From contig NZ_CANDNZ010000003.1 of NCBI RefSeq assembly GCF_947387555.1, forward strand, positions 558,001-622,000: 64,000 nucleotides of DNA, written 5' to 3'. This DNA comes from Thalassomonas sp. RHCl1 (GTDB lineage: Bacteria; Pseudomonadota; Gammaproteobacteria; Enterobacterales; Alteromonadaceae). A program made the position numbers and the translations under genes. Numbering within the stretch: the stretch's first letter is position 1; the number at the start of each line of letters is the position of its first letter. Shown one piece after another: positions 1-64,000 of the stretch. The notes under the pieces were generated by a model that worked only from the letters and a program-made list of their open reading frames with translations, was not told the origin of the DNA and did no database searches.

Positions 1-3000
1 GGCAGTCAGTACATACCCTACCCTGGTATCGGTTAAAATATGCTGTAATCTGGCTTCGGGATAAGCGGGATCTAACGGCACATAGGCGCCGCCGGCTTTC
101 AGTATGGCTAAGATCGCCACCACCATTTCAGTGGAGCGGTTTAAACACACGCCAATAAAGCTTTCCTGTTCAACCCCCTGTGCCAATAAATAGCGGGCCA
201 GGCGGTTGGCGCTTTCGTCCAGTTCACGGTAGCTGAGCTGGCTGTTTTGAGAGACCAGGGCAATATTATCCGGGGTTTTGCGTACCTGCTCGGCAAACAA
301 TTCATGAATGCCCCTATCGCTTGGATAATCGACGCTACTGCTGTTAATGACCTCCAGCAGATATTCGCTTTCCTGAGGCGTTAACATGGCTAAGGTATTG
401 ATCTCGGTATTAGCGCTATCTGCCAAAGTGAGCTGCGTCATCGCCGTGAGTAAGGTTTCCAGATGAGCATTAAATTGGCTGACATGTTCATGGCTGAAGA
501 TGCTGGTATCAAAGGTCCAGTGTAAGTCCACGCCGTCCCTGGTGATATCGATACTGATATCGAGATCAAATTTGGCGGTGATCCTGTCACTTGCCAGCGG
601 CGATAAACTCACCCCGTCCAGATCCAGGGTATTCTCACCACCGTTGCTGCCGGCCAGGCCATAGTCACTGTTGGTCGATAACATGATCTGGAACAGCGGC
701 GTATGGGCGGTATTGCGGCTTATATTCAGCCGCTCCACCAGTTGCTCAAACGGCACATCCTGGTTGTTTTGGGCATCAAGGTGCACTTGCCGTACATGAT
801 TGAAATAATCTTCCAGCTTGCCATGACCTGTGTCCAGACGCAGCACTAAAGTATTGACGAAGAAACCGATTAAGGGTTCAAGCTCTGCCTGCATCCGGTT
901 GGCGATCGGGGTACCGATGACAATATCCGAGCTGTTACTGTGGCGGGACAACACCAGGGCCAGGGCACTGTGCAGCAGCATAAACGGCGTTAGCTGATAA
1001 TGCTTGGCTAATGCCTGTAACTGCTGTGCTACCTCGTCCGGCAAGCGGCCAAAAACGGTATCGCCGACATGTTGTTTTTCCTTAGGTCTGGGCTTATCCA
1101 ACATCAGTGAATGCACCGGCGGCACATCATCGAGTTGTTTATCCCAGTAACTAAGCTGTGTTTCCAGTATTTCTCCCTGCAACCACTGGCGCTGCCAATG
1201 GGCATAATCCGCGTATTGAATTTCCAACGGCGCAAAAGGATCTGCTTCTTCGGCAGTGATTGCCTTATATTGGCTGACAAATTCCCGTATCAATACCTGC
1301 ATCGACCAGCCGTCGGAGGCGATATGGTGCATATTAAACAACAAAGCGCCCGTGCCCTGGTTGTTATCCAGGGCGATATAGCTGGCCCGTACCATCAGAT
1401 CTTTGGTTAAATCAAACGGCTGCTGCGTATCCGCATCGACCAAGGCCATTAACTGGCGGCGGCGCGCCGCTTCATCCAAAGCGGTTAAATCGAAACGGCT
1501 CAGGGTAAAGTTCGCTTCGGCCAGAATGTATTGTAAGGTTTCACCGCCTTGCTCAGCACTGTGATAGACACTGCGCAAGATTTCATGGCGCCTAACGATA
1601 CGTGCCAGCGCCTGCTCGGCGGCATCGGCATCGAAGTTCCCGCTCACTTCAAAGGCTACCGGCATATTATATTCGGGACTGCCCCCCTGGAGCTGGTCGA
1701 TAAAACTTAACCTTTGCTGGGCAAAAGATAACGCCATGGTCTCGTTTTCACGCGCCACGGGAACAATGGCAGGCCTTAACGCCGCCTGTGAGGCCGAAGC
1801 AATCGTTTCCGCTAATGCCTGGATATGGGCCGCTTCAAAAACCGCTTTCACCGACACTTCCACCTGCAGCTGTTTTCTAATTTCCGCCACTAAACGTACG
1901 GTCAGCAGCGAATGCCCTCCAAGGGTGAAAAAGTTGGCCCGGGTGCTGATATCGCCAGCATCCATTTTTAACAACCGGCCCCAGATTTGGGTCAGGGTTT
2001 GCTCAACTTGTGTTTGCGGCGCAACATATTCCCCCTGCAGGGCGGTATTATCCGGTGATGGCAGCGCTTTTTTATCAATTTTACCGTTGGCGGTCAGCGG
2101 CCATTGTTCAATCATCACAAAAGCCGATGGCACCATGTATTCAGGTAATGCCTGTTGCAGTGCTTGTTTTAAGCCCTCGATAAAGGGTCCCGGCTCGGAC
2201 AGGGCGGTACTATCTTCTGCCGGATTAACATAAGCCACCAGCTGTTTGTGTCTGCCGTCATCTTCGCGGGCCACTACCAGGCTGCTGACCACCTGCCCAC
2301 ACCTGGACAACTGACTTTCAATTTCTCCGAGCTCGATCCTGAAGCCCCGGATTTTCACCTGATCATCCACCCGGCCGATAAACTCTATATTCCCGTCTAC
2401 AAGGTAGCGTACCAGGTCGCCACTTTTGTACAGGCGGTCATTAGCGTCATCGCTAAAGGGGTTGGTGATAAAGCAGTCCTGTGTCAGCTGCTGCTGGTTT
2501 AAATATCCCCGGGCAACGCCTTCGCCGCCGATATAAAGTTCGCCTGCAACGCCAAAAGGTGCAAGCTGCTTATTGTTATCAAGAATATAAAAACGGGTAT
2601 TGGCCACCGGACGCCCGATGTTTGACGTCTCCTTCAACAGGGTAAAACTGCTGTTGATGGTGGTTTCCGTCGGTCCGTAGGCATTTGCCACGGCGCGCCC
2701 ATGTTTTAAGCCATAATCTTTTAAAGCGGCAAACACCGAAGGCGTTAACAAATCACCGCTGGAAATCAGCGCCGGCGGGTTTGGCAATTCCAGTTTGACG
2801 ATTTCATCGACCATTTGCGGGGTCGCATTATAGACATCCACCTGATGCTTAGCGATAACCTGGCTGATAAGCTGTGGATCTGTGGTTTCCTCCTCCGACA
2901 AAATCACCATCTTGCCGCCGTTAAGCAGTACCAGCAGGCCTTTTATCGAAGCATCAAACGCAAAAGAAGCGCCGGAAAGCCAGGTAAGATCTTGTGCCTG

Positions 3001-6000
3001 TGCCATGGCTTCCATTTGCTCAAATAAGACCTGATGAAAGGCCAGGATGTTACTGTGCTCCACCATCACCCCTTTAGGCTGGCCGGTCGAGCCCGAGGTA
3101 TAGATCACATAAGCCAGTTGTGACGCACTCACTGTTTGTTGAGGGTTTTCTGCCGGTGCTGTGGCAAGAGAATCCCGGGTATTGGCATCATCAATGACCA
3201 TTAACGCCGTATTATCTTCATCACTGAAACGATCAGCAAGGCTTTGCTCTGTGATCAACACCTGCACTTGGGTATCGTCCAGCATGTAGCGGATCCGCCC
3301 CTCTGGGTAATTGCTGTCAAGCGGCACATAAGCGCCGCCGGCTTTGAGTATCGCCAGGATAGCCACCACCATCTCCATAGAGCGGTTAAGATATAGACCC
3401 ACTAAAGTTTCCGCGCCTACCCCCTGCGCCATCAAATGGTGGGCCAAACGGTTGGCTTTTTCATTCAGTTCACGGTAGCTAAGTTTGTCATCACCAAAAA
3501 CCAGCGCAGTATTATCCGGGATTTTGGCGGCCTGTGCGGCAAACAATTCATGAATGCGCTTATCTTGCGGATATGCTAATTCAGTGTTATTGAGGCCATA
3601 AAGCAGGTGCTCGCTCTCCTGCGGTGATAACATGACCAGGCTGGTAAGCGCTGTGTTTGCTGCCGGTGACTTTTTCCCTGCCAGCTGCGCCATGGCCGTT
3701 AACAAGGTTTGCAGGTGTTCGTTAAACTGATTGATATGCTCGGCACTAAAGATGCCGGTATCAAAGGTCCAGTTTAAATCCAGCCCTTGTTCCGTGATAT
3801 TCATGCCGATATTAAGATCAAACTTGGCAGTGATGGCATCACTGGAAAGCGGCGTGAGCGTTACTCCGGCTAAATCCAGTGAATTGTCCGCATCTCCTAA
3901 ACCGAAATCGTCATTGGTGGATAACATGATCTGGAACAGTGGCGTATGGGCGGTGCTGCGTGGGATATTTAACCTGTCTACCAATTGCTCGAACGGTACA
4001 TCCTGGTTGTTTTGGGCATCAAGGTGTACCTGGCGCACATGATGTAAATAATCCTCAAGGGTGTCATGGCCGGTATCGACACGTAACACCAGGCTGTTGA
4101 CGAAGAAGCCGATAAGCCCCTCAAGTTCTGCCTGCATCCGGTTGGCAACCGGCGTACCGATCACAATATCCGAGCTGTTGCTGTGGCGCGATAGCACTAA
4201 GGCCAGCGCACTGTGCAGCAGCATAAAGGGGGTTAACTGATACTGCGAAGCCAGGGCCTGCAACTGCCCGGCAATTTCCGGAGATAACCGGCCGCTGATA
4301 ATATCTCCCCGGTATTGTTTGACCTCGGGTCTGGGTTTATCCAGCGTTAAGGCATGTACCGGCGGCACATCCGCCAATTGCTTGTCCCAATAGTTGAGTT
4401 GCGCTTCGAGCACTTCATCCTGCAACCATTCCTGCTGCCAATGGGCATAATCCGCGTATTGGATACTCAAAGGAGCCAAAGGACTGGCCTGGTTGGATGT
4501 GAATGCCCGATACAGGGTAACAAATTCCCGGATCAGGACTTCCATCGACCAGCCGTCGGAGGCGATATGGTGCATATTAAAGAGCAAGGCGCCGGTGCCA
4601 AGATCTTTGTCTAAGGTGACAAAACTGGCCCGTACCATTAAATCTTGTGTTAAATCAAAAGGCTGCTGCATATCGGCATCAATTAATGCCATTAACTGCG
4701 ATCGGCGCTCCTCATCATCAAAAGCGGATAAATCATGTCGGGTGAGGGCAAAAGCCGTCCCGGGCAGGATTTTTTGCAGCGTTTGTTCATCATCTTCCAG
4801 ATAGACAGTGCGCAGTACCTCATGACGTTCGATAATAGTGGTCATCGCCTGTTCGGCGGCATGACTGTCAAAATCGCCGCTGACCTCAAAGGCCAGTGGC
4901 ATATTATACTCGGCGCTGCCACCTTGAAGCTGATCGATAAACCATAACCTTTGCTGGGCAAAAGATAACGGCATCACATCGCTTTCCCGCGGCACCGCCT
5001 GTACCTCACGGCGCAGCACGCCTTGTGAGCCCTGTTCGATGATCTTTGCCAGGCCTTTAATGGTGGCGCTATCAAACACGGCTTTCACCGGTATTTCCAC
5101 CTGCAGCTGTTTGCGGATCTCCGCCACTAAACGTACCGTCAGCAGTGAGTGTCCCCCGAGGGTAAAGAAGTCGGCATTGGTGCTGATTTCTTCCGCTTCC
5201 AGTTTTAATAACTGGCCCCAAATCCGGCTCAGGACGGTTTCGGTTTCCGTTTGCGGGGCAATATATTCTCCCTGCAAGACACTGGCATCGGGAGAAGGCA
5301 GGGCTTTTTTATCGATTTTGCCATTGGCGGTCAGCGGCCACTCTGCCATAAAGACAAAGGCCGACGGCACCATATAATCGGGCAAAGCGCTTTTTAAGCC
5401 CTGCTTTAATGTTTCGCTCAGTGCAAGTTGTTCATCTGCGCTGAGCTCGCTGTTTTGTGCTTTGACATAGGCCACTAACTGTTTTTGACCCGTTGCCCCT
5501 TCCCGGGCAACCACCTGGCAGCTGTCGACTTGCTGATCAAGGGCTAACTGGTTTTCAATTTCCCCCAGCTCGACCCGGAAGCCGCGGATCTTGATCTGAT
5601 CATCGATACGGCCCAGGCACACCAGGTTGCCGTCGGGTAACCAACGCACCAGATCGCCGGTGCGGTAGGCGTATTCACTGCTGCGCTCGCCAAGCTCAAA
5701 GGTGTTGGCAATAAACTGCCTGCTGGTGAGGTCCGGGCGATTTAAATAACCCAGGGTGACACCGGCGCCGGTGATCAACAACTCGCCGGTTGCACCGAGA
5801 GGCGCCAGGTCGCCTTCTTTAGAGACTACATAAAACTTAGTATTATCAATGGGTTTTCCGACTAAAATACTGTTTTCATCGGCTTCTACTTTATGGACAC
5901 TGGACCAGACGGTGGTTTCGGTCGGGCCGTACATATTCCAGAGTTCGATATTGGCATTACTGAGTAATTGTTTGGCCAGGCTCAGGCTCAGGGCTTCACC

Positions 6001-8469
6001 GCCACATAATATCTTGATGTGCGAATCCGGCTGCCAGTTGCTGTCAACCAGCATACGCCAGGTGGCCGGTGTCCCCTGAATAATATTGATGTTGTGCTTT
6101 TTGATTAACGCCATCAGCTGGTCCGCATCCGAAGTGGCGTCTTTAGAAGCCACCACTAAGCGGGCGCCGCATACTAAAGGCAAGAACAGCTCCAGACAGT
6201 GAATATCAAATGAAGTCGAGGTGATCGCCAGTAAGCTGTCATCCGCACTTAATCCCGGCTTTTCCTTCATGGCAAACAGGAAGTTGACCAGATTGGCATG
6301 CTCCACCAATACCCCTTTAGGGTTGCCGGTAGAGCCAGAGGTATAAATCACATAAGCCAGGCGACGTTCTCCCGGGGAATTTAAGAGGTTTTCACCTGAA
6401 AACTCGCTGCACAGCGCCTGGATATGATCAAGTTTAATGGTCTGGATGGCTTCTTCAGTGCTTATTTCTTCAGTAATGCTTTCTATGGCTAAATGTGATT
6501 GTGTGACCAAGTGTTTAATGCCGGTATCCCGGAGAATATATTGCAACCGGGCCTTGGGATAGCTGGGATCAAGCGGTACATAAGCCGCCCCGGCTTTGAG
6601 AATAGCCAGTATGCTGATCACCATCTCCGCCGAGCGGTCAACACTGACTCCCACCAGGGTTTCCGTATTCACCCCTTGCGCCTGCAGGTAACGGGCTAAC
6701 CGGTTGGCGCGGGTATTCACTTCCCGGTAGCTCAGTTGTTGCTCTTTAAAAAATAAAGCGGCTTTATCCGGGGTCTGCTCAACCTGGCGTTCAAATAATT
6801 CATGTGCCAGCGCTTCCTGAGTCCGGATGACTTTAGGGCCCCGGGCAAAGGTCTGTAGGGTATCAAGTTCTTGTTGCGGCAATACGCCGCTTAACTCCCT
6901 GAGTTCGGGATCGGCAGATGTGGGTATGCCTGCCAGTGACGTTAACACCATCAACAGGTGCTCATTAAGCTGGCCGATATGCTCGCCGGTGAAAATACTG
7001 TTATCGTAAGTCCAGTCTAGCCCCACGCCCTGATCGCTGATATTAATGCCGATCTCCAAATCAAACTTAGCAGCAATTTTATCACTGGCTAATGGCGCAA
7101 GCGACACCCCGGCTAAATCCAGGCTGTTACCGCCGGATTTATCCCCCAGGCCAAAATCATTATTGGTGGACAACATGATCTGGAACAGCGGGGAGTGGCT
7201 GTTGTTACGGGGAATTTTTAAGCGTTCGATTAACTGTTCAAAGGGCACATCCTGATTATCTTGTCCGTCTAAATGTACCTGGCGTACATGGGCAAGATAA
7301 TCTTTAAGGCGCTGATGCCCGGTATCCAGCCGCAGCACCAGGGTATTAACGAAGAAGCCGATTAACGGCTCAAGCTCCGCCTGCATCCGGTTCGCCACCG
7401 GGGTGCCGATAATAATGTCCTTGCTGTTGCTGTGACGTGACAACACCAGCGCCAGGGCGCCGTGCAGCAACATAAAGGGGGTTAACTGATAGTGGGAAGC
7501 CAGCATCTTAAGCTGCCTTGCCACCCCGGCAGACAACTGTCCGGAGACACTGCCGCCGCTGTATTGCTTGATTTCGGGTCTGGGCTTATCCAGAAGCAGG
7601 GAATGCGCCGGCGGCGCATCCGCCAGCTGCTTATCCCAATAACCCAGTTGCTTTTCCAGCACCTCTCCCTGCAACCATGCTCTTTGCCAGTGGGCATAAT
7701 CGGCATACTGAATTTCCAGAGGTGGCAGCGATGCTGTCTTGCCTTGACTAATCGACTGATATAAGGTCAAAAATTCACGAATTAATACTTCCATCGACCA
7801 ACCGTCGGAAGCGATATGATGCATATTAAATAATAACGCCCCCCTGGGCTGGCGCTGCTGTTTCTTATCGCCTTTATCCAAAACAACAAAACTGGCACGA
7901 ATCATTAAATCTTCTTTTAAAACAAATGATTGCTGCGTATCAGCATCGATGAGTGCCGTTAACTTTTGCTGTTGCGCGACAGGTTCAAGCGCCGACAGAT
8001 CATGCAGAGTAAGGGTAAAGTTATGATCTGTTATCAAGTGCAAACCGGGCTGGTCATCATCTTCAATATAAACCGTACGTAAAACTTCATGTCGTTCAAT
8101 GATCGCCGACAGCGCCTGCTCGGCAGTTTTAGGGTCAAACTCCCCCTTCACTTCAAATGCCAGCGGCATATTATATTCTTCGCTGCTTCCCTGGAGTTGG
8201 TCGATAAACCATAACCTCTGCTGGGCAAAGGAGAGGGCTTTTTTATCATTTCCGGCGGGAACGATTTTAGTTTTTGCAGATTTTAAAACATCTTTTTCCT
8301 GGGTTTGGTGCAGATATTCAATAATCTTATCGAGATTATTTTTAATCAACTGAGTATATTCGGGCGTTAAACCTCCCTTTAATGCTCTTGCCTTTAACTT
8401 TCCTTTCTGCAAATAGACTTCAATGCCTTGTTCAGCCAATTGCTGAACCAGGATCTTTGTTTCATTCAT
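1..8469 (-). CDS. Three-module NRPS, C-terminus beyond window
   Basis: This peptide synthetase reads off the left edge; 2823 codons are visible. The start at 8469 aligns residue for residue with the start of the NRPS at 9643-20325. Order: TubC-type docking domain (1-60), C (HHIASDG near 216), A (from about 556), T (LGGHSLL near 1106), C (HH near 1300), A (from about 1641), T (near 2185), C (HH near 2381), A (from about 2721, cut). Module 1 has the A-domain code DILQLGMVW, close to the published Gly code DILQLGLIWK. Module 2 reads DAKNISAIN, with no clear match. It is a collinear paralogue of the 3560-residue NRPS with a different first A domain. A third T domain and a thioesterase probably follow outside the window. 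The gene that once preceded it is now a remnant, so it may need its own promoter. Confidence 0.95.
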   Translation of the reverse strand, partial: MNETKILVQQLAEQGIEVYLQKGKLKARALKGGLTPEYTQLIKNNLDKIIEYLHQTQEKDVLKSAKTKIVPAGNDKKALSFAQQRLWFIDQLQGSSEEYNMPLAFEVKGEFDPKTAEQALSAIIERHEVLRTVYIEDDDQPGLHLITDHNFTLTLHDLSALEPVAQQQKLTALIDADTQQSFVLKEDLMIRASFVVLDKGDKKQQRQPRGALLFNMHHIASDGWSMEVLIREFLTLYQSISQGKTASLPPLEIQYADYAHWQRAWLQGEVLEKQLGYWDKQLADAPPAHSLLLDKPRPEIKQYSGGSVSGQLSAGVARQLKMLASHYQLTPFMLLHGALALVLSRHSNSKDIIIGTPVANRMQAELEPLIGFFVNTLVLRLDTGHQRLKDYLAHVRQVHLDGQDNQDVPFEQLIERLKIPRNNSHSPLFQIMLSTNNDFGLGDKSGGNSLDLAGVSLAPLASDKIAAKFDLEIGINISDQGVGLDWTYDNSIFTGEHIGQLNEHLLMVLTSLAGIPTSADPELRELSGVLPQQELDTLQTFARGPKVIRTQEALAHELFERQVEQTPDKAALFFKEQQLSYREVNTRANRLARYLQAQGVNTETLVGVSVDRSAEMVISILAILKAGAAYVPLDPSYPKARLQYILRDTGIKHLVTQSHLAIESITEEISTEEAIQTIKLDHIQALCSEFSGENLLNSPGERRLAYVIYTSGSTGNPKGVLVEHANLVNFLFAMKEKPGLSADDSLLAITSTSFDIHCLELFLPLVCGARLVVASKDATSDADQLMALIKKHNINIIQGTPATWRMLVDSNWQPDSHIKILCGGEALSLSLAKQLLSNANIELWNMYGPTETTVWSSVHKVEADENSILVGKPIDNTKFYVVSKEGDLAPLGATGELLITGAGVTLGYLNRPDLTSRQFIANTFELGERSSEYAYRTGDLVRWLPDGNLVCLGRIDDQIKIRGFRVELGEIENQLALDQQVDSCQVVAREGATGQKQLVAYVKAQNSELSADEQLALSETLKQGLKSALPDYMVPSAFVFMAEWPLTANGKIDKKALPSPDASVLQGEYIAPQTETETVLSRIWGQLLKLEAEEISTNADFFTLGGHSLLTVRLVAEIRKQLQVEIPVKAVFDSATIKGLAKIIEQGSQGVLRREVQAVPRESDVMPLSFAQQRLWFIDQLQGGSAEYNMPLAFEVSGDFDSHAAEQAMTTIIERHEVLRTVYLEDDEQTLQKILPGTAFALTRHDLSAFDDEERRSQLMALIDADMQQPFDLTQDLMVRASFVTLDKDLGTGALLFNMHHIASDGWSMEVLIREFVTLYRAFTSNQASPLAPLSIQYADYAHWQQEWLQDEVLEAQLNYWDKQLADVPPVHALTLDKPRPEVKQYRGDIISGRLSPEIAGQLQALASQYQLTPFMLLHSALALVLSRHSNSSDIVIGTPVANRMQAELEGLIGFFVNSLVLRVDTGHDTLEDYLHHVRQVHLDAQNNQDVPFEQLVDRLNIPRSTAHTPLFQIMLSTNDDFGLGDADNSLDLAGVTLTPLSSDAITAKFDLNIGMNITEQGLDLNWTFDTGIFSAEHINQFNEHLQTLLTAMAQLAGKKSPAANTALTSLVMLSPQESEHLLYGLNNTELAYPQDKRIHELFAAQAAKIPDNTALVFGDDKLSYRELNEKANRLAHHLMAQGVGAETLVGLYLNRSMEMVVAILAILKAGGAYVPLDSNYPEGRIRYMLDDTQVQVLITEQSLADRFSDEDNTALMVIDDANTRDSLATAPAENPQQTVSASQLAYVIYTSGSTGQPKGVMVEHSNILAFHQVLFEQMEAMAQAQDLTWLSGASFAFDASIKGLLVLLNGGKMVILSEEETTDPQLISQVIAKHQVDVYNATPQMVDEIVKLELPNPPALISSGDLLTPSVFAALKDYGLKHGRAVANAYGPTETTINSSFTLLKETSNIGRPVANTRFYILDNNKQLAPFGVAGELYIGGEGVARGYLNQQQLTQDCFITNPFSDDANDRLYKSGDLVRYLVDGNIEFIGRVDDQVKIRGFRIELGEIESQLSRCGQVVSSLVVAREDDGRHKQLVAYVNPAEDSTALSEPGPFIEGLKQALQQALPEYMVPSAFVMIEQWPLTANGKIDKKALPSPDNTALQGEYVAPQTQVEQTLTQIWGRLLKMDAGDISTRANFFTLGGHSLLTVRLVAEIRKQLQVEVSVKAVFEAAHIQALAETIASASQAALRPAIVPVARENETMALSFAQQRLSFIDQLQGGSPEYNMPVAFEVSGNFDADAAEQALARIVRRHEILRSVYHSAEQGGETLQYILAEANFTLSRFDLTALDEAARRRQLMALVDADTQQPFDLTKDLMVRASYIALDNNQGTGALLFNMHHIASDGWSMQVLIREFVSQYKAITAEEADPFAPLEIQYADYAHWQRQWLQGEILETQLSYWDKQLDDVPPVHSLMLDKPRPKEKQHVGDTVFGRLPDEVAQQLQALAKHYQLTPFMLLHSALALVLSRHSNSSDIVIGTPIANRMQAELEPLIGFFVNTLVLRLDTGHGKLEDYFNHVRQVHLDAQNNQDVPFEQLVERLNISRNTAHTPLFQIMLSTNSDYGLAGSNGGENTLDLDGVSLSPLASDRITAKFDLDISIDITRDGVDLHWTFDTSIFSHEHVSQFNAHLETLLTAMTQLTLADSANTEINTLAMLTPQESEYLLEVINSSSVDYPSDRGIHELFAEQVRKTPDNIALVSQNSQLSYRELDESANRLARYLLAQGVEQESFIGVCLNRSTEMVVAILAILKAGGAYVPLDPAYPEARLQHILTDTRVGYVLTA

Positions 8470-9590
8470 TTAAAACTCAACCTCATCAAGAAGTTCACTT
8501 TTAACTGAATCCAGAGCGCGCTTAAGCAAACTTTTGCTATTGATTGATGCCGCGCTTTATATCTGAAAATTCAAACCGTTTTTTAACATTAACTTCCACC
8601 CCGAACCGGGTTTAAATTAACGCTTTCAATCTGGTAACTAAAAGTGAATGCCCCCCAAATTCAAAGAAATTGGCGGTTATGCTTATTTTTATCCGCATCC
8701 GGCTTTAATAGCGAAGCTCAGAGCTGCCAGGGGTTTATCCATATCTGTCCCTGGTACGGCATACCCGGTTTCAGTAATACTGCTTAAAGACCGGATAATG
8801 CCATTTGCTCCATCTTGCCATTTGCCGTTAACGACCATTCATCGACAATCCAAAAACACCCGATACTAAGTGTTCAAACAAGACTCACGCAAAAGAAACG
8901 GTTAACCACACGGCAAACGCGTTTGCTTTCATTTTTGTTCTCATGCGTGAGATCCCCTTTAACATCAACGATAAATTTTATCATCGCAGCCTTCTCCCCT
9001 GGCAAGAGCCACGGCAAAATACACCATTTGACAGAAAACAAACGGATATTGGATTTCTGTCGCTTAATGCTAAAACGGCGCACTTTGACCTGGCTATCCG
9101 GCCGGCAGACGCTAGATTACCATCGCTGAAATAACAAACCTGATCACAAGTTTAATACCGGCGGTCATTGTCGTTATCACTAAAAATACAGGCAATAAAA
9201 CTTGCCTGTATTGCCTGCTCCTGATGAAAACAGCCGCAGACAACCCTGCACCACGGGTGAAAGCTCCCTATTGCCTAAGATATAGGACCAGAGATTTGTC
9301 TCACACAGATGTGCTGGTGTTTTGGATCATTTTACCTATTGGTATATTCGGCCTGAGTGTAACATCATAATTAACATAGTAACAAGTAGTATTTTTTCGA
9401 ACCATGACCGTTAACTATATAAATCCCGGCGGTTTTCTTTAGCGCCAGCTTGATTTCAGCTGTATTGAACGCGTAGCCAACCGCCAGCAGAGATTTGAAA
9501 ATGCCGGCCACCGGCATGCTTTCTTTTGATAAAGCACGCCTAAAAAACAAACAAGCCGATAACGATGTCCGGCAATGCGCCTCTGCGGAC
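8470..9590 (-). pseudogene. Decayed 3' end of an NRPS gene (A and T domains)
   Basis: This gap is a degraded copy of the 3' end of the NRPS at 20326-27270. Bases 8470-8700 match 20326-20560 closely and still read the C-terminal tail SELLDEVEF and a stop directly against the next start codon. Further up, recognisable pieces are a T-domain motif decayed from LGGHS to FGGHS, the A10 region near 8830, and A-domain fragments such as GIYIVNGHG for GICVINGYG near 9430. An extra base near the DKISITANF-equivalent site breaks the frame, and other indels are present. Only about 370 codons' worth remains, from roughly core A4/A5 to the end; the rest of the gene has been lost. The order suggests an earlier tandem duplication of a two-gene block (2314-like plus 3560-like) followed by loss of one gene. 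Confidence 0.88.
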
Positions 9591-9618
9591 AACCTTCCGG
9601 CTAAGCCGGGAGGTTGTC
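9588..9618 (-). terminator. Strong hairpin after the TE-containing NRPS
   Basis: A 14-bp stem (left arm 9588-9601 GACAACCTTCCGGC, loop TAA, right arm 9605-9618) has one G-T pair. It lies 25 bases beyond the stop codon of the NRPS at 9643. No T-run follows on either strand, so intrinsic termination is likely but not certain. It also marks the junction with the NRPS remnant. Confidence 0.6.
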
Positions 9619-9642
9619 GCTTCCGACAAAGTTAACGCCTGC

Positions 9643-12600
9643 TCAAGAGATCAGCCTATGGATATAGTGACAGACCTCCTGCCCCCCTTTTCCTGAAAGC
9701 ATTGAGAAATGTCCTCCCTCAACCGAATGACAAACCAGCCCCTGGCCAAAGACACTGCCCAGTTTGTGCTGATAGAAGCCCATGTTAAATTTTGACTTCC
9801 TTGCCAGTAACACCAGCGGGGTTAATCCCTCCAGGGCCTGTGGCCGGTAAGAGGCAAATAAATCAACCTGGGTCTGGTATAACAGCGCCACTTTTTCTTT
9901 CTCTTCGACATCCAGCTCATTATCAAGCTCAGGCATCATCTCCCCGGCAAGGGGTTGCTCTGCCGCTTGCTGTTCACTGTCCTTGAGCATCAGGGTTGGC
10001 TGTTCAAAGTAGCTGTCAATCAGCACCAGTTCTGCCTCATGGCCTTTGGCACGTAACCTTCTGACAATTTCCAGTGCCAGCACACCGCCATAAGAATGTC
10101 CGGCAATCAGATAAGGTCCCTGTGCCTGCTCTGACAAAATATAACCGGCAAAGTCTTCAGCATTGCTTTCAATCGTTGCAAAAGGCATGTTGTTATCCAA
10201 CAATCCCTGATGATTAAAGGCTTTGACATTAAACCTGCCCGCCGCACCTCTGGCAATATCCATAAACATCTTCGCCAGCCCGGCCACCCCGGGGACAAAA
10301 TAAACATCCGGTAAAGTGGCGTTATATTGTCCTAACACTTCACATTTCGGCAATGCCGCCAACTTAGCCTCAGGCGCCGTTAACCAGTCCGCCTGCTCCC
10401 TGATAGTTTGCAGCAAGAATAAATCTTTAATCGATATCTGCTTGCTGTTGCTATAATGAGCACGCATCCATTGCACCAGGCGATTAATCAACAGTGAATG
10501 TCCGCCAAGTTCAAAAAAGTTGGCCGTCACACTGATTTTATCCGCGTCCAGCTTCAATAACGAAGACCAGATCTGCACCAGGGCTTGTTCATGTTCGCTC
10601 TGTGGTGCTACATATTCGCTTTGCAGCAATAAACCATCAAGCGACAATAACGCTTTTTTATCTATCTTGCCATTGGCCGTTAACGACCATTCATCAACAA
10701 CAACAAAAACATCCGGCACCATGTATTCAGGCAAGGCGCTTGTTAGAGAATCTCTCAAACCATTGATAAACAATGATTTACTGTCAACATCTTCATAGGT
10801 CTCCTCCCCTTTGATATAAGCAACCAGCTGTTTATCACTGCTGCCCTCTCCCTTGGCCAGGACCACGGACGAATGCACTCCCTGACATAAATTAAGCTGA
10901 TGTTCTATTTCTGCCAGCTCAATCCGGAAACCGCGTACTTTTACCTGGTTATCCGCCCGGCCGATAAACTCTAAATTACCATCGCCAAGATAACGCACCA
11001 GATCGCCGGTTTTATACAAGCGGTCTCCGGCCTTATCACTGAATGGATTGGCAATAAAACTCTCCTGTGTTGCCTGCTCCCGGTTGAGGTAACCGCGGGC
11101 AACCCCTGCACCACCTGTATATAATTCCCCTATCGCACCTAACGGCGTCAGGGCGAGGGAGCTATTTAACACATAAGTACTGGTGTTTTGGATCGCTTTA
11201 CCTATTGGTATATTCAAGCCATGGCTATCACTATTGTTAACCTGATAACAAGTGGTAAAGGTGGTATTCTCTGTCGGGCCGTAACCGTTAATCACGGTTA
11301 TGCCAGGAATATTATCCTGCACCCGTTTTACCGCATCGACATTGAGGACGTCGCCCCCTGCCAGCAGATACTTGATACCGCTTGCCTGAGCCGACATTTC
11401 GCTCCACTGCTCAAACAAGCCAGCCGTCAACCATAAGGTGTTGACCTCATGCTCGACAATAAAGTTTGTCAGCTGCTGTAAATCGATTTTTTGCTCGCCA
11501 TAAATAATACACTGGCCGCCGTTGAGTAACGGTCCCCAAAGCTCAAGTGTGGCGGCATCAAAGGCGATCGGCGCCGACTGCAAGAAGCGGGTATCTTCAT
11601 CCAGGGGCACAAAATTGCACTTAGTCACCAAACGGGTCACGTTGTGGTGCTCCACCATCACCCCTTTGGGCAAGCCGGTAGATCCAGAAGTGTAAATCAC
11701 ATAAGCCAGTTCGTTGCCTGCACTGATTTTTGCCGGCTCACTGCTCTCCTGTGCCAGCACCTTGGCCGCCAACTCGGCATCATCAAGACAAAGCAGCTCA
11801 ACACCGGCATCGTCTTTGCCTTTGGTTTTAGCAAAATCAAGCACATCCGTCAGATGACTGGCGGTCAGCACATGCCCGACCCCGGTATCGGTTAAGATAT
11901 GCTGCAAGCGGGCCTCGGGATAACCCGGATCTAACGGCACATAGGCACCACCGGCTTTGAGTATGGCTAAGATCGCCACCACCATTTCAGGGGAGCGGTT
12001 TAAACACACACCGACAAAGCTTTCTTTTTTAACACCTTGCGCCGATAAATAACGGGCCAGGCGGTTGGCGCTTTCATCCAGTTCGCGGTAGCTCAGCTGA
12101 CCGTTCTCCGACACCAGGGCAATATTATCCGGGGTCTTTAACACTTGCTCGGCAAATAATTCATGAATGCCCTTATCGCTTGGATAATCAACCGCACTGT
12201 TGTTAATCGCCTCAAGCAGGTACTGACTTTCCTGAGGCGTAAGCATGGCTAAAGCATTTATCTCGGTACTTGCCGTCGGTGTCAGCTGGGCCATCGCCGT
12301 CAGCAAGGTTTGCAGGTGGTCATTAAACTGACCGACATGCTCCCGGCTAAAGATGCTGGTATCAAAGGTCCAGTGTAAATCCACCCCGTGCTGATTTATC
12401 GAAATGCCGATATCCAGGTCAAATTTTGCCGTAATATGCTCACTTGCCAGCGGCGACAGCGTTACCCCGTCGAGATCCAGCGCATTGTCATCGTCACCGG
12501 CCAGGCCATAATCGCTGTTGGTAGTTAACATGATCTGGAACAACGGCGTATGGGCGGTGCTGCGGCTGATATTCAACCGCTCCACCAGCTGCTCAAACGG

Positions 12601-15600
12601 CACATCCTGGTTGTTTTGGGCATCAAGATGTACTTGACGCACATGATTGAAATAATCCTCAAGTTTGCCATGCCCGGTGTCCAGGCGCAGTACTAAGGTA
12701 TTGACGAAGAAGCCGATTAACGGCTCAAGCTCCGCCTGCATCCGGTTCGCGATCGGCGTACCTATGACGATATCCGAGCTGTTGCTGTGACGGGACAGCA
12801 CCAGCGCCAGCGCGGCGTGCAGCAACATAAACGGTGTCAGCTGATATTGCTTGGCCAGCGCCTGTAGCTGCTGTGCCACCTGCGCCGGTAAACTGCCGGA
12901 GACTATGTCGCCGATATGCTGTTTTTCCTCCGGTCTGGGTTTATCCAGTACTAGTGAATGTACCGGCGGCACATCACTCAACTGCTTATCCCAGTAACTC
13001 AGCTGTGTTTCCAGCACTTCCCCTTGCAGCCATTGCCGCTGCCAGTGGGCATAATCCGCATATTGAATTTCCAGCGGTGCCAACGCAGCAGCCTGATCCG
13101 AAGTGATCGCCTTATATTGGCTGACAAATTCCCGGATCAACACCTGCATTGACCAGCCGTCGGAGGCAATATGATGCATGTTAAATAACAGCGCTCCCGT
13201 GCCCTGTGCTTTATCCAAAGCGACATAGCTGGCCCGCACCATCAGATCTTTGGTTAAATCAAACGGCTGCTGCATATCCGCATCAACTAACGTCATTAAC
13301 TCAGACCTACGCGCCGCTTCATCCAGAGCGCTTAAATCAAATCTAGCCAGGGTAAAGTCGGCCTTGGGCAGAATATGCTGCAAGGTCTCACCACCTTGTG
13401 CCATCGTCTGCTCGCGGTATACCGTGCGCAGGATTTCATGGCGCTCGATAATACGGGCCAGTGCCTGTTCTGCGGCATCGGCATCAAAATTCCCCTTCAC
13501 TTCAAAGGCGGTCGGCATATTGTATTCGGGACTGCCCCCCTGGAGCTGATCGATAAAACTTAACCTTTGCTGGGCAAAGGATAATGCCATAGCGCCATTT
13601 TCTCTTGCCACGGGAGCAATATCAGGCCTTAATGCCGCCTGTGAACCCGAAACAATCATCTCGGCTAATGCCTGGATATGTGCAGCTTCAAAAACCGCTT
13701 TCACCGAGACTTCCACCTGCAGCTGTTTTCTAATTTCCGCCACTAAACGCACGGTAAGCAAGGAATGCCCCCCCAGGGTGAAAAAGTTGGCTTGGGTACT
13801 GATGTCTTCAGCATCCATTTTTAACAACCGGCCCCAGATTTGGGTCAGGGTTTGCTCTATTGGTGTTTGCGGGGCAACATATTCTCCTTGCAAGGCCTGG
13901 CTATCCGGTGACGGCAGGGCTTTTTTGTCGATTTTTCCGTTGGCGGTCAACGGCCATTGTTCGATCACCACAAAAGCCGACGGCACCATATACTCCGGCA
14001 GCGCCTGTTGCAGCTGCTGTTTTAACGATTCAATAAACCCGCCCAAGTCTGAGTTGGCCGTTGCAAATACTTGCGGATTAACATAGGCCACCAGCTGTTT
14101 GTTTTTATCCGCACCTTCACGGGCAAGCACCAGACAGGCATCGACATTACCACAGCGGGATAGCTGCTCTTCAATTTCCCCCAATTCGATCCTAAAGCCG
14201 CGGATTTTCACCTGGTCATCCACCCGGCCGATAAACTCCAGATTACCGTCATCGAGATAACGCACCAAATCACCGCTTTTATACAGGCGATCATCCGCAT
14301 TGTCGCTAAAGGGATTGCTTATAAAGCACTCTTGCGTCAGCTGTGCCTGGTTCAAGTAACCCCGGGCAACACCTTCACCGCCGATATATAACTCACCTGC
14401 GACGCCAAAAGGCGCAAGCTGTTTATGCTGATCAAGAATATAAAAACGGGTATTGGCCACCGGCCGTCCGATGTTGGATGTTTCCATCAACAGGGTAAAA
14501 CTGCTGTTGATGGTGGTTTCCGTCGGTCCGTAGGCATTTGCTACCGAGCGTCCATGTTTTAAGCCATAATCTTTTAAAGCGGCAAATACCGAAGGTGTTA
14601 ACAAATCACCGCTGGAAATCAGCGCCGGTGAGTTTGGTAACTCCAGTTTAACGATTTCATCAACCATTTGCGGGGTGGCGTTATAAACATCCACCTGATG
14701 CTTAGCGATAACCTGGCTGATAAGGCTAGGATCTGTGGTTTCATCCTCCGAAAGGATCACCATCTTACCGCCGCTTAACAGCACTAACAGCCCTTTAATG
14801 GAAGCATCAAAGGCAAATGATGCGCCGCAAAGCCAGTTAAGGTTTTGCGCTTGTGCCATCGCCGCCATTTGCTGACGAAATACCTGGTAAAAAGCCAGCA
14901 TATTCTTATGCTCCACCATCACCCCTTTAGGTTGCCCGGTTGAACCTGAGGTATAGATCACATAAGCAAGCTGAGATTCGGCCACGACTTGTAAAGGATT
15001 GTCTGTCGACAAAGTAGCAAGACTTGCCTGCAGCCGGGCATCATTGATCACCACCAGCTGGGTGCTCTCTTTAAAGTCAAAGCGCTCGGCAAGATTTTGT
15101 TCGGTGATCACATACTCTACCCCGGTATCATCAAGCATATAAGACACCCGGGCCTGCGGATATTTGGCATCGATCGGTACATAGGCACCGCCAGCTTTCA
15201 ATATAGCTAAAATGGCTACCACAGTATCGATAGAGCGGGATAAATAAAGGCCGACCAAAGTTTGCGTGCCTACTCCCTGCGCCATCAAATGATGGGCCAA
15301 GCGGTTAGCCTTTTCGTTAAGTTCACGATAACTCAGGGTGTTATCAGCAAAGGCCAGGGCGATATCATCCGGGGTCTGCAATACCTGTTCGGCAAACAAT
15401 TCATGAACACGTTTATCCTTCGGGTAATCCAGCTTAGTATCATTAAACTGATGGAGCAGATAATCACTTTCCTTTTCCGATAACATAGCCAGGTTATTCA
15501 GCGCGGTATTTGCCTTCGGCTCAAGTTGCGCCATCGCCGTCAGTAAAGTTTTCAGGTGTTCATTAAACTGAGCAATATGCTCGCGGGTGAAAATACTGGT

Positions 15601-18600
15601 ATCAAAAGTCCAGCTTAAATCCAGTCCCTGCTCGCTGATATTCATGCCGATATTAAGATCAAACTTGCAGCTGATATAGTCACTCGACAGCGGCGACAGG
15701 GTGACGTCGGCTAAGTCCAGCTTATTATCCCCGCTCCCGCCGACACCAAAATCATTATTGGTGGATAACATGATCTGGAATAGTGGCGTATGGCCGCTGC
15801 TGCGGGGAATATTCAACCTGTCTACCAGTTGTTCAAAGGGTACATCCTGATTGTTCTGGGCATCAAGGTGCACCCGGCGCACATGGGCTAAATAATCATC
15901 AAGTTTATCATGCCCGGTGTCGAGCCTGAGCACTAAGGTATTGACAAAGAAGCCGATCAGGGGCTCAAGCTCCGCCTGCATCCGGTTGGCAATCGGCGTG
16001 CCGACCACAATATCGCAGCTGTTGCTGTGACGCGATAAGACCAGGGCCAGGGCACTGTGCAGCAACATAAAAGGAGTTAATTGATAATGTGAAGCCAGGG
16101 CCTGTAGCTGCTTGGCAACATCTCCCGGTAACTGGCCGATCACTATATCGCCCCTATGCTGTTTCACCTCAGGTCTGGGTTTATCCAGCAGTAAACCATG
16201 TACCGGCGGCACTTCGGCTAATTGCTTTTCCCAATAGCCCAGTTGCGCTTCGAGCACCTCCCCTTGCAGCCATTCCCGCTGCCAGTGGGCATAGTCGGCA
16301 TATTGGATAGCAAGCCCAGACAAAGGACTTGGCAGACCCAAGGTAAATGCTCGGTACAAGCTGACAAATTCCCGGATCAGCACTTCCATCGACCAGCCGT
16401 CGGAGGCAATATGGTGCATATTAAAGAGTAATGCTCCTGTGCCAGCTTCTTTATCCAAAGTGACATAACTGGCCCGTACCATTAAATCTTTTGTTAAGTC
16501 AAAAGACTGCTGCATATCAGCATCGATTAATGCCATCAGCTGCTGCTTTTGCTGTTCCGGTGCCAATCCAGATAAGTCATGTCGGGCAAGCGTGAAAGGC
16601 GCGCCGGGCAGAATTTTTTGCAAAGTCTGTTCATCATCTTCGAAATAAACGCTGCGCAACACCTCATGCCGTTCGATAATGCAGGTCAGCGCCAGCTCGG
16701 CAGCCTGGCTGTCAAAATTCCCCTTAACTTCAAAGGCGGCCGGCATATTGTATTCCGCACTGCCTCCCTGCAGCTGGTCGATAAACCATAACCTTTGCTG
16801 GGCAAAAGAGAGCGGCATGACATCAGTTTCCCGCGGCATAGCTTGCACTTCACGTCTTAGTTCGCCTTGCGGGCCTGACTCGATAATAGCCGCTAAGGCT
16901 TGAATGGTGGCGGCATCAAAAACCGATTTTACCGAAACTTCTACCTGCAACTGCTTTCTGATTTCCGCCACTAAACGTACCGTGAGCAACGAATGCCCGC
17001 CCAGGGCAAAAAAGTCGGCCTGGGTGCTGATTTTACCCGCTTCCAGGTTTAGCAGTTGCCCCCAGATCTGCGTCAGGGCCTGTTCCAGTTCTGTTTCCGG
17101 TGCCTGATATGCTCCCGACAATAAGGCCGTACCGGGCAGCGGCAGGGCTTTTTTATCGATTTTATCGTTGGCGGTAAGCGGCCATTGCTCAATCACCACA
17201 AAGGCCGACGGCACCATATAATCCGTCAGGTTCCCTTTTAGCCTTTGTTTGATCTTATCCAGGCTTTGTTGCTCTAGCGCTTGTTTTTGCTCTTTGGCCA
17301 GAGAAGGAGCAGGCCTTAACTGGATATAAGCCACCAGGCGTTTTTGTCCCGGCTGATCTTCACGAACTAATACCAGGTTGCTGCTAACCTCGGGACAAGC
17401 GGCCAATTGCTGCTCGATTTCCCCCAGTTCAACCCTGAAACCGCGAATTTTCACCTGGTCGTCTTTGCGCCCTTTAAATTCAAGCTCGCCGTTAGGCAGG
17501 TAACGCACCAGGTCCCCGGTTTGATACAAGCGCTCCTTGCTATCGGTTTTAAACGGATGGGGGATAAAGCGCTCTTGGGTCAGCTCTCGGCGGTGCAAAT
17601 AACCTCTCGCCAGGGCACTGCCGCCGACATATAACTCGCCCACGGCCCCTTGCGGTTGCAGCTTTAAGTCATCGTCGAGTACATAAAGGCTGACATTATC
17701 GATTCCCCTTCCTAAGGACGAAGGCGCCTCTGCCGCCTGTGGGTGACAGACACAGAAAAGCACGGCTTCGGTCGGACCGTAAAACTGCAACAGGGTCACC
17801 TCGGGCAATGCCTGTTTTAATGAGGTCAACAAGTTTTCAGGAACGGCGTCGCCGCCGGTGGCGATATATTTCAGATCGGGATAATCGCCGGTGGCATTGT
17901 CCCGGACAACCTCATCCAGCCAGAGCTGAGCCAGGCTGGGCACCATATGCACAAAAGTACACGTTTTCAGCTCTTGCTTGAGCTCGGCGACATTAATGAT
18001 TTTCTCCCGCGGTAAGAGTTTGACCTCGGCGCCGCAGCTTAAGGGGTATATCAACTCAAGCAGGGAAATATCAAAAGCAAAAGAGGCGATGCTCGGCACC
18101 ACATCTCCGCTGCCCAGCTCAAATGCCCGGTCAAAAGCAAATAAACGGCTGACAAAGGCATGATGTTCGACAATCACCCCTTTAGGCTTGCCGGTTGAGC
18201 CGGAGGTATAAATGGTATAGGCAAGGTTTTCCGGCGTAAGTTGTTCGCTCCTGCCAGGATTGCTGGCGGGATAACTGCTGATAAGTGCTTGATCATCCAA
18301 GTCAATCAAGTTTGTGCTTGCCTCAAAATCCAGCTCCCGGATCAACTCGGCTCTGGTCAGTACACATTTCACGCCGCTGTCCTGAATCATATACTGCAGG
18401 CGGGCCTGGGGATAACTCGGATCCAACGGCACATAAGCACCGCCGGCCTTAAGCACCGCCAGCATGGCAATTAACATCTGCGGCGAACGATCCAGGCAAA
18501 TGCCGACTAAGGTTTCCGGACCGGTTCCCTGCTGCCAGAGATAATGAGCCAATCGGTTAGCCATTTCATTAAACTCATGATAACTAAGAGATTGTCCTTC

Positions 18601-20325
18601 AAAGGATAAAGCTGTATTATCGGGATTTTTTTCAACCTGGGCTTCAAACAATTCGTGGATAAGTTTATCTTGCGGATAATCCAGTTGGCGATCGTTAAGG
18701 GTTTCAAGTAAGTATTTACTTTCATCGGATGACAACATTGCCAGAGAGGCAAGTTTAACATCATCACCTGCACTAGCTTCAATTCCGGCCATTGAGGTTA
18801 ATAACGTCATCAGATGGTTATTAATCTGGTTAATATGCTCGCCGCTAAAAATACTCTTGTCGTAAGTCCAGTGCAATCCGACGCCCTGGTCGCTGATGCT
18901 AATGCTGATTTCCAAATCAAACTTGGCGGTGATCACGTCGCTGGATAAAGGAGAAAGTGACAGGCCGGCTAAATCCAGCTTGTTGCCTGAGCCTTTATCA
19001 GCCAGACCATAATCAGTATTGGTGGATAACATGATCTGAAATAAAGGTGAATGTGCATTGCTGCGGGGAATATTTAAGCGTTCAATTAATTGTTCAAAAG
19101 GTACATCCTGATTATTTTGCCCGTCTAGGTGGACTTGCCTCACATGGGCCAGGTAATCATCGAGCCGCTGATGGCCGGTATCGAGCCGCAGCACCAGGGT
19201 ATTGACAAAGAAGCCGATTAACGGCTCAAGTTCCGCCTGCATCCGGTTCGCCACCGGGGTGCCGATGATAATGTCCTTATTGTTGCTGTGCCGTGACAGC
19301 ACCAGTGCCAGGGCGCTGTGCAGCAACATAAAGGGGGTTAACTGGTGACGGGTGGCCAGAATCTGTAACCTTCTTGCCACTCCGGCGGATAACTGCCCGG
19401 AGACATTATCACCAAGATATTGCTTGGTTTCCGGCCTGGGTTTATCCAGCGGCAAAGTGTGCACCGGCGGCACATCCGCCAGCTGCTTGTCCCAATAACT
19501 CAGCTGGTTTTCCAGCACCTCTCCCTGCAGCCATTCTCTTTGCCAGTGGGCATAATCAGCATACTGGATCTCCAGAGGCGGCAGCGGTGCTGCGCGACCT
19601 TGAGTAATTGCCTGATATAAAACCACAAATTCACGAACTAACACTTCCATTGACCAGCCGTCGGAAGCAATGTGGTGCATATTAAACAATAACGCCCCCC
19701 TTGCCGGTTTTTGTCCGGCTTGGGAGGCTTTTTCTAAAGCAACAAAACTAGCGCGAACCATTAGATCTTGTTTTAAATCAAATGGTTTTTGCATATCGTA
19801 ATCTATTAACGCCCTTAACCTTTCCTGCCTGGCCCGCTGCTCTAACGCAGTCAGGTCATGCTGGCTAAGGGCAAAGCTCGGCTCAGTCTTTAGCTCCAGC
19901 CTGGCTTCTTCGTCGCTGTCAAGATAAACGGTACGCAAGACTTCATGGCGCTGGATAATAACCGACAGCGCCTGCTCGGCGGCTTCGGGGGAAAACTCCC
20001 CCTCAACCTCGAAGGCGGCCGGCATATTATATTCGGCGCTGCCTCCCTGGAGCTGATCGATAAACCATAACCTCTGCTGGGCAAAGGAAAGAACTTTGCT
20101 CTGGTCGCCGGCGGGCACTATCTTAGCTTTGGCTGATTTTAAAACATCTTTTTCCTGCGTTAACTGCAGATATTCAATAATCTTATCGAGATTATTTTTA
20201 ATCAACAAAGTAGATTCGGGGGTTAAGCCGCCCTTTAATGCTCTCGCCTTTAACTTACCTTTCTGCAAATAGACTTCGATACCTTGTTCGGCTAATTGCC
20301 GAACAAGGGTTTGTGCTTCCTTCAT
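9643..20325 (-). CDS. Three-module NRPS with C-terminal thioesterase
   Basis: A 3560-residue synthetase, the likely last enzyme of the main assembly line. Order: TubC-type docking domain (1-60), C1 (HHIASDG near 216), A1 (from about 557), T1 (near 1107), C2 (HH near 1302), A2 (from about 1640), T2 (near 2183), C3 (HH near 2382), A3 (from about 2720), T3 (LGGHSLL near 3273), TE (about 3335-3560). The TE has the nucleophile motif GHSYGG near 3406 and a late His in EGGHFSM near 3537, so it should release the peptide by hydrolysis or cyclisation. Predicted codes: module 1 DILMITFLF (no match known to me), module 2 DAKNISAIN (unclear), module 3 DALWLAGTF (Val-like). There is no epimerisation domain. 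The start codon directly follows the stop of the preceding NRPS, indicating translational coupling. Confidence 0.97.
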   Translation of the reverse strand: MKEAQTLVRQLAEQGIEVYLQKGKLKARALKGGLTPESTLLIKNNLDKIIEYLQLTQEKDVLKSAKAKIVPAGDQSKVLSFAQQRLWFIDQLQGGSAEYNMPAAFEVEGEFSPEAAEQALSVIIQRHEVLRTVYLDSDEEARLELKTEPSFALSQHDLTALEQRARQERLRALIDYDMQKPFDLKQDLMVRASFVALEKASQAGQKPARGALLFNMHHIASDGWSMEVLVREFVVLYQAITQGRAAPLPPLEIQYADYAHWQREWLQGEVLENQLSYWDKQLADVPPVHTLPLDKPRPETKQYLGDNVSGQLSAGVARRLQILATRHQLTPFMLLHSALALVLSRHSNNKDIIIGTPVANRMQAELEPLIGFFVNTLVLRLDTGHQRLDDYLAHVRQVHLDGQNNQDVPFEQLIERLNIPRSNAHSPLFQIMLSTNTDYGLADKGSGNKLDLAGLSLSPLSSDVITAKFDLEISISISDQGVGLHWTYDKSIFSGEHINQINNHLMTLLTSMAGIEASAGDDVKLASLAMLSSDESKYLLETLNDRQLDYPQDKLIHELFEAQVEKNPDNTALSFEGQSLSYHEFNEMANRLAHYLWQQGTGPETLVGICLDRSPQMLIAMLAVLKAGGAYVPLDPSYPQARLQYMIQDSGVKCVLTRAELIRELDFEASTNLIDLDDQALISSYPASNPGRSEQLTPENLAYTIYTSGSTGKPKGVIVEHHAFVSRLFAFDRAFELGSGDVVPSIASFAFDISLLELIYPLSCGAEVKLLPREKIINVAELKQELKTCTFVHMVPSLAQLWLDEVVRDNATGDYPDLKYIATGGDAVPENLLTSLKQALPEVTLLQFYGPTEAVLFCVCHPQAAEAPSSLGRGIDNVSLYVLDDDLKLQPQGAVGELYVGGSALARGYLHRRELTQERFIPHPFKTDSKERLYQTGDLVRYLPNGELEFKGRKDDQVKIRGFRVELGEIEQQLAACPEVSSNLVLVREDQPGQKRLVAYIQLRPAPSLAKEQKQALEQQSLDKIKQRLKGNLTDYMVPSAFVVIEQWPLTANDKIDKKALPLPGTALLSGAYQAPETELEQALTQIWGQLLNLEAGKISTQADFFALGGHSLLTVRLVAEIRKQLQVEVSVKSVFDAATIQALAAIIESGPQGELRREVQAMPRETDVMPLSFAQQRLWFIDQLQGGSAEYNMPAAFEVKGNFDSQAAELALTCIIERHEVLRSVYFEDDEQTLQKILPGAPFTLARHDLSGLAPEQQKQQLMALIDADMQQSFDLTKDLMVRASYVTLDKEAGTGALLFNMHHIASDGWSMEVLIREFVSLYRAFTLGLPSPLSGLAIQYADYAHWQREWLQGEVLEAQLGYWEKQLAEVPPVHGLLLDKPRPEVKQHRGDIVIGQLPGDVAKQLQALASHYQLTPFMLLHSALALVLSRHSNSCDIVVGTPIANRMQAELEPLIGFFVNTLVLRLDTGHDKLDDYLAHVRRVHLDAQNNQDVPFEQLVDRLNIPRSSGHTPLFQIMLSTNNDFGVGGSGDNKLDLADVTLSPLSSDYISCKFDLNIGMNISEQGLDLSWTFDTSIFTREHIAQFNEHLKTLLTAMAQLEPKANTALNNLAMLSEKESDYLLHQFNDTKLDYPKDKRVHELFAEQVLQTPDDIALAFADNTLSYRELNEKANRLAHHLMAQGVGTQTLVGLYLSRSIDTVVAILAILKAGGAYVPIDAKYPQARVSYMLDDTGVEYVITEQNLAERFDFKESTQLVVINDARLQASLATLSTDNPLQVVAESQLAYVIYTSGSTGQPKGVMVEHKNMLAFYQVFRQQMAAMAQAQNLNWLCGASFAFDASIKGLLVLLSGGKMVILSEDETTDPSLISQVIAKHQVDVYNATPQMVDEIVKLELPNSPALISSGDLLTPSVFAALKDYGLKHGRSVANAYGPTETTINSSFTLLMETSNIGRPVANTRFYILDQHKQLAPFGVAGELYIGGEGVARGYLNQAQLTQECFISNPFSDNADDRLYKSGDLVRYLDDGNLEFIGRVDDQVKIRGFRIELGEIEEQLSRCGNVDACLVLAREGADKNKQLVAYVNPQVFATANSDLGGFIESLKQQLQQALPEYMVPSAFVVIEQWPLTANGKIDKKALPSPDSQALQGEYVAPQTPIEQTLTQIWGRLLKMDAEDISTQANFFTLGGHSLLTVRLVAEIRKQLQVEVSVKAVFEAAHIQALAEMIVSGSQAALRPDIAPVARENGAMALSFAQQRLSFIDQLQGGSPEYNMPTAFEVKGNFDADAAEQALARIIERHEILRTVYREQTMAQGGETLQHILPKADFTLARFDLSALDEAARRSELMTLVDADMQQPFDLTKDLMVRASYVALDKAQGTGALLFNMHHIASDGWSMQVLIREFVSQYKAITSDQAAALAPLEIQYADYAHWQRQWLQGEVLETQLSYWDKQLSDVPPVHSLVLDKPRPEEKQHIGDIVSGSLPAQVAQQLQALAKQYQLTPFMLLHAALALVLSRHSNSSDIVIGTPIANRMQAELEPLIGFFVNTLVLRLDTGHGKLEDYFNHVRQVHLDAQNNQDVPFEQLVERLNISRSTAHTPLFQIMLTTNSDYGLAGDDDNALDLDGVTLSPLASEHITAKFDLDIGISINQHGVDLHWTFDTSIFSREHVGQFNDHLQTLLTAMAQLTPTASTEINALAMLTPQESQYLLEAINNSAVDYPSDKGIHELFAEQVLKTPDNIALVSENGQLSYRELDESANRLARYLSAQGVKKESFVGVCLNRSPEMVVAILAILKAGGAYVPLDPGYPEARLQHILTDTGVGHVLTASHLTDVLDFAKTKGKDDAGVELLCLDDAELAAKVLAQESSEPAKISAGNELAYVIYTSGSTGLPKGVMVEHHNVTRLVTKCNFVPLDEDTRFLQSAPIAFDAATLELWGPLLNGGQCIIYGEQKIDLQQLTNFIVEHEVNTLWLTAGLFEQWSEMSAQASGIKYLLAGGDVLNVDAVKRVQDNIPGITVINGYGPTENTTFTTCYQVNNSDSHGLNIPIGKAIQNTSTYVLNSSLALTPLGAIGELYTGGAGVARGYLNREQATQESFIANPFSDKAGDRLYKTGDLVRYLGDGNLEFIGRADNQVKVRGFRIELAEIEHQLNLCQGVHSSVVLAKGEGSSDKQLVAYIKGEETYEDVDSKSLFINGLRDSLTSALPEYMVPDVFVVVDEWSLTANGKIDKKALLSLDGLLLQSEYVAPQSEHEQALVQIWSSLLKLDADKISVTANFFELGGHSLLINRLVQWMRAHYSNSKQISIKDLFLLQTIREQADWLTAPEAKLAALPKCEVLGQYNATLPDVYFVPGVAGLAKMFMDIARGAAGRFNVKAFNHQGLLDNNMPFATIESNAEDFAGYILSEQAQGPYLIAGHSYGGVLALEIVRRLRAKGHEAELVLIDSYFEQPTLMLKDSEQQAAEQPLAGEMMPELDNELDVEEKEKVALLYQTQVDLFASYRPQALEGLTPLVLLARKSKFNMGFYQHKLGSVFGQGLVCHSVEGGHFSMLSGKGGQEVCHYIHRLIS

Positions 20326-23300
20326 TTAAAACTCAACCTCATCAAGAAGTTCACTTTCAACTGAATCCAGATCGCGCTTAAGCAAATTCTTGCTTATGAC
20401 TTGTGCCACACTTGTTATATCTGAAAGTTCAAACAGATCTTTGACGTTAAATTCCATCCCGAACTCGGATTCGATCAACGCTTTCAATCTGGTAACTAAA
20501 AGTGAATGCCCCCCAAGTTCAAAGAAATTGGCGGTTATGCTAATTTTATCCGCATCCAGCTTTAACAGCGAAGACCAGATCTGCACCAGAGACTTTTCAA
20601 TATCCGTCTGTGGTGCAACATACTCGGTTTGCAGTACTACCCCTTCAAGACCGAGTAATGCCTTTTTATCTATCTTGCCATTTGCCGTTAACGACCATTC
20701 GTCAACAACCACAAAAACATCCGGCACCATATAGTCGGGCAAGGCTCGCGCAAGAGAAACTTTTAACTGCGTAACAAACGCGGTTTTTTCTTCTTCGCTC
20801 TCATGCGTGAGATCCCCTTTCACGTAAGCAACAAGTTGTTTATCACCGCTGCCCTCTCCTTTGGCAAGGACTACGGCAGAATGCACTGTTTGACATAAAT
20901 TCAGCTGGTGTTCAATTTCTGCCAGCTCAATCCTGAAACCGCGTACTTTCACCTGGTTGTCCGCCCGGCCGATAAACTCTAAATTACCGTCGCTGAGATA
21001 ACGCACCAGATCGCCGGTTTTATACAGGCGGTCATCCTCGTTATCGCTAAAGGGGTTGGCAATAAAACTTGCCTGTGTTGCCTGCTCCTGATTCAAGTAG
21101 CCGCGGGCAACCCCTGCGCCACCTGTGTATAATTCCCCTACTGCGCCTAAAGGTGTCAGGGTCAGAGAGTCAGTTAACACATAAGTGCTGGTGTTTTGGA
21201 TCGCTTTACCTATCGGTATATTCGAATTGAGTGTAACATCATTGTTAACCGAGTAACAAGTGGTAAACGTAGTATTTTCTGTCGGACCATAACCGTTAAT
21301 CACGCAAATGCCTGGAATTTTCTCCCTCACCCGGTTAACCGCATCGACATTGAGGACATCTCCTCCCGCCAGCAAATACTTGATAGCGCTGGGGGGTATC
21401 GGCATTTCACTCCACTGTTCGAATAAGCCAGAGGTTAACCATAAGGTATTGACCTCATGCCTGACGACAAAATCGGTCAGCTGCTGCAAATCAATTTGCT
21501 GTTCGCCATAAATAATACATTGTCCGCCGTTAAGTAACGGTCCCCAAAGTTCAAGCGTGGCGGCATCAAAGGCAATTGGCGCCGACTGCAAGAAGCGGGT
21601 ATTTTCATCCAAAGGCACATAATTACTGCTGTGCACCAGGCGGGTTACGCTGTGATGCTCGACCATGACCCCTTTGGGCAGACCTGTGGAGCCCGAGGTA
21701 TAAATAACATAGGCCAGATCGGCGCCTGCTTGTCCCGCACCTTCGCTGCTTTCAACTTCGGTGCAAGGGTATGTCAGTACCTTCGCTTGCAGCTCAGCAT
21801 CATCGAGGCAAAGCAATTCGAGACCTGCAGCTGAAATATCACCGTCTTGTTCAACATTCAGCGCAGCCGCCAGGTGAGTGGCGGTAAGCACATGGCGCAC
21901 GCCGGTATCAGTTAAGATATGCTGTAAACGCGCCTGGGGATACCCGGGATCTAACGGCACATAAGCGCCACCGGCTTTGAGTATGGCTAAAACGGCCACC
22001 ACCATCTCGGCAGAGCGGTTTAAACACACCCCGACAAAAGTTTCTTTTTCAACCCCTTGCGCCGACAGGTAACGGGCCAGGCGGTTGGCATTTTCATTAA
22101 GCTCGCGATAACTGAGCTGGTGATCTTCACAAACCAGGGCGATATTATCCGGGGTCTGTAAGGCTTGTGCGGCAAACAGTTCATGAATACCTTTATCTTG
22201 CGGATAATCCACGGCGCTGTTATTAAGGCCATGAATAAGGTAATCACTTTCCTGAGCCGTTAACATGGCTAAAGCATTGACCTTAGTATCGGCTGCCGGT
22301 TTGTCTGCCGAACTAAGCTCTGCCATCGCCGTTAACAGGGTTTCCAGGTGGGCATTGAACTGGCCGACATGCTCCCGGGTAAAGATACTGGTATCAAAGG
22401 TCCATTGTAAGTCCACCCCGTCCGCATTCATGCTGATACCGATATCTAAATCAAATTTTGCGGTAATACAATCACTTTCCAGCGGCGATAAGGTCACCCC
22501 GTCCAGCTCTAAGCTATTGTCCCCGTCCATGCCATAATCGCTGTCGGTGGATAACATGATCTGGAACAGCGGCGTATGGGCGGTGCTGCGCGGAATATTC
22601 AAGCGCTCTACCAGTTGCTCAAATGGCACGTCCTGATTATTTTGGGCATCAAGATGCACCTGGCGCACATGACGGAAATAATCTTCAAGTTGGTCATGAG
22701 CTGTGTCCAGACGCAGCACTAAAGTATTGACAAAGAAGCCGATCAACGGCTCAAGCTCCGCCTGCATCCGGTTTGCTATCGGGCTGCCGATAACGATATC
22801 CGAGCTGTTGCTGTGGCGGGAAAGTACCAGTGCCAGGGCGCTGTGCAGCAGCATAAACGGCGTAAGCTGATAATGCTTGGCCAGCGCCTGTAACTGCTGC
22901 GCCACCCGGGACGATAACTTGCCGGAAACGATATCCCCGACATGCTGTTTCTCTTCCGGTCTGGCCTTGTCCAGCACTAACGAATGCACCGCAGGCACAT
23001 CGCTTAATTGCTTGTCCCAGTAACTCAATTGTTTTTCCAGCACTTCACCCTGCAACCACTGTCGCTGCCAATGGGCGTAGTCGGCGTATTGGATTTCAAG
23101 CGGCGGCAAAGGATTGGCCTGGCCTGAAGCTATCGCCTTGTATTGGCTGACAAACTCACGTACCAGTACTTCCATTGACCAGCCATCGGAGGCAATATGG
23201 TGCATATTAAATAACAACGCTCCGGTGCCCGACTCCTTATCCAGGGCGACATAACTGGCACGGACCATTAAATCTTTAGTTAAATCAAAAGACTGCCTCA

Positions 23301-26300
23301 TGTCAGCGTCAATCAGGGCGCTTAACTGGTACTGGCGCAAACCGGCATCCAGACCGGACAAATCATGTCGGGTCAGTTTAAAGTCAGCTTCCGGCATAAT
23401 CTGCTGTAACGCTTCGCCGCCTTGTACAAGCTGCTGCGCCGGGCTGTTGTGTTCATTGCTGTCAAATTTGCTTTCTAAAGTTTTTGCCAGTTTATTTTCA
23501 AACTTGTCTTCAAAGTGCTGTTCAAATTTGCTTTCAAAACTGTCAGTCGCTTTGTCTTCAACCTTCTTTTCCGGGCTCTTTTCCGGACTCTTTTCAAGAT
23601 AACGGGTACGCAGGATTTCATGACGGTCGATAATCCGGCCAAGCGCCTGCTCTGCGATATCCGCATCAAATGCGCCGCTGACTTCAAACGCCACCGGCAT
23701 ATTGTATTCGGCGCTGCCCCCCTGCAACTGGTCGATAAACCATAACCTTTGCTGGGCAAAAGATAACGCCATGGTATCGTTATTTCGGGCAACCGGTTTT
23801 ACCTGGGGTATCAGGCTGGCGGATGTCTTCTCGGCGATCACCTGTGCCAGCTCCAGGATAGTACCGGCATCAAACACGGCTTTCACCGAGACTTCTACCT
23901 TCAGCTGCTTTCTGATCTCCGCTACTAAACGTACGGTGAGCAGCGAATGTCCCCCCAGGGCAAAGAAGTTGGCATCTGTGCTGATTTGTCCGGCATCCAT
24001 TTTTAATAACCGGCCCCAGATTTCACTCAGGGTTTGCTCGACCGGCGTTTGTGGGGCAAGATAATTCCCTTGTGCGCCATTGCTGTCCGGGGACGGCAGG
24101 GCTTTTTTATCTATCTTACCGTTGGCGGTCAAAGGCCATTGCTCCATTACCACAAAAGCCGCCGGCACCATATATTCCGGCAAGGTCTGTTGCAGCGTAT
24201 CTTTTAACGACTCAATAAACGCCGCCTGCCCTGAGGCCGAAGCTTCAAAGGTTTGCGGGTTGACATAAGCCGCCAGCTGTTTTTGCCCGGTTTCATCTTC
24301 CAGGGCAAGCACCAGGGTGCTGGCGACATTATCGCAGCGGGACAGCTGGTTTTCAATTTCTCCCAGCTCGATACGGAATCCCCGGATTTTCACCTGATCA
24401 TCGGCCCGGCCGATAAACTCCAGGTTACCGTCGGGCAGGTAACGCACCAGGTCACCACTTTTATAAAGACGTTCATCGCCATTTTCGCTAAACGGACTGG
24501 CAATAAAGCTCTCTTGTGTCAGCTGCGCCTGGTTCAAATAACCGCGGGCAACCCCTTCGCCGCCGATATAAAGTTCGCCGACACTGCCAAAAGGCGTCAC
24601 TTGTTTAAATTCGTTCAGCACGTACAAGGCAACATTTTTGTTCGCCTTGCCGATTGGCGGCGTATTATAGCTGATCTCCCCGGCCTTGATATGGTAACCA
24701 CATGCCGTAACCGTGGCTTCGGTCGGCCCGTAGGTATTGATCAACTCAGGTGCGTCAGGCTCGCTTAACCAGGCTTTAACCAGGGGCAGCTGCAAGGCTT
24801 CTCCGCCAACAATCACCAGACGTAACGCCTCTGGCGGCGATACCCGAGCATTTAACATCAGCTGATGCCAGAATGAAGTCGGTAAACTGACGATGGAAAC
24901 CTGGTATAAACGGCAAAACTGGTAAAAGGCCACCAGATCCCCCATGCAATCCTCATCCCTTAATACCAGGGTTGCGCCGTGACATAAGGCGCCGAAATAC
25001 TCTTCGACAAAAATATCAAAGTTGATGGTGGAAAACTGTAAAACATTATCCTCAGCCCGGATTTGGTAACGATCCCTGACATTACTCAGGAAACAGTTAA
25101 GCTGACGGTGCTCCACCATCACCCCTTTAGGGCGCCCGGTAGAACCTGAGGTATAGATCACATAGGCCAGGTTCCCCGGGGTGACCCCGGTAACTGATGA
25201 CGATAAATTCTCTGCCGGGTATTGCGCCAAATCTTCCCGATCCAGGCAAAATCCGATACGGCCGGTTAAATCCAGCGCCGCGCCAAGTGAGCTTTTGGTG
25301 ATCACCAGTTTTAAATCGGCATCATCAAGCATATGTGACAATCTTTCCTGCGGATAGGCGGGATCAAGCGGCACATAGGCGCCGCCGGCCTTCAATATCG
25401 CCAAAATGGCCACCGTCATCTCCAGCGAGCGGTCCAGGCAAATACCGACCAGGGAGTCCGGTTTAACCCCCTGCCCGTGCAGGTAATGGGCTAAGCGGTT
25501 GGCCTGCTCATTCAATTGGCCGTAGCTGAGTTTGCTGTCGCCAAAAACAACGGCGGTATCATCAGGACGCGCGGCAGCGCACTGTTCAAATAACTCATGC
25601 ACCAGTTTGTCTTTGGCATATTCAAGCGCATTATCGTTAAGGGTTTCCAGCAAATATTGCTCTTGCGCTGTTGACAGCATAGACAGATCTGCGGTGTTGA
25701 CTTCTTCGCCGCGCCCCAGCTCGGCCGCTACTTTGGCATAGGCGGTTAGCAGGTTAAGCATATGCTCGTTAAACTCGCTGATATGCTCATGGCTGAAGAT
25801 ACTGGTATCGTAAGTCCAGGTGAGCGCCACACCGTCGTCATTCATGCATAAGTCGACATCGATATCAAACTTGGAGGTGATCTCCTGCCCCGCCAGTGGC
25901 GACAGGGTGATCCCCGCCAGCTCCAGTTTATTGTCCGCAGGCTTATCGCCTAAGGCATAATCACTGTTACTGGCCATCATCAGCTGGAACAACGGGGTAT
26001 ATGAGGTATCCCGGGTCACGTTTAAACGTTCCACCAGCTGCTCAAGCGGCACATCCTGGTTGTTTTGGGCATCAAGATGCACCTGGCGCACATGCTGTAA
26101 ATACTGATCCAAACGCTGGTAACTGGTATCAAGTCTCAATACTAAAGTATTGACAAAAAAGCCGATCAGCGGCTCAAGTTCCGACTGCATCCGGTTGGCT
26201 ACCGAAGTGCCGATCACGATATCATGACTGTTACTGTGACGCGAATACACCAGGGCCAGGGCACTGTGCAATAACATAAAGGGCGTTAAATTAAATTGCC

Positions 26301-27270
26301 GGGCAAGGGATTGTAACGACTGTGCCACCGACTTAGGCAGCTGGCCTGAAACACAAGCTCCCATATGCTGCTGCACCTCAGGTCTTGGCTTATCCAACAC
26401 CAGGTTATGTACCTGCGGGGCATCCGCCAATTGCTTATCCCAATAAGCCAGCTGCTTGTCCAGGACTTCCCCCTGCAGCCACTGCCTTTGCCATTGGGCA
26501 TAATCGCTGTATTGGATTTCCAGGGGGGGAAACGGATCCGCCTGCCCCAGAGAAATCACCTGATATTGGCTGACAAACTCACGTATTAACACATCCATCG
26601 ACCAGCCGTCGGAGGCGATATGATGCATATTAAATAACAGTACCCCTTTTGCCTGGTCGCCGCTACCTTCACTTAAAGTGACAAAACCGGCGCGTACCAT
26701 AAGATCTTTTGTTAAATCAAAAGACTGGTGCAAGTCCCGGGCAATTAATGCCGATAGCTGCTCCGCCTGCTCTTGCTCGTTCAAGCTGCTCAGATCATGG
26801 CGGGCGAACTGAAAGTTTACGTCCTCCCGGATATGCTGCAGGGTCTCATCCTGGTTTTCGATATAAACGGTGCGCAGGATTTCATGGCGCTTGATAATAC
26901 GCTCCAGTGCCTGCTCGGCGGTAGCCAGATCAAAATCCCCCACCACTTCAAAGGCTGCGGGCATATTATATTCGGCACTACCGCCATTAAGCTTGTCCAT
27001 AAACCACAAACGCTGCTGGGAGAAAGAAAGCGATACCGGCGCTCCGCTGCGTTCAAACCGGGTTACTTTGGTTCTCGCTACTTTATCCTGTGAGCTGTAC
27101 TGGCCGAGGAAATCAATGATTTCAGCCTTGTTCGCCACGATTTCCTGCTTAAGGGCAGGAGAAAAAACACTGCCTTTTTTTTGCTTGAAACCTAACTTAC
27201 CATCCTCTAAAAAAAGGTGAATCCCTTCATCCAATGCTTTTTCAATAATGCTTTCCGCTTTTATAGCCAT
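20326..27270 (-). CDS. Two-module NRPS
   Basis: A 2314-residue elongation synthetase. Order: TubC-type docking domain (1-58), C1 (SLSFSQQRLWF near 80, HHIASDG near 217), A1 (from about 557), T1 (near 1107), C2 (HH near 1357), A2 (from about 1695), T2 (LGGHSLL near 2252), then a short acidic tail ending ELLDEVEF. The module 1 code DIESVVTVT has E at position 239, as in published codes for Orn, Lys and Dab (basic residues). Module 2 reads DALWLAGTF, Val-like. C2 carries an extra charged repeat of about 50 residues (roughly 1224-1275) near its N-terminus that the sister C domains lack. The start overlaps the end of the upstream NRPS gene by 10 bases, with a GAAGAAGG ribosome-binding site just before it. 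Confidence 0.97.
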   Translation of the reverse strand: MAIKAESIIEKALDEGIHLFLEDGKLGFKQKKGSVFSPALKQEIVANKAEIIDFLGQYSSQDKVARTKVTRFERSGAPVSLSFSQQRLWFMDKLNGGSAEYNMPAAFEVVGDFDLATAEQALERIIKRHEILRTVYIENQDETLQHIREDVNFQFARHDLSSLNEQEQAEQLSALIARDLHQSFDLTKDLMVRAGFVTLSEGSGDQAKGVLLFNMHHIASDGWSMDVLIREFVSQYQVISLGQADPFPPLEIQYSDYAQWQRQWLQGEVLDKQLAYWDKQLADAPQVHNLVLDKPRPEVQQHMGACVSGQLPKSVAQSLQSLARQFNLTPFMLLHSALALVYSRHSNSHDIVIGTSVANRMQSELEPLIGFFVNTLVLRLDTSYQRLDQYLQHVRQVHLDAQNNQDVPLEQLVERLNVTRDTSYTPLFQLMMASNSDYALGDKPADNKLELAGITLSPLAGQEITSKFDIDVDLCMNDDGVALTWTYDTSIFSHEHISEFNEHMLNLLTAYAKVAAELGRGEEVNTADLSMLSTAQEQYLLETLNDNALEYAKDKLVHELFEQCAAARPDDTAVVFGDSKLSYGQLNEQANRLAHYLHGQGVKPDSLVGICLDRSLEMTVAILAILKAGGAYVPLDPAYPQERLSHMLDDADLKLVITKSSLGAALDLTGRIGFCLDREDLAQYPAENLSSSVTGVTPGNLAYVIYTSGSTGRPKGVMVEHRQLNCFLSNVRDRYQIRAEDNVLQFSTINFDIFVEEYFGALCHGATLVLRDEDCMGDLVAFYQFCRLYQVSIVSLPTSFWHQLMLNARVSPPEALRLVIVGGEALQLPLVKAWLSEPDAPELINTYGPTEATVTACGYHIKAGEISYNTPPIGKANKNVALYVLNEFKQVTPFGSVGELYIGGEGVARGYLNQAQLTQESFIASPFSENGDERLYKSGDLVRYLPDGNLEFIGRADDQVKIRGFRIELGEIENQLSRCDNVASTLVLALEDETGQKQLAAYVNPQTFEASASGQAAFIESLKDTLQQTLPEYMVPAAFVVMEQWPLTANGKIDKKALPSPDSNGAQGNYLAPQTPVEQTLSEIWGRLLKMDAGQISTDANFFALGGHSLLTVRLVAEIRKQLKVEVSVKAVFDAGTILELAQVIAEKTSASLIPQVKPVARNNDTMALSFAQQRLWFIDQLQGGSAEYNMPVAFEVSGAFDADIAEQALGRIIDRHEILRTRYLEKSPEKSPEKKVEDKATDSFESKFEQHFEDKFENKLAKTLESKFDSNEHNSPAQQLVQGGEALQQIMPEADFKLTRHDLSGLDAGLRQYQLSALIDADMRQSFDLTKDLMVRASYVALDKESGTGALLFNMHHIASDGWSMEVLVREFVSQYKAIASGQANPLPPLEIQYADYAHWQRQWLQGEVLEKQLSYWDKQLSDVPAVHSLVLDKARPEEKQHVGDIVSGKLSSRVAQQLQALAKHYQLTPFMLLHSALALVLSRHSNSSDIVIGSPIANRMQAELEPLIGFFVNTLVLRLDTAHDQLEDYFRHVRQVHLDAQNNQDVPFEQLVERLNIPRSTAHTPLFQIMLSTDSDYGMDGDNSLELDGVTLSPLESDCITAKFDLDIGISMNADGVDLQWTFDTSIFTREHVGQFNAHLETLLTAMAELSSADKPAADTKVNALAMLTAQESDYLIHGLNNSAVDYPQDKGIHELFAAQALQTPDNIALVCEDHQLSYRELNENANRLARYLSAQGVEKETFVGVCLNRSAEMVVAVLAILKAGGAYVPLDPGYPQARLQHILTDTGVRHVLTATHLAAALNVEQDGDISAAGLELLCLDDAELQAKVLTYPCTEVESSEGAGQAGADLAYVIYTSGSTGLPKGVMVEHHSVTRLVHSSNYVPLDENTRFLQSAPIAFDAATLELWGPLLNGGQCIIYGEQQIDLQQLTDFVVRHEVNTLWLTSGLFEQWSEMPIPPSAIKYLLAGGDVLNVDAVNRVREKIPGICVINGYGPTENTTFTTCYSVNNDVTLNSNIPIGKAIQNTSTYVLTDSLTLTPLGAVGELYTGGAGVARGYLNQEQATQASFIANPFSDNEDDRLYKTGDLVRYLSDGNLEFIGRADNQVKVRGFRIELAEIEHQLNLCQTVHSAVVLAKGEGSGDKQLVAYVKGDLTHESEEEKTAFVTQLKVSLARALPDYMVPDVFVVVDEWSLTANGKIDKKALLGLEGVVLQTEYVAPQTDIEKSLVQIWSSLLKLDADKISITANFFELGGHSLLVTRLKALIESEFGMEFNVKDLFELSDITSVAQVISKNLLKRDLDSVESELLDEVEF
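23440..23600 (-). repeat. Charged repeat insertion inside an NRPS C domain
   Basis: In the second C domain of the 2314-residue NRPS, the sequence between ILRTRYLEK and the LQQIMPEADF strand is expanded by short repeats: SPEKSPEK followed by several FExKFE-like units rich in Lys, Glu and Phe. The equivalent place in the sister C domains holds only about 10-15 residues. The reading frame is intact. It looks like an in-frame expansion in a surface loop; its role is unknown. Confidence 0.75.
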
Positions 27271-30200
27271 CCTTCTTCCCCTACTTCGGCATCGTCCAGA
27301 CCTGCGTCTATGGTTTTAGCCAGTAATAAATTATCAATATAAGTTGCAACATTATGAATCGTCTGAGATTCAAATAACTTTGCCACGGTACTTTCAACGT
27401 CAAAATGGTTTTTGATCTCGGTGATCATTCTAATCACCAACAAAGAATGTCCCCCTAAGGCAAAAAAACTTGCCCGGGTACTGAGTGTATCTGCGTCACG
27501 TTTAAGCAACTTGCCCCAAATCTGCGCCAGAGCGGTTTCGGTTTCGGTTTGCGGTGCGACATATTCACCTTGTATCAAACTATTATCCGGCGCCGGTAAG
27601 GCTTTTTTGTCCAACTTACCGTTTGCCGTTAACGGCAGTTCATCCATAACAACCACAGCCGAAGGCAGCATATAGGCCGGTAACTTCGCCTGCAGTTGCG
27701 CCATGATGTGCTGGGTGATTTCATGCTCTTTTTCTGCCTGGGCAGCCGCCTGCTCCGCCAAAGTGACATAAGCCACCAGAGTCTTATCTCCCGGCTCGTC
27801 TTCCCGCACCAGTATCAGGCTATTGGCAACCTCCTCGCATAAGGCAAGCTGAGACTCGATTTCTTCTACTTCAATCCTGAAGCCGCGAATTTTGACCTGG
27901 TTATCTCCCCGGCCAACAAACTCCAGCTCGCCGTTTTTGCCATAACGCGCTAAATCTCCGGTGCGGTATAATATCGAGTCTTTTTCACTGCTAAACGGAT
28001 TGGCAATAAAGTGTTTGTCGGTTTTTTCCTTATCATTAAAGTAACCGGCCCCCACCATGGCGCCTGTGACATAGACCTCTCCGACCGCCCCTTCAGGCAC
28101 CAGTGACAGGGACTGTGTCAGCAACAATACCTGGCTGTGTTTCAAGGGCTTGCCGATAGGCACAGAGCGGCCGTCATCCTGATAACAAGTGACATCGCAG
28201 ATAGTCGCGATCACTGTGGTTTCTGTCGGTCCATAGGTATTTAATAACCTGATCTCCCCCGCCACATGCTGCTGCCATTGCTGCAGATGACTGCCCGACA
28301 TGGCCTCGCCGCCGGTGATCAGCAAGCGCAGCGATGTATCCCGGCTATCAGAGGCCAGTTGTTCATCGACACATAACTGGTGCCAATAGGCGGTAGGCAA
28401 TGATGCCAGCGTGATCTGATATTCTTTCAGCCATTGCCAGTATTGTTGACAACTCGGCAGCTTGCCCGGAGGCGGCAACACTAAGGTTCCGCCGCACAAG
28501 AGTGAGGCGCTTAATTCTTCGATAAAAATATCAAATGAAATCGATGAAAATTGCAGCACTCGATCCGATGGGGTCAACTGATAATCCTGCTCGATCCCTT
28601 CCAGGTAAGCGGCCCAGTTATTATGGGTTATCATCACCCCTTTAGGCTGCCCGGTGGAGCCTGAGGTATAAATCATATAGGCAATATTGTCGCTGCTGTG
28701 CTCTGAGGCCAGGTTCGTCTTTGGTTGACGGTCAATATCTGTCTCCTGGCCGCCGCCAAGACTCACGACCCGGGTTTCCCCGTTTAGCTGCAACAATTCG
28801 GATAAATGCGCCTGGGTAACAAGATGTTTTACCCCGGAATTATCCAGCATATAATTTAACCTTGCTTCGGGATAGCCGGGATCCAGCGGTACGTATCCGC
28901 CACCGGCTTTTAATATTCCCAGCATAGCGATCACCATTTCCAGCGAGCGCTCGAAGCAAAGCCCGACTAAAGTGCCCGCCTGTACTCCCTGCTCCCTTAA
29001 ATAATGACCGAGCTGGTTGGCCCTTTCATTAAGCTGACGGTAACTGAGCTCTTCATCCGCCAAGGTTAATGCGATTTTATCCGGGGTATCCGCCGCCCGC
29101 TTTTCAAAGATTTCATGAATCAGCATCTCTTGCGGCTCATCCGCCCGGCACTCATTCACGGGGGCAAGCAGCTGCTCACTTTCCTGCTCAGATAACATGG
29201 CCAAAGCAGCGACTTGTGTCCCGGCAACATCTGCCCCCTGTTGTTGCAGCTGTGCCATAGCATTTAACACATTGAGCAAATGTTCATTAAACTGGCTGAC
29301 ATGTTCATGGCTAAACAAGCCGGTATCATAAGTCCAGTTTAAAGATACCCCTTGCTCATCGAGCACCATATCGATATCCAAATCAAACTTAGTACTGATG
29401 TGCTCGCTTGATAGCGGCGTCAGGCTGGTATCTGCCATTGCCAGGCTATTATCCCCCAGTCCATAGTCGGTATTTGTTCCCATCATGATTTGGAACAAGG
29501 GGGTATAGGAAGTGCCCCTGGGCACTTTTAACTGTTCAACCAGTTGTTCGAACGGCACATCCTGATTTGCCTGGGCATCTAAGTGTACCTGGCGGATATG
29601 ACGTAAATAGTCTGCCAGCAGCTGATGGCCGGTATCGACCCTCAATACTAAGGTGTTCACAAAGAAGCCGATCAAAGGTTCAAGCTCCGCCTGCATCCTG
29701 TTGGCCACAGCGGTACCGATAATAATATCGTTACTGTTACTATGGCGGGACAACACCAGGCTCAGCGCGGCGTGTAACAGCATAAAAGGCGTGAGCTTAT
29801 ATTGTCCGGCCAGCGCCTGCAGCGAGGCGGCAATATCGGCAGGTAATTGTCCGCGAACACTTGCCCCCAGGTGTGAAGGCACCTCGGGCCGTGCTTTATC
29901 CAGCACTAAAGAATGTACCGGCGGTACTTCCGCCAGTTGCTGCTGCCAGTAATCAAGCTGTGACGCAAACTGCTCTCCCTGCGACCATTCCTGCTGCCAG
30001 TGGGCATAATCGGCATATTGAATATCAAGCTCAGGCAGCGAGATAGTCTGTCCCTTAGTGATCGCCTGATAGGCAGCAACAAATTCCCGTATCAGCACAC
30101 TCATCGACCAGCCGTCACCGGCGATATGGTGCATATTAAATAATAAGGCGCCCCTGGCCTGTTTTTCACTGGTGCTGTTTTCTAATGCAACATAACTGGC

Positions 30201-33200
30201 GCGCACCATTAAGTCTGTCGACAGCACAAACGGCTTTTGCACATCCTGTTCAATTAACTGAAGCAACTCCTGCTGCTGCACTTGCTGCTCAAGCGCGGTA
30301 AAATCATGCCGGGTTATCGCAAAACTAAAATCTGACAGGATTTTTTGCTGTGTTTGCTTGTCCTGTTCAATATAAACCGTGCGCAGCACCTGGTGACGCT
30401 TGATAATGGCGCTCAGGGCCTGCTCTGCGGCATGAATATCAAAAGCCCCCTGCACTTCAAAGGCGGCTGGCATATTATATTCCGGGCTACCCCCCTGCAA
30501 CTGGTCGATCACCCATAACCTTTGCTGGGCAAAAGATAACGGCATGGTCTCCTGTCCCCGGGTAACCGGCAGCACCTGGAGCCTTAACGGCGTCCGGACA
30601 TCCGCTTCGATCAGCTGTGCCATCGCCTGGATAGTACCGGCGTCAAAGACCGCTTTTACCGCCAGTTCAACCTCCAGCTGTTTGCGGATCTCCGCCACCA
30701 GGCGTATGGTTAACAGCGAATGGCCCCCCAGGGCAAAAAAGTCTGCTCCTGTGCTGATCTTATCGGCCTCAAGGTTTAACAGCTGTGCCCAGATGTTCAC
30801 CAGCTTGCTTTCAAGCTCGGTTTGCGGCGCCTGGTAATTGCCCTGCAATAAGGCAGCATCAGGCGAAGGCAAGGCTTTTTTATCCACCTTGCCGTTGGCG
30901 GTCACCGGCCAGTCATAGATAACAACAAACATCGCCGGTACCATATAATGCGGCAAAGATGCGGTTAATGTCTGTTTCAACGATTCGATCAGAGAGGTTT
31001 GCTGCTCTTCGGTGATGTCCTTGATTTCAGGTGTAATATAGGCCAGCAGTTGCTTTTGTCCCGCCTGCACTTCCCGGGTAGTCACCAGACAGGAGCTCAG
31101 GCCCTGACAGCTTGATAACTGGTTTTCAATTTCTCCCAGCTCGATCCTGAAGCCGTTGATTTTCACCTGGTCATCCACCCGGCCGATAAAGTCCAGATCG
31201 CCGTTGGCCAAATAGCGCACCAGATCCCCGGTTTTATATAGGCGATCTTCCGCCTTGTCGGAAAACGGGTTTTGAATAAAACTCTTTTGTGTTAACTGCG
31301 CTTTATTTAAGTAACCGCGGGAAACGCCGTCGCCGCCGATATAAAGCTCGCCGATACAACCTTTGGGGGTTAATCTGAAGGCCTGATCAAACACATAAAG
31401 CGAGACATTGGCCATCGCCCGTCCGATAGACACAGGCCCTTGCGGCTCCAACTCAGCAATACTCGCACACACCGTGCCTTCGGAAGGACCATAGGCATTA
31501 AACATCCTGCATTTTGACGCCCAGATTTTTACCAGCGCGGGATCACAGGCTTCGCCGGCGACAATCAGGCTCTCCAGGGCATAATCCCGGTGGTGATCCA
31601 ATAAAGCGAGTAATGCCGGCGGCAGGGTGACATGGCTGATGCTTTCTTTAAGTAACACCTGCTGTAAGGTATCCGCCGACTGCCGGGTTTGCTCGTCGCA
31701 TACCACCAGCGCCGCTCCAATGACAAACGCCATCAGCCACTCGGACGTTGCCGCATCAAAATTAAGGGAAGCAAACTGTAATACCCGGCTGTTTTCTTGC
31801 ACAGCAAAAGCCTGGCTTTGGCTCAGGCCTAAATTCACTGCGCCCCTGTGCTCCAGCAGCACCCCTTTGGGCTGCCCGGTTGAGCCTGAGGTATAGATGA
31901 CATAAGCCAGGCTGTTGGCATCGAGATCTTTGGCAATAAGAGGATTTTCACAGGAAAAATCTCTGGACAGCTGCTGCCAGGTTTCCAGCTCGATCACTTC
32001 GATTTTATCGCTATCGAAAAGGCTGGCATTTAGCTCAGCCTGGCTGATGACATATTTAAGGCCGGTATCGGCAAGCATATACTCCAGCCGTGCCTGCGGA
32101 TAGGCGGGATCCAGGGGCACGTAGGCACCGCCGGCTTTAAGGACCGCTAAAATCGCCACCAGCATTTCATGGGAGCGTTCCAGGCAGATACCGACAAAAT
32201 CTTCTGTCTGTACGCCGCGCTCGCGCAGATAGTGGGCGAGGCGGTTGGCCCTTTCGTTCAGTTCGCGGTAGCTCAGCTCGGTGCCGTTAAAACTCAGCGC
32301 AAGATTATCCGGCGTTGCTGCCGCCTGCGCTTCAAATAATTCATGGATCAGTTTATCCTGCGGATATTCCTGACGGGTATCGTTAAGCACATTAAGTAAG
32401 TAGTCACTTTCCTGCTCGGACATGATGTCAAGGAAAGCTAATTCGGTCTCTGCCAGCCCCTTGCTCTGCGCCATTGAAGTTAACAGGATCGCCAGGTGTT
32501 CAATTAACTGCTCGGCATGTTCACGGTTAAACAGATTGGTATCATAAATCCAGTCCAGCCCCACCCCCTGCTCGGAGATGTTGATGGCCACTTCCAGATC
32601 AAATTTTGCGCTGATGGTATCACTGGCTAAAGGAGAAAGTCTTGCCCCGTTTAGATCCATGACCTCACCGGCGGAGGTCTCCCCTAAGGCAAAATCGTTA
32701 TTGGTAGATAACATGATCTGGAATAACGGCGTATAGGCACTGTTGCGGGGGATATTCAAGCGTTCGACGATTTGTTCAAACGGCACATCCTGGTTGTTTT
32801 GCGCGTCAAAATGTACCTGGCGCACATGGGCCAAATAATCATCCAGCCGGGCATGGCTTGTATCCAACCTAAGCACTAAATTGTTGACAAAAAAGCCGAT
32901 CAGCGGCTCAAGTTCCGACTGCATCCGGTTGGCTACCGGGGTACCGATCACGATATCCGTGCTGTTGCTGTGTCTGGACAATACCAGGGCTAATGCACTG
33001 TGCATCAGCATAAAAGGCGTTAATTTATAACGGCCGGCAATATCCTGAAGCTGTTTGGCGATATCACCGGATAGCTGGCGGCTGACCCGATCGGCGCTAT
33101 GTCCCTTGATATCTGGTCTGGGATGATCCAGGGCTAAGGTGTGCACCGGCGGCATATCCGCCAATTGTTTGTCCCAGTAGCCCAGCTGCTGCTCCAGCAC

Positions 33201-33977
33201 ATCTCCTTTGAGGTAGTCCCGCTGCCAAAGGGCATAATCGGCATATTGAATATCCAGCGGGGCTAACGGACTTGCCTGGCCGGAAATGATCGCCTGATAC
33301 AAGGCAATAAATTCCCCGACCAGGACATTCATCGACCAGCCGTCGGAAGCGATATGATGCATGTTAAATAGCAAGACACCTTTGCCGCTGTCTAAGGCGA
33401 TAAAGCTGGCGCGTATCATCAGATCGCGGGCCAGATCAAACGGCTGCTTCATATCTTCATCAATCAGCGCCATCAACCGGTTCTGGCGGTTTTGCGCATC
33501 CAATGAAGTTAAATCAAAGCGCCCCAGGCTAAAGTCGTAGTCGTCGCGGATCACCTGCACCGTATCGTCATCACCGTCAATATAAACAGTACGTAATACC
33601 TGATGGCGTTTGATGATTTCTGTCAGCACCTGCTCAGCAACATCCGCGTTGAAATCTCCCTCGACCTCGAATGCCGACGGCATATTATATTCTTCGCTGC
33701 TGCCCTGTAGCTGGTCAACAAACCAGAGTCTTTGCTGGGCAAAAGATAAGGGTAGATTCTCCTGCTGGGTGCGAACCGGGATACTGGTTTGCTCCGATTG
33801 CTGCCGCGTCTGGATAAAAGCGATGATTTCACTCTTGTGAGACTGCAATAATGCCTTGTCGTCGGCATCTAACTGGCTCAATTTGCCTTTGACGCTCAGC
33901 CGGTTATCTTTTACGGCTAAACTCACCCCTTTGCCCGCGAGCATGATAAGGATATCTTTTACGTTAACTTCACTCAT
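27261..33977 (-). CDS. Two-module NRPS, first gene of the minus-strand NRPS set
   Basis: A 2238-residue synthetase, starting at MSEVNVKD. An AGGAAG ribosome-binding site lies 6 bases before this ATG; an in-frame ATG at 33995 would add six residues but lacks a good site. Order: TubC-type docking domain (1-60), C1 (HHIASDG near 206), A1 (from about 544), T1 (near 1083), C2 (HHIAGDG near 1284), A2 (from about 1620), T2 (near 2173), then an acidic tail ending EVGEEGWL. The module 1 code DASTIAAVC is close to the gramicidin Phe code DAWTIAAICK and suggests an aromatic residue. The module 2 code DIESLTTVI has E239, as in codes for basic residues. The tail resembles that of the plus-strand NRPS (EEAEEWIL), consistent with short acidic partner motifs for TubC-type docking domains. 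Its 3' end overlaps the next NRPS gene. Confidence 0.97.
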   Translation of the reverse strand: MSEVNVKDILIMLAGKGVSLAVKDNRLSVKGKLSQLDADDKALLQSHKSEIIAFIQTRQQSEQTSIPVRTQQENLPLSFAQQRLWFVDQLQGSSEEYNMPSAFEVEGDFNADVAEQVLTEIIKRHQVLRTVYIDGDDDTVQVIRDDYDFSLGRFDLTSLDAQNRQNRLMALIDEDMKQPFDLARDLMIRASFIALDSGKGVLLFNMHHIASDGWSMNVLVGEFIALYQAIISGQASPLAPLDIQYADYALWQRDYLKGDVLEQQLGYWDKQLADMPPVHTLALDHPRPDIKGHSADRVSRQLSGDIAKQLQDIAGRYKLTPFMLMHSALALVLSRHSNSTDIVIGTPVANRMQSELEPLIGFFVNNLVLRLDTSHARLDDYLAHVRQVHFDAQNNQDVPFEQIVERLNIPRNSAYTPLFQIMLSTNNDFALGETSAGEVMDLNGARLSPLASDTISAKFDLEVAINISEQGVGLDWIYDTNLFNREHAEQLIEHLAILLTSMAQSKGLAETELAFLDIMSEQESDYLLNVLNDTRQEYPQDKLIHELFEAQAAATPDNLALSFNGTELSYRELNERANRLAHYLRERGVQTEDFVGICLERSHEMLVAILAVLKAGGAYVPLDPAYPQARLEYMLADTGLKYVISQAELNASLFDSDKIEVIELETWQQLSRDFSCENPLIAKDLDANSLAYVIYTSGSTGQPKGVLLEHRGAVNLGLSQSQAFAVQENSRVLQFASLNFDAATSEWLMAFVIGAALVVCDEQTRQSADTLQQVLLKESISHVTLPPALLALLDHHRDYALESLIVAGEACDPALVKIWASKCRMFNAYGPSEGTVCASIAELEPQGPVSIGRAMANVSLYVFDQAFRLTPKGCIGELYIGGDGVSRGYLNKAQLTQKSFIQNPFSDKAEDRLYKTGDLVRYLANGDLDFIGRVDDQVKINGFRIELGEIENQLSSCQGLSSCLVTTREVQAGQKQLLAYITPEIKDITEEQQTSLIESLKQTLTASLPHYMVPAMFVVIYDWPVTANGKVDKKALPSPDAALLQGNYQAPQTELESKLVNIWAQLLNLEADKISTGADFFALGGHSLLTIRLVAEIRKQLEVELAVKAVFDAGTIQAMAQLIEADVRTPLRLQVLPVTRGQETMPLSFAQQRLWVIDQLQGGSPEYNMPAAFEVQGAFDIHAAEQALSAIIKRHQVLRTVYIEQDKQTQQKILSDFSFAITRHDFTALEQQVQQQELLQLIEQDVQKPFVLSTDLMVRASYVALENSTSEKQARGALLFNMHHIAGDGWSMSVLIREFVAAYQAITKGQTISLPELDIQYADYAHWQQEWSQGEQFASQLDYWQQQLAEVPPVHSLVLDKARPEVPSHLGASVRGQLPADIAASLQALAGQYKLTPFMLLHAALSLVLSRHSNSNDIIIGTAVANRMQAELEPLIGFFVNTLVLRVDTGHQLLADYLRHIRQVHLDAQANQDVPFEQLVEQLKVPRGTSYTPLFQIMMGTNTDYGLGDNSLAMADTSLTPLSSEHISTKFDLDIDMVLDEQGVSLNWTYDTGLFSHEHVSQFNEHLLNVLNAMAQLQQQGADVAGTQVAALAMLSEQESEQLLAPVNECRADEPQEMLIHEIFEKRAADTPDKIALTLADEELSYRQLNERANQLGHYLREQGVQAGTLVGLCFERSLEMVIAMLGILKAGGGYVPLDPGYPEARLNYMLDNSGVKHLVTQAHLSELLQLNGETRVVSLGGGQETDIDRQPKTNLASEHSSDNIAYMIYTSGSTGQPKGVMITHNNWAAYLEGIEQDYQLTPSDRVLQFSSISFDIFIEELSASLLCGGTLVLPPPGKLPSCQQYWQWLKEYQITLASLPTAYWHQLCVDEQLASDSRDTSLRLLITGGEAMSGSHLQQWQQHVAGEIRLLNTYGPTETTVIATICDVTCYQDDGRSVPIGKPLKHSQVLLLTQSLSLVPEGAVGEVYVTGAMVGAGYFNDKEKTDKHFIANPFSSEKDSILYRTGDLARYGKNGELEFVGRGDNQVKIRGFRIEVEEIESQLALCEEVANSLILVREDEPGDKTLVAYVTLAEQAAAQAEKEHEITQHIMAQLQAKLPAYMLPSAVVVMDELPLTANGKLDKKALPAPDNSLIQGEYVAPQTETETALAQIWGKLLKRDADTLSTRASFFALGGHSLLVIRMITEIKNHFDVESTVAKLFESQTIHNVATYIDNLLLAKTIDAGLDDAEVGEEGWL

Positions 33978-34069
33978 ATCTATCTTCCTGTTCATCCCGG
34001 ATGCCCGGCAAAGCTTGCCTTACCAGGATGAAGTCTTAAAATTTCATTACGCTGCTCTTATATCCGGGC

Positions 34070-34105
34070 AAAAGCACAGGTAAAAGCACAGGTAAAAGCA
34101 CAGGT
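34070..34105. repeat. Three 12-bp direct repeats
   Basis: The unit AAAAGCACAGGT occurs three times in tandem (34070-34081, 34082-34093, 34094-34105), followed by a partial fourth. It sits between the cytochrome b561 gene and the first minus-strand NRPS. No terminator is visible in this gap, so transcription may run through into the NRPS genes. Confidence 0.8.
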
Positions 34106-34116
34106 AAAAAGCAGGC

Positions 34117-34638
34117 CTAGCCCAACATTCTTTTTAATATTCTCAAACCCGAAAGTTCATGCCTGATCACCGCGGCAATATGCAGCGCCACACAAAACGC
34201 CAGAGCACACACAGAAAATATATGCAGCTGGGTAAAAAACTCTTTCAGCGCCGGAGCAAAGGGTAAATAAGGGATCAGGGTCATGCCGAGAAACTCAACC
34301 TTTCTGTCCATCATCAATACCCCGGAGAGTAAAACAATAAAGATCAACAGATACATGCCGGCATGCACCTTGTCGGCAATTTTACGCGAGCGCAGCGACA
34401 GGCCTTGATAGTCTTCGGGGGCGGGATTGTTAACCCAGTTTAAAACACGGAACATAAATACCGGGATAAAAAAGGTATTCAGCAACACGTTTAGCGCCAA
34501 CACCGAATTCTTAAGATCGGCATCAACCTCGAACAAGGTGACGTAAAATCCCGAGATCGTCACCCATAAAATCACCACAGCACTGAGCCAATGGAAAAAC
34601 CTTGTTTTCTTATTATATTTTTCATTTGAAGCTATCAC
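34117..34638 (-). CDS. Cytochrome b561-like membrane protein
   Basis: A 173-residue, four-helix membrane protein of the prokaryotic cytochrome b561 type. Candidate haem-ligand histidines lie in the helices: FFHWLSA near residue 15, VHAGMYL near 92, and QLHIFSV and ALHIAAVIRH in the last third. The start is GTG at 34638, with AAGGA 8 bases upstream. It is the last gene of a four-gene set (VOC protein, aminotransferase, Ldh2-family dehydrogenase, cytochrome) and follows the dehydrogenase by about 40 bases. Family members shuttle electrons between quinone and other donors. A link to the neighbouring dehydrogenase, or to the acylase/exporter side of the locus, is a guess from position only. Confidence 0.85.
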   Translation of the reverse strand: MIASNEKYNKKTRFFHWLSAVVILWVTISGFYVTLFEVDADLKNSVLALNVLLNTFFIPVFMFRVLNWVNNPAPEDYQGLSLRSRKIADKVHAGMYLLIFIVLLSGVLMMDRKVEFLGMTLIPYLPFAPALKEFFTQLHIFSVCALAFCVALHIAAVIRHELSGLRILKRMLG

Positions 34639-34679
34639 GACGATATCCTTTAACTCTCACCACAAAATAATCTTCTTGT

Positions 34680-35708
34680 TTATCCAATATTAAGTTGTAA
34701 TTCTTGTGCCAGCTGGCGGTAAAACTGCCACTGCTCCTGTGTCAGGGGAATGCCCTGCTCCCGCCTCAACGCGGCGGTTTGCGACTCCTTATCCCCGGCA
34801 CAAAAGATGGTTTCCCCACCAACAGCACCGCTTTCCCTGACTTTTTCCAGCAATAACGACAGCCTTTTTTCAAACATGGCTTTTTCCATAAAGGCTTCGA
34901 TATTGATGGTGATATAAAAGTGGCTCACTTGCCGCGGCTCATCATAAGGCGGGGCATAGAGGTGACTTAATTCCCAGTCGAACAGGCTCTGGTTCAGGAC
35001 ACTGGTTAAAATCGTCACCATCATCGCCAGACCCTGACCTTTATAACCTCCCAGGGGTTTTAACGGACCGATTTCCCGGCTTTCCCGGTCGACATAACTG
35101 ACCCAGTCGTCTGCTATCGGCATATCGGTGGCCAGGTGACGCATGATTTTTGATAAAGAGACCTGGCTGGTGGCCATATCCAGACAAAAAACATCGCCGT
35201 TTTCCCCCGGCGCGGCAAAGCTCAACGGGTTAGTGCCGAATAATTTATCGGTGCCGTTATAGGGCGACACCAGGGAGTCGGCATTACTGACACACAGGCA
35301 AATATAACCTTGCTTGGCTGCATGATAGGTATAGTTGGCAGCGGCGCCAAAATGATTGGAGTTCTTCACCCCGATGGCAGAAATACCAAAGTCTTTCGCC
35401 AGCTCCATGCTTTTTTCTACCGCTTCAAAACCGGCAACCAGGCCCAATGCCTGATCGGCATCGAGTTGCCCGACCACAGGAAATTTGTGGTGGCACTGGA
35501 TATCCGGCCTGCTCTTTGCCCTGCCGCCTTTAAGTTCCTGCAAATAGGTGGCTAATAACCCGACCCCATGGGAGTCTATCCCCCATAAAGAGGGATTAAG
35601 CAAACCACTGCTGATAAAGGCCTTGTGTCTGTCACTGAGATCAAAATTTGCCAGCGAGGCGCTGATAATCGTGCTCAGGGATTCAACCGAAATATTATGC
35701 TGCTTCAT
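34680..35708 (-). CDS. Ldh2/malate-type NAD(P)-dependent 2-hydroxyacid dehydrogenase
   Basis: A 342-residue member of the Ldh2 family, which includes malate, lactate, sulfolactate and ureidoglycolate dehydrogenases and some mandelate dehydrogenases. Family marks are DSHGVGLLATYL near residue 45, KNSNHFGAA near 116, FGTNPLSFAAP near 162 and LGGYKGQGLAMM near 220. I chose the ATG at 35708 (MKQHNISVES), which overlaps the 3' end of the aminotransferase gene by 14 bases; an in-frame ATG at 35756 would add 16 residues inside that gene. Between an HmaS-like and an HpgT-like gene's products, the expected job is oxidation of a 2-hydroxy-arylacetate (4-hydroxymandelate or mandelate) to the arylglyoxylate. 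In actinomycetes a flavin oxidase (Hmo) does this. Substrate is inferred from context. Confidence 0.85.
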   Translation of the reverse strand: MKQHNISVESLSTIISASLANFDLSDRHKAFISSGLLNPSLWGIDSHGVGLLATYLQELKGGRAKSRPDIQCHHKFPVVGQLDADQALGLVAGFEAVEKSMELAKDFGISAIGVKNSNHFGAAANYTYHAAKQGYICLCVSNADSLVSPYNGTDKLFGTNPLSFAAPGENGDVFCLDMATSQVSLSKIMRHLATDMPIADDWVSYVDRESREIGPLKPLGGYKGQGLAMMVTILTSVLNQSLFDWELSHLYAPPYDEPRQVSHFYITINIEAFMEKAMFEKRLSLLLEKVRESGAVGGETIFCAGDKESQTAALRREQGIPLTQEQWQFYRQLAQELQLNIG

Positions 35709-37017
35709 GAGACTTACCATCAAGGTGCAACAAATAATCTGCCAGGGCTTTGACACCCGAGCGTATTTGTTCCTTGTTTACATAGCTAAAAGACAAACGG
35801 ATATAATGCTCATGGCCACCCGCATTGGAGAAAAAGCTCATCGGCACACAAATCACGCCGAACTTTTCCGCACACTCAAACACTTGCTGCTCGGTAAAGG
35901 ACATGGGCAATTTCAGGGTTAAGAAGAAACCACCTTCCGGACGATTCCAGCTTACCTGTTGCAAAGCCGCCGGGCCTTGATGGAAATGCTGCTCCAGCGC
36001 TTCAAGCATCACGTCCCGGTTATCCCGGTACAGGGAAACTAAAGGTTCAATTGCCTTGTTGACGGAACAGTCCACCTCAAGCAAGAGGCCGCCGACAATT
36101 GCCTGGGCGATTTGCCCGGTATTGACGCTGATCAGACTTTTCACTTTGGAAAATTCTTCGATCAAAGGCGTTTCACCGCCGTCGGCGCTACGCAGCTTTT
36201 GATCGCTGATCAGGTAACCCACCCGCAGGCCCGGACAGATAGTTTTGGCAAAGGTGCCGATATAAATTACATGGCCGCCGGTGTCCAGCGCCTTTAATGT
36301 CGGCAGGGGCTCCCCTTCAAAACGAAAAGCGCCGTAGGGGTTATCTTCAATCAGCAACAGCTCGCTTTGTTGTGCATAAGCCAGTAATTCCCGGCGGCGC
36401 GCCAAGGTGATAGAAGTGCCCAAAGGATTATTAAAGTCCGGGATCAGGTAAAGTGAACGCGGATTTTTCCCCTCAGCCTTAATTTGCTGACAAACCTGCT
36501 GCAGATGCTCCAGGTTTGGCCCCTGGTCATCACTTTCAACCACGGCAATTTCAATGCCCTTGATTTGCGCCAGCCCGGTAATACCGATATAAGTGGGATC
36601 TGTGATCAGCAATACATCCCGGCCGGGGGTAAATAAAGTCGACAGACACAATGCCATGCCTTCCTGCGCGCCATTGGTCACCAGGATATCATCGGCATCG
36701 ACCGTGAACTTTTCATCCAGTTGCAGCGATTGAGCGATCAAGTGATTAATAATGCCGTTGGTGCGGCCATACTGCCCCAAAGAGGTATAGACCGAAGCCG
36801 GGGAAACATCCCGGGCTTCGCTGGTATGGTCAACAAACAGCTGTATTTTTTCCAACCATCCCGGCACATCGAAGAAGGCCTCCGACGGACGGCCCGAAGC
36901 GAAAGAGATGGCGCCGGGAAACTTCTCGGCAACTTCATTAAGAAAATTCATCACTTCCAGTTGGGGCTGGGGACGGTAGGCCAGCTCGCTGGCCTGCAAA
37001 GTTAATTTATGGTCCAT
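35695..37017 (-). CDS. HpgT-like PLP-dependent aminotransferase (arylglycine transaminase)
   Basis: A 440-residue fold-type I aminotransferase. From memory of the family, its N-terminal pattern (EVMNFLNEVAEKFPGAISFA, then GRPSEAFFDV and QYGRTNGI) and TNGAQEGM, DPTYIGITG and PDFNNPLGT are the same signposts as in HpgT, which makes hydroxyphenylglycine in glycopeptide-antibiotic producers. The PLP lysine is in GTFAKTICPGLRVGY near residue 258, and the late arginine is in IRLSFSYV. Expected reaction: arylglyoxylate plus an amino donor (often Tyr) to L-arylglycine. The gene begins 1 base after the VOC-gene stop and overlaps the dehydrogenase gene, so the three are translationally coupled. A 2-aminoadipate/MocR-type aminotransferase is the alternative. 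Confidence 0.85.
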   Translation of the reverse strand: MDHKLTLQASELAYRPQPQLEVMNFLNEVAEKFPGAISFASGRPSEAFFDVPGWLEKIQLFVDHTSEARDVSPASVYTSLGQYGRTNGIINHLIAQSLQLDEKFTVDADDILVTNGAQEGMALCLSTLFTPGRDVLLITDPTYIGITGLAQIKGIEIAVVESDDQGPNLEHLQQVCQQIKAEGKNPRSLYLIPDFNNPLGTSITLARRRELLAYAQQSELLLIEDNPYGAFRFEGEPLPTLKALDTGGHVIYIGTFAKTICPGLRVGYLISDQKLRSADGGETPLIEEFSKVKSLISVNTGQIAQAIVGGLLLEVDCSVNKAIEPLVSLYRDNRDVMLEALEQHFHQGPAALQQVSWNRPEGGFFLTLKLPMSFTEQQVFECAEKFGVICVPMSFFSNAGGHEHYIRLSFSYVNKEQIRSGVKALADYLLHLDGKSHEAA

Positions 37018-37018
37018 A

Positions 37019-37528
37019 TTAAACTAACTCAGCCTCCTCTAACTGATTAAACAGATCCTGGATGCTGTCGTCTTCAAAACCTTCATTGCCGGTACGCTCA
37101 ATAATTTCAAACATCATGCCGCTGTTTTCATCACGGTTGGAAAATATCTGACGCAAGCCTTGGCCCTTGATAATGCCAGTAGCAAATGTAAACCCTTGTT
37201 CTTCAATAAGTTTTGTTGCACTTTCAAGGTCATTAACTTCAAGCGCAATATGCTGGACACCGGGACCGTATTGCTCAACATAGCGGGATACCTGAGATTC
37301 TGGCTCCAACCCCTGAATCAAGACGATTGTAAAGTTACCACTGCCCATTACGGCAGAAATCATACCCGAATTTTTTCCTAAGGTTTCGCGTCGGCCCTGA
37401 AACTCAAAACCCAACATTTGCTGATAGAACGCAATGGCCTTGTCCAAATCCAGAACTGCAACTGCAACATGGTCAATTTTGGAATAGATGTTTGCCATAC
37501 TTTCAATGTTCAACGGAGGTAATACCAT
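37019..37528 (-). CDS. Single-lobe HPPD/hydroxymandelate synthase-like VOC protein
   Basis: A 169-residue protein of the vicinal-oxygen-chelate fold. The start at 37528 (MVLPPLNIE) has AAGGATT upstream; longer and shorter ATG starts lack a site. Three metal-ligand positions of the HPPD/HmaS catalytic lobe can be read in order: His in KIDHVAVAV, His in GVQHIALEV and Glu in MMFEIIERTG. The end (GLRQIFSNRDENSGMMFEII, then GNEGFEDDSIQDLF) matches the C-terminal signature of 4-hydroxyphenylpyruvate dioxygenase and hydroxymandelate synthase. Those enzymes are two-lobed and about 350-380 residues; only the catalytic lobe is here. With the HpgT-like and Ldh2-like genes it suggests conversion of an arylpyruvate to a mandelate. 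Methylmalonyl-CoA epimerase is also single-lobed but lacks this C-terminus. Confidence 0.75.
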   Translation of the reverse strand: MVLPPLNIESMANIYSKIDHVAVAVLDLDKAIAFYQQMLGFEFQGRRETLGKNSGMISAVMGSGNFTIVLIQGLEPESQVSRYVEQYGPGVQHIALEVNDLESATKLIEEQGFTFATGIIKGQGLRQIFSNRDENSGMMFEIIERTGNEGFEDDSIQDLFNQLEEAELV

Positions 37529-38648
37529 TTTATAATCCTTTTTTTTTGTAAGCCTTATGTAGCAACTGTTCACCAGACATAGGAATAGACTCAGCACAAA
37601 ACCGACAGATATGGCCGGGCAATGACTTGCTGCCTGTAGATGATAAAGATCACATCATTATCAACAGGGACAAGATCACCAACCCCATATCCGGAGTGTG
37701 TGCATCATCTGGCATGTTAACCATAAGATTAATTTTATTATTGTAATGTTTACTCTTTCACTAAATAACAACAGTTCTTAGCTGATAGCTGACGAATAAG
37801 ATCAAAAAACACCAGCCGTAAGCCATTGATTAAAATCAAGTTTATTAAATTTCAATCAAAATAATACTGGGATCGAAAGCATTTAACTTCAGCTAGCTAA
37901 CCTGGTATTTTCAGCGTGATGATTTTTACATCGATTTTGTTGTTACCGGCACGAGTATACATAAAAAAATTTATTTTTACATAGCGATTTTTATATTTTA
38001 ACAAAAAATTTATAATTACAACGGCAATAATAGAGTAAATAACGACCAGATCTTTAGTAAATCAAGGCCGGCGACAAGCCGTTCAAAAGACAGGCAAGCT
38101 ACTGGAATATAAGTACTTTATAAATTATTACATTCTGCTGGCATCAAGCGGTTATCTGAGGTATCAATTTACTCTTTAAAAAAATCAAATATTTTAACAT
38201 CAGCTTTCAATAGACAACTCACGCGTGAGAGATTCTATTTAAACCGAAGAAACCGGCAAAAGATCTCATGCGTGAGAACTGGTAGCCAACAACATCACCG
38301 AAACAAAGATCTCATGCGTGAGAGCTTATAACCAACAACATCGTCGAAGCAAAGATCTCATACGTGAGATCATCCCTGTCAAAAGACTTTCAATAAAAAA
38401 TAAAAAAATTTAAAAAAATATTTATCTGCTTTTATCTCCCAGAAAAAGCCGTTGCTAAATTTATTGCCAAGCCAGTACTGATGCACTTTAAAGACCGAAA
38501 TAAACACCGCTTTTATTGCCACAGATCCCGGCAGTCAAACCGGACAATAACCCGGGAAATCACAAAATCATTCCCTTTAGTGTATTGCCTTTGGCTTTTT
38601 GATTAATTAGTATTGCCTTCTCTTAAACTCTAATAGGTTGATTGTGTA
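37529..38648. promoter_or_regulatory. Divergent control region of the NRPS locus
   Basis: This 1.1-kb AT-rich gap separates the arylglycine/NRPS genes (minus) from the acylase/exporter/NRPS genes (plus). No credible ORF is present. It contains four 12-bp palindromes (38218-38368) and, at 37639-37654, a CRP-like sequence GATGATAAAGATCACA with one perfect half-site (TCACA), about 110 bases upstream of the VOC gene. Runs of A and T around 37940-38000 and 38390-38420 could be bent DNA. I cannot place promoter boxes with confidence. Confidence 0.6.
38218..38368. promoter_or_regulatory. Array of four CTCAYRCGTGAG palindromes, probable operator array
   Basis: The copies are CTCACGCGTGAG (38218-38229), CTCATGCGTGAG (38265-38276 and 38311-38322) and CTCATACGTGAG (38357-38368). 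Start-to-start distances are 47, 46 and 46 bases. The last two intervals also share spacer sequence (CCAACAACATC), so this is a 46-bp tandem repeat with a palindromic core. The array ends about 280 bases before the acylase start. The even spacing and symmetric core suggest binding of a dimeric regulator at repeated sites; none is encoded in the window. Confidence 0.7.
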
Positions 38649-41102
38649 ATGCGCGTTTTTAATAAAATGCCGCTGACATTCAGATTTACTCTGTTTGTCT
38701 TTATCCCTTTGTTTTTTCTGGTTATTTACAGTTATAAACTATTTTTTCTGGACCCGCTTCCCGATAAAACAACCCGACAATTTGTCAATGGTTTGGATGA
38801 TAAGGTAAGCATAGAACGTGATAATCACGGTCTGGTAAAAATCAAAGCAGAAACTGATAAAGATGTTTATTTTGCCATGGGATATGTCCATGCCCAGGAC
38901 AGATTATGGCAACTTGAACTACAACGCAGAATTAGTCAGGGACGGCTCAGTGAAATATTTGGTAAAACTTCAGTCCATCAGGATATCTGGTTTCGTACTT
39001 TAGGCCTTTATCAGGCGGCAAGTAAAAGTATCCCTGCTTTAAGCCCACAGGCAAAGGCATCATTAGAAGCCTATGCCGCCGGGATCAATAGCTGGATACA
39101 GTCGGCGGAACAATTGCCGGTTGAGTTCTCATTGCTCGATATTAGCCCGGAGCCGTGGACAATAACCGACTCTTTAGCCTGGATTAAGGTCTTTTCATTA
39201 AATCTGGCTCACAACCTTCATTCCGAAATTGAGGCTTATATAGGCGCGCAATATTTGTCGGATGAACAGCTCAGCCTCTTCTATCCTGAACTGGCAGACA
39301 GCCCGATGACAGCCAGGATCAAGGATGAAGAAAAACTAAAAGATTTATTTGCCCGCTTTGATGCCCTGCAAACCGAGCAGCAGCAAACCTACAAGATTGG
39401 CGGTAGTTATGTCGGCAGTAATGCCTGGGTAGTTTCAGGTGAACTGACGCAATCCGGCGTTCCCATCCTGGCAAATGACCCCCATCTAGGTTTACAACTG
39501 CCTTCCCTTTGGTATTCCGTTAAGCAGGAAGGTAAAAACCTGGCGGCTTCCGGCATGAGCCTGGTGGGACTGCCCGTGGTTGTCTTCGGGAAAAACAAGG
39601 ACATAGCCTGGGGCGGCACCAACATGATGGCGGATGCGCAGGATCTGTATATAGAAGAGGTAAACCCAAATAATAGTCTGCAATATCAAGTAGATGGTAA
39701 GTTTATCGACTTTGAAACCAGAAACGAAAGAATCAAGGTAAAAGCAGAATCTCCGGCATTCCTGAAAGATCCGATCAAAGATGTCGAAGTTCAGGTGCGC
39801 ACTACCATACACGGGCCGGTGATCAGTGATGTTATCCAGGGGTTCGAACAGCCGATATCCCTGCGCTGGACCGCACTTAACAGTGAAGACACTACCTACA
39901 ACGCTTTTTACCAGTTAAGTTATGCCAGCAACTGGCAGGAATATAACCAGGCGCTTGAGCAGTATGTCTCCCCTGCACTGAATTTATTTTATGCCGACAA
40001 TCACAATAATATCGGTTTTACCGGCATAGGAAAAATTCCCCTGCGCAACCAGGGCAAGGGGCTGTTACCGGTATCCGGTGCCGACTCGGCTAACCACTGG
40101 CACAGCTATATTCCCTACGCCGAGATGCCAAGACGTTATAATCCCGAAGAAGGTTACCTGATAAACGCCAACAACGTAAATACAACACCAGGTTATCCTT
40201 ACTTTATCTCCGCCGACTTTGCTCCGCCGGCAAGGGCAGACAGAATTGAAGCGTTAATCGAAGAAAAACAAGACAAGTTAACCCTTAGCGATATGCAAAC
40301 CATGCAGGGAGATGTCAAAGATATATCAACGACAAAAATGTTGGCCCTATTAAAAGAGCTCGCGGCTGACTTCCCTGAGCAGCAACAAGCCCTGGCATTG
40401 TTGGCTCAGTGGGACGGCGAAGCAAGCAGAGAAAGTATTGCCGCCACCATTTATTATACCTGGCTGCGGCATCTGAAGAGTTATGTCTTCAATGACGAAC
40501 TCACCAGCTACTGGAACAAAAACCAGCTTCAGGGTTATCTGCGAAACCTGAAAGAAAAAGTACCGGCAGATAAACTGGCGGCTCTGCTGGCAAGTAACAG
40601 CCCCTGGTGCGATAACATCAACACCGAAAAGAAAGAAAGCTGCAGTAACATCATCGGCATGTCATTAAACTCGGCGCTTAAGGAAATGAGCAAGTTTGCC
40701 GGGGCCGACATGGATAACTGGCGCTGGGGCGACGTACAGTATACCCGCTATCAGCATACGCCTTTTAGCCAGATGAAATTACTGGACCAGGTGTTTGAGC
40801 GAAAAATCGGCAACGGCGGCTCAGCCAATACCATCAATGTCGCCAGCGGCATCTTTGATGAAGACAAAGGTTACCTGCAAGACTTTGGCGCCGGTTTCCG
40901 TCAGATCATCCGCTTATCGGAGCAGGAGCCTGTCCAGCTGTTAATGAACTCCACCGGACAATCCGGACAGCTGGCAAGTGACTATTACGACGATATGGTC
41001 GAACGTTTCAGAGATGTCGAATATATCAACTTTGCCAAGGAAGTGCCTTATGTGCAGTCCATCACTTTGCAACCGAATAACCAGGAAGGAGCATCCCAGT
41101 GA
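38649..41102 (+). CDS. Penicillin-acylase-family Ntn hydrolase (PvdQ-type role likely)
   Basis: An 817-residue N-terminal-nucleophile amidase of the penicillin G acylase/AHL acylase family. Residues 8-28 form a hydrophobic signal or anchor segment, so the enzyme should act in the periplasm. Family marks are FAMGYVHAQDRLWQLELQRR near 77, the autocleavage site VGSNAWVVSG with Ser257 as the new N-terminal nucleophile, and NDPHLGLQLPSLWY just after. The length is normal for the unprocessed precursor. The stop overlaps the GTG start of the exporter gene, so the two are co-translated. Next to a PvdE-like exporter and an NRPS with a starter C domain, the most likely role is removal of an acyl group from the exported peptide, as PvdQ does for pyoverdine. 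Quorum-signal degradation or self-protection are alternatives. Confidence 0.9.
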   Translation: MRVFNKMPLTFRFTLFVFIPLFFLVIYSYKLFFLDPLPDKTTRQFVNGLDDKVSIERDNHGLVKIKAETDKDVYFAMGYVHAQDRLWQLELQRRISQGRLSEIFGKTSVHQDIWFRTLGLYQAASKSIPALSPQAKASLEAYAAGINSWIQSAEQLPVEFSLLDISPEPWTITDSLAWIKVFSLNLAHNLHSEIEAYIGAQYLSDEQLSLFYPELADSPMTARIKDEEKLKDLFARFDALQTEQQQTYKIGGSYVGSNAWVVSGELTQSGVPILANDPHLGLQLPSLWYSVKQEGKNLAASGMSLVGLPVVVFGKNKDIAWGGTNMMADAQDLYIEEVNPNNSLQYQVDGKFIDFETRNERIKVKAESPAFLKDPIKDVEVQVRTTIHGPVISDVIQGFEQPISLRWTALNSEDTTYNAFYQLSYASNWQEYNQALEQYVSPALNLFYADNHNNIGFTGIGKIPLRNQGKGLLPVSGADSANHWHSYIPYAEMPRRYNPEEGYLINANNVNTTPGYPYFISADFAPPARADRIEALIEEKQDKLTLSDMQTMQGDVKDISTTKMLALLKELAADFPEQQQALALLAQWDGEASRESIAATIYYTWLRHLKSYVFNDELTSYWNKNQLQGYLRNLKEKVPADKLAALLASNSPWCDNINTEKKESCSNIIGMSLNSALKEMSKFAGADMDNWRWGDVQYTRYQHTPFSQMKLLDQVFERKIGNGGSANTINVASGIFDEDKGYLQDFGAGFRQIIRLSEQEPVQLLMNSTGQSGQLASDYYDDMVERFRDVEYINFAKEVPYVQSITLQPNNQEGASQ

Positions 41103-42787
41103 AAATTTTTAATTCCTTTACCAAGGAGGCGCCGAATAAAGTCTTTATCTCGATTTTACTCGGTGCCCTTGCCGGTATGCTTTATTCGGCGCTTATTCCT
41201 TTGGTGCTCTCGGGCATCAACCCGGAAGATCCCGCTTTTCCAAAAGCCGATACGGTAACCGAGACCCTGTTCTCGTTTGATGTCAGCAATTATAAACTGG
41301 CGCTGATGTTCCTGTTCAGCTGTGTGCTGATCCTGTTAATGCGCAGCTCATCAGAAGTCATGTTGATCCGGGTATCGAGCAATGTCGCTAAAGACCTGCG
41401 CACTAAGTTTTATTACCGCATTGCCGGTGCGCCTTTGGCGACCCAGGAAAAAATCGGCTCGGCCCGCTTTACCGCGGCGGTGAATATCGATGTCCCGAGG
41501 ATCATCGGCGGCGCCCGGGTGATCCCGGAAATACTGATCAACACCATCACCTTAGTCGGCATGTTGGGCTTTTTGGTCTATCTCAACTTTGAAGTCTTTA
41601 AATTCGTGATGATGGCTATTTTTGTCGGCGTGATCTGCTATCAGATCCCGATCACTATCGGCAGCCGCATGTTCCAGACCTCCCGGATAGAGCAGGACAA
41701 GTTGCAAGAGTCGATCAAAAGCCTGATCTATGGCGCCAAAGAGCTCAAACTCGATACTTTAAAGCGCCGGCACTTTTTTAAACATACTTTGCTGAACCAC
41801 GAAGACAACATTTTAAAAAATAATAAAAGAGCAGAAACCATCATGCGGGCGACCATGTGTTTTGGCGACCTGATCTCCTTTTTTGTTATCGGTGCGGTGT
41901 GCTTTATCTTCGTCAATTATTATTCCATCAGCCAGCAGGAACTTGTCGGCGTGGTCATGGCGCTGCTTTATGTTACCGGCCCTATTTCCATCATATTAGG
42001 TTCGATCCCCCAATTGGCGATCGCCTCGGTTTCATACCGCAGAATGGAAAAACTTATTGCAGAAATCCCGCAGGAAGACAGCAATGAGCAGGTTAACCAG
42101 CTTGGCGAGTGGCAAAGCATGAAATTTGACCAGGTAGAATACAGCTACCCTATGGTGGCAGGTGAAGCCGGGTTTAAAGTCGGCCCGCTCAACCTGGAAA
42201 TTAATAAGGGAGAAATCACCTTTATTATCGGGGCAAACGGCTCGGGTAAATCAACGTTAAGTAAATTATTAACCCTGCATTACCTGCCGACCTCAGGTGA
42301 CATCTTATTTGGCGATCAACGAGTCTCCCCTGACTCTATTGTCAGCCACAGGCAGACTATCGGGGCGATTTACTCGGATTACCACCTCTTTGACCGCCTG
42401 TTGGTGGAGTTAACCGATGAAGTGCTGGCAACAACCCAGCATTATTTAAAAACCTTACATTTGGACAAAAAGGTGAAAATAGTCGACGGCCAGTTCTCCA
42501 CAACCTCATTATCCGACGGACAACGTAAAAGGCTGGCGCTGCTGGTGGCATTTTTGGAAGACAAAGATCTTTACCTGTTCGACGAATGGGCGGCAGATCA
42601 GGATCCGGTATTTAAAAATGTCTTTTATACCGAAATATTGCCCAACTTAAAGGCCAAAAACAAAGCCGTTATCGCCATCAGTCATGATGACAAGTATTTT
42701 GACGTCGCCGATAAAATACTGGTCATGGACCAGGGCAAACTCGTTGACTATGAGGAATCAAGCTTACACCTTGCCCAGGTCAGTTAA
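41099..42787 (+). CDS. PvdE/SyrD-type cyclic-peptide ABC exporter
   Basis: A 562-residue half-transporter with a fused membrane and ATPase domain. The membrane part (about 15-320) has roughly six hydrophobic segments. The ATPase has Walker A GANGSGKST near 378, the signature LSDGQRKRLALL near 470, Walker B DLYLFDEWAADQ near 490 and the switch His in AISHDD near 525. The Walker B acidic pair reads DE, and the degenerate WAADQDP that follows is typical of the peptide-siderophore exporter group. The GTG start overlaps the acylase stop (GTGA), with AGGAAGGA 8 bases upstream. It should carry the finished or acylated peptide across the inner membrane. No outer-membrane efflux partner is in the window. 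Confidence 0.93.
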   Translation: MKIFNSFTKEAPNKVFISILLGALAGMLYSALIPLVLSGINPEDPAFPKADTVTETLFSFDVSNYKLALMFLFSCVLILLMRSSSEVMLIRVSSNVAKDLRTKFYYRIAGAPLATQEKIGSARFTAAVNIDVPRIIGGARVIPEILINTITLVGMLGFLVYLNFEVFKFVMMAIFVGVICYQIPITIGSRMFQTSRIEQDKLQESIKSLIYGAKELKLDTLKRRHFFKHTLLNHEDNILKNNKRAETIMRATMCFGDLISFFVIGAVCFIFVNYYSISQQELVGVVMALLYVTGPISIILGSIPQLAIASVSYRRMEKLIAEIPQEDSNEQVNQLGEWQSMKFDQVEYSYPMVAGEAGFKVGPLNLEINKGEITFIIGANGSGKSTLSKLLTLHYLPTSGDILFGDQRVSPDSIVSHRQTIGAIYSDYHLFDRLLVELTDEVLATTQHYLKTLHLDKKVKIVDGQFSTTSLSDGQRKRLALLVAFLEDKDLYLFDEWAADQDPVFKNVFYTEILPNLKAKNKAVIAISHDDKYFDVADKILVMDQGKLVDYEESSLHLAQVS

Positions 42788-42848
42788 CCTGCCAAGGCAA
42801 CAAATACAATAATAAAAATAAGCATTTGATTTTTATCAATTAATATTG

Positions 42849-42869
42849 TGAACCCTTTCTTTGGGTTCA
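42849..42869 (+). terminator. Weak hairpin after the exporter gene
   Basis: A 7-bp perfect stem (TGAACCC / GGGTTCA) with a pyrimidine-rich loop, about 60 bases after the exporter stop. It is followed by AT-rich sequence but no clear T-run. It may attenuate readthrough into the NRPS gene. Confidence 0.4.
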
Positions 42870-42903
42870 TAATATTTAACGGTTTTCGCCAATAGCGAGA
42901 CTT

Positions 42904-43063
42904 ATACCAATTGCATTAAGTAGATGACCAAGATTCGGTGAGGATAAATTTTCAAGAGCAAGGCGTTTGATTGAGCAATAGCAAGCTATTGTGATTGAAA
43001 ACAACGCAGAACTTGGAGATTTAGACCATCCGAAGATGGTTAGATATTTAATAAAATTGGTAT
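42904..43063. mobile_element. MITE-like element with TATACCAATT-type terminal inverted repeats
   Basis: A 160-bp non-coding element. The outer 26 bases of each end form inverted repeats (ATACCAATT then ATTAA on the left; the complement on the right), about 21 of 26 matching. Inside are further palindromes: CAATAGC-AA-GCTATTG at 42976-42991 and ACCATC-CGAA-GATGGT near 43025-43040. There is no transposase gene, and the 78-codon antisense ORF across it looks accidental. It is inserted in the gap between the exporter and the plus-strand NRPS. Similar ends are known to me from repeats of marine Alteromonadales. I cannot identify a parent element. Confidence 0.7.
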
Positions 43064-43163
43064 TCAACCACAGGTAAAGAATAGATAACGAAATAAGTAA
43101 ACTCATTAACATCCAGCGTGATTTGAGACTTGTTTCCTTAGCCAGAATCCAGGTTATTATAGA

Positions 43164-46100
43164 ATGAACAATGACAATAAAAATAACGTATATCCCTTAA
43201 CCTTAGCCCAGCAAGATATATATTTTGATCAACTCCACCATCAGGGCAGCCCCTTATACAATATCGGCGGCGTGATCCGTTTTAAAAAACTGGATATTCC
43301 CCGGCTGCAGGCGGCACATAAAAAGTTAGTGAGCCAGCATGATGCCTTTGGTTTGCGCATTGTTGAATCGGAAACCGGCCTGGGACAATATGTCAGCAAA
43401 AAGCGCACTTCGGATCTGCCGCTGATCGATTTCAGCAGCGAAAGCAACCCGCAGCAAGCGGCGCAGCTGTGGCTAAAAAACCTGTTCGAAACCGCCCTGG
43501 ACATAGATGACTGCGAGCTGTTCCGCTCTTATTTACTGAAAATATCCAATGAGCAATATCAGTATGTCGGTTTTGCCCATCACCTGATTTTAGACGGCTG
43601 GGGGTTTGCCAACTGGGCCAAACAGCTCGGCTGCATCTATAACAACGAACCGGAACATATCTCAGGTGACTGGCAAAGCGTGGCGGACAGCGATCTGGCT
43701 TACCAGCAAAGCAAGCGTTACCAAAAAGATAAAGTTTTCTGGCAAAGTGAACTGGAAAACCTGCCGGAGCCGGCCCTGCCCCCTTTGTATCAGGAACAAT
43801 ACCAGGACACGAAAACACCGCCGAGCCACCGGGAAATATTAACTATCCCCCATGCATTGCACCAGCAACTGGCATTAAAGGCAAAAGAAGCCAATACCAG
43901 TGCTTCCCAAGCCTACCTGGCGATTCTCAGCCTCTATTTTTCCAGGCTGCTTAACGGCAAAGAATTTATTGTCGGCATTCCTTCGCATAACCGCAGAAGC
44001 CAGGCGGATAAAAACATGGTCGGCATCTTCACCGGCGTCAGCCCGCTTCGGGTCTCAGTCAATCTGAGCCAAAACTTTAACCAGTTATGCGAAAACCTGT
44101 CGTCGGGCCTCAAGCATATCTACCGTCATCAGCGTTACCCGATAGGCAATATGCACCAGGAAGCGCAAAACGGACAACACCGCGGCTCCCTGTATGACAT
44201 CGCCTTCAATTACCTCAAACTTGACAGTCAGTTAGAGGTCGAAGGGCATGAAGCGGATCTGGTGTACCTGAGCCACAACCACGAGCAGACGCCGCTGATG
44301 TTTACCGTCTGGGAATACGGTGAAAATCAGGATGTAGAAATTCAGCTGGATCATAACCTTAGCTATATCTCGAAAGCCGATGCCAAACTACTGTCGGCAA
44401 GGTTTGAAACCATTATCAAACAAGTCGCCGGCCAGGAAATAACTTCCCTGGAGCAGGTCGAGATCCTGCCGCAACAAGAGCTTGATATCTTAAACGGCTT
44501 CGCCCGGGGCATAGAGGTCAAGCGAGACGAAAACCTGCTGGCCCATGAATTATTTGAACAGCAGGTCGAGCAGACCCCGGATAAAACCGCGTTAATTTTT
44601 AAAGACGAGCAACTGAGCTACCGCGAACTTAATACTCGCGCCAACCGCCTGGCCCGCTACCTGCAGGCACAGGGGGTTAAACCCGACAGCCTGGTCGGTG
44701 TGTGTGTTGACCGCTCGGCGGAAATGGTGATCAGCATATTGGCGATCCTCAAAACAGGCGCCGCTTATGTGCCGCTTGATCCCAGCTACCCTAAGGCCCG
44801 TTTGCAATATATTCTTGAAGACACAGGGTTAAAACACCTGGTGAACTGGTCGCAGCTGGACATAGACACCCTGACAGAAGCCGAGGTCCATATTACCGAT
44901 CTTAACCACGGCCAGGATCTGTGCAGCGATTTATCCGGTGAAAACCTCACCGAGCTGGTGCCCGGCGGCAAAAACCGCCTGGCTTATGTCATCTATACCT
45001 CAGGCTCTACCGGCAATCCCAAAGGGGTGCTGGTGCAACATGCCAACCTGGTCAACTTCCTGTTTGCCATGCAAGACAAGCCCGGCATGAGCGGCGATGA
45101 CAGCCTGCTGGCGGTCACCTCGACCTCATTTGATATCCACTGCCTGGAGCTGTTCTTACCTTTGATCTGCGGCGCAAAATTAGTGGTGGCATCAAAAGCC
45201 GCCACCTCGGATGCCAGCCAGCTGATGGATTTGATCGAGCAGCATCAGATCAATATCTTCCAGGCGACACCGGCCACCTGGCGCATGCTGCTTGACAGCA
45301 AGTGGCAGCCACAAGCGCACATCAAGATCTTATGCGGCGGCGAAGCCCTGAGCCTGAGCCTGGCGAAGCAATTAACCGGCAACGCCAATATTGAGCTTTG
45401 GAACATGTACGGCCCGACAGAAACCACGGTCTGGTCCAGTGTCCACAGGATCCACGGCGATGATGAAAACATCTTAATCGGCAAACCCATAGATAATACG
45501 CAATTTTATGTGGTCAATCGCGCCGGCGAACTGGCCCCGGTCGGCGCCACCGGCGAGCTGTTGATCACCGGCAGCGGCGTGACCCGGGGTTATTTAAACC
45601 GCCCGGATTTAACCGACAGACAATTTATAACCAATAGCTATCAGACACAGGATCCTGCCAGCGAAAAAGCCTATCGCACCGGCGACCTGGTGCGCTGGCT
45701 GCCGGACGGCAACCTGGTATGTTTGGGCCGTATCGATGATCAGATCAAAATCCGCGGTTTCCGGGTAGAGCTGGGGGAAATTGAAAACCAGTTAGCCCTG
45801 TGCCCGCAAGTCGCCAGTTGCCTGGTGGCTGCCCGGGAAGATCAGTCGGGTCAAAAGCAGTTGGTGGCTTATGTCAAACCTGAGCAGAGCGAGCCGACAG
45901 AAGATGAGCAAATACAGCTCGTCGAAAGCTATAAACAGGCACTGAAAACCACCTTGCCTGATTACATGGTGCCGTCAGCTTTTGTCTTTATGCAGCAATG
46001 GCCGCTGACCGCCAATGGCAAAATCGATAAAAAAGCCCTGCCCTCTCCCGATGCCAGTGCTTTACAGGGAGAATATATCGCGCCACAAACAGCCACAGAA

Positions 46101-49100
46101 AAAACCCTGTGTCAGATTTGGGCGCAGCTGTTAACGATAGAGGCCGAAAAAATCAGCGCCGATGCCGACTTTTTTGCCCTCGGCGGGCACTCACTGCTGT
46201 CGGTGCGCTTAGTGGCGGAAATCAGGGAACAACTTAAGGTGGAAATTTCGGTAAAATCTATTTTTGATGCCGCCACCATTAAAGAGCTGGCCGCCGTGAT
46301 AGAGCAAGCCTCACAAGGTAACCTGCGCGGTAAGATCACCGCCGCATCAGATAAGAATGCGCCTATGCCGCTTTCTTTTGCCCAGCAAAGGTTATGGTTT
46401 ATCGACCAGCTGCAGAGAGGCAGCTCAGAGTACAACATGCCGGGCGCCTTCTCGGTACGGGGAGATTTTGACAGCAAAGCCGCCGAGCAGGCCTTTGCCG
46501 CGATTATCGAGCGTCATGAAATATTACGCACTGTTTATATCGAACAAGATGATGTTACCCTGCAACGCCTTAAGGCTGACTACGGCTTTACCCTGGTTCA
46601 ACATGATCTAACAGACTTAGATGAAGCCGCCCAGACACAGCAGTTAACGGCCTTAATCCAAGACAACACCTGCCATAACTTTGATTTATCTGAAGATTTA
46701 ATGGTACGCGCCAGCTATATCCGCCTGGATAACAACCAGGGCAACGGGGTATTATTATTTAATATGCACCATATTGCCGCCGACGGCTGGTCTATGGATG
46801 TCCTGATCAAAGAGTTTGTCACCCAGTACCAGGCAATCACACGTACAAAGGAAAGCGCAAAGGAAAACTCACAGGAAAATGCACAAGCATGTCCGTTAGC
46901 ACCGCTTGAAATTCAATACAGCGATTATGCCCGCTGGCAGCGGGAATGGCTGCAGGGGGAAGTATTAGAGACACAACTGAGTTATTGGCAGCAGCAGTTA
47001 GCCGATGTTCCGCCGGTGCATACTTTAGTGTTGGACAAGGCGCGCCCGGAGATCAAAAAACATTCAGGCGCCCGGGTATCACAACAACTGTCCGGCGAAG
47101 TTGCAAGCAAACTGCAGGATATCGCCGCGCACTATAAGTTAACCCCTTTTATGCTGCTGCACAGTGCCCTGGCGATGGTATTGTCGCGCCACAGCAACAG
47201 CACGGATATCGTTATCGGCACCCCGGTCGCCAACCGGATGCAAACGGAAGTTGAGCCGCTGATCGGTTTATTTGTCAATACCTTAGTACTGAGGGTCAAT
47301 ACCGGCCACCGCCAGCTCGATGATTACCTGGCCCATGTACGCCAAGTGCATCTCGATGCCCAGAACAACCAGGATGTGCCGTTTGAGCAGCTGGTGGATG
47401 CGTTAAATATCCCGCGCAGCACCGCCCATACACCGCTGTTCCAGATCATGCTGACCACCAATACCGAACATGGCCTGGCGGGCGAAACCGATGCCCTGAC
47501 ACTTGACGGCGTCACCTTAACGCCGCTGGCAAGCGATACCATCACGGCTAAGTTTGATCTGGATATCGGCATTAACCTCAATAACGACGGGGTGGACATC
47601 AACTGGACCTTTGATAGTGCTATCTTTAGCCAGGAGCATGTCAGCCAGTTCAACGACCACCTGATCAACATGTTAACGGCGATGGCAGAGCTGACGCCGG
47701 CAGCAGACACGCAAGTAAACGCCTTAGGCATGTTATCGGCGCAGGAGCGCCATTACCTGCTCCATGACCTCAATGACAGCGCCGTGAACTATCCGCAGGA
47801 TAAAGGCATTCATGAACTCTTTGCACAGCAGGTGATCAAAACCCCGGATAATATCGCCCTGGTAGCAAACAACAGCCAAATCAGCTACCGTGAACTGGAT
47901 CAAAGCGCCAACCGCCTGGCCCGTTACCTGCGGGCACAAGGGGTTGGTCAGGAAACCTTTGTCGGCGTCTGTTTAAACCGCTCCCCTGAAATGGTCGTAG
48001 CCATTTTGGCGATACTCAAAGCAGGTGGCGCCTATGTGCCGCTCGATCCCGCTTATCCCGAGAGCCGTTTACAGCATATTCTAACCGATACCGGGGTAGA
48101 ACATGTGCTGACCAACTCCCAGCTGGCCTCCGTGCTTGCCGGGGCTGATGATGCCAACGTTAAATTGCTTTGTCTCGATGATGACACTCTCAAAGCCGAA
48201 ATAGAGGCACAAGCAGACAGCGAGCTTGAAAACAAACAAGCACAAGCAAATTCAGGCGCCAAGCTGGCCTATGTCATTTATACCTCGGGCTCCACCGGAC
48301 TACCCAAAGGGGTGATGGTGGAACACCATAACGTAACCCGGCTGGTGACCAAGAGCAACTTTGTACCTTTGGATGAAAGCACCCGCTTTTTACAGGCGGC
48401 GCCGATCGCCTTTGATGCCGCCACGCTTGAGCTTTGGGGACCGCTGCTTAACGGCGGCCAGTGTATTATCTATGACGAATTACACATAGATTTGCAGCAA
48501 CTGACGGACTTTATCAATAGCCATGAGGTTAATACCTTATGGTTAACGGCGGGCTTATTTGAGCAGTGGAGTGAAATGTCCGCCCAGGCAGGCAATATCA
48601 AGTACCTGCTGGCAGGGGGCGATGTGCTCAATGTCGATGCCGTCAACCGGGTGATAGAGAATATCCCGGGCATCGAAGTTATCAACGGTTACGGCCCGAC
48701 AGAAAATACCACCTTTACCGCCTGTCACCGGGTGAACGAGCAAGACAGACAAGGCTTGCATATTCCGATCGGTAAAGCGATCCAAAATACCAGCACTTAT
48801 GTGTTGACCGACTCCCTGGCACTGACACCTTTTGGTGCGGTCGGGGAACTATACACAGGCGGCGCCGGGGTGGCCCGCGGCTACCTGAACCAGGAGCAGG
48901 CGACACAGGCAAGCTTTATCGCCAATCCTTTTAGCGACAAGGGTGACGACCGTTTATATAAAACCGGCGATCTGGTGCGCTATTTAAGCAACGGTACTTT
49001 AGAGTTTATCGGCCGGGCCGATAACCAGGTGAAAGTACGCGGTTTCAGGATTGAACTGTCGGAAATCGAGCACCAGCTTAATTTATGTCAGCAAGTACAC

Positions 49101-52100
49101 TCAGGCGTGGTACTGGCCAAGGGAGAAAGCAGCAGCAACAAACAGCTGGTCGCTTATGTTAAGGCAGAACAGCTTGATCTGGCATCAGAAGATCAAGCCA
49201 ATTTTATCGCCGGCTTAAAAACGGCGCTCGCACAAAGCCTGCCCGATTACATGGTGCCCTCGGCTTTTGTGCTAATCGATGCCTGGCCGCTGACCGGCAA
49301 TGGTAAAATAGATAAAAAAGCCCTACCGTCGCCCGATGCCAGTTTATTGCAGGGAGAATATATCGCCCCGCAAACCGACACCGAAAAAGCCCTGTGCCAA
49401 ATCTGGGCACAGCTGTTAACCCTGGATGAAACCAAGATCAGCACAAGTGCCGACTTCTTCACCCTGGGGGGACACTCGCTGCTGTCGGTACGTTTGGTCT
49501 CAGAGATCCGCAAACAGCTGCAAGTTGAACTTACGGTAAAATCTGTCTTTGAAGCCAGCACCATTAAGGCGTTGGCCGAAGTCATCGAACAAGGTTCGCA
49601 AACAAGCCTGAGACAGCAAGTACAGGCCGTAGTGCGTGAAAGCGATCAGATGCCGCTCTCTTTTGCCCAGCAAAGATTATGGTTTATCGACCAGCTTCAG
49701 GGCAGCAGCGTGGAATACAATATGTCTGCCGCCTTTGAAATACGCGGCGACTTTAATGCCGATATCGCCGAGCAGGCATTGTCGGAAATTATCCGTCGCC
49801 ATGAGGTTCTGCGTACGGTTTATATCGAACAGGACGAGCAAACCCACCAGCAGATCCTGGCAAACTTTACCTTTCCCCTGACCCGCCACGACTTAACCGC
49901 CCTGGACGAGACGGCGCAAAAGGCAGAGTTAACGGCATTGATTAATGCCGATATGCAAAAACCGTTTAATTTAAAAGAAGATTTAATGGTACGCGCCAGC
50001 TTTGTCACTTTTGAGCAAAGCAATAAAGATCAAACCCGCGGCGCCCTGATCTTTAATATGCACCATATTGCTTCCGACGGCTGGTCGATGGAAGTCTTGA
50101 TCCGCGAATTTGTCAGCCTGTACCAGAGCATCGGCACCGGTAGCGTAAGTGACTTGCCTGAGCTGGAAATCCAGTACGCAGATTATGCCCACTGGCAGCG
50201 GGAATGGTTGCAGGGTGAAGTATTGGAAGCCCAGCTCAGTTACTGGGACAAGCAGTTAGCCGATGTGCCGCCGGTACACTCTTTGGCGCTGGACAAGCCA
50301 AGAGCGGAAATGAAACAACACACGGGCGCCAGTATTACCGGCCAGTTATCCGGCGATGTCGCAGGCCAGCTAAAGCAGCTTGCCGCCCGCCATCAGCTGA
50401 CCCCGTTTATGCTGCTGCACAGCGCGCTGGCACTGGTGTTGTCGCGCCACAGCAACAGCAAGGACATTATTATCGGCACCCCGGTGGCAAACCGGCTGCA
50501 GGCGGAGCTTGAGCCGTTGATCGGTTTCTTCGTCAATACCCTGGTGCTGCGCCTGGATACCAATCATCAGCAGCTTGAAGACTATCTCGCCCATGTGCGC
50601 CAGGTACATTTAGACGGACAAAACAATCAGGATGTGCCTTTCGAGCAACTGGTGGAGCGGTTAAATATCGCCCGCAGCACCGCCCATACGCCGCTGTTCC
50701 AGATCATGTTATCGAGTAACACCAAGCAAAATGAAGGCGGCAACCAGTCGCAGATAAGCTTACCCGGGGTCGAACTATCGGCGTTAAGTCATGACAATAT
50801 CGCCTCCCATTTCGATCTCGATATTGGCATCAATATCAGCGAAACCGGCGTCGATCTAAACTGGACCTACGACAACAGTATTTTCACCGCCGAGCATATC
50901 AGCCAGCTCAATAACCACCTGATGACGTTATTATCGTCAATGGCGGCGCTGGAAAATGCCTCTGCCGGCCAGGCCACGCTCGCGTCATTAAATATGCTGT
51001 CGTCTGATGAAAGTAAACACTTACTTGAATCGCTTAATGATCGCCGGGTTGATTATCCGCAAGACCAGCTGATCCATGAATTGTTTGAAGCCCAGGTGAT
51101 GCAAACGCCGGATAATATCGCCCTATCTTTTGAAGGGGAAACGCTGAGTTACCGGGTGCTCAATGAAAAAACCAACCGCCTGGCCCATTACCTCAAAGCA
51201 CAAGGCACAGGCCCGGAAACCTTAGTCGGTATTTGCCTGGAGCGCTCGCAGGAAATGCTGATTGCCATGCTGGCCGTGCTTAAGGCCGGGGGCGCCTATG
51301 TGCCGCTCGATCCCAGCTACCCGGAGGCACGCCTTCAATATATGATCCAGGACAGCGGCGTAAAAGGCGTGCTGACCAAGGCGAGCCTTATTCAAGACTT
51401 CGCTTTTGACCCTGGCACGGAGTTTGTCGACCTGGATAACCAGGAGCTGGTAAACGCACTAAATACTTACCCGACCGACAACCTCGGCAGGGGCGACCAG
51501 CTAACGCCGGACAACCTTGCCTATACCATATACACCTCCGGCTCTACCGGAAATCCTAAAGGGGTCATTGTCGAGCATCATGCCTTTGTGGACCGTTTGC
51601 ATACCTTTGACCGGGCATTTGGCCTTGGCAGCGGCGATGTCGTGCCGAGCATAGCCTCTTTTGCTTTCGATATTTCCCTGCTGGAGCTGATCTATCCCCT
51701 GACCTGCGGCGCAGAAGTCAAGGTATTGCCGCGCAGCAAAATCATCAATGTCGCCGAACTAAAAGAAGAGCTGAAAACCTGCACTTTCGTGCATATGGTG
51801 CCCAGCCTGGCCCAATTCTGGTTGGATGAAATTATCCGCGAGCAGGCAACCAAAGATTATCCGGGGCTGAAATATATCGCCACCGGCGGCGATGCCGTGC
51901 CTGAGTCGTTATTGACCTCGCTAAAAGCAACCCTGCCTGAGGTGACCCTGTTGCAGTTTTATGGTCCGACGGAAGCGGTACTGTTTTGTGTCTGCCACCC
52001 GCAAGCGGCCGATGCGCCGTCATCCTTAGGCCTGGGCCTGGACAATGTCAGCCTCTATGTGCTTGATGATGACCTGAACCTGCAGCCGCAAGGCGCCGTG

Positions 52101-55100
52101 GGCGAGTTGTATATCGGCGGCAGCGCCCTGGCAAGGGGTTATCTGCACCGTGAAGATCTGACCCGGGAGCGCTTTATCCCCCATCCGTTTAACAGCGGCA
52201 GCGGCGAGCGTTTATATCAAACCGGCGATCTGGTGCGTTACCTGCCTAACGGCGAGCTTGAATTTAAAGGCCGTAAAGATGATCAGGTGAAGATCCGCGG
52301 CTTCAGGGTCGAGCTGGGAGAAATAGAGCAGCAACTGGCCGCCTGCCCGCAAGTAGCCAGCAACCTGGTACTGGCGCGCGAAGATCAGCCGGGTCAAAAA
52401 CGCCTGGTGGCCTATGTGCAACTGCAAGCTGGTGAAGAAAACGAACAGGAAAGTGTAGACAAGATCCGTCAAAGCCTGAAAGAGAGCCTGACCGATTACA
52501 TGGTGCCGTCGGCCTTTGTCGTGATCGACCAATGGCCGCTGACCGCCAATGATAAAATCGATAAAAAAGCCCTGCCCGTTCCCGGCAGCGGTTTATCCGG
52601 CGGCAATTACCAGGCACCGGAAACAGGATTTGAAAAAGCCCTGGTACAAATCTGGGCTCAGCTGTTGAACCTTGAAGCAGATGAAATCAGCACCCATGCC
52701 GATTTCTTTGAACTGGGCGGTCATTCGCTGTTAACCGTGCGTTTGGTGGCGGAGATCCGAAAACAACTGGAAGTGGAAATTTCGGTAAAATCTGTGTTTG
52801 ATGCCCCTACCATCAAAACCCTGGCCGAGGTAGTTAAACTCGGCGCTCCGGCGGATTTAAGCCAGCAACTTAAAGCGGTTGAGCGGGAAAGCGATCTGAT
52901 GCCGTTATCTTTTGCCCAGCAAAGATTATGGTTTATTGACCAGATGCAGGGAGCAAGCCCGGAGTACAATATGCCGGCCGCCTTCGAAGTCAAAGGTGAT
53001 TTTGACTGTAACGCCGCCGAGCTGGCGCTGGCCACCATCATCGAACGTCACGAGGTGCTGCGTACGGTTTATCTTGAAGATAACAAACAGGCGATGCAAA
53101 AAATTCTGCCAGGTGCGGCATTTACCCTTACCCGACATGATCTCACCGGCCTGGATCAAGCCATGCGTCAACATCAATTAAAAGCTTTCATTGATGAAGA
53201 TATGAAGCAAGCTTTTGATTTAAAAAGTGATTTAATGATACGTGCCAGCTATATCGCCCTGGATAAAGAACCAGCTAGCGGAGCATTATTATTTAATATG
53301 CACCATATTGCTTCCGACGGCTGGTCGATGGATGTCTTGATTGCCGAGTTCGTCGCCCTGTACCAGGCGCTGACCTCCGGGCAGGACAATCCTTTGCCGC
53401 CGCTGGAAATTCAATACGCGGATTATGCCCACTGGCAGCGTGAATGGCTGCAGGGGGAAGTACTGGAAAACCAATTGAATTACTGGGACAAACAACTGAG
53501 CGATGTGCCGCCGGTGCATTCTTTAGTCCTGGATAAGCCAAGACCCGAGGTAAAACAACATCTTGGGGACAAGGTACGTGGCCGGTTATCAAGCGAGGTA
53601 GCCAAGCAATTGCAGGCCCTGGCCGCACATCACCAGTTAACCCCCTTTATGCTGATGCACGGCGCCCTGTCGCTGATGTTGTCGCGTCACAGCAACAGCC
53701 AGGATATTGTTATCGGCACCCCGTTTGCCAACCGGGGACAGGCAGAGCTTGAGCCGCTGATCGGTTTCTTCGTCAATACCCTGGTACTGCGCGTCGATAC
53801 CGGCCACACCGGACTTGAGGATTACTTACAGCATGTACGCCAGGTTCACCTTGATGCGCAAAATAATCAGGACGTACCGTTTGAGCAGCTGGTGGAGCGG
53901 TTAAATATTCCCCGCAGCACCGCCCATACGCCGTTATTCCAGATCATCTTGTCCACCAACAACGATTTTGGTTTAGGGGATACCTCGGCAGACAATAAGC
54001 TGGCATTAACCGACCTGACCCTGTCGCCGCTATCCAGCGATGTTATCACGGCAAAATTTGACCTGGATATCGAGCTTAATATCAATGAACACGGGGTAGA
54101 GCTAAACTGGACCTTTGATACCAGCATCTTTACCCGGGAGCATGTCAGCCAGTTTAACGAACACCTGGAAACCCTGCTAACAACCATGGCACAAGTTCAG
54201 CCGGCAGCAGCGACCGAGCTCAATGCCCTGACCATGTTACCAGAGCAGGAGCAGGATTATTTGCTGCATCAGCTCAATGACAACGCCGCGGATTACCCGC
54301 AGGATAAAGGCATTCATGAATTATTTGCCGCTCAGGCCAAAAAGACCCCGGACAATATCGCCCTGGTGACCGATGAGCAGCAGCTCACATACCGTGAACT
54401 GGATGAAAGCGCCAACCGCCTGGCCCATTACCTGTCGGCACAAGGGGTTGGCAGGGAAACCCTGGTGGGGGTGTGTCTCAACCGCTCGATAGAGATGACA
54501 ATGTCGATTTTGGCAATACTCAAAGCCGGTGGCGCCTATGTGCCGCTGGAGCCGACTTACCCCGAGTCCCGTTTACAACATATTTTAACCGATACCGGGC
54601 TGCGACATGTGCTGACAGCCACTGACCTGGCGGATGTATTGGCTTTTGATAAGGATAATGTCGACATTGAGCTGCTTTGTCTGGACGATGCCGCAATTAA
54701 GGCCGAGGTTCAGGCACAGCCGGCAACCGAACTGACACAGGAACAGACAGACTTTAGCAACCGCCTGGCCTATGTGCTTTATACCTCGGGAACCACAGGC
54801 AAGCCTAAAGGGGTGCAGGTGGAACACCATAACGTGACCCGCCTGGTGAGCAACTGTAATTTTGTGACTTTGGACGAAAATACCCGGTTCTTGCATTCGG
54901 CGCCTGTCGCCTTCGATGCCGCTACGCTTGAGATATGGGGGCCGTTGTTAAACGGCGGCCAGTGTATTATTTTTGCGCCGCAACCGGTAGATTTAAAGCA
55001 GCTGACCGACTTTATCGTCAAACATAAGGTGAATACCCTATGGCTAACGGCGGGGTTATTCGAGCAGTGGAGCGAAATGTCGGCCCGGGCAAGCTGCGTC

Positions 55101-56165
55101 AAGTATGTACTGGCAGGGGGCGATGTGCTGCATGTCGATGCGGTAAACCGGGTATTGGATAATATCCCCGGTATATGTGTGGTTAATGGTTACGGTCCGA
55201 CAGAAAATACCACCTTTACCACCTGTTACCAGATCACGGATAACAACAGACCCGGTACCAGCGTACCTATAGGTAAAGCAGTGCAAAATACCAGCACTTA
55301 TGTATTAAACAAGGCCGGTGGCCTGACGCCTGCAGGCGCGGTCGGGGAATTATACACAGGCGGCGATGGGGTTGCCCGCGGTTACCTTAACCGCGAGCAG
55401 GCAACACAGGAGAGCTTTATAGCCAACCCGTTCAGTGATAACAGCGGCGATCGTTTGTATAAAACCGGCGACCTGGTCCGTTATCTAAGCGACGGTAATT
55501 TAGAATTTGTCGGCCGGATCGATGACCAGGTGAAAGTACGCGGCTTTAGAATTGAGCTGGCAGAGATTGAACATCAGATCAATGCATGTCCAAGCGTACA
55601 TTCAGCCGTGGTACTGACCAAAGGAGAGAGCAGCGCAGATAAGCAACTTGTTGCCTATGTGAAAGCCAATCTCACGCATGAGACCCCGGAGGATGAAAAA
55701 GCATTTGTCACCGCCTTAAAGGCAACACTTTCAGGTTCACTACCCGGTTATATGATACCGAATATGTTTGTGATGATAGATGAATGGTCGTTAACGACTA
55801 ATGGCAAGGTAGATAAAACTGCCTTACTCCCCCTGGAGGGCATTTTACTGCAAGCGGAATATGTTGCCCCCGAGCAGGACATTGAAAAAGAACTGGTACA
55901 GATATGGTCGGAGTTATTGACGCTTGATCCCGGCGATATCAGCATCCAGGCCGACTTCTTTGAACTGGGCGGACATTCGTTACTGGCTTCACGTTTAGTG
56001 ACGCAGATAAATGAACAATGGCAAATCAAGCTGCCGGTTATTCTGGCGTTTGAAAGACCGACCATTTTTGACCTGGCTGCTCATATCAAAGCGGAACTGG
56101 CGATAAACAGCGCATTAACCGCTGAGCCGGAAGAGGAGGAAGAAGCCGAAGAATGGATACTCTAA
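43164..56165 (+). CDS. Four-module NRPS with starter condensation domain
   Basis: A 4333-residue synthetase that probably begins the chain. Order: divergent starter-type C (1-440, HHLILDG near 138), A1 (from about 459), T1 (LGGHSLL near 1005), C2 (HHIAADG near 1201), A2 (1549), T2 (2100), C3 (2298), A3 (2637), T3 (3181), C4 (3379), A4 (3715), T4 (4266), then a very acidic tail ending EEAEEWIL. There is no docking domain at the N-terminus, and the first C domain differs from all others here, as in synthetases that acylate their first residue. Codes: module 1 DILQLGMVW (Gly-like), module 2 DALWLAGTF (Val-like), module 3 DILMITFLF (no match known to me), module 4 DALWVAGTF (Val-like). No TE or E domain is present, so the chain must pass to another protein, most likely the 2238-residue NRPS. 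Confidence 0.97.
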   Translation: MNNDNKNNVYPLTLAQQDIYFDQLHHQGSPLYNIGGVIRFKKLDIPRLQAAHKKLVSQHDAFGLRIVESETGLGQYVSKKRTSDLPLIDFSSESNPQQAAQLWLKNLFETALDIDDCELFRSYLLKISNEQYQYVGFAHHLILDGWGFANWAKQLGCIYNNEPEHISGDWQSVADSDLAYQQSKRYQKDKVFWQSELENLPEPALPPLYQEQYQDTKTPPSHREILTIPHALHQQLALKAKEANTSASQAYLAILSLYFSRLLNGKEFIVGIPSHNRRSQADKNMVGIFTGVSPLRVSVNLSQNFNQLCENLSSGLKHIYRHQRYPIGNMHQEAQNGQHRGSLYDIAFNYLKLDSQLEVEGHEADLVYLSHNHEQTPLMFTVWEYGENQDVEIQLDHNLSYISKADAKLLSARFETIIKQVAGQEITSLEQVEILPQQELDILNGFARGIEVKRDENLLAHELFEQQVEQTPDKTALIFKDEQLSYRELNTRANRLARYLQAQGVKPDSLVGVCVDRSAEMVISILAILKTGAAYVPLDPSYPKARLQYILEDTGLKHLVNWSQLDIDTLTEAEVHITDLNHGQDLCSDLSGENLTELVPGGKNRLAYVIYTSGSTGNPKGVLVQHANLVNFLFAMQDKPGMSGDDSLLAVTSTSFDIHCLELFLPLICGAKLVVASKAATSDASQLMDLIEQHQINIFQATPATWRMLLDSKWQPQAHIKILCGGEALSLSLAKQLTGNANIELWNMYGPTETTVWSSVHRIHGDDENILIGKPIDNTQFYVVNRAGELAPVGATGELLITGSGVTRGYLNRPDLTDRQFITNSYQTQDPASEKAYRTGDLVRWLPDGNLVCLGRIDDQIKIRGFRVELGEIENQLALCPQVASCLVAAREDQSGQKQLVAYVKPEQSEPTEDEQIQLVESYKQALKTTLPDYMVPSAFVFMQQWPLTANGKIDKKALPSPDASALQGEYIAPQTATEKTLCQIWAQLLTIEAEKISADADFFALGGHSLLSVRLVAEIREQLKVEISVKSIFDAATIKELAAVIEQASQGNLRGKITAASDKNAPMPLSFAQQRLWFIDQLQRGSSEYNMPGAFSVRGDFDSKAAEQAFAAIIERHEILRTVYIEQDDVTLQRLKADYGFTLVQHDLTDLDEAAQTQQLTALIQDNTCHNFDLSEDLMVRASYIRLDNNQGNGVLLFNMHHIAADGWSMDVLIKEFVTQYQAITRTKESAKENSQENAQACPLAPLEIQYSDYARWQREWLQGEVLETQLSYWQQQLADVPPVHTLVLDKARPEIKKHSGARVSQQLSGEVASKLQDIAAHYKLTPFMLLHSALAMVLSRHSNSTDIVIGTPVANRMQTEVEPLIGLFVNTLVLRVNTGHRQLDDYLAHVRQVHLDAQNNQDVPFEQLVDALNIPRSTAHTPLFQIMLTTNTEHGLAGETDALTLDGVTLTPLASDTITAKFDLDIGINLNNDGVDINWTFDSAIFSQEHVSQFNDHLINMLTAMAELTPAADTQVNALGMLSAQERHYLLHDLNDSAVNYPQDKGIHELFAQQVIKTPDNIALVANNSQISYRELDQSANRLARYLRAQGVGQETFVGVCLNRSPEMVVAILAILKAGGAYVPLDPAYPESRLQHILTDTGVEHVLTNSQLASVLAGADDANVKLLCLDDDTLKAEIEAQADSELENKQAQANSGAKLAYVIYTSGSTGLPKGVMVEHHNVTRLVTKSNFVPLDESTRFLQAAPIAFDAATLELWGPLLNGGQCIIYDELHIDLQQLTDFINSHEVNTLWLTAGLFEQWSEMSAQAGNIKYLLAGGDVLNVDAVNRVIENIPGIEVINGYGPTENTTFTACHRVNEQDRQGLHIPIGKAIQNTSTYVLTDSLALTPFGAVGELYTGGAGVARGYLNQEQATQASFIANPFSDKGDDRLYKTGDLVRYLSNGTLEFIGRADNQVKVRGFRIELSEIEHQLNLCQQVHSGVVLAKGESSSNKQLVAYVKAEQLDLASEDQANFIAGLKTALAQSLPDYMVPSAFVLIDAWPLTGNGKIDKKALPSPDASLLQGEYIAPQTDTEKALCQIWAQLLTLDETKISTSADFFTLGGHSLLSVRLVSEIRKQLQVELTVKSVFEASTIKALAEVIEQGSQTSLRQQVQAVVRESDQMPLSFAQQRLWFIDQLQGSSVEYNMSAAFEIRGDFNADIAEQALSEIIRRHEVLRTVYIEQDEQTHQQILANFTFPLTRHDLTALDETAQKAELTALINADMQKPFNLKEDLMVRASFVTFEQSNKDQTRGALIFNMHHIASDGWSMEVLIREFVSLYQSIGTGSVSDLPELEIQYADYAHWQREWLQGEVLEAQLSYWDKQLADVPPVHSLALDKPRAEMKQHTGASITGQLSGDVAGQLKQLAARHQLTPFMLLHSALALVLSRHSNSKDIIIGTPVANRLQAELEPLIGFFVNTLVLRLDTNHQQLEDYLAHVRQVHLDGQNNQDVPFEQLVERLNIARSTAHTPLFQIMLSSNTKQNEGGNQSQISLPGVELSALSHDNIASHFDLDIGINISETGVDLNWTYDNSIFTAEHISQLNNHLMTLLSSMAALENASAGQATLASLNMLSSDESKHLLESLNDRRVDYPQDQLIHELFEAQVMQTPDNIALSFEGETLSYRVLNEKTNRLAHYLKAQGTGPETLVGICLERSQEMLIAMLAVLKAGGAYVPLDPSYPEARLQYMIQDSGVKGVLTKASLIQDFAFDPGTEFVDLDNQELVNALNTYPTDNLGRGDQLTPDNLAYTIYTSGSTGNPKGVIVEHHAFVDRLHTFDRAFGLGSGDVVPSIASFAFDISLLELIYPLTCGAEVKVLPRSKIINVAELKEELKTCTFVHMVPSLAQFWLDEIIREQATKDYPGLKYIATGGDAVPESLLTSLKATLPEVTLLQFYGPTEAVLFCVCHPQAADAPSSLGLGLDNVSLYVLDDDLNLQPQGAVGELYIGGSALARGYLHREDLTRERFIPHPFNSGSGERLYQTGDLVRYLPNGELEFKGRKDDQVKIRGFRVELGEIEQQLAACPQVASNLVLAREDQPGQKRLVAYVQLQAGEENEQESVDKIRQSLKESLTDYMVPSAFVVIDQWPLTANDKIDKKALPVPGSGLSGGNYQAPETGFEKALVQIWAQLLNLEADEISTHADFFELGGHSLLTVRLVAEIRKQLEVEISVKSVFDAPTIKTLAEVVKLGAPADLSQQLKAVERESDLMPLSFAQQRLWFIDQMQGASPEYNMPAAFEVKGDFDCNAAELALATIIERHEVLRTVYLEDNKQAMQKILPGAAFTLTRHDLTGLDQAMRQHQLKAFIDEDMKQAFDLKSDLMIRASYIALDKEPASGALLFNMHHIASDGWSMDVLIAEFVALYQALTSGQDNPLPPLEIQYADYAHWQREWLQGEVLENQLNYWDKQLSDVPPVHSLVLDKPRPEVKQHLGDKVRGRLSSEVAKQLQALAAHHQLTPFMLMHGALSLMLSRHSNSQDIVIGTPFANRGQAELEPLIGFFVNTLVLRVDTGHTGLEDYLQHVRQVHLDAQNNQDVPFEQLVERLNIPRSTAHTPLFQIILSTNNDFGLGDTSADNKLALTDLTLSPLSSDVITAKFDLDIELNINEHGVELNWTFDTSIFTREHVSQFNEHLETLLTTMAQVQPAAATELNALTMLPEQEQDYLLHQLNDNAADYPQDKGIHELFAAQAKKTPDNIALVTDEQQLTYRELDESANRLAHYLSAQGVGRETLVGVCLNRSIEMTMSILAILKAGGAYVPLEPTYPESRLQHILTDTGLRHVLTATDLADVLAFDKDNVDIELLCLDDAAIKAEVQAQPATELTQEQTDFSNRLAYVLYTSGTTGKPKGVQVEHHNVTRLVSNCNFVTLDENTRFLHSAPVAFDAATLEIWGPLLNGGQCIIFAPQPVDLKQLTDFIVKHKVNTLWLTAGLFEQWSEMSARASCVKYVLAGGDVLHVDAVNRVLDNIPGICVVNGYGPTENTTFTTCYQITDNNRPGTSVPIGKAVQNTSTYVLNKAGGLTPAGAVGELYTGGDGVARGYLNREQATQESFIANPFSDNSGDRLYKTGDLVRYLSDGNLEFVGRIDDQVKVRGFRIELAEIEHQINACPSVHSAVVLTKGESSADKQLVAYVKANLTHETPEDEKAFVTALKATLSGSLPGYMIPNMFVMIDEWSLTTNGKVDKTALLPLEGILLQAEYVAPEQDIEKELVQIWSELLTLDPGDISIQADFFELGGHSLLASRLVTQINEQWQIKLPVILAFERPTIFDLAAHIKAELAINSALTAEPEEEEEAEEWIL

Positions 56166-56210
56166 TTCCTGTTGTTACCCACTCAGGGTAACAGCCGGTT
56201 TATAAACGTC

Positions 56211-56245
56211 GCGGCCTTGGGAGTAGCTCCTGGGCCGCTTTTTTT
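56211..56245 (+). terminator. Rho-independent terminator of the plus-strand NRPS operon
   Basis: A GC-rich stem (GCGGCC at 56211-56216 with GGCCGC at 56233-56238, extended inward) is followed by seven T's. A smaller hairpin (GTTACCC-ACTCA-GGGTAAC, 56174-56192) lies between it and the stop codon. Confidence 0.9.
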
Positions 56246-56503
56246 ATGTCATATCGGCTCAAGAATAGCCTGCGGCCCCTGTCAAAAGCGCAGATAACCT
56301 GGCTGGACAAAAATGTCAGCATTACCGGCTAAGCGTCACGAAAGCCTTTTACTATCAATCACTCATTTAAGGTGATAGTTTCGACCAAGCGCTATGCTTT
56401 CATATCCATATGATCGCAGGAGTAGTTACCGGATGTAAGTACTTGGCTTACGCCGGAAGCCCTCTCCACCTGAAAACAGGCTGAAAGACCTCCATGCATA
56501 AAA

Positions 56504-56529
56504 AAACCCGATCTTTTCAGATCGGGTTT
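56504..56529 (-). terminator. Terminator of the minus-strand peptide cluster
   Basis: A perfect 11-bp stem (AAACCCGATCT / AGATCGGGTTT) with a TTTC loop. Read on the minus strand it continues into a T-run (complement of the A's at 56499-56506), so it suits the small-peptide genes transcribed toward it. Bases 56250-56500 between the two terminators show no gene. Confidence 0.85.
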
Positions 56530-56691
56530 CATTTGTCGCAAGTTAACAAATAATCACATCAAGGCGATAAATGCCAAGCTTGCTGCAGCCGTTTTACCAC
56601 GCCCTGCCCGGCCAGCAGACTCCTTGCTAATATCAAAGCAGCGTTAGGCTTGCCGTGCAGGCACATCAGTAAAAATAACCGCTATAAACGA

Positions 56692-56889
56692 CTAAGCTTC
56701 TTTTGCAGCGGTGCAAAGGGTCGGTCCGGTATGCCCGGCCAACTGCTGCTGGGTGCAGAAACTTGGTCCGGTATCTTTAGCAAGCATCATTGGCTGGCCG
56801 CCGCCGATATTAGGTGTCAATTCAGCCGGTAACGCCTGGTAATCTTTTGAAAGATTTTTCAGTTTATTTTTATTTAAAGTTAGTTTCAT
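56692..56889 (-). CDS. GG-leader peptide precursor 1, with duplicated TGPxxCT core
   Basis: A 65-residue peptide. The start at 56889 (MKLTLNKNKL) is set by AGGA 7 bases upstream and by alignment with the three sister peptides; an ATG directly before it is also possible. The leader has the shared pattern LNKxKLKNLSKD, LPAExTP and a GGG site near residue 31. The remainder differs from its sisters and carries a repeated unit, TGPSFCT and TGPTLCT, giving two Ser/Thr-Cys patches that would suit a modified peptide (RiPP). No lanthipeptide synthetase, radical SAM or YcaO enzyme is nearby. It is the most downstream of the four precursor genes. Confidence 0.75.
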   Translation of the reverse strand: MKLTLNKNKLKNLSKDYQALPAELTPNIGGGQPMMLAKDTGPSFCTQQQLAGHTGPTLCTAAKEA

Positions 56890-56963
56890 CATGACTTCCT
56901 TATTAAGTTTAAATGATGCATCCATGTTTAATGCACCAATAAATCAGTTTATTGCGATATTGC

Positions 56964-57131
56964 TTATTTGCAATCCATAATATCAGAGGCACAATAACGC
57001 CCCCCCTGGGAATGAACCGGCAGTTCTTGTTGATTGATACCGCCGCCAACCTGCGGGGTCATTTCCGCCGGAAGGCTTTTGTGATCCTTTGACAGGTTTT
57101 TAAGTTTCTTTTTGTTCAGTTTAAGTTTCAT
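56964..57131 (-). CDS. GG-leader peptide precursor 2
   Basis: A 55-residue peptide with a highly basic N-terminus (MKLKLNKKKLKNLSKD), then LPAEMTPQVGGG and a core ending GGRYCASDIMDCK with two cysteines. AAGGAT lies 7-9 bases before the start. The leader is nearly identical to those of precursors 3 and 4, and the RYCASDI block is common to all three. It resembles the small natural-product precursor families of marine bacteria that are cut after a double glycine. The modifying and exporting enzymes are not visible here. Confidence 0.8.
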   Translation of the reverse strand: MKLKLNKKKLKNLSKDHKSLPAEMTPQVGGGINQQELPVHSQGGRYCASDIMDCK

Positions 57132-57362
57132 TGAAATATCCTTGTTATTCTTTTATTGATATTAATTAGCAATATAACGAGATAGCATAACTAAACACTA
57201 TCGCCTGATTTATATCCGGACGCCTCTTTTTTATTTGCACTAAAAAATGGCAAAAGAGTTCAAGCCCGGCTCAACCAGGGGTTGTAAATGCACAGTTTAC
57301 CTGCAGGTTTAACCGTGACTTTTTTTATATTATTTTGCTAAGATTTGCTTGCTGAAATTTAT

Positions 57363-57377
57363 AGACGCTCAGCGTCT
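57363..57377 (-). terminator. Short hairpin after peptide precursor 3
   Basis: A perfect inverted repeat AGACGCT-C-AGCGTCT starting 12 bases after the stop codon of precursor 3. There is no good T-run; it may be a processing or partial termination site between the peptide genes. The rest of 57132-57389 shows no gene. Confidence 0.4.
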
Positions 57378-57389
57378 GTTTCAGCTTTA

Positions 57390-57554
57390 TTATTTCATTT
57401 GCATGCAGTCCATAATGTCAGACGCACAATAACGTCCGCCTGATGACGGACCCGTTATGCCGCCGCCGGCAACTTGTGGAGTCATTTCAGCGGGAAGACT
57501 TTTCTTATCTTTTGACAAGTTCTTAAGTTTTTTCTTATTTAGTTTTAATTTCAT
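57390..57554 (-). CDS. GG-leader peptide precursor 3
   Basis: A 54-residue peptide starting MKLKLNKKKLKNLSKD with LPAEMTPQVAGGG before the core. The core ends SGGRYCASDIMDCMQMK and has two cysteines at the same places as precursor 2, with a longer C-terminal end. A good ribosome-binding site (AAGGAT) precedes it. The high identity to its neighbours points to recent tandem duplication, while the core tails vary, which is typical of peptide toxin or RiPP families. Confidence 0.8.
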   Translation of the reverse strand: MKLKLNKKKLKNLSKDKKSLPAEMTPQVAGGGITGPSSGGRYCASDIMDCMQMK

Positions 57555-57625
57555 AATTACATCCTTATTCGACTAGGGTTATGCATTGATTTTTAATGCA
57601 TAAATCAAATTAAAATAATGCAGCC

Positions 57626-57778
57626 TTACAAGATATCAGACGCACAATAGCGCGCACACCCGGTAGCAACCGGAAAGTCATTTATACCGCCGGCAACTTG
57701 TGGGGTCATTTCAGCAGGCAGGCTTTTTTTATCTTTTGACAAGTTTTTAAGTTTCTTTTTATTCAATTTAAGTTTCAT
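57626..57778 (-). CDS. GG-leader peptide precursor 4
   Basis: A 50-residue peptide, the first of the minus-strand set. The leader is the same as in precursors 2 and 3 (MKLKLNKKKLKNLSKD, LPAEMTPQVAGG). The core ends TGCARYCASDIL: it keeps RYCASDI but stops before the second cysteine of the others and has another cysteine earlier. It may therefore form a different cross-link. Its promoter probably lies between its start and the palindromic repeat array at 57817-58260. Confidence 0.8.
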   Translation of the reverse strand: MKLKLNKKKLKNLSKDKKSLPAEMTPQVAGGINDFPVATGCARYCASDIL

Positions 57779-57816
57779 TGAAACATCCTTTTTTATTATT
57801 TTTCTATGTCGTTTAA

Positions 57817-58260
57817 TAGCACAGAAATAGACCTTATCGGCTGATGCTGATAAGACAGATTTATGCCTTACCGACTGACGCAGATAAGTCAGGTTTAAGC
57901 CTTACCGGCTGACGCAGATAAGACAGGTTTAAGCCTTACCGGCTGACGCAGATAAGACAGGTTTAAGCCTTACCGGCTGACGCAGATAAGACAGGTTTAA
58001 GCCTTACCGGCTGACGCAGATAAGACAGGTTTAAGCCTTACCGGCTGACGCAGATAAGACAGGTTTAAGCCTTACCGGCTGACGCAGATAAGACAGGTTT
58101 AAGCCTTACCGGCTGACGCAGATAAGACAGGTTTATGCCTTACCGGCTGACGCAAGTAAGACAGATTTATCCCTTACCGGCTGACGCAGATAAGACAGAT
58201 TTATCCCTTATCGGCCAATGCAGATAAGACAGGTTTTATATCATATCGGTTTACACTGAT
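57817..58260. repeat. Array of about 12 palindromic 34-bp tandem repeats
   Basis: Units start at 57851, 57885, 57919 and so on every 34 bases to about 58225, with a degenerate copy on each side. The central units are identical (TAAGACAGGTTTAAGCCTTA followed by CCGGCTGACGCAGA). Each has a near-palindromic part made of CTTACCGGC, TGAC and GCAGATAAG. The outermost left unit is a full palindrome (arms CTTATCGGC and GCTGATAAG). There are no variable spacers, so this is not a CRISPR array. It sits between the divergent peptide genes. Confidence 0.9.
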
Positions 58261-58273
58261 AAATTTGCTGTAA

Positions 58274-58328
58274 GATCCTATTAGCCAATGCCAATAGGAT
58301 CTATACCATATCAGCTTACGCTGATATG
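58274..58328. repeat. Two perfect hairpins beside the 34-bp array
   Basis: One hairpin has 9-bp arms GATCCTATT (58274-58282) and AATAGGATC (58293-58301). The next has arms CATATCAGC and GCTGATATG (58307-58328), related to the palindrome of the tandem repeats. They look like outlying, less homogenised members of the same family. From here to 58861 I see no supported gene. Confidence 0.75.
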
Positions 58329-58861
58329 TCAATTTTTGCTTACACACAATTGACCTTAGGTTAACTTAATGTTTCGTCTGTCCAATCAAGGTAAAACACT
58401 GATCGCCGAAATGATGATAGTGGTATGGATTAATGAAAATGAATGTTTTTAAACAAAGCCTATAGGACAACCCCAAAAACCTGTTAGATTTACGAGTTTA
58501 CAGCTTTTTTCAACTTGAGTACTCTGCAAGGCGAACCCGGGAGGTTTCAAATTTAATCATAGTAAAACAAATGGTTATACCAGAACGCGTCGTTCACGGA
58601 CAGGGATACCTATATCCTGCACGCCAGCATAATTTGCCGGTTCTCAAGGAAAGTTTGCGCATTAACTGCCAGCTATTTTCAGTAAATTTAACATTGCAAA
58701 ACGTTAAAATAACTATGCAGGTAATTTATCTTATCCCTGGTTCTGATTTTTCAACGAGACATACCTGCGGGCAAGTAATGAAAACGGTTTGCTATTTTCA
58801 GTCTGCCGTGTTTTTTGCTCAAAGGAATTGTCGTTATATGTATTATTAATCAGGATTTTTT

Positions 58862-59023
58862 ATGAAAAAACATGACAATAAAATTGAAAACCAAGAAAGC
58901 AAATTAAATGTTTTCGAGCCGGAAACAATGAAAGAACTTACCCTTGAAGACGCTGAGTTTGTTTCCGGCGGTGGCATTCCGCCTTTCATCGGTTATCAGG
59001 AACCGCCGATCGAAGAACTATAG
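58862..59023 (+). CDS. Double-glycine leader peptide, proline-rich core
   Basis: A 53-residue peptide. The leader ends ELTLEDAEFVSGGG, the classic double-glycine pattern (hydrophobic and acidic residues before GG) used by C39-peptidase exporters for microcins and class II bacteriocins. The remaining core, about 16 residues (IPPFIGYQEPPIEEL), is rich in Pro and acidic residues and has no Cys. AGGA lies about 8 bases before the ATG. It does not belong to the LNKKKLKNLSKD family on the other strand. It is followed by two genes on the same strand after a 157-base gap, which may form one unit with it. Confidence 0.7.
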   Translation: MKKHDNKIENQESKLNVFEPETMKELTLEDAEFVSGGGIPPFIGYQEPPIEEL

Positions 59024-59180
59024 CATGCTTGAAGTAGTGGTAATCCCACTACTTCCATCCTACCGCCTTTAAAACGATATTGTTAACAATGTTAAATGGC
59101 GACCTTCCCATCATCGCAATATTTCGCTTGCCCAGTGATCTTTTCTATCGTTGCGATGGATTTATACACCAGGTAATAGT

Positions 59181-59954
59181 ATGGAAATGGATCAATTTTT
59201 CAGTGTATTAGCTAAAAGCGATTCTGTTGATAGTATAGAAACTGCTTTTTTCGAATATGTAGAGCAACGAAATTTCAAGCAGGAAATTCAGCAATTAATA
59301 GACAAACAAGACTATGAACTCCTAGGCAGGGTAAGGAATGATGGCATTGTGCTTTATGAGGACAAGCAATGGCGGATGTTATTAACGCTTGATGCTTTAA
59401 CAACCGACCCTAATGTCGCTGTCACCTTTTCGTCAGAGTCATTGTACAGTGTTATCTCAAATCACCGCTATGTGCTGCATGCGTATCCAGAAGACGATGA
59501 AGGCATACAAGTAACAGATGAAAAAAATCCCATAACCACACGGCAACTCAAATTATTATCAAGCGGCTTTGCCTATGAATTTTACAAGCCGAAAGAAAAG
59601 GTAGTGGTCGCTTTGCACAACAAGTCAATAAAAAGACAGGTTTGTGCCCGATACTGCAGCAAAACAGGACAGAAACTTGCTGCCTATTCCGGTACCCATA
59701 ATTTGGATCGATATAAAATGTTTATCGGTATCATGCATCAGTTTGGCACCACAGGGAGCCCTTTTTTAGAGCAGTTAACCAAACACCCGGTGAACGCCAT
59801 TCGCTGGCACGCCCTGGTTGAGCTGTTCAAATTAGACCACGAGCGTGCGAAACATATTTTAGTCTCATTTTTGCAGGATCAGTGCCCGACAATAAGAGCG
59901 CAAGCCAATGCAACCATGACGCAATTAGCTGAATTTGAAAGGATAAATGCATAA
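59181..59954 (+). CDS. HEAT-repeat protein with a possible degenerate cupin half
   Basis: A 257-residue soluble protein. I chose the ATG at 59181 (MEMDQFFSV), with AGGTAAT upstream; an ATG at 59151 would add 10 residues. The C-terminus (HPVNAIRWHALVELFKLD, then a second helix pair with TIRAQANATM) has the helical HEAT-repeat pattern. The middle part (IVLYEDKQWRMLLTLD to QVCARYCSKTGQKLAAYSG) can be loosely aligned with the next gene's product, but lacks the HxH metal motif. The gene overlaps the next one by 8 bases. No function is assigned; context suggests a partner of the cupin-like protein and perhaps of the small peptide upstream. Confidence 0.7.
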   Translation: MEMDQFFSVLAKSDSVDSIETAFFEYVEQRNFKQEIQQLIDKQDYELLGRVRNDGIVLYEDKQWRMLLTLDALTTDPNVAVTFSSESLYSVISNHRYVLHAYPEDDEGIQVTDEKNPITTRQLKLLSSGFAYEFYKPKEKVVVALHNKSIKRQVCARYCSKTGQKLAAYSGTHNLDRYKMFIGIMHQFGTTGSPFLEQLTKHPVNAIRWHALVELFKLDHERAKHILVSFLQDQCPTIRAQANATMTQLAEFERINA

Positions 59955-60711
59955 CATGGAATTCTATTCACCCAAAACTGTTGAGCCGACTTCCATTGAC
60001 GGTTTAATAGACTTTATCAAAAACAATATCAGTGAAGAACGCCGGCTGTGTGATACCCAAGGTTTAGTCGAACAGCTGATGGGAGTACAGCACAACACGG
60101 CCAGTATTCTCGAACACATATCAGCCTCGCTCTCAAAAACCGATGACAACCCGAATACCAACCCCTACGGCAAGAATTCCTTTGTCTTGTATAGAGATAA
60201 CACAGTGATGCTGCGCCTGGTTGTGTGGGAACCAAGAGAGGGGGACAATTTTTCCCATGCGGATGAAGAGCTGTTTGCTTATGGCGTATGCCATGATCAT
60301 AATTTTGAGTTGATGTCTTTGGGATTATGCGGAAGTGGCTATACCACCCATATGTACTCATACCAGCACAAAGGAAGCGAGTATGTCGAAGGTGAGTTAA
60401 TAGATATCGACTATCTTGGCGATTTCACCTTGCAGCAAGGCTCAGTGCTTTATATGGAACAATCAAAAGATCTTCATACACAAAGCCCGCCGGCCCAGAT
60501 GTCGATGTCACTCAATATCATTGTTGACCACGGCATTAAAAAGAAACAAGTTTTCGTTGAGCCAAAAACAAAACGTATTGTCGAATATCGGGGCTTAGTG
60601 AACCCGAAAAGCTATATCGAAAAGCTTCATAACAAGCTGACAGAACCAGAGTTCGGCATAAATCAGAGCAAAGCAATAAAGCATCCACAAAGGACAGCTT
60701 CCTTAGTATAG
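59947..60711 (+). CDS. Cupin-like metal-binding protein
   Basis: A 254-residue protein. The segment AYGVCHDHNFELMSLGLCGSG (near 110-130) has the HxHxxE-xxxxG arrangement of cupin motif 1, and GSVLYMEQSKDLHTQSPP (near 170) has the later Gly and His of motif 2. This suggests a small metal-dependent beta-barrel enzyme, for example an oxygenase. The start at 59947 lies inside the preceding gene; a second in-frame ATG three codons on is equally possible. Placed after a double-glycine peptide and a HEAT protein, it might modify that peptide, but this is only suggested by position. Confidence 0.65.
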   Translation: MHNMEFYSPKTVEPTSIDGLIDFIKNNISEERRLCDTQGLVEQLMGVQHNTASILEHISASLSKTDDNPNTNPYGKNSFVLYRDNTVMLRLVVWEPREGDNFSHADEELFAYGVCHDHNFELMSLGLCGSGYTTHMYSYQHKGSEYVEGELIDIDYLGDFTLQQGSVLYMEQSKDLHTQSPPAQMSMSLNIIVDHGIKKKQVFVEPKTKRIVEYRGLVNPKSYIEKLHNKLTEPEFGINQSKAIKHPQRTASLV

Positions 60712-60736
60712 AAAAAACAAAAAAGGGCATGGGGAA

Positions 60737-60767
60737 GTTAGCTTGGTTATTCACCAACTGAGCTAAC
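60737..60767 (+). terminator. Hairpin after the cupin-like gene
   Basis: Arms GTTAGCT (60737-60743) and AGCTAAC (60761-60767), with further TGGT/ACCA pairing inside, start 25 bases after the stop codon. On the minus strand it contains a tRNA D-arm-like TTAGCTCAGTTGGT. No T-run follows. The remaining bases to 61136 show no gene. Confidence 0.5.
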
Positions 60768-61136
60768 ACCGAAATACCAGATCCGCTTTTAGCCTCCGGC
60801 CTGAGATATTCCAGCCCCTGCCAAAATAGATTATGCCGCCTGGTTTTGTTAACCCATACCGGCATTCTCCTTTGCTGACATAAAAGTTAGCCTGGACAGA
60901 ATGTCAAATCACCTTATCTCCAGCCCGGTGAAATGACACTAAACAGCAAAATAACTAAAAAAATGATCTAAATATGCAACTTATCCCAACGAAGTGTTAC
61001 CAAGAATATACCCTATGATCATTTTAACTAATGATATCCGGTAAAAAATTAAAAATAACTTTCTTGATAAGTTAGACTGATTACATAATACGCCTGAATC
61101 TAATTCAGTAACTCACCAACATTATGGACGACACCT

Positions 61137-62018
61137 ATGCCCTTTAGCATCGATACCTTTCGACAATATCTCAAAATGGCCAACGACAAATATGCCAAGC
61201 ATAAAGACAGCTCCATGAGCCCGCTGGAACGTCATTTGGCCGGTCTGCATGCAGTTGGTGCAACACAATTACCGGCGATACAGGCATTATGGGGCGCCGT
61301 TCCCTATGCCAAGCAAACCAAATATGCCGGCGCTTCCATGTACCTGAAACAGTTCTTGCCCGGCCTGGTGGATGCCACCCCCTGTAAACCGAAAATGGAA
61401 TTCGAGTCTTATAAAGTCGCCAAAGGTCCATTCGCCGGTCAGACCGACTACCTGGTGCGAGCTTATCACCGCCATAAACTCACCTGGCAAAGCAGTAACG
61501 GCCATATGGGATCGCTGGCAAATGTGGGTACCCGGGAACAGGTAACCCACAGAACAAATCCGGCAGCCGCGCCTTTTCATGCGGTGTTATGTGGTTCTAT
61601 TCCCCTGACTTTTACCCAGGGAGCCACTACCAATGCCGGAGCCGACAGCGGTATCAACCGGGATGACCATTCCATCGGCAACCCGGCCTTAATTCTGCGC
61701 AGGCCGCTGACAGCGGGTTCTGTTATCGCCGACCAGGTATATCAATACACCACAGACGGCACTACCTGGCTGCCCATTCCCGGCGCAACCTACGAGATAG
61801 AAAAAGGCGTGCGGCTGCAGGGCGGCAACCTGGTATTCTATTTCCGTAAAGAGGGCACCAACAACCGCCTGGCCAACCGTTTTCATTTTGAAGTGGAATA
61901 CGCAATTGGCCCGGCCATCACCACCACCATTACCCGTATTCCCGTGCCGCCTTTCTCCTATTTGCCGATGGCGAATTTAAGCGATCACACCAGCAGGATA
62001 GTTGCGCAAAGGCAGTAA
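61137..62018 (+). CDS. Unrecognised 293-residue protein
   Basis: A complete ORF with normal codon use and a plausible ribosome-binding site (GGACGAC). I do not recognise the family. It has no signal peptide or membrane segment. The N-terminal third is helical and basic; the rest is rich in Gly, Thr, Asn and beta-strand-like stretches (ILRRPLTAG, YEIEKGVRLQGGNLVFYFRK, FHFEVEYAIG), suggesting a helical head and a beta-rich body. It stands alone, with a control gap before it and a bidirectional hairpin after it. A structural or secreted-effector role is possible but unsupported. Confidence 0.7.
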   Translation: MPFSIDTFRQYLKMANDKYAKHKDSSMSPLERHLAGLHAVGATQLPAIQALWGAVPYAKQTKYAGASMYLKQFLPGLVDATPCKPKMEFESYKVAKGPFAGQTDYLVRAYHRHKLTWQSSNGHMGSLANVGTREQVTHRTNPAAAPFHAVLCGSIPLTFTQGATTNAGADSGINRDDHSIGNPALILRRPLTAGSVIADQVYQYTTDGTTWLPIPGATYEIEKGVRLQGGNLVFYFRKEGTNNRLANRFHFEVEYAIGPAITTTITRIPVPPFSYLPMANLSDHTSRIVAQRQ

Positions 62019-62168
62019 CTACCGCAGACAAATGTGCCCTAAAAGTATTGATGCCTTCTCAAGATAAAGAGACGGCATCATGCTTTGAATGCTTCATTGG
62101 CGCGGCGGTGACCTTCTCTTGCGCGTACCCAACGGTTAATTGGCACAAAAATCATTATCCGGCCACAC

Positions 62169-62201
62169 AAGCTGCCGTGTCGTTTGTTAACACGGCAGCT
62201 T
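62169..62201. terminator. Bidirectional terminator hairpin
   Basis: A perfect 12-bp stem (AAGCTGCCGTGT / ACACGGCAGCTT) with a 9-base loop lies between the converging genes at 61137-62018 and 62221-62517. It is followed by AATTT on the plus strand. It probably ends both transcripts. Confidence 0.75.
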
Positions 62202-62220
62202 AATTTCCCGTGTAACAACA

Positions 62221-62517
62221 TTAGTCTTCTGTTACCCGGTTATTATCACCCGTGATATCTTTCGGCTGAGGTGAAATAACCACTTCTCCCTGATTTACCC
62301 TGATGCTGACCTTTTGCCCTTTGAGAAAACCGGCTTTACTGAGCCACTTTCCCCTAAGTATGATGCAGGGTTCAAGCTGTATCGGCGCATAGCTAATACC
62401 TATATTGCGGCTTTTCGGTGCCGAGCCGCAAACAGTCTCCTGCACGGTAAGTTGCCGATAAATGGGATATTTTACTTTTGCCGAGCCTGGCTCTGACGTA
62501 TGATGACATTCAGCCAT
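62221..62517 (-). CDS. symE: SymE-like toxin-family protein
   Basis: A 98-residue protein. The C-terminal half (PCIILRGKWLSKAGFLKGQK, then VSIRVNQGEVVISP) matches the SymE family, whose fold is related to AbrB/SpoVT. In E. coli, SymE is an SOS-induced, nucleoid-condensing toxin whose mRNA is held down by the antisense RNA SymR. Length and domain position fit. No antitoxin protein gene is adjacent, as expected for a type I system. Two strong hairpins just upstream (about 62550-62615) may belong to an antisense RNA or the leader. Confidence 0.8.
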   Translation of the reverse strand: MAECHHTSEPGSAKVKYPIYRQLTVQETVCGSAPKSRNIGISYAPIQLEPCIILRGKWLSKAGFLKGQKVSIRVNQGEVVISPQPKDITGDNNRVTED

Positions 62518-62549
62518 GACGTACTCCTGTTTAGTTCGTTGTGGTTAGC

Positions 62550-62615
62550 GACCTCTGGGTGTGTCAGCACTCAGGGGTTGCGACTTTGGTTGCTGCTGTA
62601 AGCAGCAGTTAACAG
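62550..62615. ncRNA. Possible structured leader or antisense RNA beside symE
   Basis: Two inverted repeats lie directly upstream of the SymE-like gene: a 13-bp stem around 62550-62581 (CGACCTCTGGGTG against CACTCAGGGGTTG, with wobble pairs) and a CTGCT...AGCAG hairpin near 62596-62612. By analogy with symE/symR, an antisense RNA over the start of symE is expected here. No promoter was identified, so this is tentative. The rest of 62616-62964 shows no gene. Confidence 0.3.
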
Positions 62616-62964
62616 ATAAGTAATTTTGGAATAGGCGCTCTCCTGTTTGGCTTGGATAGCACTATTAATAAAAGACCAATTTACAAGATAAGTCAGGCCG
62701 GGTTGGCAGATCATTTTATGGCTGTTTTGTCACTATTGTATGGGTTGCTGTACAGGTAAAAGTAACAAAAATATTCGCTAAAATCCCTTCGTTTTGCCAA
62801 GGGAATAATTACCTGAATATGAGGATATAAAGATATGGCCATGCTCGTCATTTATTAACACGGCCAAGTTTATAGTAATGATTTTCCTAACAATTTAATG
62901 AAAAACCAAAAGTGAGTGAATATTCACTTAATACCATTAACAAGTTAGCATCCTGAAAAAGCCG

Positions 62965-63366
62965 TTATGAACTTCCGCCTTTTAATGCCTTGCTTATCCC
63001 TTTAATCAGCCCGTCAATGTTGCGTAACGTAAATTGATATTCAAGCGAGTTTTGCAGAAAGTCATTACGCTCTTTTGCCACATCTACCGTATTGCCGTCA
63101 CCGGTATCCGGTTGTTCCGGGATTTGATACTTAATATTGTTGTTCATATTATTATCAGGGCTGATATGGGCTTCATGAGTGGCAAGCATTTTTACCGACT
63201 GTACTTGTTGTGCCTGCTTTAAAGCCGCACTGAAATCAACACTGACAGCTTTATAGCCGGGCGTATCGGCATTAGCAATATTCGATGAAATAACCTCGGC
63301 TTTTTTTTCCCGCAAAAGTAATAAGTCTGTTTTCGGTTTAAATATATTGTCTAAGTTAATTGCCAT
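62965..63366 (-). CDS. flgB: Flagellar basal-body rod protein FlgB
   Basis: A 133-residue rod protein, close to the usual FlgB length of about 137. The N-terminus has the rod signature SSNIANADTPGYKA near residue 30, and the C-terminus (NDFLQNSLEYQFTLRNIDGLIKGI) matches FlgB helices. GAGAGGT precedes the ATG. FlgB normally starts a flgBCDEFG operon, but here neither flgC nor any other flagellar gene follows; the next gene downstream is symE-like. It may be a leftover or transferred copy, or an orphan paralogue. Confidence 0.9.
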   Translation of the reverse strand: MAINLDNIFKPKTDLLLLREKKAEVISSNIANADTPGYKAVSVDFSAALKQAQQVQSVKMLATHEAHISPDNNMNNNIKYQIPEQPDTGDGNTVDVAKERNDFLQNSLEYQFTLRNIDGLIKGISKALKGGSS

Positions 63367-63757
63367 AAGTACCTCTCTTTTGCCCGTTACTGGTTTCGTC
63401 TAATGATGAATAACGAATAAGTGCAGTACGTATTTCTCTGGTTATCGGTAACTGCAGGGCAAGTTTGGCAAAAATGCTCAATCGTTTTTTGATTTTTCTT
63501 GCTATTAATAGCACTTGGGGTGTTTGTTTTTATTCAGCAAGTAAGTTTTAAATACACGATTAATTTGATTGAGAGTATGTGAGTTAGCTTTAGCTATTGT
63601 CGCTATATTTCTTGGTTAACAGGAAATACAGGCGGTGGTTTTCGAATTACTGTCGAGTCAACACAACACCTGATTTTCATGGGTTTCACGGAAAATGAGG
63701 AAACAAGGCAGGGCACCGAACGCCAAGCAGCCGGCAGTTAAGTGCTACAACAGCGCC

Positions 63758-63776
63758 TTGGCGCTTATCGCGCCAA
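63758..63776. terminator. Short perfect hairpin upstream of flgB
   Basis: A 7-bp stem TTGGCGC-TTATC-GCGCCAA about 120 bases past the stop of the partial minus-strand gene. There is no clear T-run. Apart from this, 63367-63895 shows no gene. Confidence 0.35.
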
Positions 63777-63895
63777 ATAAATTCATCTGACAGCGTCCCC
63801 GGGTCGGAAGACACCACCAGATAAGTTTACACGTCAAAGACCTAGCCGGAAGACTCACTTAAAATCCCGGCAATCCAGTCAAAGCCCCCATCAGA

Positions 63896-64000
63896 TCAGT
63901 TTTCCTCCGAAATGAGAGCCTGCCAGTCAGGCGCAACTACCACCGGCCGCGCCATGTCTACCTCCAGGTTGCCAGCACCAAACATGGTATGAGACTGCAC
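63896..64000 (-). CDS. Possible 3' end of a gene entering from the right edge
   Basis: An open frame of 34 codons from the window edge ends in TGA at 63896-63898 and reads QSHTMFGAGNLEVDMARPVV and WQALISEEN. It is too short to identify. The composition is protein-like, but I cannot exclude chance. Confidence 0.3.
   Translation of the reverse strand: MQSHTMFGAGNLEVDMARPVVVAPDWQALISEEN

Follow-up and report, generated by a model that had tools for sequence, protein, structure and literature searches.

A compact gene cassette with a one-lobe HmaS-like protein, proposed to supply arylglycine to an NRPS locus of Thalassomonas sp. RHCl1

In actinomycetes, 4-hydroxyphenylglycine is formed by the HmaS-Hmo-HpgT pathway. 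The locus analyzed here raises the question whether a cassette whose first enzyme has one lobe instead of two can serve the same purpose. The window, i.e. the whole stretch of DNA analyzed, comprises 64,000 nucleotides of Thalassomonas sp. RHCl1 (contig NZ_CANDNZ010000003.1, positions 558,001 to 622,000). A preliminary description had read three coupled genes in it, for a one-lobe VOC protein, an aminotransferase (AT) and an Ldh2-type dehydrogenase, as a compact counterpart of HmaS, Hmo and HpgT. Judged from sequence comparisons, it is highly probable that this cassette supplies the adjoining NRPSs with an arylglycine, of which 4-hydroxyphenylglycine is the likeliest.

Layout of the locus and proposed pathway

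Table 1. Features of the cassette and of the surrounding NRPS cluster (positions within the window)
Feature	Position	Strand	Remarks
One-lobe VOC protein, proposed arylmandelate synthase	37019..37528	-	169 aa; H20/H93/E141 metal triad, Q127, C-terminal helix 153-165
HpgT-like PLP aminotransferase (class I/II), proposed arylglyoxylate to arylglycine	35695..37017	-	440 aa
Ldh2-family (PF02615) dehydrogenase, proposed arylmandelate to arylglyoxylate	34680..35708	-	342 aa
Cytochrome b561-family membrane protein	34117..34638	-	Pfam 6e-22; between Ldh2 and NRPS1
NRPS1	27261..33995	-	two A domains: DASTIAAVC, DIESIGTVI
NRPS2	20326..27270	-	two A domains: DIESIGTVT, DALWLGGTF
NRPS3	9643..20325	-	three A domains; first arylglycine-type
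A domain core in NRPS3 (approximate ends)	17296..18210	-	DILHAGFLF; proposed (hydroxy)phenylglycine activation
NRPS4	1..8469	-	continues beyond window; DILQLGMVW, DAKNISAIN
Divergent NRPS	43164..56165	+	4333 aa; four A domains, third DILHAGFLF
Second DILHAGFLF A domain core (approximate ends)	51531..52431	+	
Penicillin-acylase-family hydrolase, same cluster	38649..41102	+	PvdQ-like, far under PvdQ model cut-off
Cyclic peptide export ABC transporter	41099..42787	+	TIGR01194, over cut-off

The three genes were found as described, all on the minus strand, with 1 nt between the VOC and AT genes, an overlap of 14 nt between the AT and Ldh2 genes, and AAGGAT in front of the VOC start ATG. They form a tightly coupled unit which precedes four NRPS genes, in a cluster resembling those for peptide antibiotics, and leads into NRPS1. 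The span 34117-37528 assigned to them does contain the three genes, but also the cytochrome b561 gene, which had gone unmentioned. Among the loci compared, this gene occurs only in the window and in a near-identical sister locus (G427); it was rejected as a pathway member and probably stands outside the arylglycine pathway.

In the proposed pathway, the VOC protein, perhaps as a homodimer, would bind Fe(II) via H20, H93, and E141 and accept an arylpyruvate and O2. By decarboxylation and hydroxylation of the benzylic carbon, i.e. the HmaS reaction in one lobe, it would give arylmandelate. The Ldh2 enzyme would use NAD(P)+ to oxidize this alpha-hydroxy acid to the arylglyoxylate, the AT would convert the latter to arylglycine, and the two DILHAGFLF A domains, the first of NRPS3 and the third of the plus-strand NRPS, would load the product. 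This order from arylpyruvate to arylglycine is proposed because of the HmaS match, the AT group, the exchange of oxidases, the Hahella operon, the gene fusions and the A-domain pockets described below. Genes shared with an HmaS operon, oxidase exchanges, fusions and adenylation codes speak for the earlier reading.

The three cassette proteins

The earlier reading of the VOC protein as a single lobe is borne out. With its single lobe it lacks the two-lobe architecture of about 350-370 residues of HPPD and HmaS, but it has the His-His-Glu triad, the Gln of the QIF motif and the C-terminal helix of their catalytic lobe. H20, H93, E141, and Q127 (the QIF Gln) were identical in 30/30 aligned one-lobe rows, and the HPPD-type C-terminal helix was conserved as well (F151 in 29, E164 in all 30). 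The AlphaFold2 monomer consists of two beta-alpha-beta-beta-beta modules and a terminal helix (pLDDT 88.8, pTM 0.82). Further active-site positions give a mixed signature: M56 is HmaS-like in 30/30 rows (L or F in HPPD), while S/T54 and F160 are HPPD-like (Q and Y in HmaS).

The HPPD/HmaS model TIGR01263 matched the VOC protein with its C-terminal half (83 bits, under the cut-off of 277), and the methylmalonyl-CoA epimerase (MMCE) model TIGR03081 scored 66 bits (cut-off 115, not reached). Three actinobacterial HmaS-type proteins reached 310-328 bits on TIGR01263. An MMCE-like control protein (L083) gave 143 bits on TIGR03081 and no HPPD match at 1e-10, the opposite of the one-lobe proteins tested. 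When a profile of 23 one-lobe proteins was compared with the PDB, hydroxymandelate synthase 2r5v ranked top (98 bits, 3.7e-27), followed by HPPDs and the HmaS 3zgj, and epimerase-type proteins scored at most 74 bits. Foldseek with the AlphaFold2 model also returned 2r5v as top match (2.1e-12), with epimerases scoring nearly as high as HmaS. In a tree of 65 rows, 30 of them one-lobe, the C-terminal lobes of HmaS and HPPD formed one clade (100/98), and the one-lobe proteins lay outside it, not nested in HmaS, and apart from the epimerase-type rows. The tree omits near copies (L049, G427), the diverged L127, the broken L054, and the G439 and G512 rows (G439a shares its contig with L045, and G512 with L042; the short G439b is a broken copy). 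On model scores, tree, PDB ranking and the L083 control, an MMCE or glyoxalase was rejected; clustering with such proteins had been named as refutation. Two HPPDs over the cut-off are encoded elsewhere in the genome and were for this location rejected as the pathway enzyme.

For the AT, the preliminary description had named clustering with aminoadipate enzymes as the unfavorable outcome. In a tree of 28 rows, the window AT fell into a group of 21 (support 93/95, not starred), apart from seven AAT-like rows; none of the rows was an experimentally known aminoadipate enzyme from the PDB, and the references were named HpgT by their gene neighbors. The group holds the window AT, 12 other VOC-linked ATs and actinobacterial ATs, four of which lie beside HmaS or DpgA and four of which (L123, L130, L131, L132) have neither in view nearby. 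The candidate HpgTs L130, L131, and L132, with no HmaS annotated in the fetched view, were kept in the tree, and next to the AT of an unannotated Nonomuraea stretch, neither HmaS nor Hmo nor PhyH gave a match. L049, G427, the split AT of L126 and the later-found ATs of G766 and G767 were omitted. The window AT is 44% identical to the ATs of the HmaS loci L124 and L128, and its next match in the own genome reaches 78 bits (28% within the aligned region). An AAT-like paralog was rejected, since the tree places the AT with those of HmaS and Dpg loci.

The dehydrogenase matches PF02615 with 282 bits (cut-off 38.8) over residues 6-328 of 342, and stays below the cut-offs of five named subfamilies matched in NCBIfam. 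The genome has no other Ldh_2 match. No FMN_dh (Hmo-type) protein was found among the window cassette proteins, and an Ldh2-type enzyme stands in the place of the oxidase. The reverse holds for Undibacterium, Dyella and Hahella, where an FMN_dh oxidase takes the place of Ldh2. Genome-wide at 1e-60, a window-like Ldh2 was found in all 6 of the other genomes that have VOC, AT and Ldh2 together (G766 new, the other five known before from the VOC locus), in 0/3 FMN-type genomes and in 0/5 AT-less genomes. In six rhizobial VOC-AT loci, no oxidase was in view.

Recurrence in other bacteria and adenylation pockets

The VOC-AT-Ldh2 trio also occurs in the sister locus, whose VOC protein is 99% identical, and in five loci that have diverged (G701, G721, L035, L038, L119), and because of this recurrence it is not a chance arrangement. 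A class-wide search at 1e-15 returned the own genome alone (1/369). The VOC-AT pair is maintained across phyla, with similar gene sets in several of them. In Streptomyces angustmyceticus (p1, L128) the order is HmaS-Hmo-PhyH-HpgT-DMT-prephenate dehydrogenase, and in Hahella it is Hmo-VOC-PhyH-AT-DMT, with the common genes 40-52% identical and the one-lobe VOC protein in the stead of HmaS. The Hahella AT joins the actinobacterial ATs (99/99). At 1e-40, the Hahella genome contains one TIGR01263 protein (424 bits); an HmaS would be detectable there, because the actinobacterial types score 310-328 bits. Chorismate mutase-VOC fusions were found in Sinorhizobium and an actinobacterial MAG (CM_2 3e-20 and 2e-15), chorismate mutase genes or fusions together with pabB, in one case also a pabA-type gene, in two rhizobial loci, and TauD/PhyH oxygenases in several one-lobe VOC loci.

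The Hpg-type code DVYHLGLVF, from an S. finlayi cluster with HmaS and an HpgT-like AT, and myxobacterial DIFHFGLLI resemble both the DILHAGFLF code of the window and the Hpg code of the literature, DIFHLGLLC. A hand-built table has one row for each of 18 loci in which an A domain is of the arylglycine type (H278, G301). In it, Asp235 was present in 8/8 loci with an HpgT-like AT in the locus or genome and in 0/10 without an AT found; the Fisher p of 2.3e-5 overstates the evidence, as loci are related and the table was filled by hand. Its rows include near copies (L048 and L050), the AT of L126 is split in two frames, and for L037, L039, L040, L044, and L121 the absence of an AT was judged within the fetched stretch only. 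G701, G721, L051, L052 and L120 thereby fall outside the table, as do loci in which no A domain could be read. No HxG pocket was read in 13 A domains of the AT- and Ldh2-bearing locus G721 (60 kb, cluster cut at the far end), in 11 of the likewise equipped G701 (cluster continuing past the contig end), in ten of L051 and in two of the HmaS locus L124. AT-less Frateuria carries a further H278/G301 domain that has D235 (DICHVGLIE), and another was read in Vibrio (DAMHVGGLV); both were left out of the count as Ser-like or unrelated in the A-domain tree, which omits ligase-type rows, G427 and identical rows.

Loci in which no HpgT-like AT was found have an Hpg-like pocket (GVLHLGLVV, as in Pseudoalteromonas) which has lost the amino-binding Asp retained in AT loci, and this loss fits direct use of an arylmandelate. 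For a myxobacterial MAG in which three modules have D235, the rule also predicted an unseen AT, and it was found on another contig, adjoining an Ldh2. Such a genomic code may predict whether an amino or a hydroxy acid is incorporated.

It is possible, if doubtful, that the same chemistry starts from phenylpyruvate and gives phenylglycine, or the 4-amino analogue in some relatives, instead of 4-hydroxyphenylglycine. As far as compared here, the pocket code does not separate phenylglycine from Hpg, and the PapABC route yields 4-aminophenylpyruvate, so the rhizobial loci with pabB and chorismate mutase suggest this substrate there and a family which may accept more than one ring. The nearness of the S. 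finlayi and myxobacterial codes to both the window code and the Hpg code of the literature argues for 4-hydroxyphenylglycine, as does the prephenate dehydrogenase, a supply of 4-hydroxyphenylpyruvate, in the Streptomyces operon resembling that of Hahella.

Other functions of the VOC protein fit less well. An epimerase- or glyoxalase-like isomerase or a homogentisate-forming mini-HPPD, with AT and Ldh2 making a different alpha-amino acid, is improbable: the fold is common to epimerases and F160 is HPPD-like, but the one-lobe profile puts HmaS and HPPD over epimerases, L083 behaves oppositely, and the genome already has two HPPDs. Such a role would also leave unexplained why these loci combine the VOC gene with HpgT-like ATs, with alpha-hydroxy-acid oxidases of two kinds, with chorismate mutase and with Hpg-like pockets. 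Still less credible is late beta-hydroxylation of a carrier-bound residue with accidental AT and dehydrogenase neighbors, which the TauD/PhyH oxygenases would suit, as they act so in other systems; the conservation of the VOC-AT pair across phyla and the chorismate mutase fusions, linking VOC to free arylpyruvate, stand against it.

Known systems and the origin of the fold

Compared with the actinomycete pathway (reference L128), the arylglycine cassette would follow the same order of chemistry, and its AT belongs to the group that holds the actinomycete ones; the top structural and profile match of its VOC protein is HmaS, and PhyH and DMT neighbors are common to the Hahella locus. It differs in its first enzyme (one lobe of about 150-185 aa instead of two in about 350-370 aa) and, in the window, in having an Ldh2-type enzyme for the oxidation where actinomycetes use the FMN enzyme Hmo; in Hahella, Hmo precedes the first enzyme, whereas in Streptomyces it follows HmaS. 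The chemistry of HglS resembles that of HmaS. Like the reaction proposed here, the HglS/DUF1338 hydroxyglutarate synthase converts an alpha-keto acid to an alpha-hydroxy acid with a shorter chain, but it belongs to another protein family and uses 2-oxoadipate (PMC7286885). The PglA-E phenylglycine pathway of Streptomyces pristinaespiralis also ends by transamination of phenylglyoxylate, but proceeds via phenylacetyl-CoA and benzoylformyl-CoA, with no HPPD-fold enzyme in the route as outlined there (PMC7089894).

In 2013, Xanthomonas META-B loci were described with a VOC-fold hypothetical protein, a transaminase and a lactate dehydrogenase in NRPS clusters, and the first two also in Dickeya Ech703; in the passages concerned, the trio is printed without a function (PMC3849588). 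Matched by description, it is very likely the same cassette, for which a function is now proposed. Among the matches listed from the open-access literature, none was a paper on a one-lobe hydroxymandelate synthase. Mining rules based on two-lobed HmaS would miss such loci, which would extend arylglycine-type peptides to many Gram-negative groups.

The one-lobe group lies outside the clade of HPPD and HmaS C-terminal lobes, a placement that may reflect either a relict or convergence. We tentatively suggest, as a broader and speculative reading, that one lobe suffices for mandelate-synthase chemistry and that a widespread family apart from HmaS provides NRPSs with arylglycines where oxidase and HpgT are present, or with arylmandelates where both are absent and the A domain is without Asp235. 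Together with Nitrospira one-lobe proteins, this family may descend from a one-lobe ancestor that was duplicated into HPPD. It would offer a catalyst of half the usual size for mandelates and phenylglycines, and ideas on how the two-lobed HPPD fold originated become testable by assay.

Gene organization and distribution of the cassette

With high probability, judged from sequence comparisons, three genes of the window would form a compact arylglycine pathway, most likely for 4-hydroxyphenylglycine, serving the adjoining NRPSs. The three coupled genes named in the preliminary description were confirmed: genes for a VOC protein, an aminotransferase (AT) and an Ldh2-family dehydrogenase follow each other on the minus strand, with 1 base between VOC and AT, a 14-base overlap of AT and Ldh2, and 41 bases between Ldh2 and a cytochrome b561 gene.

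Features of the cassette and neighboring genes in the window
Feature	Position	Strand	Remark
VOC protein, 169 aa	37019-37528	minus	first gene of unit
Class I/II aminotransferase, 440 aa	35695-37017	minus	second gene
Ldh2-family dehydrogenase, 342 aa	34680-35708	minus	third gene
Cytochrome b561	34117-34638	minus	between Ldh2 and NRPS1
Four NRPS genes	after cytochrome b561	minus	fourth crosses left window edge
Penicillin-acylase-family gene, then cyclic peptide export ABC transporter	38649-42787	plus	transporter: TIGR01194 above cut-off
NRPS, 4333 aa	after ABC transporter	plus	

In the own 7.56-Mb genome, the cassette Ldh2 gene is the single match to PF02615, and the second-best AT match reaches 78 bits compared to 992 for the cassette gene. 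Two HPPDs above cut-off are encoded elsewhere in this genome; the second, divergent one (C6:385748-386755, L116) is barely over the cut-off with 278 bits and adjoins an FAD monooxygenase-like frame. Of the loci compared, just the window and its near-identical sister have the cytochrome b561 gene. The penicillin-acylase/transporter pair is also present in clusters with the cassette in Lysobacter Root916 (L035:2605-6770) and Vibrio europaeus (L150:2097-6220); the pairing may serve acyl group removal around export.

Within the window's taxonomic family, a VOC match at 1e-12 was found in 9 of 395 genomes, own included. In GTDB genomes, the best 80 of 431 loci contained at least 20 relatives (L035-L054, one broken) with 40-56% identity, beyond which matches weaken to E 3e-19 or worse. 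At least 10 plasmid records, some of them near copies, carry a relative at 39-57% (40 listed of 101 matched). These relatives occur in Gamma-, Beta- and Alphaproteobacteria, Acidobacteriota, Myxococcota and one actinobacterial MAG. NRPS A domains were visible at 23 of 33 tabulated loci (window excluded; G439a and L045 are one contig entered twice), and the ten loci without A domain in view were G439a/L045, L035, L041 and L049 (short contigs or cut), L054 (broken), L127 (diverged), L038, L047 and L053.

A Xanthomonas genome-mining paper from 2013 (PMC3849588) reports a trio in NRPS clusters that, by its description, is very likely the same cassette. In the open-access papers searched, neither a later function for the Xanthomonas trio nor a one-lobe hydroxymandelate synthase was found. 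The comparisons support a predicted form of the hydroxyphenylglycine pathway whose first enzyme is half-size and lies outside the clade of the two-lobed hydroxymandelate synthase HmaS; the window's version would also use another oxidase.

The one-lobe VOC protein

The top NCBIfam model for the VOC protein was 4HPPD (TIGR01263; 2e-23, 83 bits, cut-off 277), with the match lying in the C-terminal half of that model. The AlphaFold2 prediction (pLDDT 88.8) has a single lobe, in line with the earlier single-lobe claim. Kinship with epimerases was weighed as an alternative. The methylmalonyl-CoA epimerase model scored 66 bits (cut-off 115), and in Foldseek epimerase-type structures followed closely behind the top hit, hydroxymandelate synthase 2r5v. 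A profile of 23 one-lobe homologues searched against the PDB also ranked 2r5v first (98 bits); HPPDs and HmaS 3zgj came next, and no epimerase-type protein exceeded 74 bits. In the lobe tree, the one-lobe proteins stand apart from epimerase-like rows and from N-lobes, and the clade of HPPD and HmaS C-lobes (100/98) excludes them as well; this tree gives no firm grouping of the one-lobe proteins with each other, and they may have a single origin. The predicted metal ligands H20, H93 and E141 as well as Q127 are invariant in 30/30 aligned one-lobe rows; M56 (30/30) is of HmaS type, S/T54 and F160 (29/30) of HPPD type. Based on partner genes, the Hahella operon, fusions and pockets, the VOC protein probably works like HmaS without belonging to it.

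A second one-lobe HPPD-like family of ~190-210 aa occurs in Nitrospira and relatives (L072:9932-10564, also L057, L069, L070). It shares the H-H-E residues, ends in a tail of HPPD type, reaches 94 bits with TIGR01263 and groups with HPPD/HmaS C-lobes (96/90).

Oxidase and aminotransferase partners

The VOC-AT-Ldh2 trio was found in the window, its near-identical sister, the relative loci G701 and G721, Lysobacter (L035), a Holophagales MAG (L038) and Vibrio europaeus (L119). As proposed earlier, Ldh2 (PF02615) would take the place of the FMN oxidase Hmo; in Undibacterium, Dyella and Hahella, an FMN-dependent alpha-hydroxy-acid dehydrogenase (PF01070, 8e-109 to 1e-127) replaces Ldh2. Searching 14 genomes for window-like Ldh2 (1e-60) gave matches in 6/6 with VOC, AT and Ldh2 (five known from the VOC locus; G766 new), 0/3 with the FMN type and 0/5 without AT. 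That one role is filled by two unrelated alpha-hydroxy-acid oxidases suggests that the VOC protein yields an alpha-hydroxy acid. No oxidase was found within the rhizobial VOC-AT loci viewed. The Bradyrhizobium sp. 187 AT (L126:15550-16844) is split into two overlapping frames.

The window AT is classed as HpgT-like by its tree position: its group (93/95; good, not starred) includes ATs encoded next to HmaS (L124, L128, L129) or to a DpgA-type type III PKS (L146), and also four ATs for which no such neighbours were seen.

On plasmid p1 of Streptomyces angustmyceticus, genes for HmaS (L128; identified by its PDB ranking, with 2r5v at 276 bits and 3zgj at 271 above other matches), Hmo, PhyH, HpgT, a DMT transporter and prephenate dehydrogenase are consecutive. 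Hahella sp. HN01 has, consecutively, Hmo (40% identical to the Streptomyces protein), one-lobe VOC, PhyH (51%), AT (45%) and DMT (45%). Within the shared set HmaS alone is filled by a different protein. Hmo comes first in Hahella and after HmaS in Streptomyces; neither prephenate dehydrogenase nor NRPS was matched in view at the Hahella locus. The Hahella AT joins actinobacterial ATs (99/99), away from other VOC-linked ATs. The Hahella genome encodes one TIGR01263 protein at 1e-40 (424 bits), a search by which HmaS-type proteins are detectable. Together with the oxidase swap, fusions and pocket codes, this gene set, which gives the most telling of the comparisons, argues for the proposed HmaS/Hmo/HpgT-like function.

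Proposed precursor supply and adenylation pockets

Fusion proteins with chorismate mutase at the start (CM_2 3e-20 and 2e-15) and VOC at the C-terminus were found in Sinorhizobium meliloti T073 and an actinobacterial MAG. Beside the Sinorhizobium fusion gene lie pabB and genes for a class IV aminotransferase and a prephenate-dehydrogenase-like protein, with no HpgT-like AT in view; the VOC-AT-NRPS genes of Bradyrhizobium sp. 187 have pabA-type, pabB and chorismate mutase genes next to them. Chorismate mutase as fusion partner or neighbour ties VOC to arylpyruvates. The PapABC route leads to 4-aminophenylpyruvate, and its likeness to the Sinorhizobium and Bradyrhizobium loci suggests this compound as their substrate.

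A-domain codes were read in GrsA numbering with a guide sequence identical to 1AMU 228-437. Where VOC accompanies a fatty-acyl-AMP-ligase-type gene and the next NRPS is readable, all 8 distinct loci have GVLHLGLVV, GVLHLGLIV or GALHLGLIV; Frateuria has GIVHFGFIL. Compared to the S. finlayi module in an HmaS cluster (DVYHLGLVF), His278 and Gly301 are common, but Gly replaces Asp235, the residue holding the alpha-amino group in GrsA. No HpgT-like AT or such oxidase was matched at these loci, and five AT-less genomes searched whole gave neither AT (1e-40) nor Ldh2 (1e-60). Asp235 is kept in AT-bearing loci: DILHAGFLF (twice) in the window, DIVHLGLVL in Vibrio and DILHLGCTF in rhizobia. A myxobacterial MAG with VOC alone at the locus has three such modules (DIFHFGLLI, DIFHYGLLI, DIFHFGLII), an apparent exception resolved by an HpgT-like AT with Ldh2 on another contig. 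Paraburkholderia sabiae has SILHLGCTF and no AT in view, possibly by locus decay.

Overall, Asp235 occurs at 8/8 loci with AT and 0/10 without (absence seen in locus stretch or genome), a tally of related loci with two or three independent changes (ligase group, perhaps Frateuria separately, P. sabiae), omitting two H278/G301 domains placed elsewhere by the tree (Frateuria DICHVGLIE, Vibrio DAMHVGGLV). In this A-domain tree (quick method), one clade (support 99) holds the window, Vibrio, myxobacterial and Sinorhizobium (DVYQVGTIF) domains and all nine Gly235 domains, and rhizobial DILHLGCTF domains form a separate clade. The simplest reading would be that NRPSs of AT-less clusters use the arylmandelate itself directly. 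Among readable A domains, no arylglycine-type pocket was found at G721, G701, L051 or the HmaS locus L124.

In the window, the code DAKNISAIN occurs in the second A domains of the NRPSs at 9643-20325 and 1-8469. Two DIESIGT codes (NRPS1, NRPS2) look Lys-like, and the peptide may therefore be cationic. Three A domains at related loci (L051+L154, NRPS 11729-25303 of the joined stretch; the G701 NRPS; L146:2-3031) are apparently interrupted by an inserted domain, annotated in L146 as LLM flavin oxidoreductase; their pocket alignment breaks after FDIS, and they cluster together in the A-domain tree.
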